From the NCBI RefSeq assembly GCF_026625785.1, contig NZ_CP113063.1, positions 868,001 to 932,000 of the forward strand: a DNA stretch of 64,000 nt. The letters are read 5' to 3'. This DNA is from Gordonia sp. SL306. GTDB taxonomy: Bacteria > Actinomycetota > Actinomycetes > Mycobacteriales > Mycobacteriaceae. This document shows, one piece after another, positions 1 to 64,000 of this stretch (positions within the stretch are counted from its first letter, which is position 1; every line of letters begins with the position of its first letter). The notes below the pieces were generated by a model that worked only from the letters and a program-made list of their open reading frames with translations, had not been told where the DNA came from and ran no database searches. The position numbers were made by a program, and so were the translations under genes.

Positions 1-1
1 T

Positions 2-166
2 GTCGAGGCGGGCGAGCTCGACGACGCCCTCGTCCGCCTGCAGAGACGACCAGGGGTGAGTCTCATCCCGCAGGAGGATCAGATGCTGCTGACCGACGCC
101 GACCGGTCGGCCGCGGTCCGGGTCGGCACCCAGCTGTGTCACCTCTTCGCGATCGAGGACCTGTGA
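2..166 (+). CDS. C-terminal end of an unidentified protein (partial)
   Basis: An open frame enters from the left edge and gives 54 residues ending FAIEDL before a TGA at 164-166. The tail reads like a compact globular domain end (LIPQEDQMLL, RVGTQLCHLF), with no motif I can name. Its stop overlaps the ATG of the next gene (TGATG), so the two are probably co-transcribed and translationally coupled. A gene coupled to a HerA-like ATPase is often its partner in DNA processing or defence, but that is inference; too little is visible to assign a function. Confidence 0.6.
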   Translation, partial: VEAGELDDALVRLQRRPGVSLIPQEDQMLLTDADRSAAVRVGTQLCHLFAIEDL

Positions 167-3100
167 TGGACGAACCCACCAGGCAAGCGCTCGAATCGAT
201 CCGACTCGACTGGGCCGCCACCCCAGACGACGTCTGGGGATCACAGGCGCCACTGCATGTCCGGGGATTGCACGAGCCCACCGTGGACGAGGTCATCCGT
301 GCCTTCGACGACGCCAGGCGCAGCACCGGCGCGAGTCCGCTCGGTGTGGCCGTGCGGGGACCGGCAGGCGCGGGCAAGACCCACCTGCTCGGCCAGGTCC
401 GCGAACGCGTACACGCGGCAGGCGGATACTTCTTTCTCGTCAAACTCCTGGACGGCGAGGACTTCTGGCGTTCGGTGCTGGTCGCCATACTCGAGGACCT
501 GAGTCGGCCCACCCCGACCCACCGATCCCAACTCGCCCAGCTCCTCGATCAACTCGGCCGCGACACCGGGGTCGCGGCCGCCGATCTGGACGCCGTGACG
601 GGCACCACCGAGGTGACGCCCGAGATCCTCGACCGGTTCATCACGTCGGTGTACACCAAGCACTCGCGACACCGTCGCAGATCTCAACACATCCTGCGCG
701 CGCTCGTGCTGACCGAGGCGGACGACTTCGCCACCAAGGATCTCGGCGAGGCGTTTCTGCACCTCGACGTCGACGACGGGCAGGAGTTGGCCGTCTGGGG
801 TATCCGCAACGCCCGGCTCGGCTACCACGAGATCGTCGAGAACATCTCCCGGATCATCGCCTTCGACAATGCGTCGGTACTCGCCATCGACCAGATCGAC
901 ACGCTCATCGAGGCCGCGAAGTCGGAGAACCGCCACGACGAGAACGCGGTCGAGAAGGTCGCCCACGGCCTCATGTCCATCCGCGAGACGATGAGCCGTA
1001 CGGCGGCGGTGGTCTCGTGTATCACAGCCGCCTGGGACTACCTCGAGAACCGGGTCATGGCGTCGGCGACGGACCGGTTCCGTCAGCCACCCCACCTGCA
1101 ACGGCCGTCGACCGCCGACTTCGGACGCGCGTTGCTCGCCAAACGTTTTGCACCATGCTTCGCCGAGGTCGGCTTCCGCCCTCCCTACCCCACCTGGCCG
1201 GTCACCGACCGGGCGCTCGCGGCATCGGTGGACTTCACACCACGCGAACTGATGCGCACAGCCGACCGTCACATCGGCGCCTGCCTGCGCGCCGACACGT
1301 TCGCAGAGATGACGTCGCTGACCGCCGATCAACAGCCTGAGAACACCTCGCAGTCGGACGAGAATCCCGCACTCACACAGCTCGATCGGCGTTTCGACGA
1401 GCTGCTCGACGCGGCCGACCCGACACCGGCCGTGGCCCCGGAGAGCGAGGACCGCGTCGTCCCGCCGTTGCTCCAGGCGGGACTGGCCTCGTGGATCGAG
1501 GCACTCGGAGACGCCGGCACGGCCTTCAAACAGGATCCGAAGCCCAGCCCCAAAGCCGTTCTGCACGGGCGTATCCGGCGCATCCTCGACCCGGAGGCCG
1601 ATACCGAGCAGTCGTGGGCGTTTCGTGGCCTCTGCGCCTCACATCACCGCGCAGTGCAGGCCCGCCTCGCGAACGCGACGACGGCGGCGGGACTCTCCCG
1701 CGGGAGCGCGGCCCGTGCACTCGTCCTCCTCCGACGCGGACCCTGGCCGTCGGGTGCCAGGACCCAGGAGATGGTGGCCGAGTTCGAACAACGCGGCGGC
1801 CGGGTGATCGCCTGGACCGATGAGGACATCCGAGTACTCTCCGCGTTGGCGCGGTTACGTTCGGAGCGTTCGGAATTCCTCACCGAGTGGATCGCGCGAC
1901 GCAATCCCGCGGCCCGCGTCGGTTTCATCAAGGAGATCCTCGAGCCGGCCGTCGACGCAGCACCGCCCACCCTGGAGCCCATCCCGACCCCCACCGCTGC
2001 CGTGCGGACCGACGGCCCTCGCGGCTGGACCGCGCCGGAATCGACCCGCCCCGTCGACCGCTATGCCGTCCCCGCGCTCAGCGAGATCGCCCAGAACGTC
2101 GTCCTCGGCACATTCTCTGCCGTAAAGAGCTCGCCTCCAAGGGTTTCAGGGGCACCGGGTGCGGCAGCATCGCAGCGGAACCGCGCGACGTCACCGGACG
2201 GCACCGCCATCCCGCTCGGGACCGTGGTCGGTGACGGCCGTCCCGTGCACATCGGCCTCGAGGCCCTCCGCAAGCACATCGCTATCTTCGCCGGTTCGGG
2301 TTCGGGGAAGACCGTGCTGATCCGGCGGATCGTCGAAGAGGCTGCCCTGCAAGGTGTCTCCTCGATCGTGCTCGATGTGAACAACGACCTCGCGCGGCTG
2401 GGAACGGCGTGGCCGCAGGGGTCCCGCGACTGGCACACCGACGACGAGCGCAAGGCTGCCGACTTCCTCGCCGGCACCGAGGTCGTCGTGTTCACCCCCG
2501 GCCGCAGCAACGGCAGACCGCTGAGCTTTCGTCCGCTGCCGGATTTCGCGGGTGTCCTCGATGACCCGGACGAGTTCACCGCCGCGGTCGAATCCGCAGC
2601 GGCCGGTCTCATCCCCAGGGCCATGGTGGCAGGCAAGACCGCCAAGTCGGTGCAGTCGCGCGCGGTCCTGCACGATGCGCTCCGGTACTTCGGCAGACAG
2701 GGCGGCGGTGCGATCGCCGACTTCATCGACGTGCTCTCCGATCTGCCGGACGAGGTGAGCGGACTGATGAACGCGCACAAGTTCGCCGGTGAGATCGCCG
2801 AGAACCTGAAGGCGGCACGCGCCAACGACCCGTTGTTCGGCGGGCGCGGCGTCCCGGCGGACCCCGGCCTGCTGCTCACCCCCTCGCCGGGCTTCCGGGC
2901 CCGGGTGTCGGTGATCAACCTCGCGGCACTGAGCAGCGACGACAAGCGGAACAACTTCGTCAACGAGTTGCAGATGGCCCTGTTCGCATGGATCAAGAAG
3001 AACCCGGCGGCACAGCGACCGCTCGGCGGTCTCTTCGTGATGGACGAGGCGCAGAACTATGCGCCGTCGGACCGGACGACGCCGTGCACCCAGAGCACCC

Positions 3101-3432
3101 TCGCCCTGGTCTCCCAGGCCCGCAAGTACGGTCTTGGCCTGGTCTTCGCCACCCAGGCGCCGAAGGGGCTGGACAACAAGATCCCCGGCAACGCCTCGAC
3201 GCAGTTCTTCGGCCTCCTCAACTCCCCCGCCCAGATCTCCGCGGCCCAGGCGATCGCGAAGACCAAGGGCAGTGTCATCCCGGATGTCGGACGACTGTCG
3301 ACGGGCGTGTTCTACACGGCACTCGACGGCGGAGTGTTCGCGAAAACGCAGACTCCCTTGTGCCTCTCGTACCATCCGAAGAGCCCGCCGACGGAGGACG
3401 AAGTCGTCGCCATCGCCCGAGGAGACCGCTGA
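166..3432 (+). CDS. Two-ATPase-domain protein with C-terminal HerA/FtsK-like domain
   Basis: A protein of 1,088 residues with two P-loop NTPase domains. The N-terminal one has Walker A GPAGAGKTHLLG near residue 65 and a Walker B-like VLAIDQID near residue 240. The C-terminal one has Walker A AGSGSGKTVLIRR near residue 710 and Walker B LFVMDEAQNYAP near residue 955, then the GLVFATQAPKG segment typical of HerA/FtsK-type DNA-translocating ATPases. The middle (about 400-700) has no recognised fold. I chose the ATG at 166 because it overlaps the upstream stop; a GTG at 136 is in frame. No signal peptide or membrane segment is seen, so it should be cytosolic. HerA-like ATPases with a second ATPase occur in DNA repair and in several phage-defence systems. 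I cannot match this one to a named system, so the role is open. Confidence 0.8.
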   Translation: MDEPTRQALESIRLDWAATPDDVWGSQAPLHVRGLHEPTVDEVIRAFDDARRSTGASPLGVAVRGPAGAGKTHLLGQVRERVHAAGGYFFLVKLLDGEDFWRSVLVAILEDLSRPTPTHRSQLAQLLDQLGRDTGVAAADLDAVTGTTEVTPEILDRFITSVYTKHSRHRRRSQHILRALVLTEADDFATKDLGEAFLHLDVDDGQELAVWGIRNARLGYHEIVENISRIIAFDNASVLAIDQIDTLIEAAKSENRHDENAVEKVAHGLMSIRETMSRTAAVVSCITAAWDYLENRVMASATDRFRQPPHLQRPSTADFGRALLAKRFAPCFAEVGFRPPYPTWPVTDRALAASVDFTPRELMRTADRHIGACLRADTFAEMTSLTADQQPENTSQSDENPALTQLDRRFDELLDAADPTPAVAPESEDRVVPPLLQAGLASWIEALGDAGTAFKQDPKPSPKAVLHGRIRRILDPEADTEQSWAFRGLCASHHRAVQARLANATTAAGLSRGSAARALVLLRRGPWPSGARTQEMVAEFEQRGGRVIAWTDEDIRVLSALARLRSERSEFLTEWIARRNPAARVGFIKEILEPAVDAAPPTLEPIPTPTAAVRTDGPRGWTAPESTRPVDRYAVPALSEIAQNVVLGTFSAVKSSPPRVSGAPGAAASQRNRATSPDGTAIPLGTVVGDGRPVHIGLEALRKHIAIFAGSGSGKTVLIRRIVEEAALQGVSSIVLDVNNDLARLGTAWPQGSRDWHTDDERKAADFLAGTEVVVFTPGRSNGRPLSFRPLPDFAGVLDDPDEFTAAVESAAAGLIPRAMVAGKTAKSVQSRAVLHDALRYFGRQGGGAIADFIDVLSDLPDEVSGLMNAHKFAGEIAENLKAARANDPLFGGRGVPADPGLLLTPSPGFRARVSVINLAALSSDDKRNNFVNELQMALFAWIKKNPAAQRPLGGLFVMDEAQNYAPSDRTTPCTQSTLALVSQARKYGLGLVFATQAPKGLDNKIPGNASTQFFGLLNSPAQISAAQAIAKTKGSVIPDVGRLSTGVFYTALDGGVFAKTQTPLCLSYHPKSPPTEDEVVAIARGDR

Positions 3433-3501
3433 CCTGCTGCGCGCGGTTCTGTCGGACCCGTTTGCTCTACTCGAGGGCATCTTCGAACAAAGGAGCGAAT
3501 C

Positions 3502-4101
3502 ATGTCCGACCATGCCGCCGCCATCCGGGGACTGCGCCGCTGGCATCCGAACCCGTTGGTTCAGGACACGATCAACCGAATCCGAGCACACGGATGGGCG
3601 GTGACCGCCATCAGTGAGCAATGCTCGTGCCCGTCCGACGAGTGCCATCCGCCGGATTGCTCCTTTGCCTACACCTCGGGGATGGGTCTGCACAGCATCC
3701 CGGAACTCGCCGTCTACGGGCTCGACGCCTGGACGAGCCGGGAGTTGCTCAACGAGCTCGGCGACATCTTCCACACCTACGACTGGCGGGACGCGGTCGA
3801 TCGCGGTGTCGACATCATGGTGAGCTCGCTCGATGTCCCGGTCCGCGTCATCGAGATGATCGACAAGGACGATCTGATCGTGACGGGCGAGTTGTTCCCG
3901 GACGCGCCGGCGCTGCAGGCGGTCTGGGCGGATGACTTCGGGAAATACCCGTGGGACGAGGGCTATTCGCTCGCCGAGCTCGATCAGAAGCTGAAAGGCG
4001 TCGCCGGGACGGGCGCAGATCGGGTCCGGGTACAGCGGGTGATCAGCCGCGGGCCCGGCCCCAACCGGGCGCAGCGTAGAGCTGCGCTGCGGCGACGCTG
4101 A
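3502..4101 (+). CDS. DUF4262 domain-containing protein
   Basis: 199 residues. The central region has the DUF4262 pattern: FAYTSGMGL, then PELAVYGLDAWTSRELLNELGDIF, then ALQAVWADDFGKYPWDEGY. The family's biochemical role is unknown to me. The N-terminal part carries a small Cys/His cluster (CSCPSDECHPPDC, near residues 42-54) that could bind metal. The tail is basic (NRAQRRAALRRR). The start at 3502 is backed by AAAGGAGCG eight bases upstream. It lies 69 bases after the two-ATPase gene on the same strand, so it may share its transcript. A strong hairpin follows at once. Whether it works with the ATPase or is only a neighbour cannot be told. Confidence 0.8.
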   Translation: MSDHAAAIRGLRRWHPNPLVQDTINRIRAHGWAVTAISEQCSCPSDECHPPDCSFAYTSGMGLHSIPELAVYGLDAWTSRELLNELGDIFHTYDWRDAVDRGVDIMVSSLDVPVRVIEMIDKDDLIVTGELFPDAPALQAVWADDFGKYPWDEGYSLAELDQKLKGVAGTGADRVRVQRVISRGPGPNRAQRRAALRRR

Positions 4102-4106
4102 ACGCA

Positions 4107-4146
4107 CGAACGGCCCCACCTCTCGCCCGAGAGGTGGGGCCGTTCG
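4107..4146. terminator. Perfect 19-bp hairpin between converging genes
   Basis: CGAACGGCCCCACCTCTCG at 4107-4125 is repeated exactly in reverse complement at 4128-4146, with a 2-base gap. It starts five bases after the DUF4262 stop and lies between that gene and rpsN, which converge, so it could end transcription from both sides. There is no T-run after it, which is common for actinobacterial terminators. Confidence 0.8.
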
Positions 4147-4160
4147 AACTGCGTTGTGCC

Positions 4161-4211
4161 GCTGGTGGTCTCGATACGCCCTGCGCTAGCGCTCCGGGCT
4201 ACTCGACCAGC
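4161..4211. repeat. Partly palindromic intergenic repeat-like element
   Basis: The segment opens GCTGGTGGTCTCGATACGCC and closes GGCTACTCGACCAGC around a perfect palindrome, GCGCTAGCGC, at 4183-4192. From memory, elements pairing 'GGTCTCGATACGC' with 'GCTACTCGACCA' are scattered between genes in many actinobacterial genomes. Only one copy is in this window, so the repeat status rests on that recollection. It sits between the hairpin at 4107-4146 and the 3' end of rpsN. Confidence 0.5.
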
Positions 4212-4220
4212 GGCGAAAAG

Positions 4221-4406
4221 TCACCAGCTCGACTTCTGCACGCCCGGGAGCTCACCGGCGTGTGCCATCTCGCGCAGGCACACACGGCAGAGGCCGAACT
4301 TGCGGAACACCGAGTGCGGACGGCCGCAACGGTTGCACCGGGTGTAGCCCCGCACGGCGAACTTGGGCTTTTTGTTGGCCTTGTTGACCAGAGCCTTCTT
4401 TGCCAT
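4221..4406 (-). CDS. rpsN: 30S ribosomal protein S14 type Z
   Basis: 61 residues, the usual length of the short zinc-binding form of S14 (rpsZ/rpsN1). Two CxxC pairs, CNRC and CRVC, form the zinc ribbon, and the central [26 protein letters not shown] block is characteristic (shown here as overlapping short motifs). It binds 16S rRNA in the 30S head. It begins one base after the rplE stop, as the last gene of a four-gene leftward operon. In most bacteria rpsH follows; here the coding strand runs into the palindromic element and hairpin instead. Confidence 0.97.
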
Positions 4407-4407
4407 G

Positions 4408-4986
4408 TCAGTTGTCCTTCACGGAGTTGTCTTTGAACGGGAAGCCCAGCGCGCGAAGCAGTGCGCGGCCTTCGTCGTCGGTGGTGGCCGAGGTGACGAC
4501 AGTGATGTCCATACCCCGCGGCCGATCGATGTTGTCGATGTTGATCTCGTGGAACATCGACTGCTCGTTCAGGCCGAACGTGTAGTTGCCGTTGCCGTCG
4601 AACTGACGATCCGACAGTCCGCGGAAGTCGCGGATACGCGGGAGAGCGATGGACACGAGTCGGTCCAGGAACTCCCACATCCGGTCACCGCGCAGCGTGG
4701 CACGGGCACCGATCGGCATGCCCTCACGCAGCTTGAACTGCGCGATGGACTTGCGGGCGCGACGGATCTCCGGCCGCTGACCCGTGATCAGAGCGAGGTC
4801 CGAGACCGCGCCGTTGATCAGCTTGGCGTCGCGGGCGGCGTCGCCCACACCCATGTTCACCACGACCTTGACCACGCCGGGGATCTGCATGACGTTGTCG
4901 TAGGTGAATTCCTTGTTGAGCGCGTCCTTGATTTCCTCGCGGTAGCGCGTCTTCAGCCGAGGCTGGACATTCTCAGTAGTGGTCAT
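4408..4986 (-). CDS. rplE: 50S ribosomal protein L5
   Basis: 192 residues, close to the length seen in mycobacteria. L5 hallmarks include [46 protein letters not shown] and the C-terminal [20 protein letters not shown]5 binds 5S rRNA and contacts tRNA in the P site. I place the start at the ATG at 4986 ([11 protein letters not shown]), which overlaps the end of rplX; an open extension upstream to 5043 is the rplX 3' end in another frame. It is translated between rplX and rpsN in one operon. Confidence 0.97.
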
Positions 4987-4987
4987 G

Positions 4988-5305
4988 TCAGATGTCCTTC
5001 CCGTTCTTGCGGGAAATCCGGACCTTCTTGCCGGTCTCCGCATCCTCGCGGTAGCCCACGCGGGTCGGAGTTCCGTCGGAGTCGACGACCATCACGTTCG
5101 AGACGTGGATCGAGGCCTCCTGGGTCACGATGCCGCCGGAGGCTGCACCACGCTCGTTCGCCGAGGCGGCGGTGTGCTTCTTGATTCGGTTCACGCCCTC
5201 GACCAGGACCCGCTGCTCCTTCGGGAAGGCCTGGATGACCTTGCCCTTGGCGCCCTTGTCCTTGCCCGAGATGACGATCACGGTGTCACCCTTGTGCACC
5301 TTCAT
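4988..5305 (-). CDS. rplX: 50S ribosomal protein L24
   Basis: 105 residues, starting [18 protein letters not shown], the KOW motif that binds 23S rRNA early in large-subunit assembly. The [12 protein letters not shown] segment and the C-terminal [13 protein letters not shown] also match the family. It lies one base after rplN and one base before the rplE start, in the normal spc order. Confidence 0.97.
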
Positions 5306-5306
5306 G

Positions 5307-5675
5307 TCAGATCACCTCCGGTGCCAGCGACACGATCTTCATGAACTTCTTCTCACGCAGCTCACGGCCGACCGGGCCGAAGATGCGGGTACCACGGGGA
5401 TCGCTCTCACCCTTGAGGATGACGGCGGCGTTCTCGTCGAAGCGGATGTAGCTTCCGTCCGCACGACGGCGCTCCTTGGAGGTGCGCACGATGACCGCCT
5501 TGACGACCTCACCCTTTTTGACGTTGCCGCCCGGGATGGCGTCTTTGACAGTGGCGACGATCACGTCACCAATGCCGGCGTAGCGCCGCGAGGAACCGCC
5601 CAACACGCGGATGCAAAGGATTTCCTTCGCACCGGTGTTGTCGGCGACCCGCAGGCGAGATTCCTGCTGAATCAC
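5307..5675 (-). CDS. rplN: 50S ribosomal protein L14
   Basis: 122 residues, the standard L14 length. It starts [23 protein letters not shown] and carries [15 protein letters not shown] and [22 protein letters not shown], all diagnostic. L14 binds 23S rRNA and bridges to the 30S subunit. The start is GTG at 5675, with AAGGAG eight bases upstream on the minus strand. It is the first gene of the four-gene unit, so the operon promoter should lie in the gap to the right, shared with the divergent NRPS gene. I could not pick out a clear -35/-10 pair. Confidence 0.97.
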
Positions 5676-6148
5676 TCGTCAATCTCCTTGACCTGGATGT
5701 TTATGTCCGCCGGATTGCCGACCCGACGCACACGGTCTGTCACCACCGGACACGCGCCTGCCTGGGGTTTTGCGTCCGACATCGCGTCAGAGCGGCCATC
5801 CCAGTGGGTTCACGAGCCGATTCGCGACACATCTGTGCCGCAGGCAACCCCACAAGTGTAGGGGAAACCGCAGGTCGGAACCAAATCCCGGCCGATGCGG
5901 TCGTTCACTCCACGATATCGCGGTTGCTGTCGGCGAGATTCCGGTTGCTGTCGGCGCAGTTCCCGTTGCTGTCGGCGAGATATCGGTTGCTGTCGGCGAA
6001 ATGTCCGCTTCTCGTCGACGCGATGCCGCGTCGATTCGCGCTGCCGTCGATCCGGACCAATCTGCGGCGCCCCCTCACGCGAAGCACCGATAGACGGCCG
6101 ACGCACCGGCAACCCGCCGAGCCAACAGCCGACCAGAGGGAGGACCGC
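5676..6148. other. Divergent intergenic region between rplN and NRPS 1
   Basis: 473 bases that must hold the leftward ribosomal promoter and the rightward NRPS promoter. The reading frame of NRPS 1 stays open back to an ATG at 5804. The 115 residues this would add are Arg-rich and made largely of the translated 21-bp repeat, with no resemblance to a C domain. I take it as non-coding leader. No iron box, clear sigma-70 pair or riboswitch was recognised. The main structure is the tandem repeat at 5923-6006. Confidence 0.6.
5923..6006. repeat. Four-copy 21-bp tandem repeat in the NRPS leader
   Basis: The core GTTGCTGTCGGCG begins at 5923, 5944, 5965 and 5986, a period of exactly 21 bp. The rest of each unit varies slightly (GAGATTCCG, CAGTTCCC, GAGATATCG, AAATGTCC). 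A degraded fifth unit may continue from 6007. A spacing of 21 bp is two turns of B-DNA, so equivalent bases face the same side. The array ends about 140 bp before the NRPS start codon. Confidence 0.85.
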
Positions 6149-9100
6149 GTGACCACCGACAACGCCATCCGGACCGACATCGGTCACATCGCCCCCCAGG
6201 GCGCGATCCCGATGACCGCCGCACAGCGCGGCATCTTCTACGCCCAGCAACTCGATCCCGAGGTGCCCATGTCGGTGGCGGCGTTCGCGGAGTTCCGCGA
6301 CGATGTCGACGCCGACGTCATGGAGAGCGCGGTCGCCGCCACGGCGCACGAGACCGAGTCGGGACGCCTGCGGCTGATCGCCACCGACGACGGCGAGCCC
6401 GTGACTCTCGTCGACGACGACCGGACGATCATCCTCGGCCGCCGGGACTTCTCCGACGCCGACGACCCGCGGGCCGCGGCGATGGCCTGGATCGACGATC
6501 ACCGGTCACATGCCACCGACCTCTACAACGACGAGCTGCTGCAGACCTACCTGCTGCGCCTCGGCGACAAACACCACATCTGGTACTGCTGGGGCCACCA
6601 CCTCGCCTTCGACGGCTATGCCGCGATGTACATGATGATGCGCGTCGCCCAGCACTACACCGCGATCGTCGGCGACGGTGAGGTGCCGCCCGCCCAGATC
6701 GCGTCGATGGCACAGATCGCCGACTTCGACCGGGAGTACCGCTCGTCCGAGGCCTTCGCCGATGACCGGCGCTACTGGGCCGACCACCTCCTCGACGACA
6801 CAGGCGCCCTCCCCGAGATCACCTCCCTCTCGACGGCGACCGCGGCGGCGGCTCCCACCGCCACCGTGCGGGCGCACACCCTCCCCCAGCCCCTCGTCGA
6901 GCGCATCCGTGAGATCGCCCGCGATCACACCGTCCGGCCCGCCTCGGTGATCACCGCGGCGGTGGCCGTCTACCTCGCGCGTTTCGCCGATCGCGACGAG
7001 GCGATGCTGAGCCTGCCGGTCGCCGCCCGCGACCGCGACATCCTGCGGACGTCGGCCGGCCTGACGTCGAACGTCGTGCCGGTGCGCGCCCGCATCGACG
7101 CACCCGGTGAGCAAGAGGTCACGCTCGGCGAGTTCCTCCGCACGGTGAATGCCGACGTCAAACAGGCTGTGCGCCACCAGAAGTTCCGCCACGAGGACAT
7201 CACCGGCGACGTACTCGGGTCGCCCGGCGGACGTCGTGGCTTCTTCGGGCCGATGGTCAACGTGATGCTGTTCTTCGAGCACATCGACTTCGGCACGCTG
7301 CGCGGCGAGCTCAACGTGCTCTCCACCGGACCGGTCGAGGACGCGTCGATCAACGTCTACGACGGTTTCACCGGCGGCATGCGCCTCGACCTCGAGGCCA
7401 ATCCGAATGTCTATTCGCCCGAGGAGATCGAGCGCCATCACGACCGGATCGTCTCCTTCGTCGAGCGGTTCGTGCTGGCCGATCCCGGCCGACCGGTCAC
7501 CTCGATCCCGTTGATCGCCGACGACGAGGGACCCGTCGCCCGCCGATTCGCGACCGGCGACGCCGTCGATCTCGGCGACACCACTCTGGTGGACCTCCTC
7601 ACCGACTCGTTCGGGAGCCACGCCACGCAGACCGCGATCATCGACGTCGACGGCGAATCCCTCGACCACTCGGAGTTCGCCGCCCGCGCCCGGTCGGTGG
7701 CCGAGGGCCTGCGTGCCCGCGGCATCGGACCCGAATCGGTGGTGGGCGTCGGCCTCCCGCGCAGCGTCGAACAAATCGTCGCGTTGCACGGGGTGACCCT
7801 GGCCGGCGGGGCATTCCTGCCGGTCGACCCTGCCGAACCCGCGGCCCGTCTACAGCACATCCTCGACACCGCGCGGCCCGCCGTCGTGATCACCCCGGAC
7901 GGCGCCGCCCTGCCCGACCACGATGTCGACACCGTCGGTCTCGATGAACTCCGGACCGATGCCCATCCCGGCCGCGGTCGCCACGCGGTGCACACACCCC
8001 GCGCCACGCAACTGCACGCCGATCATCCCGCGTACGTGCTGTTCACCTCGGGTTCCACCGGAAAACCCAAGGGCGTCATGATCAGTCACCGGTCGATCGT
8101 CAACCGGTTGTCGTGGATGCAATCCCGGTACGGCCTCGACAGCACCGATCGCGTGCTGCAGAAGACACCGGCCACTTTCGACGTATCCGTCTGGGAGTTC
8201 TACTGGCCCATGATCACCGGGGCGACGATGGTGATACCGAGCCCGGACGGCCATCGCGACCCGTGGTATCTGCGCGACGTGATCGCCCGGCACGCGGTCA
8301 CCACCACCCACTTCGTCCCGTCCATGCTCTCGGCCTTCGCCGCCGCACACGGCGGGGACGACGGAGTGGTCGACGATCTGCGGTCACTGCGCCGGATCGT
8401 CACGAGCGGCGAGGCACTCACCCCGGAAGCCGTCGCGGCCCTCGGACGTCTCACCGACGCACCGGTCCACAATCTGTACGGCCCCACCGAGGCGGCCGTC
8501 GACGTCACCTTCCACGACCACTGCGCATCCGATGCCGGCGCGGTGCCCATCGGCGCGCCCGTCTGGAACACGACGGTCCAGGTCCTCGACCACCGACTGG
8601 CGCCCCAGCCGATCGGCGCGATCGGTGAGCTCTATCTGGGCGGCGTCCAGCTCGCGCGCGGCTACCGCAATCGTCCCGATCTGACGGCCGGCCGGTTCGT
8701 GGCCGATCCGTACGGCACCGGCACTCGTCTCTATCGCACCGGCGATCTGGTCCGCCGCCGCGCCGACGGCGAGCTGGAGTACCTGGGCCGCAGTGACTCT
8801 CAGGTGAAGATCCGCGGACAGCGAGTGGAACTCGGCGAGATCGAGGCCGCGTTGAGCAGCCTCGACGGCGTCCGCGCCGCCGGCGTGGTCGTCCGGGACG
8901 ACGTGGTCGCCGACTCAGCCGCCGTCGTCGGCTATGTCAGCGGCGACGATCTGTCCGACCGCACCCTGCGGACCGAACTCGCCGACCGTCTCCCCGAGCA
9001 CATGGTCCCGACGACGATCGTCGTGCTCGACGATCTGCCCACGACCGCCAACGGCAAGCTCGACCGGCGCGCGCTGCCCGCACCGCCGCGGCCCGACTCC

Positions 9101-12100
9101 GCCGAACATGTGACACCGCAGGAGCCGATCGGCGAACTCGTCGCCGACACGGTCGCCGCGGTGCTCGGCACCGACGGTGTCTCGATGTCGGACAACTTCT
9201 TCACGCTCGGCGGCAACTCGCTGTCGGCGACCCGTGTGGCGGCCCGACTCTCCCGCGCGATCGGACGACGGATCGACCTGCGCACCGTGTTCGACAGCAC
9301 CGATCTCACCGGCATCGCCGACGCCATCGCCGCGCTCGGGGTCGACGAGCAGACCCTGCGCTCCGGCGCTGTCCCCCACGATTCGGCCCCCGAGCGCGTC
9401 GACGGCCCCATCCCGCTCTCACCCGCCCAGTACCGCCTGTGGCTCGCCGCCCGCCTCGACCCGGAAGCCGCTGCCACCTACAACATCCCGTTCACGGTAC
9501 GACTGGTCGGCGAGCTCGACGTCGATGCGCTCCGGGCGGCATTGAACGATGTCGTCGGACGCCACGAGCCGTTGCGGACGACGGTGTCCGAGCGGGAGGG
9601 CATCGCCTGTGCCGAGGTCGCCGACGCATCGGAAGCCCATGTCACACTGGACGTCTTCGACGCCACCGCAGGCGACCGGGCCGAGATCACGAGTGCACGC
9701 GAGTATGCCGCCGCGCCGTTCGAGCTCGTCCGGTCCCTGCCCATCCGGGCCCGCCTGGTCCGGACCGGCGACGACGACCACCGGCTGACCGTCGTCATCC
9801 ACCACATCGCCGCGGACGGATGGTCCCTCGCGCCGCTCGCCGCCGACCTTGCCGCCGCCTACCGCGCACGTCGCGACGGGTCCGAGCCCGACTGGCCCGC
9901 CCTGCCGCTGACCTACTCACAGGTGAGCGCGGCACGCCATGCATGGCTGACGGATTCGGGCCCCGACTCGCCCGTCGAGGCGGATCTCGAGTACTGGACC
10001 GAGCGCCTGGCCCACTCCCCGCGCGAGACCGAGCTCCCGTTCGATCGTCCCCGTCCGCGCACTCCCGATTCCGCCGGTGCCACCCTGCACGCCGGGATCT
10101 CGGCGCCCCGCCATCGCGGATTGCGAACGCTGGCCGCCGAGAACGACGCCACCACCTTCATGGTGCTGCACGCCGCGGTCGCCGCCCTGTTGCGCACACT
10201 GTCCACCTCGTCCGACATCGCGGTCGGCACCCCGGTCTCCGGTCGTGGCGACGCCGAGATCGACGGTCTGGTGGGCATGTTCGTCAACACGGTTGTTCTG
10301 CGCACCGAGGTGAACAAGGGAGCCGGCTTCACCGACCTCCTCGCCGACGTCCGCGGTCGCGACCTGGAAGCCTTCGCGCATGCGGACCTTCCGTTCGACC
10401 GCCTGGTCACCGACCTGAACCCGGATCGGTCGGGCAACATCCATCCCTTCTTCCAGGTCTCGGTCGCCGTCGAGGACAGCTCGGCGATCGAGCTGGAGTT
10501 CGCCGGACTGAGCGCGACCGCGTCGCGTGTGGAGATCGGGCAGACGAAGTTCGATCTGCAGTTCACCTTCACCGAACACACCGACGCCGACGGCCATCCC
10601 GGCGGACTGGGCATCGACATCGATTACGCGACGGCACTGTTCGACCGCGAGACGATCGCCGGCCTGTCGGCACGACTCGTCCGGCTCATCGACGCCGTCA
10701 CCGCCCGCCCCGAGATCTCCATCGGTGACATCTCCCTCCTCGACCCGCACGAGCAGCTCGACCTCGTGCCGGCGGTCGGTGCGGGCAGGCGGCCGGTGGA
10801 GCACCTGAGCCGCATCCTCGCCCGCGCGGTCGACGCCGAACCCGACCGGGTGGCCGTGAACGACGGCACGTCGGTCTTGACCTACCGCGAGCTCGACGCG
10901 GCGGCCAACCGTCTGGCGCGGCTGCTCATCGCGCACGGCGCCGGTCCGGAACGCTATGTGGCCGTGTCGTTGCCGCGTAGCGCCGACTGGATGATCACCC
11001 TGTGGGCCATCACCCGCACCGGTGCCGCGTGGGTGCCGGTCGACCCGAACTACCCGCCGGAGCGCATCGCGTTCATGGTCGGCGATTCCGGCGCCCGACT
11101 GCTCGTCACCGACACGGAATCCGCCCCGTCGGACGAGGTCGCCGACGATGGCGATCCGGGCCACGACCTCCACACCGTGATCCTCGACGATCCGGCCACC
11201 GACGCCGCGCGAAAGGCTCTGCCCCACGGTCCGATCCGCGCAGGCGAACTCGACGGACCCACGTCCGTCGACCATCCCGCCTACCTGATCTACACCTCGG
11301 GCACCACCGGCACCCCGAAGGGCGTGGTGGTCAGCCACCGCGGTCTCGCGGACTTCGCCGCGCAGCAGGTCGTCCACTTCGGCCTCACCCCGCGCTGCCG
11401 CACCCTGCATCTCGCGTCCCCGAGCTTCGACGCCTCGGTCCTCGAGGTGCTGATGGCGGTGTCCGCCGCGGCGACGATGCATGTCGCGCCGCCGACCATC
11501 GTGGGTGGCGCAGAACTCGCCCACCTGATGCGCTCGGAGCGGATCACCCACGCGTTCCTCACCCCTTCGCTGCTGACCACCATGTCGCCCGAGGAACTCC
11601 CCGATCTGGCCGCACTGGTCATCGGCGGCGAACATCCCAATCCAGAGGTGGTGCGGCGCTGGTCGGCCGGGCGGGCGTTGTTCAACGCCTACGGCCCGAC
11701 CGAGACCACGGTGGTGGCGACGATCTCCGAGGACATCACCCCGGACGCCCGTGCCCTCACCATCGGCCGCCCGATCCGAGGGATCGCCGCCATGGTGCTC
11801 GACGAACGGCTCCAGCCCGTCGCGCCCGGTGCCGTCGGCGAGCTGTACATCGCGGGCCCCCACCTGGCCCGGGGCTACCACGGTGTGCGACCGCTGACCT
11901 CCAAGAGTTTCGTCGCCAATCCGTACGGCGACCCGGGCGACCGGATGTACCGCACCGGCGATCTGGTGCGATGGAACACCGACCGCGAGTTGGAGTTCCG
12001 CGGTCGTGCCGACCATCAGACCAAGATCCGCGGCCATCGCATCGAGCTCGGTGAGATCGATGCCGCGCTGGTCACCGACGACGCGGTGCGGGCGGCGGTC

Positions 12101-15100
12101 ACCACCACCACCGGTGAGGGCGCACAGGCCCGACTGGTGTCATACGTGACCATCGAACCGGCCCGGACCGACGGTGCCGCCGCGCCGGCGCCCGGGGACA
12201 CCGCCCGGGCGATCCGCGAACGGCTCGCCCGCCGCCTCCCCCGGCACATGATCCCGCACACGATCATCGAACTCGACGAGATCCCGACCACGCCGATCGG
12301 CAAGGTCGACATGCGGGCACTGCCGGATCCCGCGACCGCGGACGGCTCGACCGTCGGCGGCGTGGACCATGTCGCGCCACGTACCGATACCGAACGCACG
12401 GTCGCCGCCATCGTCGCCGACCAGCTCGGCCTCGACACCGCCGACGTCGGGCGCAATCACGACTTCTTCGATCTCGGCGGGAACTCGTTGTCCGCCACGC
12501 AGATCGTCGGGCAGCTGGAACAGATCGGCGGGCGCCGTATCGCGGTCCGCGACATCTTCGACCACTCGACCATCGAGGAGCTGGCCCGGCTGGCGGCGCC
12601 GGCCGACACCGACGCCGACTACGCCGACCATCGGCCACTGGCCACCCTGCATCACGACGCCGACCTCGTCATCGCTCCCGGACCGGCACAGCAACAGCTC
12701 TGGTTCCTCAACCAGCTGGCCCAGGACCCGACGGGCACCGACGCCGAATCGGGGACGGCAGGCCAGTACAACATCGCCTTCGCGCTCGACCTGCGCGGCG
12801 ACCTCGACGTCGCGGCCCTCGATGGCGCACTACGCCACGCGATCGACCGGCACGAGCCGTTGCGCACCATCTTCCCGGCCCACGACGGTCACCCGGTCAT
12901 CGACATCCTGCCCGCCGACGCGATGTCCTTGGCTCTGACGCCGACGGAGATCGGCGGCGGCGAATGGGTCACTGCGTCGGAGCAGTTGGCCCGCACGGCC
13001 TTCGACCTCACGACCCAGGCACCGATCCGGGTGATGCTGCACCGCATCACCGATCGAGTGGCCGGGGACCGGGAGGCGGAGTGCCTACACCACAAGCTGA
13101 CCATCGTCGTGCATCACATAGCTGCCGACGGATGGTCTATGGCGCCGCTCGCGCGTGACATCGCCGGCGCCTACGCGGACCTGCGAGACGGTCGATCACC
13201 GTCGCAGGCCGCCCTTCCGGTCGGCTACCGCGACTATCTCCGGTGGCAGGCCGAGAATCTGGAAGGCCGGCTCGACGAGCTGGCCGGGTGGTGGGGTCGA
13301 GAACTCGACGGTCTCGACTCCACCCCCATCCTGATCCCCGAGCCCGCATCGGACGCGGAGTCCGCGGACGCCGACCTCACCACTGCGGCGGCGGACGTCG
13401 TCGAGGTGGAACTCGACGGTGCGCTGCGCTCGGCGCTCGGCGCCATCTCCGACGGCCGGACAACGGAGTTCATGACGATCCACGCCGTCTTCGCCGCGCT
13501 CCTGCACCGGCTGCACGCCGATCCCGACGCACATATCGGCGGAACCCCGTCGGATGTCGTCATCGGCACCCCGGTGGCCGGTCGCACCGACCCGCGGCTG
13601 TCCGATCTGGTCGGCATGTTCGTGAACTCCGTCGTGCTCCGCACCCCGGTGGACGGTTCGGCCGGGTTCACCCACCTCCTCGACGAGATCCGACCTCGCG
13701 ATCTCGAGGCGCTCTCGCAGGCCGACATGCCGTTCGAGAACGTGGTGGCGACGGTCAATCCGCCTCGTACGGGCCGGCATCCGATCTTCTCGATCGCACT
13801 CGCGTTCGACGCGGTGCCCGGAGTCTCGAATTCGACGCTCGGCGTCGACGTGCACCTCGACGGACTCGAGGTGACCGCGGAAGAGGTCGAGACCGGTGCT
13901 GCCCGCTTCGATCTCGAACTGCGCCTGCGTGGCGACAAGGCCCGGTTCACCTACGCCACCGACGTCTTCAGCCGCCCCCGTGTCGAGGCGATCGCCCGCG
14001 GCCTGGTGGAGATCACCCAGCAGATCGTCGCCGACCCCGAGCGACCGATCGACGATCTCCCACTGTCGGTCGACGGACCGGAACCCGTTGCGGCGCTGGC
14101 AGAGCCATGCCATCTGGCCGACATCCTGCGATCCACCGTCGCCGAGCATCCCGACGCGATCGCACTGCGCGACGGCGATACGTCGTTCACGTATGCAGAA
14201 CTCGACCGACGCGCCGCACGCTGGGCCAATCGCCTGAGCGTCCTGGGAGTCGGCGCCGAGGACGTGATCGCGGTGGCATTGGACCGGTCCGCGGAATCGG
14301 TGGTCGCCACCTGGGCGGTCACCCGCACCGGTGCGGCCGTGCTCCCGCTCGATCCTCGCTACCCGTCCGATCGCGTCCGGCACATGCTCGACGACGCCCG
14401 GGCCGTCGTCGGGATCACCGGTCCGGACCGGTTCGGTGAACTGCCGCATCATCTCTGGTGGCTGACCACCGACGAGCTCGACCTGCTGACCGCCCCGACC
14501 GACAGCGCAGACGTCTGTGCCGACGACGTCCGGCGGAACCCGGACACCGTGGCCTACATCGTCTACACCAGCGGCTCGACGGGGAAGCCCAAGGGCGTCA
14601 CCGTGACCCACCGCGGTCTCGCGGCCTACGCCGCCGCGCAACAGCAGAACGGCGAGATCGCCGAGGGCGACCGCACCCTGCATTTCGCCTCACCGGGCTT
14701 CGACGCGTCCATGCTCGAGTTCTTGATGGCGTTCGCCACCGGCGCGACCATGGTCGTCGCCCCGCCGTCGATCTACGGTGGCGACGAGCTCGTGGAGTTC
14801 ATGGCGAGCGAGCAGGTGACCCACGCGTTCATCACCCCGGCCGCACTTTCCGCCGCGACCACGTCCGACCTCCCCGCACTGCGGGTTCTCGGCGTCGGTG
14901 GCGAGGCGTCGAGCCCGGCCCTGGTGGCGCAGTGGGGCGCCGACCGGCGCTATCTGAACCAGTACGGGCCCACCGAGACCACGATCGTCTCGACTATCTC
15001 CCGGCCACTGCGTCCCGGCGACCCGATCACCATCGGGACCCCGATTCCCGGCTGCAACGCCCTCGTCCTCGACCATCGGCTGCATCCGGTGCCGTCGATG

Positions 15101-18100
15101 GTGCCCGGCGAGCTCTACCTGTCCGGACCTGGGGTCGCACGCGGCTACCTCGGACGCCCGGACATCACCGCATCCCGATTCGTCGCGGCGCCGGACGGCT
15201 CCGGCACGGTGATGTACCGAACCGGCGACATCGTGCACCGCGCCCCCTCCGGATCGCTCGTCTATCGCGGCCGCACCGACAATCAGGTGAAGGTGCGGGG
15301 CTTCCGCATCGAGCTCGACGAGGTGTCCGGCGCACTCGCCGAGCACCCCGACGTCGACTTCGCGACCACGCTCGTCCGCGGCACCGGGGCCGACGCCGTG
15401 CTGGCGTCATATGTGACGTTGCACGAGCACACCGATCCGGCGTCGGCACCCAGCGGTACCGATCTCCGGAACACGGTGCGCGGGCGGCTCCCCCGCCAGA
15501 TGGTGCCGTCGTCGGTCACGGTGCTCGACCGGATCCCGTTGACCACCAACGGGAAGTTGGACCGGTCGGCGCTGCCCGAGGCGGTGACCGTCGCCGATCC
15601 GGGTGGCCGCGCACCGTCCACCGCGGCGGAGACCTCGATCATCGAGATCCTCGCCGACGTGCTCGGCGTCGACGCCGGAGCCGTCTCCGCAGACGACGAC
15701 TTCTTCGGCCTCGGGGGCACCTCGCTCCAGGCGACCACCGTGGTCGGTCGGCTGAACAACGTCTACCCGTCGGTGGACTGGCGGGTGCGGGACATCTTCG
15801 ACACCCCGACGATCGCCGGGCTGGCCGGGATGATCCCGCCCGATGCGGTGGCCGCTGCGATGCCCGCACCTGCGGCGCCGGCTGCCGATCGGCCTCGACC
15901 GACCCGGGTACCGCTGGCACCGGTCCAGCGCCGCCTGTGGTCGCTGGCACGCACAGCTCCGGACGCCACCGACTACCTGATGCCCTTCGCGGTCCGCCTC
16001 ACCGGCACTCTCGATCCGGAGATCCTCCGCGACACCCTGATCGACCTCGTGAATCGGCATGCGTCCCTGCGCACCATCTACCCGGTGGTCGACGACACAC
16101 CCGTCGGTGTGGTGCTCGACGACGCGTCCGACATCGTCGGCGATCTCATCCCGATCGCGGCCGACGACGCCATGCGCGATCGCCTGCTCGCACCGATGGA
16201 TGTCACCACCGATGCGCCGATGCGCGTCGCGGTCATCGAACACGCCCGCGACGACCACACCCTGGTGCTCGTGATCCACCACATCGCCGCCGACGGCGCC
16301 TCGCTGCCGGTACTGATGGGCGACCTCGTGACCGCCTACACCGAGCGCTTCGACGGACGCACACAGATCTGGCCCCCGGCGATCGTCGACTACCGGGATT
16401 ACGCATCCGAGGTCGCAGGCGACGGAGGCGTCTCGGATTCCTCCGACGCGGATCGGCGCTACTGGGCCGACGTCCTCGCCGGCGCACCGGCCGAGACGAC
16501 GGTCCCCGTGTCGTCCCCGGCCGACCGACCCGACGGCGGCGAAGGAGCGTCGGTGGTGACCGCGGTGGACGACGACCTCCGCGTCGCGCTCGCCGAGTTC
16601 GCCCGTGAACGCTCGACGACACCGTTCGCCGTGCTGCACACCGCACTCGCTGTTCTGCTGCATCGCCTCGGGCTCGGAGACGACCTGGTCATCGGCACCC
16701 CGGTGGCCAACCGCGCACCGCGTGGCTCCTCGGCCGGCTACGAGCATGTGGTCGGGATGTTCGTGAACACCCTGGCGCTGCGCACCCGCCTGACACCCGA
16801 GGAATCGGTGACGCATCTGCTCGACGCGACGCGAGCCGCCGACCTCGAGGCGCTCGACCATCTCGACGCGCCCTTCGACGACGTCGTCACCGACGTCAAC
16901 CCCACCCGCGAGATCGGCAGGCATCCCCTGTTCCAGATCGCGTTGTCGGTGCACGACTTCGCCGAGTCCTCGCTCGCGGGTGGCGGGTCGATGCCGATGA
17001 CCGACGGGCTCACGCTCGGGCTGTCCGAGATCGGCACGCGCACCGCGAAGTTCGACATGCAGTTCACCGTGACCGGGATGGCCCCGTCGGCATCCGAGGC
17101 GGCGGTCGAGCTGACCTACGCGACTGCGCGGTACTCGAAGGCGGATGCCGAGCAGATCGTCACGCGACTGCTGCGCGTCGTCCGCGCATTCATCTGCGAC
17201 CCGGGCCGTGCGGTCGGGGACATCCGGATCACCGACCCGCTCGAGGTCGCCGCGGTCAGTCCCGCCACCGGCCCGGACGCGGCGCCGCAGGCCTCCTTCG
17301 GCGAACTGCTCGCCGACGCCGTCCGGCGCAATCCGGAGGGCTGGGCCGCGGTCACCGACGGCGATGCGATCACCTACGCCGACCTGGACGCACGGTCGAA
17401 CCGCCTGGCCCGGGTCCTGCTCGGACGCGGGGTCGGTGACCGGCCGGAAACGGTTGTCGCGATGGCCATCCCCCGATCGATCCAGGCCATCGTGACGATC
17501 TGGGCGATCATCAAGTCCGGCGCCGCGTATGTACCGGTCGACCCGACCTACCCGCCCGATCGAATCCGCCACATGCTCGACGACAGCGGAGCATCCATGG
17601 TGGTCACCACGTCGTCGAGCCGCGCGGGCTTCGGCGACGACCTCCACGTCCCCCTCCTGGTCCTCGACGACCTGTCGACCCGGACCCGGTTGGGCCATTC
17701 CTCGCCAACCCCCATCCGGGAGAGCGAGCTGGCCGCGCCGGTGCGCCCGGATCAGTTGGCGTACATCATCTACACCTCGGGTTCCACCGGCAGGCCGAAG
17801 GGCGTACTGGTCCCGCACAGCGGACTCGCGGCCGTCCACGCGGAACTCCGGACCCGGATGCACCCGGACAACGAATCACGCGTCCTGCACTTCGCCTCGC
17901 CCAGTTTCGACGCGTCGGTGCTGGAGTTCCTCATGGCCGCCGCCGGCGGTGCGGCCCTGGCCATCGTGCCGCCGGGGATCTACGGGGGCACCGAACTCGA
18001 ACGCTTCATCGAGCGCCATCAGGTCAGCCACGCATTCATCACCCCTGCCGCGGTGGCCACCATGGACCCGGCCGCGGTGCCGCGCCTGCGCGAGCTCGCC

Positions 18101-19930
18101 GTCGGCGGCGAGGCCTTCGGCTCCGAACTGGTCCGCCGCTGGGCGCCCGGCCGCATGATGTTCAACGTCTACGGTCCCACCGAGACCACCGTGATCATCA
18201 CCGGTAGTACGGCATTGGACCCGGGCGGGCCGCTGACCATCGGAACCCCGAACAACGGGGTCGGTGCCCTGGTGCTCGACCGGCGACTGCACCCCGTTCC
18301 CACCGGTGTGGTCGGTGAGCTCTACCTCATCGGCGACCAGGTCACCCGCGGCTATCACCGGCGGCCACAGCTCACCGCGTCCAGGTTCGTCCCGGCGCCG
18401 ATGGTCACCGGGGACGCATATGCCGGTCAGCGGATGTACCGCACGGGCGACCTGGTGCGGTGGACCCCGGACGGCCGCATCGAGTACGTCGGCCGCGCCG
18501 ACAACCAGGTGCAGGTCCGCGGGTTCCGGATCGAGCTCGGGGAGATCGACGATGCCCTCGCCGCACATCCCGCAGTCGATTTCGCCGTCACCGTGGTGGA
18601 CGAGTCCTCCGGCGCCCCGACGTTGCGCAGTTACCTGACCACCTATCCCGGCGCGACGATGGACATCGACGACATCCGCGCCCATCTCGGATCACGGCTG
18701 CCGCGGCACATGCTGCCGTCGTCGATCACCCGGCTGGACGAGGTACCGCTCACGCCGACCGGCAAACTCGATCACTCCGCGCTGCCGGCCGCCTCCGGGG
18801 CGTCACCGTCACGCACGCCGCGTCCGGGCATCGAACAGCAGATCGCCGCGGTCTTCACCGATGTACTGGCGCTCGACGAGAACTCGGTCGGCGCCGACGA
18901 CGGCTTCTTCGATCTGGGCGGCAACTCGCTGATGGCCACCACCGTCGCCGCCCGACTGGGCGACCTGCTCGGCTGCGAGGTGCCCGTTCAGACGCTGTTC
19001 GCGGCGCCGACCGTCGCGGAGCTGGCCGCGGTGACCGAGAGCGCGGGCCGCCGGGCCGGTGCCGATCCCGATGGCGCGCCGTCGATCACCGGCATCGGGT
19101 TCGATCCGCTGCTGACGCTGCGGCGGGCACCGGCGACCGCGGAGCCGACTCAGCCACCACTGTTCGTGATCCACCCGGCGATCGGTCTCTCGTGGAGCTT
19201 CGCGTCGCTGCTACCGCACGTGGCATCGGACCGAGCGGTCTACGGACTGCAGAATCCAATGCTCACCGGTGGGCCTGCGGCACAGACCATCTCCGAGCTG
19301 GCGGCCGACTATGTGGCCCGAATCCGCACGGTCGCCCCGCACGGGCCCTATCACCTGGTGGGCTGGTCACTCGGCGGACTGATCGCCCACGAGGTGGCGA
19401 TCGCGCTGCAGGCGGCAGGCGACGAGGTGGCGCAACTGGTGCTGCTGGACTCGTTCGTGCTCGCCGACCGCCCGGACCTCACGACCGAACCGTCGGTGGC
19501 GGAACTGCTGGCCGAGTTCGGCATCGCCGCCGCCGACGACGGGCGCGAGCCGTCGGTCACCGAGGCATGGCAGGCCGTACGCGCCGCGGGCGGCCCCCTG
19601 GCCGGACTCTCCGAAGCCGACTTCGAGGCCGTCCACCGGACGTTCCGGCACGCGACACCACTCGCCGCCCACTGGCGCCCCGGCACGTTCCGAGGCGACA
19701 TGACGTTCGTGACGGCGGCCGGTGACCCACCGCCGGGGCGACCCGCGGTGGACGACTGGCGCGATCACGTGAGCGGCGAGATCGCCGAGACCGTGGTGCA
19801 TTGCACGCACGCGCGGATGCTGCTGCCCGAGAACGTGACCGGATTCGCGGCTGCGATCGAGGGTACGGCAGCACCCGCCACCACAGATCTGAACACCGAT
19901 GACGGAATCGCCACCGAGGAGGAAGCATGA
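6149..19930 (+). CDS. Four-module non-ribosomal peptide synthetase with terminal thioesterase
   Basis: 4,593 residues, laid out C-A-T x4 then TE. C motifs: HHLAFDG near residue 150, then HHIAADG near 1218, 2322 and 3377. A-domain cores: TSGSTG/TSGTTG near 634, 1716, 2808 and 3877. Carrier serines in GGNSL or GGTSL near 1021, 2110, 3190 and 4257. TE: GWSLGG near 4405. Specificity residues read by aligning to PheA positions: A1 DVWHVSLVDK, a serine code; A2 DALFVGAVVK; A3 DALFGGQIVK; A4 DALFAGVVIK. I have no firm substrate for the last three. There is no E domain. An N-terminal C domain with no module before it suggests either an acyl starter (lipopeptide) or a partner protein supplying the first unit. 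The start is GTG at 6149, with GAGGGAGGA just upstream, followed within about 20 codons by the C-domain opening [12 protein letters not shown]. It overlaps mbtH by 4 bases (ATGA). Confidence 0.93.
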
Positions 19931-20187
19931 CTAATCCGTTCGACGACACCGAAGGGGTGTTCTTCGTGCTGGTCAATGACGAAGGGCAACACTCGCTCTG
20001 GCCCGAGTTCGCACCGGTACCGGAGGGTTGGCGCACCATGCACGGCCCCGCCGGGCACGACGACTGCCTCGCCTACGTCGAGGAGCATTGGCGAGACATG
20101 CGGCCGGCCAGCCTGATCCGGGCGATGGAGTCGGCCGCGGCAGCAAAGGAGAGCGAGGACCGCATTGGGACGGCACAGCATGATTGA
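19927..20187 (+). CDS. MbtH-like protein (NRPS 1)
   Basis: 86 residues with the MbtH signature: [14 protein letters not shown], then [17 protein letters not shown]. MbtH-like proteins bind adenylation domains and are needed for the folding or activity of many of them. The ATG overlaps the NRPS stop (ATGA), so the two are coupled. The tail beyond the conserved fold (about residue 70 on) is acidic and loose, and overlaps the start of the ABC ATPase gene. Confidence 0.95.
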
Positions 20188-21268
20188 CGCCACCGATCAC
20201 ACCGACGACATCGACGGCACGGACACCGAGGGCACCGGCGACACGCGCGCCCTCCGGCTGACGGGCGTCCGGAAGACCTACCGTTCCGGACTCTTCGGGC
20301 GCGGGCCGCGGGTCCATGCACTCGACGGTCTGGACCTGACGGTTCCCACCGGAACCGTCCACGCGCTCCTCGGACCCAACGGCGCAGGCAAGACCACCAC
20401 GGTCCGGACCGTCGCGACCCTGCTCCGGCCGGATGAGGGAGAGGTGGAGGTCTGCGGACTCGATGCGGTGGCCGAACCGGACGCCGTCCGTGCCCGGATC
20501 GGCGTCTCCGGCCAATATGCCGCCGTGGACGGCACTCTCACCGGTTTCGAGAATCTCCGCCTGGTCGGCCAGCTGTACAAGCAGTCGCGCGGCGAGGCCT
20601 CCGATCGTGCCCGCGAACTGATCGCGGACCTCTCGCTCGAGGACGCCGCCGACCGGCCGATGCGTACCTACTCGGGTGGCATGCGCCGCAGGCTCGACCT
20701 CGCGGGCGCGCTCATCAACCGACCCGAACTGATCATCCTGGACGAGCCGACCACCGGTCTCGATCCCCGTGGTCGGCGTCAGATCTGGGAGGTGATCGAG
20801 ACCCAGGTGGCGGCCGGTACGACCGTGTTGCTGACCACCCAGTACCTCGAAGAGGCCGATGCGCTTGCCGATGCCATCACCGTCATCGACCACGGGCGCG
20901 TGCGGGCACAGGGCACCGCCGACGAGCTGAAATCGACCACGGCACAGTCACTCCTGACCATCGAGGTTCGCGAGACCGACAATTCCGACGAGCGATCCGG
21001 CCTGGTGGCCACCACCCTCGCCGAGGTCGGACTCGGGATGCCGAGCCGGCTCGGACCCAACCGCTGGTCGGTGCCGGTCGCCGACGGCACCCGAAGCGGC
21101 GTGGATGCCGTGAAGATCTGCGACCGCGCCGGGATCGACGTGGTCGACGCCGAGGTGACCACGCCGACCCTCGACGACGTGTTCCTGCGTCTCACCGGCA
21201 GACCCGAGGACGACGATCCTGACGCAGGCCCGGCCGCGGCCCGCACCGAACGATTGGAGCGAGTGTGA
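20180..21268 (+). CDS. ABC exporter ATPase, DrrA (daunorubicin resistance) type
   Basis: About 362 residues. Walker [11 protein letters not shown], the ABC signature [15 protein letters not shown], Walker [14 protein letters not shown] and the H-loop region [13 protein letters not shown] are all intact. The C-terminal extension, with [13 protein letters not shown], is typical of the DrrA family, which powers two-component antibiotic and lipid exporters. It should act with the permease that follows to move the NRPS 1 product or a precursor out of the cell; that link is inferred from the overlapping genes. The ATG at 20180 was preferred; a TTG at 20165 is in frame and has a better upstream GAGGA, so the start is uncertain by five codons. 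Confidence 0.9.
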
Positions 21269-22047
21269 TGTTTGCCGACACCGCCGTCATCGTCGAACGC
21301 AATCTCCTGACCGTCCGACGTATCCCGACCCTGCTGGTGAGCGCCACGATCCAGCCGCTGATGTTCGTGTTCCTCTTCGCCTACGTGTTCGGCGCCACCT
21401 TCGGCGGCGGATCGTATCGAGAGTTCCTGATGGCCGGGATCTTCACCCAGACCGTCGTCTTCAATGCCGCATTCACCACGGTCGGCCTGGCAAACGACAT
21501 GTCCGACGGCATCATCGACCGGCTCCGGTCCCTGCCGATGTCCCGGCTCGGCGTCATCGCGGGCCGAGTCACCTCGGACATGCTGCTCGGGATACTCGGA
21601 CTCGCGGTGATGGTGGCCTGCGGGCTGGCCATCGGCTGGCGCGTCCGCGGCAGTCCGCTCGACGCGGCCATCGCGTTCGGGGTCCTGTTGCTGTTCGCCC
21701 TCGCGATGGCCTGGATCGGTGCGGTGACCGGATTGGCTGCACCCAATGTCGAAGTGGCCCAGAGCATCGGGTTCCTGTGGATGTTCCCGGTGACCTTCCT
21801 GTCCAGCGCGTTCATCTCGGCGCAGAGCCTGCCGGGATTCCTCCGGCCGATCGCGGAGTGGAATCCGGTCACCGCCGTCGCCACCGCCTGCCGCCAGAAA
21901 TTCGGCAATGCCTCGCCGCCCGATTTCCCGGCACCAACCGGCTGGGTCGCCGAACACGCGGTGAGCTACTCGATCGGCTGCAGTGTCGCCATCCTGGCGA
22001 TCTGTATCCCGTTGTCGCTCATCCTCTACCGCAAGTCCACCGCGTAG
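21268..22047 (+). CDS. ABC-2 type permease, DrrB type
   Basis: About 259 residues with six likely membrane segments (for example PLMFVFLFAYVFGATF, LLGILGLAVMVACGLAIGW and FLWMFPVTFLSSAFI). It carries the family block MSDGIIDRLRSLPMSR in the first cytoplasmic loop and EWNPVTAVATACR near the end. It pairs with the DrrA-type ATPase to form an exporter. The ATG at 21268 overlaps the ATPase stop (TGATG); a GTG at 21265 is possible. It is the last gene of the NRPS 1 unit, and a hairpin follows. Confidence 0.9.
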   Translation: MFADTAVIVERNLLTVRRIPTLLVSATIQPLMFVFLFAYVFGATFGGGSYREFLMAGIFTQTVVFNAAFTTVGLANDMSDGIIDRLRSLPMSRLGVIAGRVTSDMLLGILGLAVMVACGLAIGWRVRGSPLDAAIAFGVLLLFALAMAWIGAVTGLAAPNVEVAQSIGFLWMFPVTFLSSAFISAQSLPGFLRPIAEWNPVTAVATACRQKFGNASPPDFPAPTGWVAEHAVSYSIGCSVAILAICIPLSLILYRKSTA

Positions 22048-22073
22048 GCGTTCAACCCGGCGTCCCACATGGG

Positions 22074-22107
22074 CGTCCCCGCGTCGGCTCACGCCGGCGC
22101 GGGGACG
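22074..22107. terminator. Hairpin terminator between the exporter and rskA
   Basis: CGTCCCCGCG at 22074-22083 pairs with CGCGGGGACG at 22098-22107 around a 14-base loop, followed by TTT. The genes on both sides converge here, so it may serve both. Confidence 0.75.
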
Positions 22108-22131
22108 TTTCGGTCTCACACCCGGGAGCCG

Positions 22132-22983
22132 CTAGATCGGGATCTGGGTGAGGATCGGTGTGGTCGGCTGAGCCGACCCGCCCCGGGGTTCGATGGTCAC
22201 CGCCAACACCTTCGAGTTGTCGAGTGCGTCGACGAGCGTCGGTGCGTTCGCGCCGCCGGGCGGGATGAGTCCGGCGGAGACGGGATTGTCGGCCTTGCCG
22301 ACGAGCCAGAGTTGGTATTCGCGGTCGTCGGGGATCGGATTGCGCAGGTCACGCAGGAGGGCGACCGCCTGGTTGCGTTCGCGCGAGGTCACCACGGACA
22401 TCGTGCCGAGGTCATCCCGCAGGTCACCGACGGCGAGTTGGGCGTCTGGCGCCTTGAGGACGTCGAGCACCTGCTGATCCGATTCCGCCACCGTGGAGAC
22501 GGGGGGCGTCTCGGGAGCGGTTGTCCGGCCGACGATCACACCGGCACCGAGCGCGACGACGACCGCTGCGGCGGCCGCCGCGACGCCGACTGCCCATCGT
22601 CGGCGGCGGCGATGGGAGTCCAACGACACGACATTGCCGACTGTCGGCGCATCCGGCTGATCGGTCTGATCGATTTGCGACGGAACGGGTTCGTCCGGCC
22701 CGCCGACCGCGGCGCCACCTGCGTCCGCCGCCTCGCTGTCGACGGTGGCGGCGAAAACGGTCTCGAGAACGCGGCCGCGCAACGTGTTCGGCGGATCGAG
22801 CGCATACGAGCTCGCGAGATCGGCCATCGCCGAGCGGGTGTCGGCGATGCGTCCGTCGTAGATCCGACGCTCCACCGGCGACAGCCCGTCCAATTCGCGC
22901 TGTACCCGGGCGTTCTCGGCTGCGGTGAGGATGTCCACGGCGAAGAGTTCGACGTGGTCGTCGAGCCAATCGGTGTCAGGCAT
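22132..22983 (-). CDS. rskA: Anti-sigma factor, RskA family
   Basis: 283 residues. The N-terminal sigma-binding domain (about 1-80: HVELFAVDILTAAENARV, then TLRGRVLETVF) is cytoplasmic. A single membrane helix near 130-150 (WAVGVAAAAAAVVVALGAGV) follows an Arg cluster. An extracytoplasmic RskA domain comes next, with REYQLWLVGKADNPVSAGLIPPGG and VLAVTIEPRGGS split over its length. It should hold the adjacent sigma factor inactive until proteolysed. Its ATG overlaps the sigma gene stop by 8 bases, the usual coupled order sigK-rskA. Confidence 0.92.
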   Translation of the reverse strand: MPDTDWLDDHVELFAVDILTAAENARVQRELDGLSPVERRIYDGRIADTRSAMADLASSYALDPPNTLRGRVLETVFAATVDSEAADAGGAAVGGPDEPVPSQIDQTDQPDAPTVGNVVSLDSHRRRRRWAVGVAAAAAAVVVALGAGVIVGRTTAPETPPVSTVAESDQQVLDVLKAPDAQLAVGDLRDDLGTMSVVTSRERNQAVALLRDLRNPIPDDREYQLWLVGKADNPVSAGLIPPGGANAPTLVDALDNSKVLAVTIEPRGGSAQPTTPILTQIPI

Positions 22984-23557
22984 CGTTCTGGCTCCTCAGG
23001 CAGTGGCGCAGCTTACGCAATCCGTCCCGGATACGGGACTTGATGGTGGGCAACGGCGTCGAGGTCTGCTCCGCGACCTCGGGATAGCTCATTCCACTGA
23101 AATAGGACATCTCGATGCTGTCCCGTTGCAGATCGGTGAGCCGGTTCAGACACGTCCGGAGCTCGTCGTTCTCCTCACGATCGACCACGATCTCCAGCGG
23201 CGCAGGCGTTCCCGCGGGCGCCTGATTGGTGGCGCCGTACTCGGCGATCTTGCGGTGTTGCAACTCTTCGGTCCGTACGCGGTCGACGGCCCGTCGGTGC
23301 GCGATCGTCATCATCCAGCTGATCACGGTGCCTTTCGCGGGGTGATAGTCGGCGGCCTTCTGCCAGAACACAAGATAGGCCTCCTGAACCACCTCCTCGG
23401 CGTAATTGCGATCGCGCACGACACGGAGGGCCAAACCATAGATTCGGGCGCTCGTGAGGTCATACAGACGCGCGAATGATCCTCGGTCGCCGCGCGCCGA
23501 ATCGGCCAGCAGCGTTCGGAGGAGTTCGGTGTCGTTACCCGCACCTGTGGAAGTCAC
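22976..23557 (-). CDS. sigK: ECF RNA polymerase sigma factor, SigK-like
   Basis: About 193 residues from the GTG at 23557, near the length of mycobacterial SigK. Region 2 is ARLYDLTSARIYGLALRVV followed by NYAEEVVQEAYLVFWQKA. Region 4 is QRDSIEMSYFSGMSYPEVA with a PLPTIKSRIRDGLRKLR helix-turn-helix. The start is uncertain: GGAGGA lies directly against the GTG, and the frame stays open to 23683 with further in-frame GTGs. It is co-transcribed with rskA. The first antigen 85-like gene diverges from it about 120 bp away and could be a target, which I infer only from position. Confidence 0.9.
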   Translation of the reverse strand: MTSTGAGNDTELLRTLLADSARGDRGSFARLYDLTSARIYGLALRVVRDRNYAEEVVQEAYLVFWQKAADYHPAKGTVISWMMTIAHRRAVDRVRTEELQHRKIAEYGATNQAPAGTPAPLEIVVDREENDELRTCLNRLTDLQRDSIEMSYFSGMSYPEVAEQTSTPLPTIKSRIRDGLRKLRHCLRSQNDA

Positions 23558-23675
23558 TCCTCCACGGTAGCCAAAGAGTCCGGCACCATGCGCGCGTTCA
23601 CCGGGTCCCGAGCGGCTCACCGCACGGCCAGGTTCATCACCTAGACTGAGCAGCCACGCTCTCGGATCAGAACGG

Positions 23676-24689
23676 ATGTACATGGTGGGTAGATCTCAGC
23701 GCCTCCTCGTCGGGGCGATCCTGACGGTGGTCGCAACCGTCGCGGCGCTGGTCGCAGCCGTTCCCGGGATGTCGGCCGCGGCCACGACGTCACATGTCGT
23801 GAGCCGCTACGACGACGATCCCCAGCAGGTCACGCTGATGGTCTACTCGGCATCCATGGGACGCAACATCCCGGTCACCGTGCTGACGCCGCGCAACCGA
23901 TCCATCCCGCGTCCCACCCTCTATCTCCTCAACGGCGCCGGTGGTGGCGAGGACTCGGCGACCTGGGACGCCCGGACCGATTACAAGAAGTACTTCGCCG
24001 ACCAGAACGCCTACGTGGTGACGCCGATCGGCGGCGCGTTCTCGTACTACACGGACTGGCAGCGCGACGACCCCGCACTCGGGCGCAACAAGTGGCAGAC
24101 CTTCCTCACCAAGGAACTACCGCCGCTCATCGACACCGAGTTCGACACCACCAAGCGCAACGGCCTCGCCGGGATCTCCATGGCGGGTACCTCGGTGCTC
24201 AACCTGGCCATCGCCGCACCCGGACTGTACAAGTCGGTCGCGGCCTTCAGCGGCTGCGCGCGGACCAGCGATCCGGTCGGGCAGGAGTACATCCGCCTCG
24301 TCGTGCAGGATCGCGGCGGCGCGAACATGACCAACATGTGGGGACCACTGAACGGTCCCGGATGGCGCGCGAACGATCCATACCTCAACGCCCAGAAGTT
24401 GCGCGGCACCAAGCTGTACATGACCGCAGGCACGGGGCTGTCCGGACCGCACGAACAGCTCAGCGATCCTGGTGTGAAGGGCGATCCGCTGTTCCTCGCG
24501 AACCAAGCCGTTCTCGGCGGTGTGATCGAGGCCGCGATCGACCAGTGCACGCGACAGATGGCGACCCGACTGGCAGATCTCCACATCCCGGCCAGCGTCA
24601 AACTGCGACCGACCGGCACTCATTCATGGGGTTACTGGCAGGACGACCTTTACCAGACCTGGCCGCGGATGGCCGCCGACCTGCGCTGA
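23676..24689 (+). CDS. Antigen 85-like esterase / mycolyltransferase 1
   Basis: About 337 residues. A signal peptide (LLVGAILTVVATVAALVAA, cleavage near AAA) leads into an alpha/beta-hydrolase of the antigen 85 type. The nucleophile is in GISMAGTS near residue 170, the FSGCARTSDP block follows the strand, and the C-terminal His is in GTHSWGYW. Family members move mycolates onto trehalose or arabinogalactan outside the membrane. GISM and the HSW motif fit this, but substrate is inferred. The ATG at 23676 or 23682 could be used; neither has a clear ribosome site. TAGACT at about 23643, some 30 bases upstream, could be a -10 box. Its paralogue lies at 27131-28138. Confidence 0.9.
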   Translation: MYMVGRSQRLLVGAILTVVATVAALVAAVPGMSAAATTSHVVSRYDDDPQQVTLMVYSASMGRNIPVTVLTPRNRSIPRPTLYLLNGAGGGEDSATWDARTDYKKYFADQNAYVVTPIGGAFSYYTDWQRDDPALGRNKWQTFLTKELPPLIDTEFDTTKRNGLAGISMAGTSVLNLAIAAPGLYKSVAAFSGCARTSDPVGQEYIRLVVQDRGGANMTNMWGPLNGPGWRANDPYLNAQKLRGTKLYMTAGTGLSGPHEQLSDPGVKGDPLFLANQAVLGGVIEAAIDQCTRQMATRLADLHIPASVKLRPTGTHSWGYWQDDLYQTWPRMAADLR

Positions 24690-24714
24690 TGACCGGCCCG
24701 CGACCGCAGGCCGG

Positions 24715-25113
24715 TCACCAGCGATCGAGGCTGGTGTAACCGTCCTGCAGCGCCCGGGCCAGCAGATGCGTCTTGGTCGGGGCGTCCCGCCCGACCGCGG
24801 AGTACTTCGCCCGGATGCGTGCGAGATGCGTGCTCACCGTCGATGCCGAGATGAACAGGGTCGTGGCCGCGTCCTCTTTCGACTCGGCCGCCAACCAGCC
24901 GAGCAACACCTCGACCTCACGCGACGAGAGCACCGGTCGTCGGTGCGGCGTCACCGTGCCGTCGTAGTTCCGATGGTCGGAGATCCGGGCCACATTGCGG
25001 TCCGGCCTGTCCTCACCGGACGTGAGGTTCTGCGGCGCTGGTACGCCGATCTCGCCGCGGCGGGCTTCGGCGCCCCGCGTCAAGTGAATGGGCACTCGTG
25101 AACTGGCGGTCAC
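24715..25113 (-). CDS. LuxR-type helix-turn-helix regulator without receiver domain
   Basis: 132 residues. The C-terminal half is a LuxR/FixJ DNA-binding domain: LSSREVEVLLGWLAAESK, then ISASTVSTHLARIRAKYSAVGR. The first 60 residues are short, polar and match no sensor or receiver domain I recognise. I chose the GTG at 25113 because GAAGGA lies six bases upstream; the frame is open to 25221. It converges with the esterase gene 25 bases away. Its HTH resembles that of the response regulator to the right, including the RIRxKYxAxGR and PTKT/PTRTK segments, so the two may be related. Targets are unknown. Confidence 0.8.
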   Translation of the reverse strand: MTASSRVPIHLTRGAEARRGEIGVPAPQNLTSGEDRPDRNVARISDHRNYDGTVTPHRRPVLSSREVEVLLGWLAAESKEDAATTLFISASTVSTHLARIRAKYSAVGRDAPTKTHLLARALQDGYTSLDRW

Positions 25114-25325
25114 TGGTTTTCCTTCGCTCTGGACGACCGCATGCGTAATACGGTCTGTTATCCCACGGAGCGCCCGAGTCCCCCCGACAAGACCGCACCA
25201 CAGATAATGAACATTAGGCATTTTTCGCCGTGATCGTTAGACCCAGAACTGGGGACATCGCGGGTAGACGAGGTGTGGTACGGCGCGGGTGACGGGCGTG
25301 ACCTGGCCGATTCGGTCTCGCCGGG

Positions 25326-26036
25326 TCACTCGTCGGATCGACCGGGCCCGTCGCGGCGCGATTGCCGGTCCGCCGCGGGCCCCCAGCCGGGAACCGGCAA
25401 CCAGCCGTCCTCGACCGCTCGCTTGAACAGATCGAGCTTCGTCCGGGTCGGCCTGCCCGCGGCCGCGTACTTCTGACGGATACGTTTGAGGTACTCGTTG
25501 ACCGTCTCCGCGGTCACCCCGAGTGCCGCGCCGACGCCTGCGGATGTCTCACCAGACGCATACAGGGTGAGTACCCGCTGCAGCTGCGGACTCAGGTCGA
25601 CGGCCTCGAGCTCCGGATCGGCATCGATCGCGGCGGCCCACTCGGTGGTCAACACCTCGTAACCCGACCCTGCCGACCTGACGGCTGCCACGATCTCATC
25701 TTCGGATGCCGACTTCAGGACGACCCCGAGCGTGCCGGCCCGGGCCGCCGAGCGCAGCAGCGAAGGGTGTTCCCCCGACGTGTAGACCACCGTGCCGATC
25801 CCCGCCTCCGTGAGACGGGTGACGTTCTGGCCCGGAGTGGTCCCGTCGTCGAGGCGTAGGTCCAGGATCACGATGTCGGTCTGGATTCCTTGTTCGAGAA
25901 GACCGCTGACCGTGGACGCCGAGCACACGAGATCCATGTCGGGTTGCCGATCGAGGATGCGTTCGATGCCCCAGACCGGCGAAGGGTGATCGTCGACCAT
26001 TCCGACCCTCAGCACGGCAGGCGCATCCGGTGTCAT
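25326..26036 (-). CDS. NarL/FixJ-family response regulator (orphan)
   Basis: About 236 residues from the ATG at 26036, which has GGAAGGG at a proper distance; ATG 26042 is also in frame. The receiver domain shows the acidic pair in VGMVDDHPS, the phospho-acceptor Asp in IVILDLRLDDG, Thr in VVYTSGEH and Lys in GVVLKSA. The C-terminal LuxR HTH is LSPQLQRVLTLYASGETSAG, then VTAETVNEYLKRIRQKYAA. No histidine kinase gene is next to it, so its partner must be elsewhere. It diverges from the acetoacetate decarboxylase-like gene. Confidence 0.88.
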   Translation of the reverse strand: MTPDAPAVLRVGMVDDHPSPVWGIERILDRQPDMDLVCSASTVSGLLEQGIQTDIVILDLRLDDGTTPGQNVTRLTEAGIGTVVYTSGEHPSLLRSAARAGTLGVVLKSASEDEIVAAVRSAGSGYEVLTTEWAAAIDADPELEAVDLSPQLQRVLTLYASGETSAGVGAALGVTAETVNEYLKRIRQKYAAAGRPTRTKLDLFKRAVEDGWLPVPGWGPAADRQSRRDGPGRSDE

Positions 26037-26170
26037 CGCCATCCCTTCCGGTCCTTCCCTCCTCCGTCGAGGGTATCGGCATCGCCGCCCGCAGTCCTGC
26101 TCACCCGGCGACCTCGCGGCGTTGATCAACCCGCTGGCCCCGCGACGATCGACCTGGCACCATGAGAAAA

Positions 26171-26186
26171 CGAGAACATGTTCTAG
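26171..26186. promoter_or_regulatory. KstR-like palindromic operator
   Basis: AGAACATGTTCT at 26173-26184 is a perfect 12-bp palindrome, about 43 bases before the next gene's ATG. It fits the KstR consensus TnnAACnnGTTnnA at every fixed base except the first T (G here). KstR is the TetR-family repressor of sterol catabolism in mycobacteria and relatives. The match is by eye. Confidence 0.55.
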
Positions 26187-26227
26187 TAGCATTCCGATTT
26201 CCGGTCGACCCCGAGGAGAACCCGTCG

Positions 26228-27001
26228 ATGGCTTCCGCCGCATCCACTCACGATGTACTGGGCACCACTGTCACCATGCCGGTCGAGATCCGGCATGCCC
26301 GGTGCTTCGTCGCAGGCTTCACCGCGGACAGCGACGCCGTCGAGCACGCGATCCGTGCCGGTGGCGATGCCGGCGACGCCTACCCGCGTCCGCTGCGCAT
26401 CCGGCCCGGACGCACCATGTGCATGCTGGTGTTCGTCGACTACGTGGACGGCGACCTCGGACCGTACAACGAGTTCGGCGTCTGCTTCCTGGTCGAGGAC
26501 CCGACCCGACCCCCAACCTCGCCGATCCGGGCACTTCGGTCGCTGATCGGCGGCGATGCCCGTGCGCTGATCCATCACCTGCCGGTGGACGGCGACTTCA
26601 CCCTGGCCGCAGGCCGCGGCATCTGGGGTTTCCCCAAGACCCTCGCCGATTTCGAGGTCGATCATGATTCGTCGACCAAGCACGGCCGCATCGTCGCGGA
26701 CGGACAGCTCGTCGCGGACCTGACGGTCCGCCCCGGGATACGGGTCCCCGACTCCTCCCAGGACACCGTGCTCAACGCCTACTCCCAGCTCGACGGCGTC
26801 CTGCGGATGACGCCGTGGCGGCTCACCTCGGCATCGGGCACCCGCACCCGGATCGGTGGCGCCGACCTCGTGCTCGGCACCCACCCCATCGCCGACGAGT
26901 TGCGATCCCTGAAGCTGGGCCGGCACGCGCTGATGGCGTCGTCGGTCTCCCGGATCACGATGGCCTTCGAGGACGCGACGGTCATCTCCGCCACACCGTG
27001 A
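26228..27001 (+). CDS. Acetoacetate decarboxylase family protein
   Basis: 257 residues from the ATG at 26228, with GAGGAGAA eight bases upstream. Family features are the YNEFGVCFLVED strand, the AAGRGIWGFPKTLADFEV block around the region that holds the Schiff-base lysine in the decarboxylase, and the late DLVLGTHPIADELRSL. Lys in GFPKT is present. Many actinobacterial members have no proven decarboxylase activity, so I name only the family. A KstR-like palindrome in its promoter suggests a link with sterol or lipid use. It diverges from the response regulator. Confidence 0.85.
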   Translation: MASAASTHDVLGTTVTMPVEIRHARCFVAGFTADSDAVEHAIRAGGDAGDAYPRPLRIRPGRTMCMLVFVDYVDGDLGPYNEFGVCFLVEDPTRPPTSPIRALRSLIGGDARALIHHLPVDGDFTLAAGRGIWGFPKTLADFEVDHDSSTKHGRIVADGQLVADLTVRPGIRVPDSSQDTVLNAYSQLDGVLRMTPWRLTSASGTRTRIGGADLVLGTHPIADELRSLKLGRHALMASSVSRITMAFEDATVISATP

Positions 27002-27130
27002 CCACCCTGTAACACATCGCCGTCGCGGACCGACTACTTTGTGAGTTCGTCCGCCCGCCACCAGTGGGCCGTCCTCGGCCGTGCCGCATCCCGCCACGGC
27101 CGAATCCCGACCAAAGGAGTGAATCGCACC

Positions 27131-28138
27131 GTGAGCCCGCTCAGGCGCTGGACAACGGTCCTGTTGATCGTCGTCGGCTCGGTGGCGTCACTCCTCGCCA
27201 CCGTCGGCACCGCCCAGGCCGCGCCGACGAAGCCGTCGCGGATCGTGAAGGTCGTCCACGACGGACCCCAGCAGGACACCCTCACCGTCTACTCGGCCGC
27301 GATGGACAAGACCTTCCCCGTCGAGGTGCTCACCCCGCGCGACCGCAGCACCCCGTCTCCGGTCTTCTACCTACTCAACGGCGCCGGCGGCGGCGAGGAC
27401 GGGGCGACGTGGGCGGCTCGCACCGACTACAAGAAGTACTTCGAGGACAAGAAGACCTTCGTCGTCACCCCTGTCGGCGGCGCTGCGTCGTACTACACCG
27501 ACTGGATCCACGACGACCCCGAGCTCGGTCGGGTCAAGTGGCAGACCTTCCTCACAAAGGAACTCCCCCCACTGATCGACAGCCAGTTCTCGACCACCGG
27601 ACGCAACGCCATCGGCGGCATCTCGATGTCGGGGACGTCGGTGCTGAATCTCGCGATCGCCGCACCGAAGCTCTACCGGGCCGTCGGGGCGTTCAGCGGT
27701 TGTGCGCGCACCACCGATCCCCTCGGTGAGGCCTACGTCCGGATCGTCGTCGAGAGTTTCAGCTCGCGCAAGGTCACCAGCATGTGGGGCCCGCCCGGCG
27801 GTCCGGTGTGGCGCGCGAACGACCCGTACCTCAATGCGGCGAAACTGCGTGGGACCAAGATCTACATGACGAGCGGCAACGGACTTCCGGGTCCGCATGA
27901 GACGCTCCAGGATCCGTCCGTCAAGGGCGACGCCGCGTGGCTGGCCAACCAGACCCTGGTCGGCGGTGTCCTGGAGAGCGCGGTCGGTCAGTGCACCAGC
28001 CAGATGGCCCGACGCCTCGCCGATCTCCACATCCCGGCCGACGTATCGGTGCGTCCCAACGGCACCCATTCCTGGGGGTACTGGCAGGACGACCTGCGCC
28101 GGACATGGCCGAAGATCGCTCGCGACCTGGCTTCCTGA
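27131..28138 (+). CDS. Antigen 85-like esterase / mycolyltransferase 2
   Basis: 335 residues. A signal peptide (LLIVVGSVASLLATV, cleavage near AQA-AP) is followed by the same fold as the first copy: nucleophile in GISMSGTS, FSGCARTTDP and His in GTHSWGYW. By eye the mature parts of the two copies share about two thirds of their residues, so they arose by local duplication, with two regulators and one enzyme now between them. The GTG at 27131 was chosen because AAAGGAG lies upstream and it gives a clean signal peptide. It should act in the cell envelope on mycolates. Exact acceptor unknown. Confidence 0.9.
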   Translation: MSPLRRWTTVLLIVVGSVASLLATVGTAQAAPTKPSRIVKVVHDGPQQDTLTVYSAAMDKTFPVEVLTPRDRSTPSPVFYLLNGAGGGEDGATWAARTDYKKYFEDKKTFVVTPVGGAASYYTDWIHDDPELGRVKWQTFLTKELPPLIDSQFSTTGRNAIGGISMSGTSVLNLAIAAPKLYRAVGAFSGCARTTDPLGEAYVRIVVESFSSRKVTSMWGPPGGPVWRANDPYLNAAKLRGTKIYMTSGNGLPGPHETLQDPSVKGDAAWLANQTLVGGVLESAVGQCTSQMARRLADLHIPADVSVRPNGTHSWGYWQDDLRRTWPKIARDLAS

Positions 28139-28141
28139 CCA

Positions 28142-28195
28142 ACACCCGTCGTCGGGACATCACCCGACCGTGTCGGCGTCCCGACGACGCGGTGT
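28142..28195. terminator. Bidirectional hairpin between esterase 2 and the glycosyltransferase
   Basis: CGTCGTCGGGAC at 28147-28158 pairs with GTCCCGACGACG at 28178-28189, and ACACC/GGTGT extend the outer stem after one mismatch. It fills the gap between two converging genes and touches the glycosyltransferase stop. Confidence 0.75.
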
Positions 28196-29052
28196 CAGCG
28201 CCACTCGGCGGTCATCGGTGACGCCCGCTCGTCCTCGCGTGCGAAAAGCCGCCACGGTCGCCACGTCCGCGTCTGCGGATCGAACGGCTTCACCCGTAGC
28301 CACCAGATGAACAGGGACGTGTACAGCAACGGTGACTGCGCCATCATGAAGGCCGCCTGGCGACGGCGACCGTGAACCCGCGTCGTCTTCACCGCGGCAG
28401 CCCGATACTTGCGATTGGCCCACGGGCTCATCCGGAATCGGCGGGGCGACACCGCTGCCAACATCGCCGGCACCACCCACACGACCGCATCCTTCTCACG
28501 CAGCGTGAAGAACAGATCGATGTCCTCATGGGTACCCGGAAGATTCGGCACATCGGACCTGACCGAACTCCACGCAGTGCGACGAATCGCCATGTTGTTC
28601 CCCGACAATGTGAACGCCTCCCGGCCGTCTGCGAAGCGTTCGGCGTTGCGGCGCTGACGCTTCTCGAACCGATGCTCGAGAGGGACGTCGTAGAGGTAAT
28701 CGAAACCGGTGACCGCGGCGACCTCCGGTCGCGCGGTCATGAACCCGACGAGGGCCGCACACCAGTTCGGGTCCAGCCGCGTATCCGCATCGATCCGGCC
28801 GATGACGTCGGTCGACGACGCGTCGAAACCGGCATCGCGTGCCCACACGACGCCTTGGCGCGGCGCGGTCACGGTGCGGATGGGGAGCCGATCGGAGAAC
28901 GACTCGACGATGGCCATCGTCCGGTCGCTGCAGTTGTTGTCGACGACGATGCACTCGTCTACCGGATGGGTCTGGGCCACGAGGCACTCCAGACACGCGC
29001 CGATGACATCTTCTTCGTTGAAGACCGGGACCACCACACTGACGGTCACCAT
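28195..29052 (-). CDS. Family 2 glycosyltransferase
   Basis: 285 residues from the ATG at 29052 (GAGGGAGAAG upstream). The GT-A fold opens TVSVVVPVFNEEDVIGACL, with the nucleotide-binding VDNNCSDRT and the metal-binding DxD in GRIDADTRLD. PGTHEDIDLFFTL is the likely catalytic-base region. A hydrophobic stretch near the end (LLYTSLFIWWLRV) may anchor it to the membrane. GT2 enzymes of this sort build cell-envelope or exported glycolipids. The donor and acceptor cannot be told. It stands alone between two divergent or convergent neighbours, so it is not tied to the NRPS genes by operon. Confidence 0.88.
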   Translation of the reverse strand: MVTVSVVVPVFNEEDVIGACLECLVAQTHPVDECIVVDNNCSDRTMAIVESFSDRLPIRTVTAPRQGVVWARDAGFDASSTDVIGRIDADTRLDPNWCAALVGFMTARPEVAAVTGFDYLYDVPLEHRFEKRQRRNAERFADGREAFTLSGNNMAIRRTAWSSVRSDVPNLPGTHEDIDLFFTLREKDAVVWVVPAMLAAVSPRRFRMSPWANRKYRAAAVKTTRVHGRRRQAAFMMAQSPLLYTSLFIWWLRVKPFDPQTRTWRPWRLFAREDERASPMTAEWR

Positions 29053-29239
29053 CTCGCTTCTCCCTCGCTCTCGGTGCTCGTCGCATGTTAACCAGAGCGG
29101 CCCCACGGCGCGGCGTCAGTACGGCGGATCGGGTGACGGATTCACCCGTCTGAACCCGTCATCCGAGCACCGACATCGACCGATCCGCACCAGGGCTTCT
29201 CTAGACTGAGACGGCCAGCCCATTCGTCGAAGGATGCCC

Positions 29240-30250
29240 ATGAGCAATCTCGAGATCCAGCCCACCGAGCTCGACTGCCGGTCGGGTGCAACAGATTCCT
29301 CGCGGGACCAGGAGAAGCCGGCCGTGGAGGTGCTGACCGCACGTGATGTCCCGCTGGGCGGACCGCGGGCGATGACGGTGCATCGCACACTCCCCCAGCG
29401 CAGGCGATCGCTGATCGGCGCATGGTGCTTCGCCGATCATTACGGCCCGGACGACGTCTCCACGACCGGCGGGATGGACGTCCCGCCGCATCCCCATACC
29501 GGCCTGCAGACGGTGAGCTGGCTGTTCTCCGGCGAGATCGAGCACCGGGACACCATGGGCAATCACGCGATGGTCCGGCCCGGAGAGCTGAACCTGATGA
29601 CTGCGGGTCACGGGATCGCGCACACGGAGGTCTCGACCCCGGACACGACGCTCCTGCACGGTGTTCAGCTCTGGATCGCGTTACCGGCGGCCGCGGCCGA
29701 CACGACCCGGGATTTCGCGCACCACGTGCCGGACGTGATCGAGCGGCAGGGTGTCGCCGTGCGGGTGTTCCTCGGGGAATTGCTGGGCGAACGTTCGCCC
29801 GTCGAGACGTTCACTCCGCTGATGGGCGCCGAGATCACCATGGCACCGGGCGCCGAGATCGATCTACCGGTGTCGCCGTCGTTCGAACACGGGATTCTGG
29901 TGGACGCCGGACGCATCCGACTCGTCGACTCCGCAACCGAACCGCTCGCACGCACCGAACTGGGATACGTGGGCGTCGGAGCGACACATCTACAGGTGCG
30001 CAATGATGCCGAAGAGGATGCGCGCCTGGTGATCCTGGGCGGCACCCCCCTCGACGAGGAGATCATCATGTGGTGGAACTTCCTCGGCCGCAGTCACGAC
30101 GACATCGTCCGGTACCGGCAGGAGTGGACCGATCACAGCGACCGATTCGGTCAAGTCGAGGGCTATCAGGGCGAGGTCCAACATCTACCGGCACCGGCCC
30201 TGCCCAGCACGCACCTGCGGCCCAGGCGCAACACTCCCGGCCGCGCCTGA
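29240..30250 (+). CDS. Pirin family protein
   Basis: About 336 residues from the ATG at 29240 (GAAGGA upstream; an ATG at 29234 is possible). The N-terminal cupin has the pirin metal ligands in PPHPHTGLQTVSWLFSGEIEHRD and the later MTAGHGIAHTE (His, His, His, Glu). A second cupin and a C-terminal GTPLDEEIIMWWNFL block complete the fold. Some pirins have quercetin dioxygenase activity and others are redox-sensing partners of transcription factors. The local role is unknown. A possible -10 (TAGACT, about 29204) lies 30 bases before the start, similar to that before esterase 1. Confidence 0.9.
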   Translation: MSNLEIQPTELDCRSGATDSSRDQEKPAVEVLTARDVPLGGPRAMTVHRTLPQRRRSLIGAWCFADHYGPDDVSTTGGMDVPPHPHTGLQTVSWLFSGEIEHRDTMGNHAMVRPGELNLMTAGHGIAHTEVSTPDTTLLHGVQLWIALPAAAADTTRDFAHHVPDVIERQGVAVRVFLGELLGERSPVETFTPLMGAEITMAPGAEIDLPVSPSFEHGILVDAGRIRLVDSATEPLARTELGYVGVGATHLQVRNDAEEDARLVILGGTPLDEEIIMWWNFLGRSHDDIVRYRQEWTDHSDRFGQVEGYQGEVQHLPAPALPSTHLRPRRNTPGRA

Positions 30251-30257
30251 AGCCGGC

Positions 30258-30944
30258 TCAGGCCTGCTCGCCCAACAGCTTTGCGAAGTTGGCGATGCCC
30301 GCTTGCTCCACCGCCGACTGGCGGTCCCCGCGGCGATCGAACCCATCCGGGTCCGATCCGTTCGCCGGCACCCGATCGACGGGGGTGACCTGCGCCGGCC
30401 GCAGTGCGGCGACGAGTTCGGTTGCCGCGCGACGGATTCGGTCCGAGAGCAACGCGGTGTCGCCCGACGTGCCTGCCCAGTCCTCGGCTGCCGCATAGAC
30501 CGCGGTCGGCAGGACCACCGCACGGAGATACGCGAAGAGCGGGCGCATCGCGTGGTCGAGAACCATCGAGTGCCGCGGGCTGCCGCCGGTCGCGGCGATG
30601 ACCACCGGGACGCCCTGCATCCGATCCACCTCGACGAGGTCGAAGAACGACTTGAACAGCCCACTGTAGGAAGCGTTGAAAACCGGTGTCGCGACGATCA
30701 ATCCGTCGGCCGAGTGGACCGCATCCACCGCCGCACGCACCCCGCCGACCGGGAATCCGGTCGTGAGAGAACGGGCGACGTCGACAGCGAGATCCCGGAG
30801 GTCGATGACCTCGACGTCGACGGCCGCGCCGTCGACGTCGAGGACCGCGCGCTCGGTGACGGCGTCCACGAGCCGGTCGACGAGCAGACGGGTCGACGAC
30901 GGGTCACCGAGTCCAGCATTGACCGCGACCACACGCATGCTCAC
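30258..30944 (-). CDS. NAD(P)H-dependent FMN reductase
   Basis: 228 residues with a flavodoxin-like fold: RVVAVNAGLGDPSSTRLL (phosphate loop), VATPVFNASYSGLFKSFFDLV and VVIAATGGSPRHS. It resembles the CE1759-type FMN reductase that usually partners a luciferase-like enzyme. It should supply reduced FMN to the monooxygenase encoded just upstream. The GTG at 30944 overlaps that gene's stop (GTGA); an ATG at 30938 is an alternative. The 40-residue tail after the reductase fold is polar. Confidence 0.9.
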   Translation of the reverse strand: MSMRVVAVNAGLGDPSSTRLLVDRLVDAVTERAVLDVDGAAVDVEVIDLRDLAVDVARSLTTGFPVGGVRAAVDAVHSADGLIVATPVFNASYSGLFKSFFDLVEVDRMQGVPVVIAATGGSPRHSMVLDHAMRPLFAYLRAVVLPTAVYAAAEDWAGTSGDTALLSDRIRRAATELVAALRPAQVTPVDRVPANGSDPDGFDRRGDRQSAVEQAGIANFAKLLGEQA

Positions 30945-32062
30945 GAGCGCACCGTTTCCGGCCGTGCCGGGTCGGCGTTCTCAGCGGTCGACGCGTCACG
31001 GGCGGCCACCAGCGAGGCGTGCGTCGGCGCGTCGGGGACATCGGCCGGGCGGCCCTGTGCGAATCCGGCCCGCAGATCCGGCAGGACCTCGCCGAGCAGG
31101 TCGAGTTGCTCGAGCACCGTCTTGAGCGGCAGACCGGCATGGTCCACCAGGAACAGCTGACGCTGGTAGTCACCGAAGGTCTCGCGGAAGGTGAGCGTCT
31201 TATCGACGAACTCCTGTGGGCTGCCGACGGTCAGCGGCGTCTCCGACGTGAATTCCTCCAGAGACGGACCGTGCCCGTACACGGGTGCGTTGTCGAAGTA
31301 CGGACGGAACTCACGCACCGCGTCCTGCGAGTTCTTCCGGATGAAGAACTGCCCGCCGAGACCGACCACGGCCTGATTCGCCGCACCGTGCCCGTAGTGC
31401 TCGAACCGCTCGCGGTAGAAGCCGATCAGCTGCTGGAAATGTTCCTTCGGCCAGAAGATGTTGTTGGCGAAGAAGCCGTCACCGTAATAGGCGGCCTGCT
31501 CCGCGATCTCGGGGCTGCGGATCGATCCGTGCCAGACGAACGGGGCAACGCCGTCGAGCGGCCGCGGGGTGGAGGTGAAAGAGGTCAGCGGGGTGCGGAA
31601 CTTGCCCTCCCAGTTCACCACGTCCTCGGTCCAGAGCCGGTGCAGCAGATGGTAGTTCTCGATGGCGAGCGGGATGCCCTGCCGGATGTCCTGACCGAAC
31701 CAGGGATAGACCGGCCCGGTGTTCCCCCTGCCGAGCATCAGGTCGACCCGGCCGTCCGCGAGATGCTGGAGCATCGCGAAGTCCTCGGCGATCTTCACCG
31801 GATCATTGGTGGTGATCAGGGTGGTGGCCGTCGAGAGCTGGAGTGTGCTGGTCTGGGCGGCGATGTAGGCGAGCGTGGTGGTCGGCGACGACGAGAAGAA
31901 CGGCGGGTTGTGATGCTCGCCGAGCGCGAACACGTCGAGACCGATCTCCTCGGCCTTCTTGGCGATCTCCACGACTGCCCTGATCCGCTCATGCTCGGTC
32001 GGCGCCACCCCCGTGGTGGGATCGACCGTGATGTCACTGACGCTGAAGAGTCCGAACTGCAT
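30941..32062 (-). CDS. Luciferase-like flavin-dependent monooxygenase (LLM class, CE1758 type)
   Basis: 373 residues. The bacterial-luciferase TIM-barrel signatures are FALGEHHNPPFFSSSPTTTL, the ATTLITTNDPVKIAEDFAML strand and LMLGRGNTGPVYPWFGQD. It uses FMNH2 and oxygen to oxidise an unknown substrate. AGGAGG lies before the ATG at 32062. It forms a two-gene operon with the FMN reductase, an arrangement known in Corynebacterium and relatives. A long inverted repeat 45-66 bases upstream probably binds its regulator. Confidence 0.92.
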   Translation of the reverse strand: MQFGLFSVSDITVDPTTGVAPTEHERIRAVVEIAKKAEEIGLDVFALGEHHNPPFFSSSPTTTLAYIAAQTSTLQLSTATTLITTNDPVKIAEDFAMLQHLADGRVDLMLGRGNTGPVYPWFGQDIRQGIPLAIENYHLLHRLWTEDVVNWEGKFRTPLTSFTSTPRPLDGVAPFVWHGSIRSPEIAEQAAYYGDGFFANNIFWPKEHFQQLIGFYRERFEHYGHGAANQAVVGLGGQFFIRKNSQDAVREFRPYFDNAPVYGHGPSLEEFTSETPLTVGSPQEFVDKTLTFRETFGDYQRQLFLVDHAGLPLKTVLEQLDLLGEVLPDLRAGFAQGRPADVPDAPTHASLVAARDASTAENADPARPETVRS

Positions 32063-32106
32063 GTCGCGCCTCCTGTGTCTGGTGCTGATGGGAATGTCAC
32101 CCCATC

Positions 32107-32128
32107 TAACCGGACCACGGTCCGATTA
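32107..32128. promoter_or_regulatory. Inverted repeat, likely TetR-type operator
   Basis: TAAcCGGACC and GGTCCGaTTA are arranged head to head around AC, giving a 22-bp inverted repeat with one mismatched pair. It lies in the promoter region of the luciferase-like gene, and also upstream of the lipoprotein gene on the other strand. Size and symmetry fit a TetR-family dimer site; no regulator gene is next to it. Confidence 0.6.
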
Positions 32129-32192
32129 ATTCCACGATCGAGCCCCCCAGCTGCGTAGGTTAGTGTTGGCTCATCCAAGAGGAGGAGACGAA

Positions 32193-32705
32193 ATGAAGGT
32201 TCGGAAGTCCGTGGCCGCAGCACTGATCGCCGGAGCGACGATGCTGGTCGTAGCCGGCTGTTCCGACGAGACGAACGACACCGTCAGCAGTGCGGCCAGC
32301 GGCGCGTCGGCAGCGGTGGCGTCGGCCGCCAGCGACGCCAAACAGGCCGTCGTCGGACTGAGCACCGACGATGCCCAGGTGATCCTGCGCAAGTCGGTCG
32401 ACCCGGCAACCTCGTCGACGGAGCTCGACGCGGTGGTCGACACCACGAACCCCGTCACCAAGGCCGCGATTCAGGGTTACGCGAAGGCCTCCAACATGGC
32501 CGGCTACACCCCGGAGGTGTACACGGTGAAAGAGGTGAAGGCCGACGGTGACGACAAGGCGGTCGCGACCGTGTCGATCAAGAGCCCGCACGCACCCCAG
32601 CCGGTCGACGTCACACTCGCCTACGTGAAGGCCGACGGTGACTGGAAGCTCGCCGGAAGCGCGGTGACCCAACTGTCGTCCATGGGTGGCCAGCACGGGG
32701 GCTGA
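32193..32705 (+). CDS. Lipoprotein with MTB12-like C-terminal domain
   Basis: 170 residues. The signal peptide ends in the lipobox LVVAGC, so it should be lipid-anchored on the outer face of the membrane. After an Ala/Ser linker, the C-terminal domain (DDAQVILRKSVDP to VKADGDWKLAGSAVTQL) resembles the low-molecular-weight antigen MTB12/CFP2 domain of mycobacteria, whose function is not known. AGAGGAGGAG lies just before the ATG. A terminator follows. Confidence 0.8.
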   Translation: MKVRKSVAAALIAGATMLVVAGCSDETNDTVSSAASGASAAVASAASDAKQAVVGLSTDDAQVILRKSVDPATSSTELDAVVDTTNPVTKAAIQGYAKASNMAGYTPEVYTVKEVKADGDDKAVATVSIKSPHAPQPVDVTLAYVKADGDWKLAGSAVTQLSSMGGQHGG

Positions 32706-32722
32706 TCCCGAGACATTCGACG

Positions 32723-32758
32723 AATCTCGCCGCATCCCGCTCGGGGTGCGGCGAGATT
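32723..32758 (+). terminator. Rho-independent-like hairpin after the lipoprotein gene
   Basis: AATCTCGCCGCA at 32723-32734 pairs with TGCGGCGAGATT at 32747-32758, with CCC/GGG able to extend the stem inward. A T-rich stretch follows. Confidence 0.8.
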
Positions 32759-32883
32759 TCTGTCTGTCGGGCCATGCGCATTCGTGACCTGCCCGCACGC
32801 GCGGTCACCGGCGGACGCGAGGGGAATCAGGAACAATGGACCGGCGGCCCGGAATCTGCTCGCCGGGCGTCAGGAGGTTCGCC

Positions 32884-33450
32884 ATGCGGGTGACCGATCA
32901 CCCCACCCAGCCGATCGACGCGCCGGTCACCGACCGCCACCTGCGGTGGCCACCGCCCGAGGACGCCGACCTGCCGTCCGCGGAGGATCTGCCGATCGCA
33001 GACAACCCGGCCACCGGTGAGGTCATCGGACATGCGCCCGATCAGATCCTCGCCGCACCGCGGGTCCACGCACCATTGCCCAGGGTCGGCGAGATCTGGG
33101 ATCTGCCGGTGCACACGGTCGACCCGGCCTGGGCGGATCCGGCATGGACCGCAGCAGCGGCCACGTATGCAACCGGCTACGGACAGAAGAAGCGGCCGGC
33201 GCCGGGCTCGGCGACGGCCGCTGTGGTGGCCTCATCGGTGTCCCTGCCACTGGCGCTCCTCGGAGTCGGCGCAGTGCTCGGATTCCTCGGCATCGTCCTG
33301 GGGATCGCGGCCCTCATCCAGATCGGGTCGGGCGCGCAGCGACGTCAGGGAACAGGTCGAGCGGTGGCCGCCATCGTCATGGGCACCGCGAGCGTGGTCG
33401 TGGGCACGCCGATCCTTCTGGTGATCCTGGCCGTCCTCGCCGTCATCTGA
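32884..33450 (+). CDS. DUF4190-type membrane protein
   Basis: 188 residues from the ATG at 32884, with AGGAGG six bases upstream. The first 110 residues are Pro-rich, acidic and likely cytoplasmic. Two membrane helices follow (LPLALLGVGAVLGFLGIVLG and TASVVVGTPILLVILAVLAVI), split by a short basic loop with QRRQGTGRAVAAIVMG. This is the DUF4190 pattern, found at the end of many actinobacterial proteins; the function is unknown. It converges with the small A-domain-like gene, 22 bases away. Confidence 0.75.
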   Translation: MRVTDHPTQPIDAPVTDRHLRWPPPEDADLPSAEDLPIADNPATGEVIGHAPDQILAAPRVHAPLPRVGEIWDLPVHTVDPAWADPAWTAAAATYATGYGQKKRPAPGSATAAVVASSVSLPLALLGVGAVLGFLGIVLGIAALIQIGSGAQRRQGTGRAVAAIVMGTASVVVGTPILLVILAVLAVI

Positions 33451-33472
33451 GAACAGTGACCGCCGCGGTGCC

Positions 33473-33781
33473 TCAGCCGACGGCGCGCAAGCCGTTGTCG
33501 GCGCCACCTTCGATGTCACGTCCCAGCCAGGCAACCACCTCGCCGACCACACGATTGCGCTCAGTGGTGCCGTCGATGCGCGTCAGAGACGGCATGCAGT
33601 GGAGCAGGCCGGCATGGAATGCAGCGTCGCGGGACAGGCCGTGGCGGTCCGTCACGGACTCGTACGACGAGATGCTCTCGTCGAGTGCGCCGTAGGTGAC
33701 GACGTCGTCGCCGAAGCGCACGGCCGTCAGACGCGGCGTCACCTGCGCCCGCCTCTGAATGTCGTTCAGCACGTCAGTCAT
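33473..33781 (-). CDS. Free-standing protein resembling the start of an adenylation domain
   Basis: 102 residues (ATG 33781; GTG 33787 is also possible, with GGGGGAG upstream). PRLTAVRFGDDVVTYGALDE matches the opening of an NRPS A domain (typically 'PdrtAVvfgd..lTYaeLd'). The P-loop-like TSGSTG core and everything after it are missing. After the opening come a helix with DRHGLSRDAAFHAGLLHCMPSL and a charged C-terminus (RNRVVGEVVAWLGRDI). There is no disruption inside it and it has its own start signals, so I do not call it a pseudogene. It is downstream of mbtH 2 on the same strand. The same layout appears at the facing ends of the two NRPS proteins. An interface or regulatory role is inference; catalysis is very unlikely. 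Confidence 0.75.
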   Translation of the reverse strand: MTDVLNDIQRRAQVTPRLTAVRFGDDVVTYGALDESISSYESVTDRHGLSRDAAFHAGLLHCMPSLTRIDGTTERNRVVGEVVAWLGRDIEGGADNGLRAVG

Positions 33782-33860
33782 CGTCACAGCCACTCCCCCG
33801 ACCTTGTGATGTCGACCCTGGCCACTCTGCCTCCCAGTTCGAGCTGGCACCGGATCCTTC

Positions 33861-33890
33861 TTATATAGCTTGCCTTGCTAACGGCAGTTT
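33861..33890 (-). promoter_or_regulatory. Possible promoter of the small A-domain-like gene
   Basis: On the minus strand, TATATA (a candidate -10) is preceded by TTAGCAAGGCAAGC. TAGC and GCTA form a loose inverted repeat over the -10 region. This would give a leader of about 80 bases to the ATG at 33781. The TTAG..GCTA pattern faintly recalls a DtxR/IdeR box, but too few positions fit to call one. Confidence 0.3.
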
Positions 33891-34038
33891 GGAAACCGGT
33901 GACGCGGTATCTGTCGGCGATTCCACAGAAACTCTGTGTTAATCGCCATGCTCAGATGTTACGTCCGTGATCAGAGTTATTGGAGTGACCAATGAGCTTG
34001 ATGTGTAAGCGTTATCGCTGCGACATTTCGCTGCGATC

Positions 34039-34281
34039 TCACTCCGACGCTGAGCCGCCCTGCGCAGCCTTGTCCGCCTCCATGGCGTCGATCAGGCTCT
34101 TCGGCCGCAGATCGGTCCAGTTCTGCTCGACGTACTCCAGGCACGCCGCACGGCTGTCCTCGCCGAAGACCTTGGTCCAGCCGGCCGGGATGTCGGCAAA
34201 CGTCGGCCACAGCGAATGCTGGTTCTCCTCGTTCACCAGCACGAAGAATCGGCCGTTCTCGTCATCGAAGGGATTCGTCAT
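34039..34281 (-). CDS. MbtH-like protein (second NRPS system)
   Basis: 80 residues with [14 protein letters not shown] and [17 protein letters not shown], the MbtH signature. It opens MTNPFDD like the first copy, but the two differ in many positions, and each follows its own NRPS. It should activate A domains of the 8,313-residue synthetase. Its ATG overlaps the NRPS stop (ATGA). The 257 bases after it, up to the small A-domain-like gene, hold an ATTGG-AGTGA-CCAAT inverted repeat (33979-33993) and no clear terminator. Confidence 0.95.
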
Positions 34282-37200
34282 AGTCGGTCCTTTCCACTCT
34301 CACCGGTCACGTACTCGTGACCATCATCGATAGTCAACCATTGGTTCAGTTCGGGCCCGATCACCTCCAGCGCCGAAGCGTTCGCCAGACCGAGGTGGTC
34401 GGCGTCGACATCGACATTTGCGATCGAACCGTTGACGTAGGGTTCCCAGCCGCGGGCGACCGCGCTCGGGTCCTCTTTGTCCCTGGTAGCCGTGAACACC
34501 AGTAGCGAACCGTCGAACAGTGCTGGTCGGAACTGTTCCACGAGTGCCTCCCCGGTGGCAAAACTGTCCATGACCCACTGCACCTGATCGGCGCTCAACA
34601 GGCCCATCGACGATATCTGCTGCCGGATGATCTCCGCGACGTCCTCGGCGGACTCGGCACGGACGTCCTCGCCCAGGTCGAAGAGGTCCCGCCACCCGCC
34701 CAGGAAGTCACCGACGAAATCTCCACCGAGTCGGACGCCTGCGGAATCCTCGTCTGATCCCGGTACCGGTGAGGAGTCCATCACGCCGAGGAATGCCACC
34801 TCCTCGCCCTCGGACTGCAGGGCGGTGGCCATCGCGTAGGCGACGTAACCGCCCAGCGACCATCCGAGCAGGTGATACGGCCCCTCCGGAGAGATCCGGC
34901 GGATCTCGGCGAGGTAGCGCTCGGCCATCTCCTCGATCGATTCGGCACTCGGCTCCCCTGCCACCGCGTGCGGGTCCTGGACGCCGTAGACGGGACGATC
35001 CCGGAGATAGGGCACGAAGCCGCCGTAGAACCATGCCAGCCCACCCGCCGGATGGATGCAGAACAACGGCGACCGGGAGCCCTGGACGTTCAGCGAGATG
35101 ACCACGTCTCCACCGGTGCCCGCCCCGCCCCCGATCCGGGCCCCGAGACCGCGCGGGGTCGGATCGTTGAACAACCAGGCGAGCTCGACCTCGGCGCCCC
35201 CCTCACGAAGCCGTCCGACGACCTGGGTCGCCGACAGCGAGTTGCCGCCCAGGTCGAAGAAGCTGTGGAGCGCCCCGACCGCGTCCACGCCGAGGACGTC
35301 GGCGAACACACCGGCCACCAACCTCTCGTCGTCGGTCGCGGGCTCCACATACTGTTCGGCGTCGGTCCCGATCACCGGTTCCGGCAGCGCGCGCTTGTCG
35401 AGTTTGCCGACCGGCGTCAGTGGCAGCGAGTCGAGTACCGCGATGCTCGCGGGCACCATGTGCGAGGGCAGGCGACCTCCGACAAACTCACGCAGTGCCT
35501 GCACGTCGACCGCGGAGTCCGCGACGACATAGCCCGCGAGCGCGGTCGTCACCGAACCGCCCACACCCAGTACCACCGCCGATTCGACCGCGGGATGCGA
35601 TGCGAGGACCGCCTCGATCTCACCCAGCTCGATGCGCAGCCCGCGCAGCTTCACCTGATCGTCGGAACGACCCGCGTACTCGACCACGACGTCACCGGTG
35701 TCGTCCCGCCGCCACCGCACCACGTCGCCGGTCCGATACATCCGCTCGCCCGCAGCCCCGAATGGGTTCGCGACGAATCGCTCGGCGGACAGCCCCGGTC
35801 TGTCGAGGTAGCCACGCGACAATGCGCGACCCACGGCGTACAGCTCGCCGGGGACCCCGACGGGGACGGGATGCAGTCGACTGTCGAGGACGAGCAGTTC
35901 CACCCCCGCGAGCGGCGGGCCCAGACGGACCGGCCGGCCGGCCGGCATCGCGGTGCTGAGGGTGATGCCGATCGTCGTCTCGGTCGGTCCGTAGAGATTG
36001 TGGACCGGTACATGTGGCGACCACGCCTCGACCAGCGACGGCGGCACCGCCTCACCGCCGGCCATCAGGCCCTCGAGGTCCGGCAGCCCGGCCGGGTCGA
36101 GGGTCGACAGCACGGTTGGCGTGAGGAACGTGTGGGTCGTGCGGTGCTCGCGCATGAAGTCCTGCAGTACCGGACCACCGACGGCATCACCCGGCCGGTA
36201 GGCGACCGTACCGCCGTTGACGGTCGCGAGCAGATACTCGAGCACCGATGCGTCGAAGCTCGGCGAGGCGAATCCCAGCACAACCGGGGCATCACCCACC
36301 GACAGTCGCGCCGACTCCTGCGCAGCGAAGTTGGCCAGCCCGGTATGGGTCACCGCGACGCCCTTCGGACGTCCGGTGGAGCCCGACGTGTAGATGACGT
36401 ACGCGACGTTCTCCGGCCGGACCGGTCCGCCCTTCTCGTCCGCTCCGAGCCGATCGTCGCGCAGGCTCCCGATCTCGGCGCCGACCGCGTCGTCGTCGAG
36501 ACGCACCCAGGCGAACCCCTGGTCCGGCAGGTCGCCGGTGGCGATGGTCAGTCCCAGGATCGCGCCGGAGTCCTCGACCATGGTGGCCACCCGCTCGGCC
36601 GGATAGCCCGGGTCGATCGGCACATAGCCTCCGCCGGTCTTGGCGACCGCCCAGATCGCGGTGAGCAGTTCCGCCGAACGTCCGATCGCCAGCGCCACCA
36701 GGGACTCGACCCCGATCCCGCGCGAGATCAGCCATCGCGCAAACCGATTGGACCGACGATCGAGCTGGTCGTAGGTCAGAGACGTGCCGGAGCCGTCGAC
36801 CACCGCGACCCGATCCGGATGCCGGGCGGCCACGTCGGCGAACATCTCGGCCAGCAGTCGTGGCTCGGTGCCGACGCCGCCGGCGACGGGCGCCAGGGCT
36901 CGTCCGTCGACGGCACCGACGAGCGGGATGTCGGCGGTGAGAGTGTCCGGTCGGGTCGCGACGGTACGCAAGATCTGCACGAGCGCATCGATGAAGACCT
37001 GGATCTGACTCTCGTCGAACGCCGCGGGCAGATACTTGAGGGTGAGCGAGATCCGTTCCCCGGGGACCGGTGACGTGGACATGTTCAGCGGATAGTGCGT
37101 CGCGTCGGTGCCCTCGAAGTCCTGGATCTCGAGGCCACCGGTCAGTGCCGCATCGGTGGTGGACAGTGAATCGGTGTCGACCGGATACGACTCGTGCACT

Positions 37201-40200
37201 GTCAACGTGTCGAACAGGGCCCCACCGACTCCGGACAGCGCCGTCAGCTCCGGCAGCACCAGATGCTGATGGTCGAGCACCGATACCTTCGCCTCCTGCA
37301 AACGGCCCAGCACGTCCGAGATGGGCGCAGCCGGGTCCACATCCACCACGGCGGGCAGCGTGTTGATGAAGAGCCCGACCATCGACTCCACCCCCTCGAG
37401 GTCGGCTGGCCGCCCCGAGACCGTCTCGGCAAAGGTCACCACCTGGTTGCCGGTCAGCCGCGACAGCAACACCGCCCACGCGAACTGCAGCACCGTCGCC
37501 ACCGTGGCGCCCTCGGCCCGCCCCACCGCCTCGATGCCCGCGGTCAGTTCGGCATCCAGGATCGTCGAACGGTCCTGCGGCAACGATTCCGCCGTGGCCT
37601 CGACGCCCGGCGCGACCAGGGTCGGTCCCTCCAGCGGGGCCAGCACCGCACGCCAGGCGGTCAGCCCGGCAGTCCGGTCGACCTGGGCGAGCCGCCTCAG
37701 ATGGTCCGCGAAATCTCCGCTTTCCCTGCCGATCTGGCCGGTGTAGGTGACACCGCCGGCGTAGAGCGCCAGCAGGTCGGCGAGCACCAACGGACCCGAC
37801 CATCCATCGATCAGGATGTGGTGATTGGTGACCACCAGGTGTGCGGCGTCGCCACGGCGAACCAGAGCGAACCGCATCAGCGGGGGCGACTCGAGGTCGA
37901 ACGGTACCGAGCGCTGCGTGTCCGCGATCTGTCTGATCGCCTCGTCGAGAGGTCCGTCGGCATCCACGTCGTCGAGGTCGATGACCTGCCAGGGCAGGTC
38001 GACCGACTCCGGGATCACCGCGACGACGGCTCCGCTGCCGGTGCGGACGAATCCGGACCGCAGCGCACGATGGTGCGCGAACAGGGCCTCGGCCGCACCC
38101 TGCAGGCGGGAGACGTCGATCGTGCCGCCCAGCTTCAGGATCGACTGCACCACATACACGTCCACCGACTTTTCGGTGCCGTCGTGTCCGGCGATCTCCG
38201 ACTCGAAGTGGAGTCCGCGCTGCAGCGGCGCCAGTGGCCAGATGTCGGCGCGGGGGTACCGCAGGGCGATGGCGTCCAGGTCGTCCTGCGTGACCCCGGT
38301 ACCCGGCACATCCGACGGCGACGGTCCCGGATCACCCTCGTGCACCGACTCGACCACGGCCGCCAGTTCGGTCGACCACCGCTGGGCGAGGTCGGCGGCG
38401 TCCTCGGCCGACACGATCCCCTGCACGAACAGGAAGTCCGCCACGAGTTCACGGCCCTCATCGGCGGTCCCGGCGCCGGGAGTGCGCGATCGGGCGGCCT
38501 GCGTGCCCACGTTCACGGTCAGCACGTTCATGGCCGTCATCGCCCCGCTGACCGACGCCGGCAGCGACGGCGCATCCGCATCGACCATGAACGGGAGGTC
38601 GATCCCGTCTCGGGCGCCGCGGGTGCCTGCGCCGAAGAAGTTGAAGCCGATCGACGGCAGGGCGCACCCGCTCAGTCGCGGATCGCCACCGAAGCGCAAC
38701 AGCCCGAATCCGATCCCGCGGTCGGGTTGACTCAGCCTCTCCTCCTTGGCCGCCTTCACCGCGTGCACGATGCTGCCGGACGGGTCGACCGTCATCGGTG
38801 TGATCGCGGTGAACCAGCCCACCGTCCGCGACAGATCCGCGGTCCGCGGGTCCGAGCCCCGCTCCACGACCTCCTCGTAACGGCCGTGTCCCTCCATGAG
38901 CACCGACACCGCCGCGTCGTCCGCGATGTACCGCGACCGCTGCCAGGATCGGACCGCTCGCGCCAACGCCGCCACCAGGGCATCGTTCACATGGCCGCCG
39001 AACGCCTCCGGTACCGTCGTGAGCAACGCCTCCGTCACCGCCGAATCGATCCGCACACGTTCCGCGGCAACCGAATCGAAACGATCCCGGGTGCGGTCCA
39101 GCGGCGCCCCGAAGCTGGTCGGTTCCCGGTCCACCCGGGCCAGCCAATGCTCAATCTCGACCTCGCGGTCGGCGACCTGTGCACCGAGCGCCGCGTGCCA
39201 CGCGCGGGCCGAGGTGACCTCGGCCCGAACCGACGGTTCCTGACCTGCCTGCAGCCGGCTCCAGACGGTCACCACGTCCTCGATGAGGATCGGCCACGAC
39301 ACCGCGTCGACGGCGAGATGGTGGATCGCCAACACCACGCGTGCGCCGCCGTCACCCTTGACCAGAATCGCGGACACCAACTGTCCGACAGCAGGATTCA
39401 ACTGTTTCAGCGCGACCGCATGCGCCGCGTGCAGTGCCCGGTCGAACTCGGCCGAGGGTACCGCGACGTCGGCGCTCGTCTCGGCGACCACACATCCCCG
39501 ACCGTCACCGGACGTGGCGACCCACCCAACGTCGTCGAGGACGAGACGTGCCGACATCGCCGGATGCGCCGCCACCACCGTCTGCAGCACCCGGCGCAGG
39601 CCGGTGACGTCGAGTCCATCCGGCGCCACCAGCACGACCGACTGCGAGAAGTCGGCGAAATCCTCTGCGGAGTCCGATAACTCGAGCATCCACGACGCGA
39701 CCGGCCCGATCACCGTCTCGCGGCCGTCACCCGCAGGCTCCTCCAGGAGCGCCAGTTCCTCGCCGCCGGCGGCCACGGCGCGCGCCATCGCCCGTACCGA
39801 CTTGTGTTCGAACACATCTCGCGGCGACACCACCACACCGGCCGCACGGGCCGCCGACGACACCTGGATCGCCAGGATCGAATCCCCGCCGAGCGCGAAG
39901 AACGATTCGACGACGCTCACCCGGTCGAGGCCGAGCACACCGGCCACGACCTGCGCGAGGGTCTCCTCCACCGACGACTCGGGCGCCACGTAGTCCTCAC
40001 CGCCGCCGGCGATCTCCGGCATCGGCAGGGCGCGCCGGTCCAGCTTGCCGTTGGCTGTCAGCGGCAGATGACCGATCGGGACGATCAGCGCGGGCACCAT
40101 GTACCCGGGAACCGCGCGTGCCACGGTGTCACGCACCGACTGCGGGTCCGGTGCCACATCGGGCTCGGCAACCACATAGCCGATGAGCTGTTCACCACGA

Positions 40201-43200
40201 CCGGGCAGGTCGACGACGCCGGCGGCGGCCGCGGTCACACCGTCGACTCCGAGCAGGGCCGCCTCGATCTCGCCGAACTCGATCCGGAATCCGCGCAGCT
40301 GCACCTGCGCGTCGCCGCGTCCCAGGTACTCGATGTCGTCACCCACGCGGCGAGCCAGGTCGCCGGTCCGGTACATCCTGTCGCCGTCGTGACCGAACGG
40401 GCTCGCGACGAACCGCGTCGTTGACAGGCCGGGACGGCCCAGATACCCCTGCGCCAGCTGGCCGCCGGTGACATACATCTCGCCGACCACGCCGGGCGGT
40501 ACGGGATGCAGGCGCTCGTCGAGGATGTGGATGGCGAGCGAATGCAGGGGGCGACCGATCAGCGAGGCGTCGCCCGCGGCGACCAGCGCACGGTCCAGTG
40601 GGCGGAAGCTGACATGCACGGTGGTCTCGGTGATCCCGTACATGTTCACCAGCTGCGGGGAGTCGCCGGGGTGGTCGTCGAACCATCGGCGCACCTGATC
40701 GAAACTCAGTGCCTCGCCGCCGAACACGAGATAACGCAGCGGGAGATCCACGGTGTTGCGGCGGCGCGCGTCGATCAGTTGATAGAAGGCCGACGGCGTC
40801 TGACTCAGGATCGTGACACCCTCGTCTGCCAGCAGCTCGACGAACGCGGCGGGATCTCGGGCGAGCTCGCGGTCGACGATGACCAGCCGACCACCCGACA
40901 GGAACGGCCCCCAGAGTTCCCAGACCGAGAAGTCGAACGCGTAGGAATGGAACATCGTCCACACGTCGGAGGGCTGGAATTCGAAATCGCCTGCCGCGGT
41001 GTCCATCAGGGTCACCACGTCCCGATGGGTGATCTCCACCCCCTTCGGCAGCCCCGTCGACCCGGAGGTGTAGATCACGTACGCCCGCGCCGACGGCGGG
41101 ATCACGACCGGCGGAACGGCCTGTGCGGCACCCTCGGCGACGAGATCGGCCACATGCACCGTCGCCACGTCCGCAGGCAGCACCGTGAACAGGTCATGTC
41201 CCGCGGTGGCCGCATCCGTGATCACGGTGCCCACCGCGGCATCCGAGACGATGAACGCCAGGCGCTCGGCGGGATTCGTCGTGTCGAGCGGTAGGTACGC
41301 CGCCCCCACCTTGAGCACACCCAGCACGGCGGATACCAGATCCACCGTGCGCGCGGTGGCCACCCCGACCAGATCGCCGACCCCGACACCACGGGCACCG
41401 AGCGCGGCGGCGACCGCGTCCGAACGCGTCTGCAGCGCCTCGTACGAGAGGGTGACCCCGTTCGCCGTGACCGCCTGTCGCCCACCGTGTGCGTCCACGG
41501 TCGACCCGAACAGTTCGACGAGCGAGCGACGGGTGTTGACGGTGTCGACGACGGGTGCCGGCAGCGCCGACAACTCGGCGACCTCGGAGGCCGACACGAT
41601 GGTGACGTCACCGACCGGCCGGTCGACCGAGTCGATGCACCCGGCGAGGACGCGCACGAACCGGTCAGCCATCGTCTCGATGGTCGATCGATCGAAGAGG
41701 TCGGTGGCGTAGACGATCTGGGCGGGCCAGGCCTGATCCGACGAGTCGGCTGCGATACCGAAGGTCAGGTCGACCTTGGCCGGGGTTTCGGGGGCCTCCA
41801 CCGGCGAGATCGTGAGGCCTGCGACCGTGGTCGGGCCGACGCCGGCCGCGAGCTCCGGCAGGGACGCCTGGTGGAAGGTCAGGAGGATCTGAGTCAGCGG
41901 CGCGAACGCCTCCGACCGGACGGGGTCCAGATGGTCCACCAACGCCTCGAACGGGACATCCGCATGGGCGAAGGCGTCGAGATCGGTCACCCGGACCTGG
42001 TCCAGGATCTCGGCGAACGACATCGTCGCGTCGATCTGGGTGCGCAGCACGAGGGTGTTGACGAACATGCCGACCAACGCGTCGAGCTCACGCCGGCCGC
42101 GACCCGCGATCGGGGTGCCGACCGCGATGTCGTCGGTTGCCGACAGCCTCGCCAGCAACACCGACAACCCGGCGTGCACCACCATGAACGGGGTCACGCC
42201 GAACTCCGTGGCCACCGTTGCTATCCGTTCGACCACCTCGGCGGGAACACGGAACGGGACCTGGTCGCCCCGTTGGCTCGCGACCACCGGGCGTGGGCGA
42301 TCCGACGGCAGCTCGAGGACGTCGGGCACCCCGGACAGCTGCTTGGACCAGTACGAGAGCTGTTGCGCCACCACGGAGTCGGCATCGCCCGCCGCGCCGA
42401 GTACCTCATGCTGCCAGATCGCGAAGTCCGCGAACTGCACCGCGAGCGGCGCGAATTCGGGCGCAACGCCTGCCGAGCGCGCCGCGTATGCCGCCATCAC
42501 GTCGCCGATCAACGGCGCCATCGACTCGCCGTCGGCCGCGATGTGGTGGGCCACCAGCGCGAACAGCCACTCGTCGCCGCCCACGTGCCACAGCCGCGCA
42601 CGCAGGGGCCAGTGCGCGGTCACGTCGAAGCCGGCGGTCACGTCCGCCTCGAGCGCCGCGGCGGAGTCGACGATCTCCCAGTCCAGCTGTTCGGCGATGT
42701 GGTCGACGGACGCGATCTCCTGGATCGGCGACCCGTCCACCGACGGGAACGTGGTGCGCAGCACCTCGTGTCGCGCCACCACGTCGACGAGCGCCGAGCG
42801 CAGCGCCGCGACGTCCAGCGCACCTGCCAGCCGCAAGACCACCGGCACGTTGTAGGTCGACGCCGAGGGATCGAACTGATTGATGAACCACATGCGCGAC
42901 TGCGCGAACGACAACGGCACCCGTTCGGGACGCGGGACGGCTGCCGTGACCGGTGCCAGCCCCAGCCCCCGACCGTCCAGGGACCTGGCCAGTGCACGGA
43001 CCGACGGCGCCTCGAAGACGTCGCGGACGGACACGTCGACTCCGGACACGTCCGAGACGCGAGCGGCCACCCGGGTTGCGGAGAGCGAGTTGCCGCCGAG
43101 CTCGAAGAAACTCTCCACGACGCTGACCGGCCCGATCCCCAGCACGTCGGCGAACACCCGCGCCACCGACTCCTCGGCCCCGGTGGCAGCAGCCACGAAC

Positions 43201-46200
43201 TCACGCCCGCTGTCGGCCTCCGGCTCGGGCAGAGCACGTTTGTCCAGCTTGCCGACCGGCGTCAACGGCAGTGCATCGAGCACCGTCAGACTCGACGGCA
43301 CCATGTGCGACGGCAGGCGCTGCCCCACAAAGGCCCGCAGCTCGCCGGCGTCGACGTGATCCCGGAGTACGACATAACCGGCCAGAGCGGTGGCCACCGA
43401 CCCGCCGACGCCGATCACGACCGCCGATTCGACCGCGGGGTGGGAGGCGAGGACCGCCTCGATCTCTCCCAACTCGATGCGCAGACCGCGGAGCTTCACC
43501 TGATCATCGCTGCGGCCCAGATAGTCGAGCACGAGCGCATCGGAACCGTCGCGTCGCCAACGCACGACATCGCCGGTGCGGTACAACCGCTCACCCTCGA
43601 CGCCGAAGGGGTTCGCGACGAACCGTTCCGAGGTCAGGCCGGACCGGCCAACGTACGCGCGGGCGAGTACCCCACCGGCGACGTACAACTCACCTGCGAC
43701 ACCCACCGGCACCGCGTGCAGCCGTGAATCCAGTACCAGGAGGGCGACTCCGGGGATGGGCCCACCGAGGGTCGTCGGCACGCCGGGGCGCATCGCGTCA
43801 CTCATCGCGACGACGATGGTCGTCTCGGTGGGGCCGTACATGTCGTGGAACCCGACCAGCGATCCCCAGCGATCGACCATCCCCGGCGGTACCGCCTCGC
43901 CACCGGCCGCCAGCACCCGCAGATCCGGCAGCCCCTCGGGTTCCAGGGTGGCCAGCACCGTCGGTGTCAGGAACGCGTGCGTCACCCGCTGCGTACGCAT
44001 GAAGTCGGCCAGCGGTTCCCCGCCGAGCGCCTCCTCGGGACGATAGACGAGCGTCGCACCCGCACCGACGGCCATCAGCCATTCCAGGACCGAGGCGTCG
44101 AAGCTCGGTGAGGCGAAACCCAGCACCCGTGACTGATCGGTGACGCCGAAGCGGTCGACCTCGGTCAGCGCGAAGTTCTCCAGTGTGCGGGCGGTGAGTT
44201 GCACACCCTTCGGTGTGCCGGTGGAACCCGACGTGTAGATCACGTAGGCGACGGCGTCCAGGTGTGGCGTGCCGATCAGTTCGTGCTCGGCCACCGGATC
44301 CGGACTCAGCTCATCGATCGCCGCCCGGGTCTCCGCGGAATCCATGGTGGCCCAGTCGACCATGGTTCCCAGGGCAGCCCGGTGACGCTCGGCGGTGAGG
44401 CCCACCCGGGCACCGGAGTCGGCCAGCATGTGCTCGATGCGCTCGATGGGATAGGCCGGGTCGATCGGCAGATGGCCGGCGCCGGTCTTGGCCACCGCCC
44501 AGATCGCGGTCAGCAGCTCGACCGACCGGCCAAGGGCCAGAGCCACCAGCGATTCGACGCCGACACCTTGCGAGATCAGCCATCGGGCAACCTGATTGGA
44601 TCGGGCGTCGAGGGCGTCGTAGGTCAGCGCCGCCCCCGTCGCGTCGACCACCGCGACACGGTCGTGATGGTTCTCGACGACATCGGCGAACATCGCACCG
44701 AGCAGCCGGGGTGGCGCGGCGGGTCCACCGCTGACCGGCACCAAGTCGGCCACCTCACCCGCCGTGAGCAGATCGATGTCGCCGACCGCGATGCCGGGAT
44801 CGTCCACCATCGACTCGACGATCCGCAGCAACGACGTCAGGAAGCCACGAACCGTCGACTCGTCGAAGAGCGAGCGCGCGTAGACGCCGTCGACGGTCAT
44901 CGGCGCCCCCGCCGTCCGCCCGGTCACCGCCACCGACAACTCGAACTTGGCCACCTGACCCGCCGATTCGAGTGGTTCCGCGCGCAGTCCCGCCGTCTCG
45001 AGGGCCGCCGTTGCCGGATCGGCGTCGACGTGGGTGTACGCGATCTGCGCGAGGGGCGGGAAGGCCGTCGACCTGGTCGGCGCGATCTCGTCGATGAGCT
45101 CTTCGAACTGCACGTCGGCGTTGGCGAACGCGTCGAGATCGTCGCCGCGCACCTTCGCGACGAGGTCGGTGACCGTCTCGGCCGGAGCCACCGCGGTGCG
45201 CAGTACCAGCGTGTTCACGAACATGCCGACCAGATCATCGAGCGCCGCATCCGTACGGCCGGCGATCGGCGTACCGATCACCACGTCGTCGGTCGAGGCC
45301 AGTCGTGCGATCAGGATCGCCAGTGCCACATGCATTGCCATGAACGGGGTGACGCCCTCGGCACGTGCGAACTCTTCCACCCGGCGGGCCAGTTCGTCGT
45401 CGACGGGCATCGACACCACACCGGCCGCGGTCTGCATCACCGCCGGGCGCGGTCGATCCATCGGCAGATCGGTCACCGACGGCAAGGCCCTGAGGTGCTC
45501 ACGCCAGTAGCCGAGCTGCTGTGCCATTCGGCTCGACTGGTCGTCGACATCGCCGAGCATCTTCCGTTGCCACAGTGCGTAATCGGCATACTGCACCGCA
45601 AGGGGAGGCGCGGCGGGGACGGATCCGTCGACCCGTACGAGATACGCGGACAGCAGGTCGCGGACGAACACTGCGGTCGACGATCCGTCGAAAGCGATGT
45701 GATGAGCGGTCAGCACCACGTCGTAGGTGTGGTCGCCGGAACGGCGCACGCACCCACGGATCGGCAGATCGACGGTCACGTCGAAGCCCTTCGCCGCCGA
45801 GGCCGCCACCTCCCCTTCGTCGTCCACCACACGCCAATCGAGCACATCGCGGGCTCGATCGGCGGCGAGGACGCGCTGGACGGGTCCGTCGCCGTCGAGC
45901 GGGTAGAGGGTGCGCAACACCTCGTGGCGTTCGATCACGTCGCCCAGCGCGCCCACCAGATCGTCGAGGTCGAGATCACCGGTCAGCCGCAGCGCCATCG
46001 GGATGTTGTACGCGGGCGACGCGGGGTCGAACCGGTTGATGAACCACATCCGCGACTGCGCCATCGACAGCGGCAGCCGATCCGGCCGCCGGGCCGCCAC
46101 CAAGGGCGCCACGGTCTGTGCACGGCCGGCCACCCCCTCGATCAGCGCCCGCACCGACGGGAACTCGAAGAGGTCACGTACCGAGACGTCGACACCCAGG

Positions 46201-49200
46201 TCGTCGGCCACACGCGCGGCGACACGCATCGCCGACAGCGAGTTCCCGCCGACCTCGAAGAAGGATTCGGTCACACCGACCCGCTCCACGCCGAGCACCT
46301 CACCGAACACCTCGGCCACCATCACCTCGGCCTCGGTGTCCGGTGCCACGTACTCGCCGAGCTCGAACACCGGGGCTGGCAACGCCTTCCGGTTGAGTTT
46401 GCCGGAGCTGTTGAGTTCGATGTCATCGAGGAGCATCCACACCGTCGGCCGCATGTACTCCGGCAACGCCTCCGCGACAACCGTCTTCACCGCGGCCTCG
46501 TCCACCGACGCGGGCGCCACATACGCGACGAGATGGTGGCCGCCGATGGGTGCGTCGACCACCGCACACGCCGCGTGCACCACGCCGGGTGCCGAGGCGA
46601 TCACCGACTCGATCTCGCCGAGTTCGATGCGCTGCCCACGCAGCTTCACCTGGAAATCGGTGCGGCCCAAATACTCGATCTCGCCGCGGGGATTCCAACG
46701 GACGAGGTCGCCGGTGCGGTACAACCGCTCACCGTGTCGGCCGAAGGGATCGGCCACGAACCGTTCTGCGGTGAGCGCGGGGCGTGAGGAGTAGCCGCGC
46801 GCCAGCTGCACGCCACCCAGATACAGTTCACCCGGCACGCCCTGCGGGACCGGACGCAGCCGCGAGTCCAGCACGTACGTCGACGTGTTCCACTCCGGCC
46901 TACCGATCGTGATCTCGTCGGCGCCGGTCACGTCGACGGCTGTCACGTCGACCGTGGCCTCCGTCGGACCGTAGAGGTTCACGATCTGCACACCCGGGAG
47001 TGCGCGGTGCGCGTGGCTCGCCACCGAGACGGGCAGCGCCTCTCCCGAGGTGAGCAGCCAGCGCAGTGTCCCGAGCACGTCCAACTTCTCGGCCGGGACG
47101 ACGTCCAGGAAGACCGACAGCATCGACGGCACGAAATGGACCGACGTCACGCGTTCGTGCGCGATGAGATCGGCGATGTAGACCGGTTCCAGGTGGCCGC
47201 CGGCGCGTGCCACGATCGTCGTGGCCCCGGTCATCACGGGAGCGAACAACTCCGGCACCGACACGTCGAAGGTGACCGGCGTCTTCAGCATCACCCGCTC
47301 GGCAGCGGTCCATTCGAAGATGTCCAGGCACCACCGCATCCGGTTCATCAGCGCGCGGTGCGACACGGTCACGCCCTTCGGGCGGCCGGTCGATCCTGAG
47401 GTGAACAGAGTGTATGCGGCATCATCGGAACGCAAGGGCGCCAGCCGATCCGCGTCGGTCACGATCGGTACCGACCGGTCGACCTCATCCGACGCGTCCA
47501 CCTCGATCGTCCGAACGCCGTCGACCGTCGCGGCGACGACGGCTCGTCCGGCACCGACGACGAGCACCCGGACGTGGGCGGTGTCGATCATGTACTCCAC
47601 GCGGTCGACCGGGGTGTCGGGATCGATCGGGACGTACTGCGCGCCTGCGGCCAGGACGGCATTCACCGCGACGACCATCTCCACCGAACGATCCAGCGAG
47701 ACCCCGACGGCCACACCCGGTCCTACGCCTGCGGCAATGAGCTCGCGGGCCAGCACCGCGATCCGCGCACCGAACTCGGCGTAGGACACTGTCCTGCTCC
47801 CGAACACCAGCGCGGCCGCGTCGGGTGTGCGGAGAGCCTGCGCGGCAACGGCATCCGGCACCAGGTCGGCGAGCACATCGACGACCGGCCCCAGCGACCA
47901 GCTCTCCACGACGGCGCGCTCGTCGGTGGACATCAAATCCACATCGCCGACCGAGGCGGCCGGGCTCGCGACCAGTTCCGTCAGCACCGACACGAACCGG
48001 TCGGCCATGATCTCGACGGTCGGGTGGTCGAACAGATCCGTCGCATAGACGATCGAGCATGCCCAGTCGCCGTCGGTCGCCGAACTCACCGTCACCGACA
48101 TGTCGAGCTGTGCGGCAACCCACGACGGCTCTATCGACTGGACCGACAGACCACCGACCGACAACTCGGCCGACTCCGCCGACGCGGCCGGATCGAAGGA
48201 CAGCATGACCTGTGCCAGCGGCGCGAATGCCTCCGAACGCGTTGGATTGAGCGCCTCGACGACGGTCTCGAACGGGACATCCGCATGTGCGAAGGCATCG
48301 AGATCTGTCTGTCGGACGTCGTCGAGCAGTGCAGCGAACGTCGTCGCGCTGTCGACCCGGCTCCGCAGGACCAGAGTGTTCACGAACATCCCGACGAGCG
48401 GGTCGAGCGCCGCCTGGCCACGCCCCGCGACAGGGGTCGCGATGGTGATGTCGTCGGTGGCCGAGAGCCGCGCCAGCAGGACCGCGAGACCGGCGTGCAC
48501 CACCATGAACGGCGTGACCCCAAATGCCGTGGCCACGACGCGGATCTGCCGGCCGAGTTCGACGGGCAGACCGAACCGGACGCGTGCGCCACGATGCGAC
48601 GCGACAGCCGGACGTTCCCGGTCCGCCGGGAGTTCGAGCACGTCAGGTGCGTCGACGAGTTGATCCCGCCAGTACGACAGTTGCCTGCCGATCACCGTGT
48701 CCGGGGCATCCGGCGACCCCAGCACGCTGTGCTGCCAGATCGCGAAGTCCGCGAATTGGACTGCCAGCGGCGCGAAGTCCGGTTCCCGGCCCGCTGCCCG
48801 TGCGACGTACGCGGATACGACATCGGTCACCAGCGGCAGCATCGACTCGCCGTCCGATGCGATGTGATGTGCGATCACGGCGAGCAGGTACTCATCGTCG
48901 GACACCATGAGCAGCCGTACCCGCAGCGGCCACTCGGCGGTCACGTCGAAGCCGGTCGTCATCGCCGTCTCCACGTCGGCCTGCCTGCCCACCACGGCCC
49001 AGTCCAGCCGTTCGGCCACCTGGTCGGCGGGATCGACCATCTGCACCGGCAGACCGTCGACGGCCGGGAAGGTCGTCCGGAGCACCTCGTGGCGCTCGAC
49101 GGTGTCGACCACCGCGGCGCGCAGGGCATCCACGTCGAGGGCACCCGACAGGCGGAGAACCGCCGGGATGTTGTACGTCGCGGTGCCGGGCTCGTACCGG

Positions 49201-52200
49201 TTGATGAACCACATGCGGGTCTGCGCGAACGACAACGGGATCGGCGCCGGTCGCGGGGTGACCGCCACGAGGGGCGCCAGACCCGCGCCACGCGACGAGA
49301 CCGCGGCCGCCAGGCCACGGACTGTCGGGGCGTCGAAGATGTCACGCACCGACACCGCGGCACCGAACTCGTCGGCCACCCGCGCCGCCACCCGCATCGC
49401 CGACAACGAGTTGCCGCCGACGGCGAAGAAGGACTCGGTCACGCTGACCTGCGCCACCCCGAGTACCGACGCGACGATCGCCGCGACGGATTCCTCGGCA
49501 TCGGTGGCCGGGGCGACGTACTCCGCGGTCTCGAAGACCGGGGCGGGCAACGCCCGCCGGTCCAGCTTGCCCGCGCTGTTGAGGGCGATGTCGTCGAGCA
49601 GCATCCACACCGAGGGACGCATGTACTCGGGCAACGCCTCGGCGACCGCCGCCCTGACCGCACCCTCGTCGACCGTGGACGGCGCGACATATCCGACGAG
49701 ATGCTGTCCACCGCCGTCGGTCTCGACGACCGTGCAAGCCACGTGCACCACTCCGGGCGCCGAGGCGATGACCGACTCGATCTCACCCAGCTCGATGCGC
49801 TGCCCACGCAACTTGACCTGAAAATCGGTGCGCCCCAGGTACTCGATCCCTCCAGTGTGGCTCCACCGGACGAGATCACCGGTCCGATACAACCGCGATC
49901 CCGCTGCCGCAGACCCGGCTGCACCGAAGGGGTCGGCCACGAAACGCTCGGCCGTCAGTCCCGGCCGCGACTCGTAACCGCGCGCCACCTGGACACCACC
50001 GAGGTAGAGCTCACCCGGGACGCCGGGCGGCACCATCCGCAGGCGGGCATCGAGGACCAGCGTCGACGTGTTCCATACCGGCACACCGATGGGCACCACG
50101 TCGGGCGCGTCGGTCACGTCCACGTACGCCACCTCCACGGCGGCCTCGGTCGGACCGAACAGGTTCACTATCGCGACCTGCCCGAGCAGCTGGTGGGCGT
50201 GCGCGACGACCGGCGGCGGCAGCGCCTCACCCGAGCAGAACAACCACCGCAACGAGTCCAGTGCGGTGATCTTCGTGGCGGGCACGACATCCAAGAACAC
50301 CGAGAGCATCGACGGCACGAAATGTACCGACGTCGCGCGCTCTCGGGCGATGAGATCGGCGATGTACATCGGGTCCGCATGCCCGCCCGGACGCGCCACG
50401 ATGATGGTCGCACCCGCCATCACCGGGGCGAACAACTCCGGCACCGACACGTCGAAGGTGAACGGCGTCTTCAACACCACCCGGTCGCCGGTCGACCACG
50501 GATACTGATCCAGGCCCCACCAAAGCCGATTCACCACCGAGCGGTGCGAGACCGTGACGCCCTTCGGACGGCCGGTCGACCCCGAGGTGAACAGCGTGTA
50601 GACCGCGTCGTCGGCGCGCAACGGGGCCAACCGATCCGCATCCGTCACCGGCGCGACCGACAGGTCGACGGCACCCGAGGCGTTCACCTCGATCACGGTG
50701 GTGCCCGTGCCCAGCGCGTCCACCGACGCGGGCGCACCATCGCCACCGACCAGGACCACCCCGACGCCCGCGGTGTCGACCATGTACTGCACGCGATCCG
50801 CCGGGATCGCGGGATCGATCGGCACGTAATGCCCGCCCGCCGCGACGACGGCATGGATCGCGACCACCAGCTCCACCGATCGGTCCAGCGAGACCCCCAC
50901 GGCCACACCGGGAGCCACGCCTGCCGCGATCAGCTCGCGCGCCAGCACCGATACCCGCGCACCGAATTCCGTATACGTGAGTGCGCGGCCGTCGAAGACG
51001 AGTGCGGTCTCGTCGGGTGTCCGAAGGATCTGCGCGGCAACGGCATCGGCCACCGAACCAACCGGGACGCGGACGTCGGCGCCGACCGACCAACCGGCGA
51101 TCACCGCCCGGTCCTCGTCGGTCAGCAGGGGCACGTCGGCGACGAGCGTCCCAGGCGCAGCGGCAGCGGCACGCAGGATCTCGACCACGGCGTCCGCGAA
51201 CACGCGGATCTGGTCGTCGGCGAAGGCATCCGGCAGGTACTTGATGGTGATCGACAACCGGTCGCCCATCGGCGAGGTGATCATGTTCAACGGGTAATGC
51301 GTCGAATCGCTGACCACGGCCTCCCGGATGTCGAGGCCGCCGGTGAGAGCGGCGTCGCTGGTCGAGAGCGACTCGGTGTCGACCGGATACGACTCGTGCA
51401 CGGTCAGTGTGTCGAAGGAGCCCGCAGCATCTGTCAGGGCCATCAGTTCCGGCAGCCCCAGGTGCTGATGGTCGAGAACCGACACCTTCGCCGCCTGCAG
51501 GCGCGCCAGCACCTCCGAGATCCGGGCCGACGGGTCGACGTCGACCACCGCAGGCAAGGTGTTGATGAACAGCCCGACCATCGACTCGACACCCTCGAGG
51601 TCGGCCGGACGGCCCGACACCGTCTCGCCGAAGGTGACCACCCGGTTGCCGGTCAGCCGGGACACCAGCACCGCCCACGCGAACTGCAGAACCGTCGCCA
51701 CGGTCGCGCCCTGCGCCCGCGCGAGCGCCTCGACGGCAACGGTCAACTCGGCATCGACCACCACGACGTGGTTCCGCGGCAACGACTCCCGGGTCGCCAC
51801 GCTGCCCGGTGCCACCAGCGTCGGGCCCTCGACCGGCGCCAGGACCGCACGCCACGCTGCAAGCCCGGCGTCGTCGTCAATGCCTGCGACGTGTTTCAGG
51901 TAATCCTCGAAGTCGCCGCCGCCCGTGCCGATCCGGCCGGTGTAGGTGGCGCCCGAGGCGTACAGCGCCAGCAGGTCGGCGAGCACCAGCGGACCGGACC
52001 AGCCGTCGAACAGGATGTGATGGTTCGTGATGACGACACTCACGCCGTCGGCATCGCGGGCGAGCACGACACGCAACAGCGGCGGCCTCGACAGATCGAA
52101 CGGCTCGACCCGCTCCCCCGCGGTGATCTCGTCGACCCGGACCTTCCGCTCGGCATCGTCGATCGCACCCAGGTCGACCGTGCGCCAGGGCACCCGGACC

Positions 52201-55200
52201 TCGTCGGGTACCACCGCGACAACCGCACCACCATCGGTCTGCACGAAGCCCGACCGCAACACGCGATGATGGGCCACCAGGCTCTCCACCGCTGCCCGCA
52301 GACGTGACTCGTCGACATCGCCGCCCAGTCGCAGGACCGCCTGGCTCACGTACACGTCGACGTCGTCGGTGCCCGCACCCGAGGAGAGAGCGGACTGGAG
52401 GTAGAGCCCCTTCTGCAGGGCGGACAGGGGCCATACCGGTGCACCGGGGTGACGCTCGGCGAGGGTGTCCAGGTCGGCCTGTGTCACACCGGAACCCGAG
52501 ACGTCCGACGGCGACAGCCCGGGATTCTCACCACGCGTGACCACATCGACGATGGCGGCCAGCTCGGCCGACCACCGGTCGGCGAGATCCTCGACATCCG
52601 CCGCGGACAAGATCCCACCGGCGAACAGGAAATCCGCCGACAGTTCACGGCCGCGAGGCGTGAGCTGCGTCCCGACGTTCACGGTGATGGTGTTCATCGC
52701 GGTCATGCCGCCGGCCACCGACGACGGCAGGGCCGGAGCATCGGTGTCGACCATGAACGGGACCGCCACCGTGCCGGCGTCCGCGCCGCGCCCGCCGGCA
52801 CCGAAGAAATTGAATCCGATCGACGGCAGCGGTCGTCCGGCCAATCGCTCGTCCCCGCCGAATCGGAGCGACCCGAACCCGATTCCGTGATCGGGCTGGG
52901 CGAGCCGCTCCTCCTTGGCCGCCTTCACCGCGTGCACCACGTCGTCGGCCGGGTCCACGAGCATCGGGGCGATCGAGGTGAACCATCCCACCGTCCGTGA
53001 CAGATCCGCGGTCCGCGGGTCGGCACCGTGCGCGAGCACGTCCTCGTACCGGCCGTGCCCTTCGACCAGCACGCCGACCGGCGCGGAGTCCGAGATCCCC
53101 CGCGCTCGTTGCCAGGAGCGCACCGCACGCGCCAGGCCCGCCAGCAGCGCATCGTTCACATGACCGGAGAACGCCTCCGGGACCACCGTCACCAACGCCT
53201 CGGTGACCGCCGCATCGACTCGGTGCGACACCGATCCCACCGTCGAGAATCGGTCGCGCGCAGGGTCGATGGCAGCGCCGAGGTCGGTCGGGTCACCCGA
53301 CCGCGACAACCAGTGGCCGACCTCGGCGCGACGATCGGATCGCCGGTGCGCCAGCGCCGCGTGCCATGCACGCGCCGAGGTGACCTCCGGCCGCACCGTC
53401 AACTCGTCGCCGGACACCAGCTGTCCCCACACCGTGATCACGTCTTCGATCAGCACCGGCCACGACACCGCGTCCACGCCGAGATGGTGGATGGCCACCA
53501 CCACCCGCGCACCGTCGGCGCCCGCCACCAGCACAGTCGAGACCAGCACGCCGTTCGACGGATCCATCCGCCCCAGGGCCTCCGCATGCGCCGAGCGCAC
53601 CGCGTCGGCGAACTCCGGTGTCCCGGTCGCCGCGGGCGTCGTGACCTCGGCGACCACCGGAGGATGACCGACTCCCGCGGTCTGGCACCACCGGCCCCCG
53701 GTGAACACCAGGCGGGAGGACAACATCGGGTGCGCATCGACGACCGTGCCGAGCACCGCACTGAGCACGGCGGCGTCCAACGCATCCGGCGCCACCAGCA
53801 CCACCGACTGCGAGAAGTCGGCGAAATCCTCAGGCGTGCCTGCCGACTCCAGCATCCAGGACACCACCGGCGACAGTTCCACCTCGCCGGTGGCGCCGCC
53901 GGCCGGTTCGTCGATCATGGGCACCCGGTCGCCACCGGCCGCGAGCGCGCGGGCCATCGCACGCACGGATTTGTGTTCGAACACCTCTCTCGGTGACACC
54001 GACAACCCGGCCGCGCGGGCCGCCGACGACAGCTGGATCGACAGGATCGAATCACCGCCGAGCGCGAAGAACGACTCGACGACGCTCACCCGATCGACGC
54101 CGAGAACCCCCGCCACGATCGCGGCCAGCGTCTCCTCCACCGACGACGACGGCGGGACGTGGTCGGCGGTGTCGGTGGCGACCACCGGTGCGGGCAGGGC
54201 GCGCTTGTCCAGCTTTCCTGCCGGGGTCAGCGGCAGGGCGTCGAGCACCGTGATGCTCGACGGCACCATGTGGGGCGGCAGGCGTTCGGCGACATGATCG
54301 CGCAGCGATGCGACGTCGACCGCCCGATGGGCGACCACATAGCCCGCCAGCGCCGTCGCCACCGAGCCGCCGAGACCGACCACCACAGCCGACGAGACGC
54401 CCGGATGAGACTCCAGGACAGCCTCGATCTCCCCCAGTTCGATGCGCAACCCGCGCAGCTTCACCTGGTCGTCGCTGCGCCCCACGTACTCGAGCACCAG
54501 CTCGTCCGCCTCGGTGCGGCGCCACCGGACGACATCGCCGGTGCGATACATCCGATCGCCCCGGTCGCCGAACGGATTCGCCACGAATCGTTCCGACGTC
54601 AACGACGGGCGCCGCAGATACCCGCGGGCGAGCGCCACACCGGTCACATACAGGTCACCGGGCACTCCGACGGGGACGGGGTGCAGCCTGCCGTCGAGCA
54701 CCAGCAGCCCCACACCGTCGATCGGGCCACCGATGTGGACGGGCGAGCCGGGTGTGAGCGCGCGACTCATCGCCACGGCGATCGAGGCCTCGGTCGGACC
54801 GTAGGCGTTGAAGAAGGACGGCCCTGCCGACCACCGGTCGACCAGGGTCTGCGACACCGCCTCACCACCGGACATCAGGACGCGGAGGTCCGGCACCGAC
54901 TCCGGCTCGAGGGTCGCGAGCACCGTGGGGGTCAGGAACACGTGGGACAGTCTCTGGTCGCGGATCAGCGCCGCCAGCATGTCGCCGCCGAGCACGCTGT
55001 CCGGCCGGTACACAAAGGTCGCGCCGGACGTCGACGCGAGCAGCCATTCCAGGATCGACGCATCGAAACTGGGAGAGGCGAATCCGAGAACCCGAGACGA
55101 TGCGGCGACGCCGAACCGGGCGACCTCCGCGACCGCGAAGTTGTGGATTCCCCGATAGGTCACCGACACCCCCTTCGGGGTGCCCGTCGAACCCGACGTG

Positions 55201-58200
55201 TAGATCACATAGGCGATGGCGTCGAGCCGCGGTGCGGCAAGCAACTCGTCGACCCGCAGCGGCGCGTCGTCGAATGCGCCGATCTCCCCGGATCCGATGT
55301 CCTCCACCGGGCTCCACCGCACCTCCGTCGGCAACGCCGACCGCAGCCGCGTGGTCGTCAGTCCGGTCCGCACCTGCGAGTCGGCGAGCATGTGCTCGAT
55401 CCGCTCGGCGGGATAGTCCGGATCGATCGGCAGGTAGCCCGCACCGGTCTTGGCCACCGCCCACATCGCCGTCAGAAGTTCGACCGATCTCCCGATTGCC
55501 AGCGCGACAAGGGATTCGGTGCCGATCCCCTGCGCGATCAGCCATCGCGCCAGCCGGTTGGAGCGGGCATCCAGCTCGGCATAGGTCAATTCGGCCCCGT
55601 GCCCGTCGGACACCGCGAGGTGATCCGGGTGCGCTCGGGCGATCTCGTCGAACACCTCGGCCAGCAGCCGCGGGGCCGCCACCGCGCCGCCGGTGACCGG
55701 AAGCAGCGCCGAGGCCTCGTCGTCGGCGAGCAGAGAGGTGTCACCGATGGGCAGAGCGGGATCGAGGGTCAGCTGGTCGAGCAGCCGGACCAGTTGTGCG
55801 GCCATGTGCTCGGCGGTCGGGGCGTCGAACAGGTCGACCGCATAGATCAGCGAGCCGTGCCACCTGTCACCGCCGTCCGTGATGCCGACGGTGAGATCGA
55901 CCTTCGCCGGAACACCCTCGACAGCTATCGAACTCACTTCCAGGCCCGCGACGTCCTCGGTGAGGACGCCACCCTGGGCGAACTCCGCGAGCACCGACTG
56001 GTCGAAGGACAGCAGGACCTGTGTGAGGGGGGCGAACGCCTCCGACCGCACCGGTTGCAGATGCTCCACCACCGTCTCGAAGGGCACATCCGCGTTCGCG
56101 AACGCCTCGAGATCGGTGAGCCGCACCTGATCCAGCACGTCGACGAACGACATGGCCGCGCCGACGCGCGTCCGCAGCACCAGCGTGTTGACGAACATCC
56201 CCACCAGTGGGTCCAGCACCCGCTGACCGCGACCCGCGATCGGCGTGCCCACCGCGATGTCGTCGGTCGCCGACAACCGGCCCAGCAACACCGCCAGCCC
56301 TGCGTGCACCACCATGAACGGCGTCACGCCGCGCTCGCGTGCCAGCACCGAGATCCGGTCGACCACCCAGGTGGGCACCTCGAACGAGACCTCCGCGCCA
56401 CGCTGCGACGCGACCACCGGACGAGGCCTGTCCACGGGGAGTTCGAGGACGTCGGGGACCCCGGCGAGTTGCGTCGACCAGTAGGCGAGCTGACGTCCGA
56501 CCACCGAATCGGCATCGTCGGCAGAACCCAGCACCTTGTGCTGCCAGATCGCGAAGTCCGCGAATTGCACGTCGAGGGGCGCGAACTCGGGCTCGGCTCC
56601 CGACACCCGCGCCGAGTAGGCCGCGACCACATCGGCAACCAGTGGCCCCATCGACTCACCGTCGGCGGCGATGTGGTGAGCCACGAGGCCGAACACGTAC
56701 TCGTCTGCCGAGGTGCGCCACAGCCGTGCCCGTAGCGGCCACTGCGACGTCACGTCGAAGCCGGCCGCTATCGCGGCCTGCAGTTCGTCGCCCGAATCGA
56801 CCACTGCCCAGTCCAGTCGTTCGGCGACCGCCTCGGCCGGATCGACCACCTGCACCGGAACGCCCTGCCGAGCGGGGAACGTCGTGCGCAGCACCTCATG
56901 TCGGATCACCACGTCCGTCAGGGCGGCCCGCAGCGCATCCACGTTCAGAGCGCCCGCCAGACGCAGCAGCACCGGGATGTTGTACGTCGACGCCGACGGA
57001 TCGAACTGGTTGATGAACCACATCCGCAGCTGCGCGAACGACACCGGCACGTCGTCCGGCCTCGGCTGCACGGGCGTGACGGGCGCGAGCGCGACGCCAC
57101 GCCCGCCGACCACGTCGGCGAGGCCGCGCACCGACGGCATGTCGAACACATCGCGCACCGTCAGATCCACGTTGAAGGCCTCACCTGCGCGCCCGACGAT
57201 GCGGGCCGCGGCCAGGGAGTTGCCGCCGAGGTCGAACACCGAGTCGGCGACGCTGACCCGTTCGAGTCCGAGCACGTCCCCGACGATCTCGGCGAGGATC
57301 TTCTCGGTCTCGGTGCCGGGTGCGACATACTCGGCCACCGTGAGGATCTCGGGTTCGGGCAATGCCCGGCGATCCAGTTTTCCGTTCACCGTGAGCGGCA
57401 GCTGATCGATCAGCATCACCACGTCGGGCACCATGTAACTCGGCAACGCGCCTGCCGCTGCGATGCGGATCTCGGATGCGGCCACGTCGGTGTCGGCCTC
57501 GAGCACCACGTAACCCACCAGGAGTTCGTCGCCGTTGTCACGCTGCCGGACCGCCACCGCGGCCGCGTCGACCCCGTGGGTGGCCAGCAGCGCCGACTCC
57601 ACCTCGCCGAGCTCGATGCGGAAGCCGCGCAGTTTCACCTGCGCATCCGACCGACCGAGGTACTCCAGGGTCCCGTCTCGCCGGATCGCGAGGTCGCCGC
57701 TGCGATACATACGCGTTCCGTTGCCGGCGAACGGATCGGCGACGAATCGTCCCGACGTCAGCCCTGGCCGACCGAGGTAGCCCCGCGTCACCTGCGTGCC
57801 ACTGACATAGATTTCGCCCGGGACTCCGTCGGGCACCGGACGGAGTCGGTCGTCGAGCACATGGATCGTCAACTCGGGCAGGCCTTCACCCACATCCGAG
57901 CCCTTGGCGGACGCGACGAAGCCGGGGTCCAGTGCCCGGAACGTGGAGTGCACCGTGGTCTCGGTGATCCCGTACATGTTCACCAATACGGGGCCAACGG
58001 CCCCCTGCGCCTCGAGCCGGTCCTCGTACCACCGGCGCACCTGCGTGAAATCCAGGGCCTCACCGGCGAACACCATGTACCGCACACTCGCGGGCAACCG
58101 GTTGCGCGACGACGGCCGTACGGCCGCGGCCAGCTGGTAGTACGCCGACGGCGTCTGCGAGACCACCGTGACCGACTCCGTGTCGAGCAGCTCCGCGAAC

Positions 58201-59219
58201 TCGTCCGGACTACGGGTGGTCAGGAAGTCCACCACCACCAACCGTCCGCCGAACAGCAGCGGTCCCCACATCTCGAATACCGACACGTCGAACGCATACG
58301 AGTGGAACATCGTCCACACGTCGGCCTCGGTGAACCCGTAGTGCCGCTGAGCAGCCGACATCAACGCGATCACGCTACGGTGTTCCACCACCACCCCTTT
58401 GGGGCGACCGGTGGAGCCCGACGTGAAGATCAGGTATGCGGCTTGCCTAGGGTCGATCGACGCGGGGAGCGAGTCGGTCCCCGACGCGCCTGCCGCCATG
58501 AGTTCGTCGACGGTGCTGCGCTCGACGTCGAGGAAGCCGAGTGTGTCCCGTCCGTCGCGGTCGGTGATGATCAGCGACGGTGCGGCGTCCGCGACGACGA
58601 ACGAAAGACGCTCGGCCGGATGTGACGTGTCCAGGGGCAGATAAGCCGCGCCGGACTTCAGAATGCCGAGGATCGCGACCATCACCTCGACGGTCCGTGG
58701 GGTGGCCAGTCCGACGACACCCCCTTCCTCGACCCCGGCGGCGAGCAGCCCGGCGGCGACGGCATCCGACCGCTGGTCGAGCTCGCGATAGGTCAGCGCA
58801 GCGCCGTCGAGATCCGTCACCGCCACGTGCTCGGGGAACCGGTGGACCGCCGAGCGGAAGATCCCCGGCAAGGATCCCCAGTCCGACGTCCCGGCCACCG
58901 CGCAGGCGCGCCCGCGGATCTCCTCGAGCGCAACCTGTGTCGCGGTGGCGATCCCCGCCGGGTCGAGACCGTCGCGAGGGATCAGTGCGGTCACGATTGC
59001 GCTCACCGCGGCCTCGGTGTCGAGGCCCCGGGCGGCGAACACCGCCGCGGTCGCACTCACACGCGTGTTCAGATCGGCGAAGGTGGTGCCCCCACCGGCA
59101 TCCGACAACGCGACGGTCTCCGGCTCGATCTGCGCAGCAATGGTGATCAGGTCTCGCGTCGGCGGACGCCGTCCCCATCCCGTAGAAATGTCCACCGCGT
59201 CCACACCGCTCCCCGTCAC
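34278..59219 (-). CDS. Seven-A-domain non-ribosomal peptide synthetase with two epimerases and thioesterase
   Basis: 8,313 residues: stub-A1-T1-C-A2-T2-E-C-A3-T3-C-A4-T4-C-A5-T5-C-A6-T6-E-C-A7-T7-TE. TSG cores lie near residues 267, 1342, 2879, 3941, 4998, 6052 and 7612. Carrier GGNS/GGDS are near 664, 1722, 3269, 4327, 5376, 6446 and 7991. E-domain [10 protein letters not shown] is near 1914 and [10 protein letters not shown] near 6635; both follow GGDSI-type carriers and precede C domains with HHILFDG/HHILIDG. TE GWSLGG is near 8120. Codes by PheA alignment: A1 DVFSVAMVHK; A2 DALFMGAIAK; A3 DVPHFSLVEK; A4 DVPHLSLVDK; A5 DALFAGMIVK; A6 DFWSVGMVHK (threonine-like); A7 DALFMGLIGK. Residues 2 and 6 of this chain should be D-configured. 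It starts without a C domain, because the partner C is at the end of the upstream NRPS. GTG 59219 overlaps that gene's stop; its own stop overlaps mbtH. Confidence 0.93.
58885..59165 (-). other. N-terminal A-domain-like stub of the large NRPS
   Basis: Residues about 20-112 of the large [24 protein letters not shown] and [17 protein letters not shown] follow the first strands and helix of an A domain, then the match ends in a different helical segment ([28 protein letters not shown]). The true A1 begins right after, with [18 protein letters not shown]. It lines up with the C-terminal stub of the upstream NRPS and with the free-standing protein at 33473-33781. Confidence 0.7.
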
Positions 59220-62200
59220 GTCCGTTCGCTACCTTCCGCCTCGACCGAATCCGTAGGGTTTTCGCCGCCCGCGGCGCCACGATTCCGGCGGCCGCCGGCG
59301 ATCACGCCATGGGCACGCTCACGGAGCTCGGCCAGGAGTCCGTCGAAACCTTCCGGGCCGGATTCCGCCAGCCCGGGAACAAGTGTCATGAGAGCCATCG
59401 TCAGCGCCGAATCCGCATCGGACGCTGCGGGATTCATCGCGCTGGTCATCATTTCGAGATCTCCGAAGCCGAGTGCTGCGCGACCACCGACCGCGGTGGC
59501 GGTGCGATCGATCGCGGCGGCCTCGAAGACCAGTGCGGCCAGACTCTCGTCCGCGTCGTCCACCGGCAATCCGGCCGCGGCCACCACCTCGTCGTCGAGA
59601 CGGATGCTCACGTCACCGACCACACACTCCGGATTGTCCGCGACCCCCTCGAGCAGCTGGAGGTACCGTAGGGCCATCCGCTCGATCGTCGACCGATCGA
59701 AAAGATCCGTGGCATAGAGGAATTGCGCGCGCAGCGCACCCCCGTGCTCGTCCCGGTCCGGATCGTTCGGGAAGAGGGTGAGCTGCAGGTCGACCTTGGC
59801 CGATGCCAGCTCCTCGTGTATCGGTTCGACCGTGAGCCGGTCGAACTGCAGCGTCGGGAATTCCACGTCCTGGAACGCCAGCATCACCTGATAGACCGGG
59901 TTGTAGGAGGTGGGTGGTTTGGGCAGCGTCCGGGACACGATGTTCTCGAATGCGACGTCGGTGTGCGACATGTCGGCGAGATCGTCGTTGCGCACGCGCT
60001 CGAGCAGGTCGACGAACCGCTCGCCCGGGCGCACCCGGGTCCGCAGGGCCAACGTGTTGACGAACATCCCCACCACATCATCGAGGCTCTGCTCGCCGCG
60101 GCCGGCGAACGGCGTTCCGATCACCAGGTCGTCGCGGCCGGAGATCCGGTTCAACAGCATCGCGAACGCGGCGTGGATCACCATGAACGACGTGGTGTGA
60201 TGTTGCCGCGCAACGATGTCCAGATTCGCCACCACAGACGCGGGGACCTCGAAGTTCACCGTGTCACCGCGGAAACTCGGCGTCTTCGGCCTGGCATGGT
60301 CGTGGGGCAGCTCCAACAGCTCGGGCGCCCCCGCCAACCGCTCGTCCCAGTAACCGAGTTGACGCTCCTCCTCGGTGATGCCGTCGCCGTCGGTGACCGC
60401 CAGACGTTCCGACAGCCAGAGGCTGAAGTCCGCGTACTGCACCGGAAGGGGTTTCCATGCCGGCTCGGCCCCGGCGCTGCGCGCCGCGTATGCCGTCATC
60501 AGATCCCGTGCCAGTGGCGCCATCGACGCCCCGTCCGCGCTGATGTGGTGGACCACGAAGACCAGGATGTGCTCGTGCGCAGAAGCCTTGAGCAGCACCG
60601 CTCGTACCGGCGGCCTGGTGGTGATGTCGAATCCCTCACCGGTGACCTGACCGATGGCCGACTCGATCGATGTCGTGACGGTGCGCTCCTCGATGGTCAG
60701 CTCGCTCTCGACCACGTCGGCAGGCATGATCACCTGGATCGGCTCGTCCTTGATCATCGGATAGGTCGTGCGCAGCGATTCGTGCCTGCGCACGATGTCC
60801 GCGGTCGCGAGTTGCAACGCGACGACATCGAGGTCGCCTGCCAGCCGCAGCGCCATGGCGACGTTGTAGGCCGCGGACCGGGGATCGGCACGGTTGACGA
60901 GCCACAGTCCACGCTGCATCCCGGACACCCGCACCAGCTCCGCCCGACTGCGCGCGAGCAACGGCGGGGCACCGTGCCCGGTCGGACCACCGGCGAGAGC
61001 CTGCCCCAGCGACGACACCGTCGGACGCTCGAACAGCAGCTTCACCGGTACCTGTCGATCCAGGAGCGCGGAGAGCCGGGAGGTCACCTTGGTCGCCGAG
61101 AGCGAACTGCCACCGAGGTCGAAGAAGTCGGCGTCGGCACCGACCCGGTCCTGGCCGAGTACCTGGCCGAAGATGCCCGCGACGACCGCCTCCATCTGCG
61201 AACTCGGCGCCCGGTACGGCGCGGACACGCTGAAATCCACCGGCGGAAGGGATTTCCGGTCGATCTTGCCGGCCGTGGTCAACCGGAACTCCTTCACGAT
61301 CACCACCGCGTGCGGAACCATGTATCCGGGCAGTTGCGCGGCCGCGTGTTCGAGTATCCGCTTGGGCTCGGCCGTCGCGCCCTCGACCAGTCGCGCGTAG
61401 GCCACCAGCACGTCGTCGCCGCCCGGCCCGGGCACCCCTAAGCTCACCACCTCGGTCACCAAAGGGTGATGCAGGATCGCGGCGTCGACCTCGCCCGGCT
61501 CGATCCGCAGTCCGCGGATCTTGAGCTGGAAGTCGGTGCGGCCCACGTACCGGAGATTTCCCGACGCCGTTCGTACCGCCCGGTCGCCCGTGCGATACAT
61601 CCGATCCCCGGCGGAGAACGGGTTCGCCACGAATCGGGTGGCGGTGAGATCGCTCCGGCGGTGATACGCACGGGCGAGCTGGGCCCCGGACAGATACAGT
61701 TCGCCGGGCACCCCGACGGGGACCGGGCGAAGAGTGTGATCGAGCACCAGGCCGCCGACTCCCGGCACCGCCTGCCCGATCGTGACCTCGTCGCCCTCGT
61801 GCAGGGGGCCCGCTGCGGTGGCCCAGATGGTCACCTCGGTCGGGCCGTACAGGTTGAAGAACGCCCGGCCGGCCCGCGCCCACTTCCGCATCAGGTCGGG
61901 GGGACATGCCTCGCCGACGCTGATCACGCGGCTCAGGCTGGGTACGGCGGCCGGTTCCAGCGTGCCGAGTGCAGACGGCGTCATGACCGCGTGGGTGACC
62001 CGATGCCGGTCGATGAGCTCGGCGAGCTCGTCGCCGCCGAACACCCCCGCCGGGCTGACGACGAGCTCGGCACCCGTGCACAGCGCCATCAGGATCTCGA
62101 AGATGGACGCGTCGAAACTCGGCGACGCTACGTGCAGCACCCGGGAGCGCTGGTCGAGGCGCAGGATCTTCTGCTGATTCGCCACCACGTTCGCGAGCCC

Positions 62201-64000
62201 GACATGACTGAGCGCGGCCGCCTTCGGGCGTCCGGTGGAACCGGAGGTGTAGATCAGGTATGCGAGGTCGTCCACGCGCGGGGCACGCCGGAGCTCGCCC
62301 GTGTGCAGGCGCGCACCGCTGTGACCGGCCAGTTGTAGCTCCACCGCTGCGTCGTCGACCTCCAGCCAGGAGACACCCTCGGGTGCCTTGCCCCGGACGG
62401 CGGTCGACGTCAGTCCGAGGGCAGCGCCGCTGTCCGAGAGGATCTCCGCGAGCCGTGACGGCGGATGGCCGGGGTCGATGCTCACGAACGCGGCTCCCGA
62501 CTTGACCACCGCGACCATCGCGAGCACCGAGAGATGCGAACGCGGGATGCAGATGGCGACCAGGTCACCCGGGCCGAGACCACGGGCGACCAGTTCCCGC
62601 GCGAGTTGGTTCGACACCACTTCCATGGTCGACCACGTGATGGTGGACGTGCCGCTGATCGCGACCGCCGCCGGATTCGCGTGCACCACTCCGGCGACCA
62701 GCAGGTCGCGCAGCGTCTCCGGCATCACCCGCGATTCCGGAGGTGCGATCAGCGCCGCCCGCTCCTCACCTGCCACGAGATCGATCGTGCCGACGGGCCG
62801 GGCAGGCGATTCGATCATCGTCCACAGGACCGTGACGAGTTGCGTCGCGACCCGCTCGATCGTCCGGTGGTCGAAAATGTCGGCAGCATAGGCGAACTCC
62901 ACGTCCAGACCCGTTCCGCCGACCTGATCGGTGACCGTGACGGAGAGATCGAACTTGGCGGCGGGCACCCGAGCGTCGAGCATCTCGGCCGACTCGACCC
63001 AGTCCCCGAGCGCCGTCGCCTGCCCCGGATGCATCGTCAGCGCCACCTGGAACAACGGGGTGTGGGCCGCCGATCGTTCGGGGGCAACGGCTTCCACGAC
63101 CCGCTCGAACGGGATGGACGAGTGCCGCATCGCCCGCGTACGGGTGGTGTGCGCCCGGTCGAGCAGCTCGGCGGTCGTGTCCTCCGGGCGCATCGATGTC
63201 CGCAGCACCACGGTGTTGACGAACATGCCGACCAGGTCGGCGGTCGCGGGCTCGTCGCGACCGGCGACGGCCGTCCCGATCGCCACCTCGTCCACCTCGG
63301 CCCACCTCGCGAGCAACACCGCGAACGCGGTGTGCACCACGGAGAACGGGGTGACGTTGTGATCCCTGGCGAGTGAGCGGATACCGGCCGCGAGGTCGGC
63401 GTCGAACACCGTGTCGACGTATCCGCCGTTACCCGTCGCGACGTGTGGCCGCGGATGGTCGGTCGGCAATGGCAGGAAGCCCGGGAGTCCGGAGAGTTCC
63501 TCCTCCCAGAAGGCCAGACCCTCCCGGGCGAGGGGGGTCGGGTTCTCCGGGTCACCGAGGAGCCGGTGCTGCCAGATCGCGAAGTCGGCGTACTGCACCG
63601 TCAGCGGCGGCAATGCCGGCCTGCCGCCGGAGCGCCGCGCGCTGTAGGCCACGAAGAGATCGCGGATGAGCGGCACCAACGAGAATCCGTCGCCTGCGAT
63701 GTGGTGGAGCACCACCACCACGACGTACCCGGTCTGATCGCGGAGAATCCTCGCGCGGAACGGGATGTCGTGCGCCAGGTCGAATCCTCGGGCCGCCTCC
63801 GCGGCGACCGTCTCGTCGACCCCCTCGTCGACGACCGCGACCTCGATGTCCAGAAAGCCCATCGCCTCGGCTCGCGACAAGATCTCCTGCACGGGCTCGC
63901 CGCCCACAGACGCAAACCTGGTGCGCAGGGTCTCATGGCGATCGACCAGGTCACCGAGTGCTCCTTGCAGAGCAGCGACGTCGACCTCGGTCCCGAGCCG
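59216..64000 (-). CDS. Non-ribosomal peptide synthetase, C-terminal part (5' end outside window)
   Basis: 1,594 residues are visible; the start lies beyond the right edge. Order: C (HHIAGDG, near residue 100 of the visible part), A ([11 protein letters not shown] near 587), T (GGSSL near 964), C (HHISADG near 1152), then a stub. The A-domain code by PheA alignment is DAFVIVLIWK, which I cannot assign. Its A3 motif reads PKAAA where PKGV is usual. The last C domain has no A-T behind it; these lie at the front of the next protein, so one module is split over two polypeptides. Its stop overlaps the GTG of the large NRPS (GTGA), giving one operon that runs on to mbtH. Confidence 0.92.
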   Translation of the reverse strand, partial: RLGTEVDVAALQGALGDLVDRHETLRTRFASVGGEPVQEILSRAEAMGFLDIEVAVVDEGVDETVAAEAARGFDLAHDIPFRARILRDQTGYVVVVVLHHIAGDGFSLVPLIRDLFVAYSARRSGGRPALPPLTVQYADFAIWQHRLLGDPENPTPLAREGLAFWEEELSGLPGFLPLPTDHPRPHVATGNGGYVDTVFDADLAAGIRSLARDHNVTPFSVVHTAFAVLLARWAEVDEVAIGTAVAGRDEPATADLVGMFVNTVVLRTSMRPEDTTAELLDRAHTTRTRAMRHSSIPFERVVEAVAPERSAAHTPLFQVALTMHPGQATALGDWVESAEMLDARVPAAKFDLSVTVTDQVGGTGLDVEFAYAADIFDHRTIERVATQLVTVLWTMIESPARPVGTIDLVAGEERAALIAPPESRVMPETLRDLLVAGVVHANPAAVAISGTSTITWSTMEVVSNQLARELVARGLGPGDLVAICIPRSHLSVLAMVAVVKSGAAFVSIDPGHPPSRLAEILSDSGAALGLTSTAVRGKAPEGVSWLEVDDAAVELQLAGHSGARLHTGELRRAPRVDDLAYLIYTSGSTGRPKAAALSHVGLANVVANQQKILRLDQRSRVLHVASPSFDASIFEILMALCTGAELVVSPAGVFGGDELAELIDRHRVTHAVMTPSALGTLEPAAVPSLSRVISVGEACPPDLMRKWARAGRAFFNLYGPTEVTIWATAAGPLHEGDEVTIGQAVPGVGGLVLDHTLRPVPVGVPGELYLSGAQLARAYHRRSDLTATRFVANPFSAGDRMYRTGDRAVRTASGNLRYVGRTDFQLKIRGLRIEPGEVDAAILHHPLVTEVVSLGVPGPGGDDVLVAYARLVEGATAEPKRILEHAAAQLPGYMVPHAVVIVKEFRLTTAGKIDRKSLPPVDFSVSAPYRAPSSQMEAVVAGIFGQVLGQDRVGADADFFDLGGSSLSATKVTSRLSALLDRQVPVKLLFERPTVSSLGQALAGGPTGHGAPPLLARSRAELVRVSGMQRGLWLVNRADPRSAAYNVAMALRLAGDLDVVALQLATADIVRRHESLRTTYPMIKDEPIQVIMPADVVESELTIEERTVTTSIESAIGQVTGEGFDITTRPPVRAVLLKASAHEHILVFVVHHISADGASMAPLARDLMTAYAARSAGAEPAWKPLPVQYADFSLWLSERLAVTDGDGITEEERQLGYWDERLAGAPELLELPHDHARPKTPSFRGDTVNFEVPASVVANLDIVARQHHTTSFMVIHAAFAMLLNRISGRDDLVIGTPFAGRGEQSLDDVVGMFVNTLALRTRVRPGERFVDLLERVRNDDLADMSHTDVAFENIVSRTLPKPPTSYNPVYQVMLAFQDVEFPTLQFDRLTVEPIHEELASAKVDLQLTLFPNDPDRDEHGGALRAQFLYATDLFDRSTIERMALRYLQLLEGVADNPECVVGDVSIRLDDEVVAAAGLPVDDADESLAALVFEAAAIDRTATAVGGRAALGFGDLEMMTSAMNPAASDADSALTMALMTLVPGLAESGPEGFDGLLAELRERAHGVIAGGRRNRGAAGGENPTDSVEAEGSERT
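59310..59568 (-). other. C-terminal A-domain-like stub of the upstream NRPS
   Basis: After the final C domain (ending GDVSIRLDDE) comes ESLAALVFEAAAIDRTATAV, GGRAALGFGDLEMMTSAM and then DSALTMALMTLVPGLAESG with GFDGLLAELRERAHGVI. The first 40 residues copy the opening of an A domain (linker helix, 'R.TAV.g', 'l.f.dLe'); the remaining A domain is absent. A disordered Gly/Arg/Glu tail of about 30 residues ends the protein. Confidence 0.7.

Follow-up and report, generated by a model that had tools for sequence, protein, structure and literature searches.

A putative docking domain pair of adenylation-domain descent at split C/A joints of nonribosomal peptide synthetases

Introduction

When a nonribosomal peptide synthetase (NRPS) module is cut between its C domain and its adenylation (A) domain and spread over two proteins, what holds the halves together? 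The question is raised by an NRPS operon in the stretch of DNA analysed here (the window, 64,000 nucleotides, G000:C1:868001-932000 of a 5.36-Mb genome), where the facing ends of two consecutive synthetases each carry a short extra segment, here called a stub. Engineers have long aimed to split an NRPS module between its C and A domains and then rejoin the pieces, and a natural paired element located exactly at that cut could serve this aim directly. In the portions of a docking review cited here (PMC9113145), the NRPS docking classes named are COM, PAX and beta-hairpin (bHD) domains, and an A-domain-derived docking class is not described. A text search of the open-access literature returned no description of such a stub domain.

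Results

Architecture of the split joint. The operon lies on the minus strand, as do all features given below in window coordinates, and encodes a 2,693-aa NRPS, an 8,313-aa NRPS, an MbtH-like protein and a small ORF. Only the 3' part of the upstream NRPS is in the window (59216..64000); the whole gene, G000:C1:927216-935297, begins outside it and encodes 2,693 aa with three C domains, two A domains and two T stretches by Pfam. Its last C domain (59594..60934; PF00668, residues 1023-1469 of window:59219-64000) ends at residue 1,469 of the 1,594 encoded in the window, leaving 125 residues beyond it. In the downstream NRPS (34278..59219, 8,313 aa), Pfam analysis of the first 1,100 residues placed the first A domain from residue 121 (AMP-binding part PF00501, residues 121-482; 57774..58859), followed by T and then C. 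The Pfam layout of the two proteins thus gives the joint order C-stub // stub-A-T-C. The two genes overlap by 4 nt: the C-stub gene stops, and the N-stub gene starts, within a GTGA (59216..59219). An earlier note on this DNA had proposed that a C/A-T module is cut here between two NRPS proteins, and the ORFs and Pfam order bear this out; the stub motifs it quoted, SALTMALMTLVP / AELRERAHGV and the facing pair of the other stub, are present in the sequence. Downstream, the start of the gene for the MbtH-like protein (34039..34281, 80 aa; PF03621, E 9e-30) overlaps the NRPS stop, and the small 125-aa ORF that follows (33473..33850) is a free stub protein by its profile hits, with the domain at about 33515-33790.

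Predicted fold. The joint spans 58893-59542. AlphaFold2 places the folded part of the C-stub, about 90 residues, at 59273..59542 (residues 23-112 of window:59219-59608) and that of the N-stub, also about 90 residues, at 58893..59159 (residues 21-109). The C-stub model, built from 36 sequences, has a mean pLDDT of 76.3 (core blocks 81-93) and predicted elements H23-33, E38-40, H48-61, H65-76 and H81-112. The N-stub model, built from nine sequences, has a mean pLDDT of 83.5 (core blocks 88-95), with elements H21-31, E36-38, H47-63, H70-79 and H87-109. Both models follow the same predicted order, helix-strand-strand-helix-helix-helix, so the lack of a common fold that would have refuted the earlier proposal did not emerge. 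These confident models, and the existence of family members as free proteins, are consistent with a small folding unit. In a comparison with the PDB, the N-terminal parts of A domains and acyl-CoA ligases ranked top, with weak matches.

Homology between the stubs and to A domains. The window's own stubs (N1 and C1) gave no significant BLAST match to each other (E 0.84). Each has one strong further copy in its own genome, 66 kb away, where a 2,700-aa NRPS ends at 993300 and a giant NRPS starts at 993303. N1 and N2 are 48.7% identical over 115 columns, and C1 and C2 45.2% over 168. Across sides, BLAST matched N1 to C2 (E 5e-6) and N2 to C1 (E 9e-4), and N2 to C2 gave no match. Compared as profiles of 85 N-stubs and 85 C-stubs, the two sides show homology along their full extent (hhalign 98.9%, E 1.2e-17, 93 columns; like the other hhalign figures, a single profile-profile comparison). 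Against A-domain openings, the N-stub profile scored 97.5% over 60 columns (7-66) and the C-stub profile 95.1% over 56 (7-62). Because this match covers only about the first 60 columns, the stub can be described as an A-domain opening joined to a different second half. The earlier note was correct that both stubs contain an A-domain-like part; its extent is 60 and 56 columns, not the approximately 90 residues suggested. The last two helices are common to the N, C, inline and free forms of the domain and have no sequence match in A domains. With only about 90 residues, and without the A3 loop or a substrate pocket, the stub shares sequence homology with the A-domain N-terminus and is not a complete adenylation domain with catalytic core motifs. 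Among Pfam matches, the N-stub aligned to AMP-binding profile positions 4-50 of 384, below the curated cut-off, the C-stub had no AMP-binding match, and neither matched a docking family.

Paired joints across the family. Searched against 401 genomes of the family at E <= 0.001, profile A1 (N) matched 226 and A2 (C) 123, with ordinary A domains making up many of the weaker A1 hits. Genus g1 is taken to be Gordonia, since the closest named records with the N-stub are G. hankookensis at 96% identity, G. rhizosphera at 77% and two further Gordonia species at 74-75%. Both profiles find a match in 51 of the 53 genomes of this genus; the other two, G257 and G315, match neither. The placement is that of docking elements, on the facing termini of consecutive subunits: C-stub then N-stub was found in all 65 loci of the first searches (L019-L083), a count that includes joints reached from both sides twice. 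An automatic pair test was passed by 117 of 129 loci; all were located via stubs, so the pair counts give no share of stub-less split joints. These 117 loci resolve to 86 distinct joints, other genera of the family included, in 85 of which the C-gene stop lies 26-232 nt ahead of the N-stub match (823 nt in the remaining one). Two more split joints are L187 and L188. Such stubs are thus present where further C/A-T modules are split in related genomes, as the idea in the earlier note demanded. Among the 12 loci failing the automatic test, inspection by eye reveals the pair at five (four joints: L032 with L064, L156, L157 and L163). At six others (L098, L121, L127, L137, L141 and L161) no C-stub adjoins the N-stub NRPS, and at L114 no N-stub was recognised beside the C-stub. 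Among the matches listed from 394 genomes of the class, all reaching profile position 94 or beyond belong to this family, and those from outside it end at position 81 or earlier, like A domains. Read by eye, the gene before the N-stub NRPS seems to stop inside an A domain at L137 and L141, and upstream of the one at L161 is a gene whose end is thioesterase-like.

Inline and free forms. The stub domain is also found inline: in unsplit NRPSs some 11,300 aa long, it lies in cis between the C and A domains. This placement was read by eye for two copies each in G040 (g10) and G120 (g18), for one copy in each of four g23 genomes and for the 18 internal loci L169-L186. In 18 of 20 genomes, chosen mostly for having such hits, an ORF of 11,274-11,944 aa carries the domain; 17 of the 18 have two full-length matches, 6.7-7.0 kb apart, and G017 has one. 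In G042 and G027, split pairs stand in place of the giant inline ORF. Two A domains separate the inline stubs of G040, placing them two modules apart. By eye, the last domain of the 11,316-aa NRPS of this genome (G040:C4:238361-272308) seems to be of C/E type with no thioesterase after it, and glycosyltransferase-like ORFs lie nearby.

Small ORFs with the stub domain follow mbtH in both clusters of the genome studied here. In G040, mbtH is flanked by one C-like and one S-like free protein, with a third match beyond the NRPS, and similar small-ORF pairs occur at L084-L092. At least 49 of the 53 Gordonia genomes (g1) have a small ORF with the domain (three with an internal stop codon; few were read in context). 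In the two joint-less Gordonia genomes, G257 and G315, the matches listed for small stub ORFs are weak ones alone. The C-stub profile aligns with 34 free C-like proteins at 99.4% over 93 columns (hhalign). None of 37 related proteins has a Pfam domain; those with a name are mostly called "hypothetical protein" and come chiefly from Williamsia, with some from Gordonia and one from a Mycobacterium MAG. Free S-like ORFs (L084, L087, L089-L091) have a C-terminal tail like EIDLRxIASRL that is missing from fused stubs and may be a short binding motif.

Selection, co-variation and history. Relative to four relatives, dN/dS is 0.20-0.37 for the N-stub and 0.11-0.31 for the C-stub, compared with 0.09-0.14 for the C and A domains beside them, which evolve at about half the rate of the stubs. 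They are under purifying selection, looser than that on the catalytic domains. Across 85 joints, N-stub distances track C-stub distances with a correlation of 0.835. Once the flanking C and A domains are controlled for, a partial correlation of 0.41 is left, or 0.42 if cubic terms are added, with 0 of 2,000 permutations in each case, and it is 0.49 in 1,266 close pairs (a value without permutation). Covalent neighbours gave 0.54 (N-stub with A) and 0.49 (C-stub with the C domain). Of the cross controls, C-stub with A gave -0.06, 0.01 and 0.05, and N-stub with the C domain 0.24 (linear), 0.36 (cubic) and 0.28, a non-zero background. With 0.41-0.42 for the pair against controls of up to 0.36, a pair signal lies on top of shared history and this background. 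Two trees rooted on A domains, each on 97-98 columns and with many forks open, place an inline lineage beside the root and the N, C, free C and free S proteins in separate groups. The N-stubs may be of one origin, as may the C-stubs together with the free C proteins, which tree tests do not reject, and two duplications may lie behind the stub groups.

Discussion

We consider it probable, at roughly 65%, that the stubs are a pair of docking domains which descend from the A domain and serve modules split between C and A. The proposed family consists of domains of about 90 residues, each an A-domain opening (helix-strand-strand-helix) extended by another two helices. Where a module is split, one copy would close the C-carrying protein and a diverged copy would open the A-T-carrying protein. 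The C-stub and N-stub would then bind each other, most likely as a pseudo-symmetric heterodimer, an arrangement that would suit homologous, equally built partners, and thereby keep the two halves of one module, C in one chain and A-T in the other, in contact. The inline copies hint that the domain first served at the boundary of C and A, and the free proteins may act on a contact surface that they would share with the stubs, either as competitors or as bridges. Docking of split ends cannot be the sole role of the domain, because inline copies in unsplit NRPSs and free proteins occur.

The earlier note had left two readings side by side, a docking pair or a C-A interface kept on each side. Co-variation beyond the flanking domains leans to docking. 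The docking reading is supported in part, since binding is putative, the domain also occurs where nothing must dock, in its inline and free forms, and some N-stub NRPSs have no C-stub next to them. A structural role at the boundary of C and A, as a spacer or a cap that replaces the A N-terminus beside C or spaces C from A without any stub-stub binding, would explain why inline copies sit exactly between C and A and why the first half is homologous to an A-domain opening. We regard it as unlikely, given that a copy is kept on both sides of split joints, that the N side has a stub despite the complete A domain after it, and that the two sides co-vary. The A-domain homology would also be expected of functionless scars left by gene breakage. 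This is very hard to reconcile with dN/dS values of 0.11-0.37, with last two helices that are common to all four forms and unmatched in A domains, with confident predicted folds and with recurrence across genera.

That free stub genes adjoin mbtH in both clusters of this genome and in G040, and that small stub ORFs are so frequent in Gordonia, would fit a landing site for a trans partner (a free stub protein or MbtH) that tunes the adjacent A domain, subunit docking being achieved elsewhere. Yet in the g23 genomes that were searched whole, the full-length matches among those listed are all in large NRPSs and none is in a small ORF, so it seems that an inline stub need not be accompanied by a free stub protein, and we hold this explanation to be rather improbable. 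It is also doubtful, though conceivable, that stubs of different lineages pair generally as a staple of NRPS lines in this family: between chains at split joints, inside the single chain of some 11,300 aa, and also with the free proteins. Pairing of two inline copies within a chain would loop out or fold the two modules between them, and free stub proteins would cap, switch or bridge the contact.

Taking the docking pair as the preferred reading, the stubs resemble the COM, PAX and bHD domains, as these are described in the cited portions of PMC9113145, in being small elements on facing ends, the upstream C-terminus and the downstream N-terminus. They differ from them, on the same description, in that the cut falls between C and A of one module and not ahead of a C domain, and in that both sides are homologous, about 90 residues long, of A-domain descent and also found in inline and free forms. 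Identity with a COM domain was rejected: COM is a helix-hand docking onto the following C domain at E/C or T/C, whereas the stubs lie at a C/A cut, with an A domain after the N-stub. On the bHD side, where the docking fold is a beta-hairpin, the stubs have a predicted helix-strand-strand-helix-helix-helix order and, among their Pfam matches, no docking family. Another comparable system is trans-AT PKS split-module docking, for which the cited portions of the review (PMC9113145) give a four-helix bundle and DHD domains; there, too, element pairs lie at a cut inside a module, but the enzymes are others and the PKS elements, compared by description, are shorter or unrelated. Docking elements are known as a kind, and the stub family, its place within the module and its three forms look new. 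With one domain in inter-chain, inline and free form, it also becomes possible to test how giant NRPS lines maintain their order, both between chains and inside one.

The second giant NRPS (G000:C1:939609-993303, L015-L018), outside the window, is present as a 1,770-aa ORF overlapping a 16,465-aa ORF in another frame near 988-989 kb. A relative, G243, has a single 17,953-aa frame where this NRPS is two ORFs, and the two-ORF state reads as a frame break or a sequence error. Between the two stub NRPS clusters, on the opposite strand (L015:8798-11741), lie ORFs that look from their reading like a transporter set with ATP-binding and membrane components.
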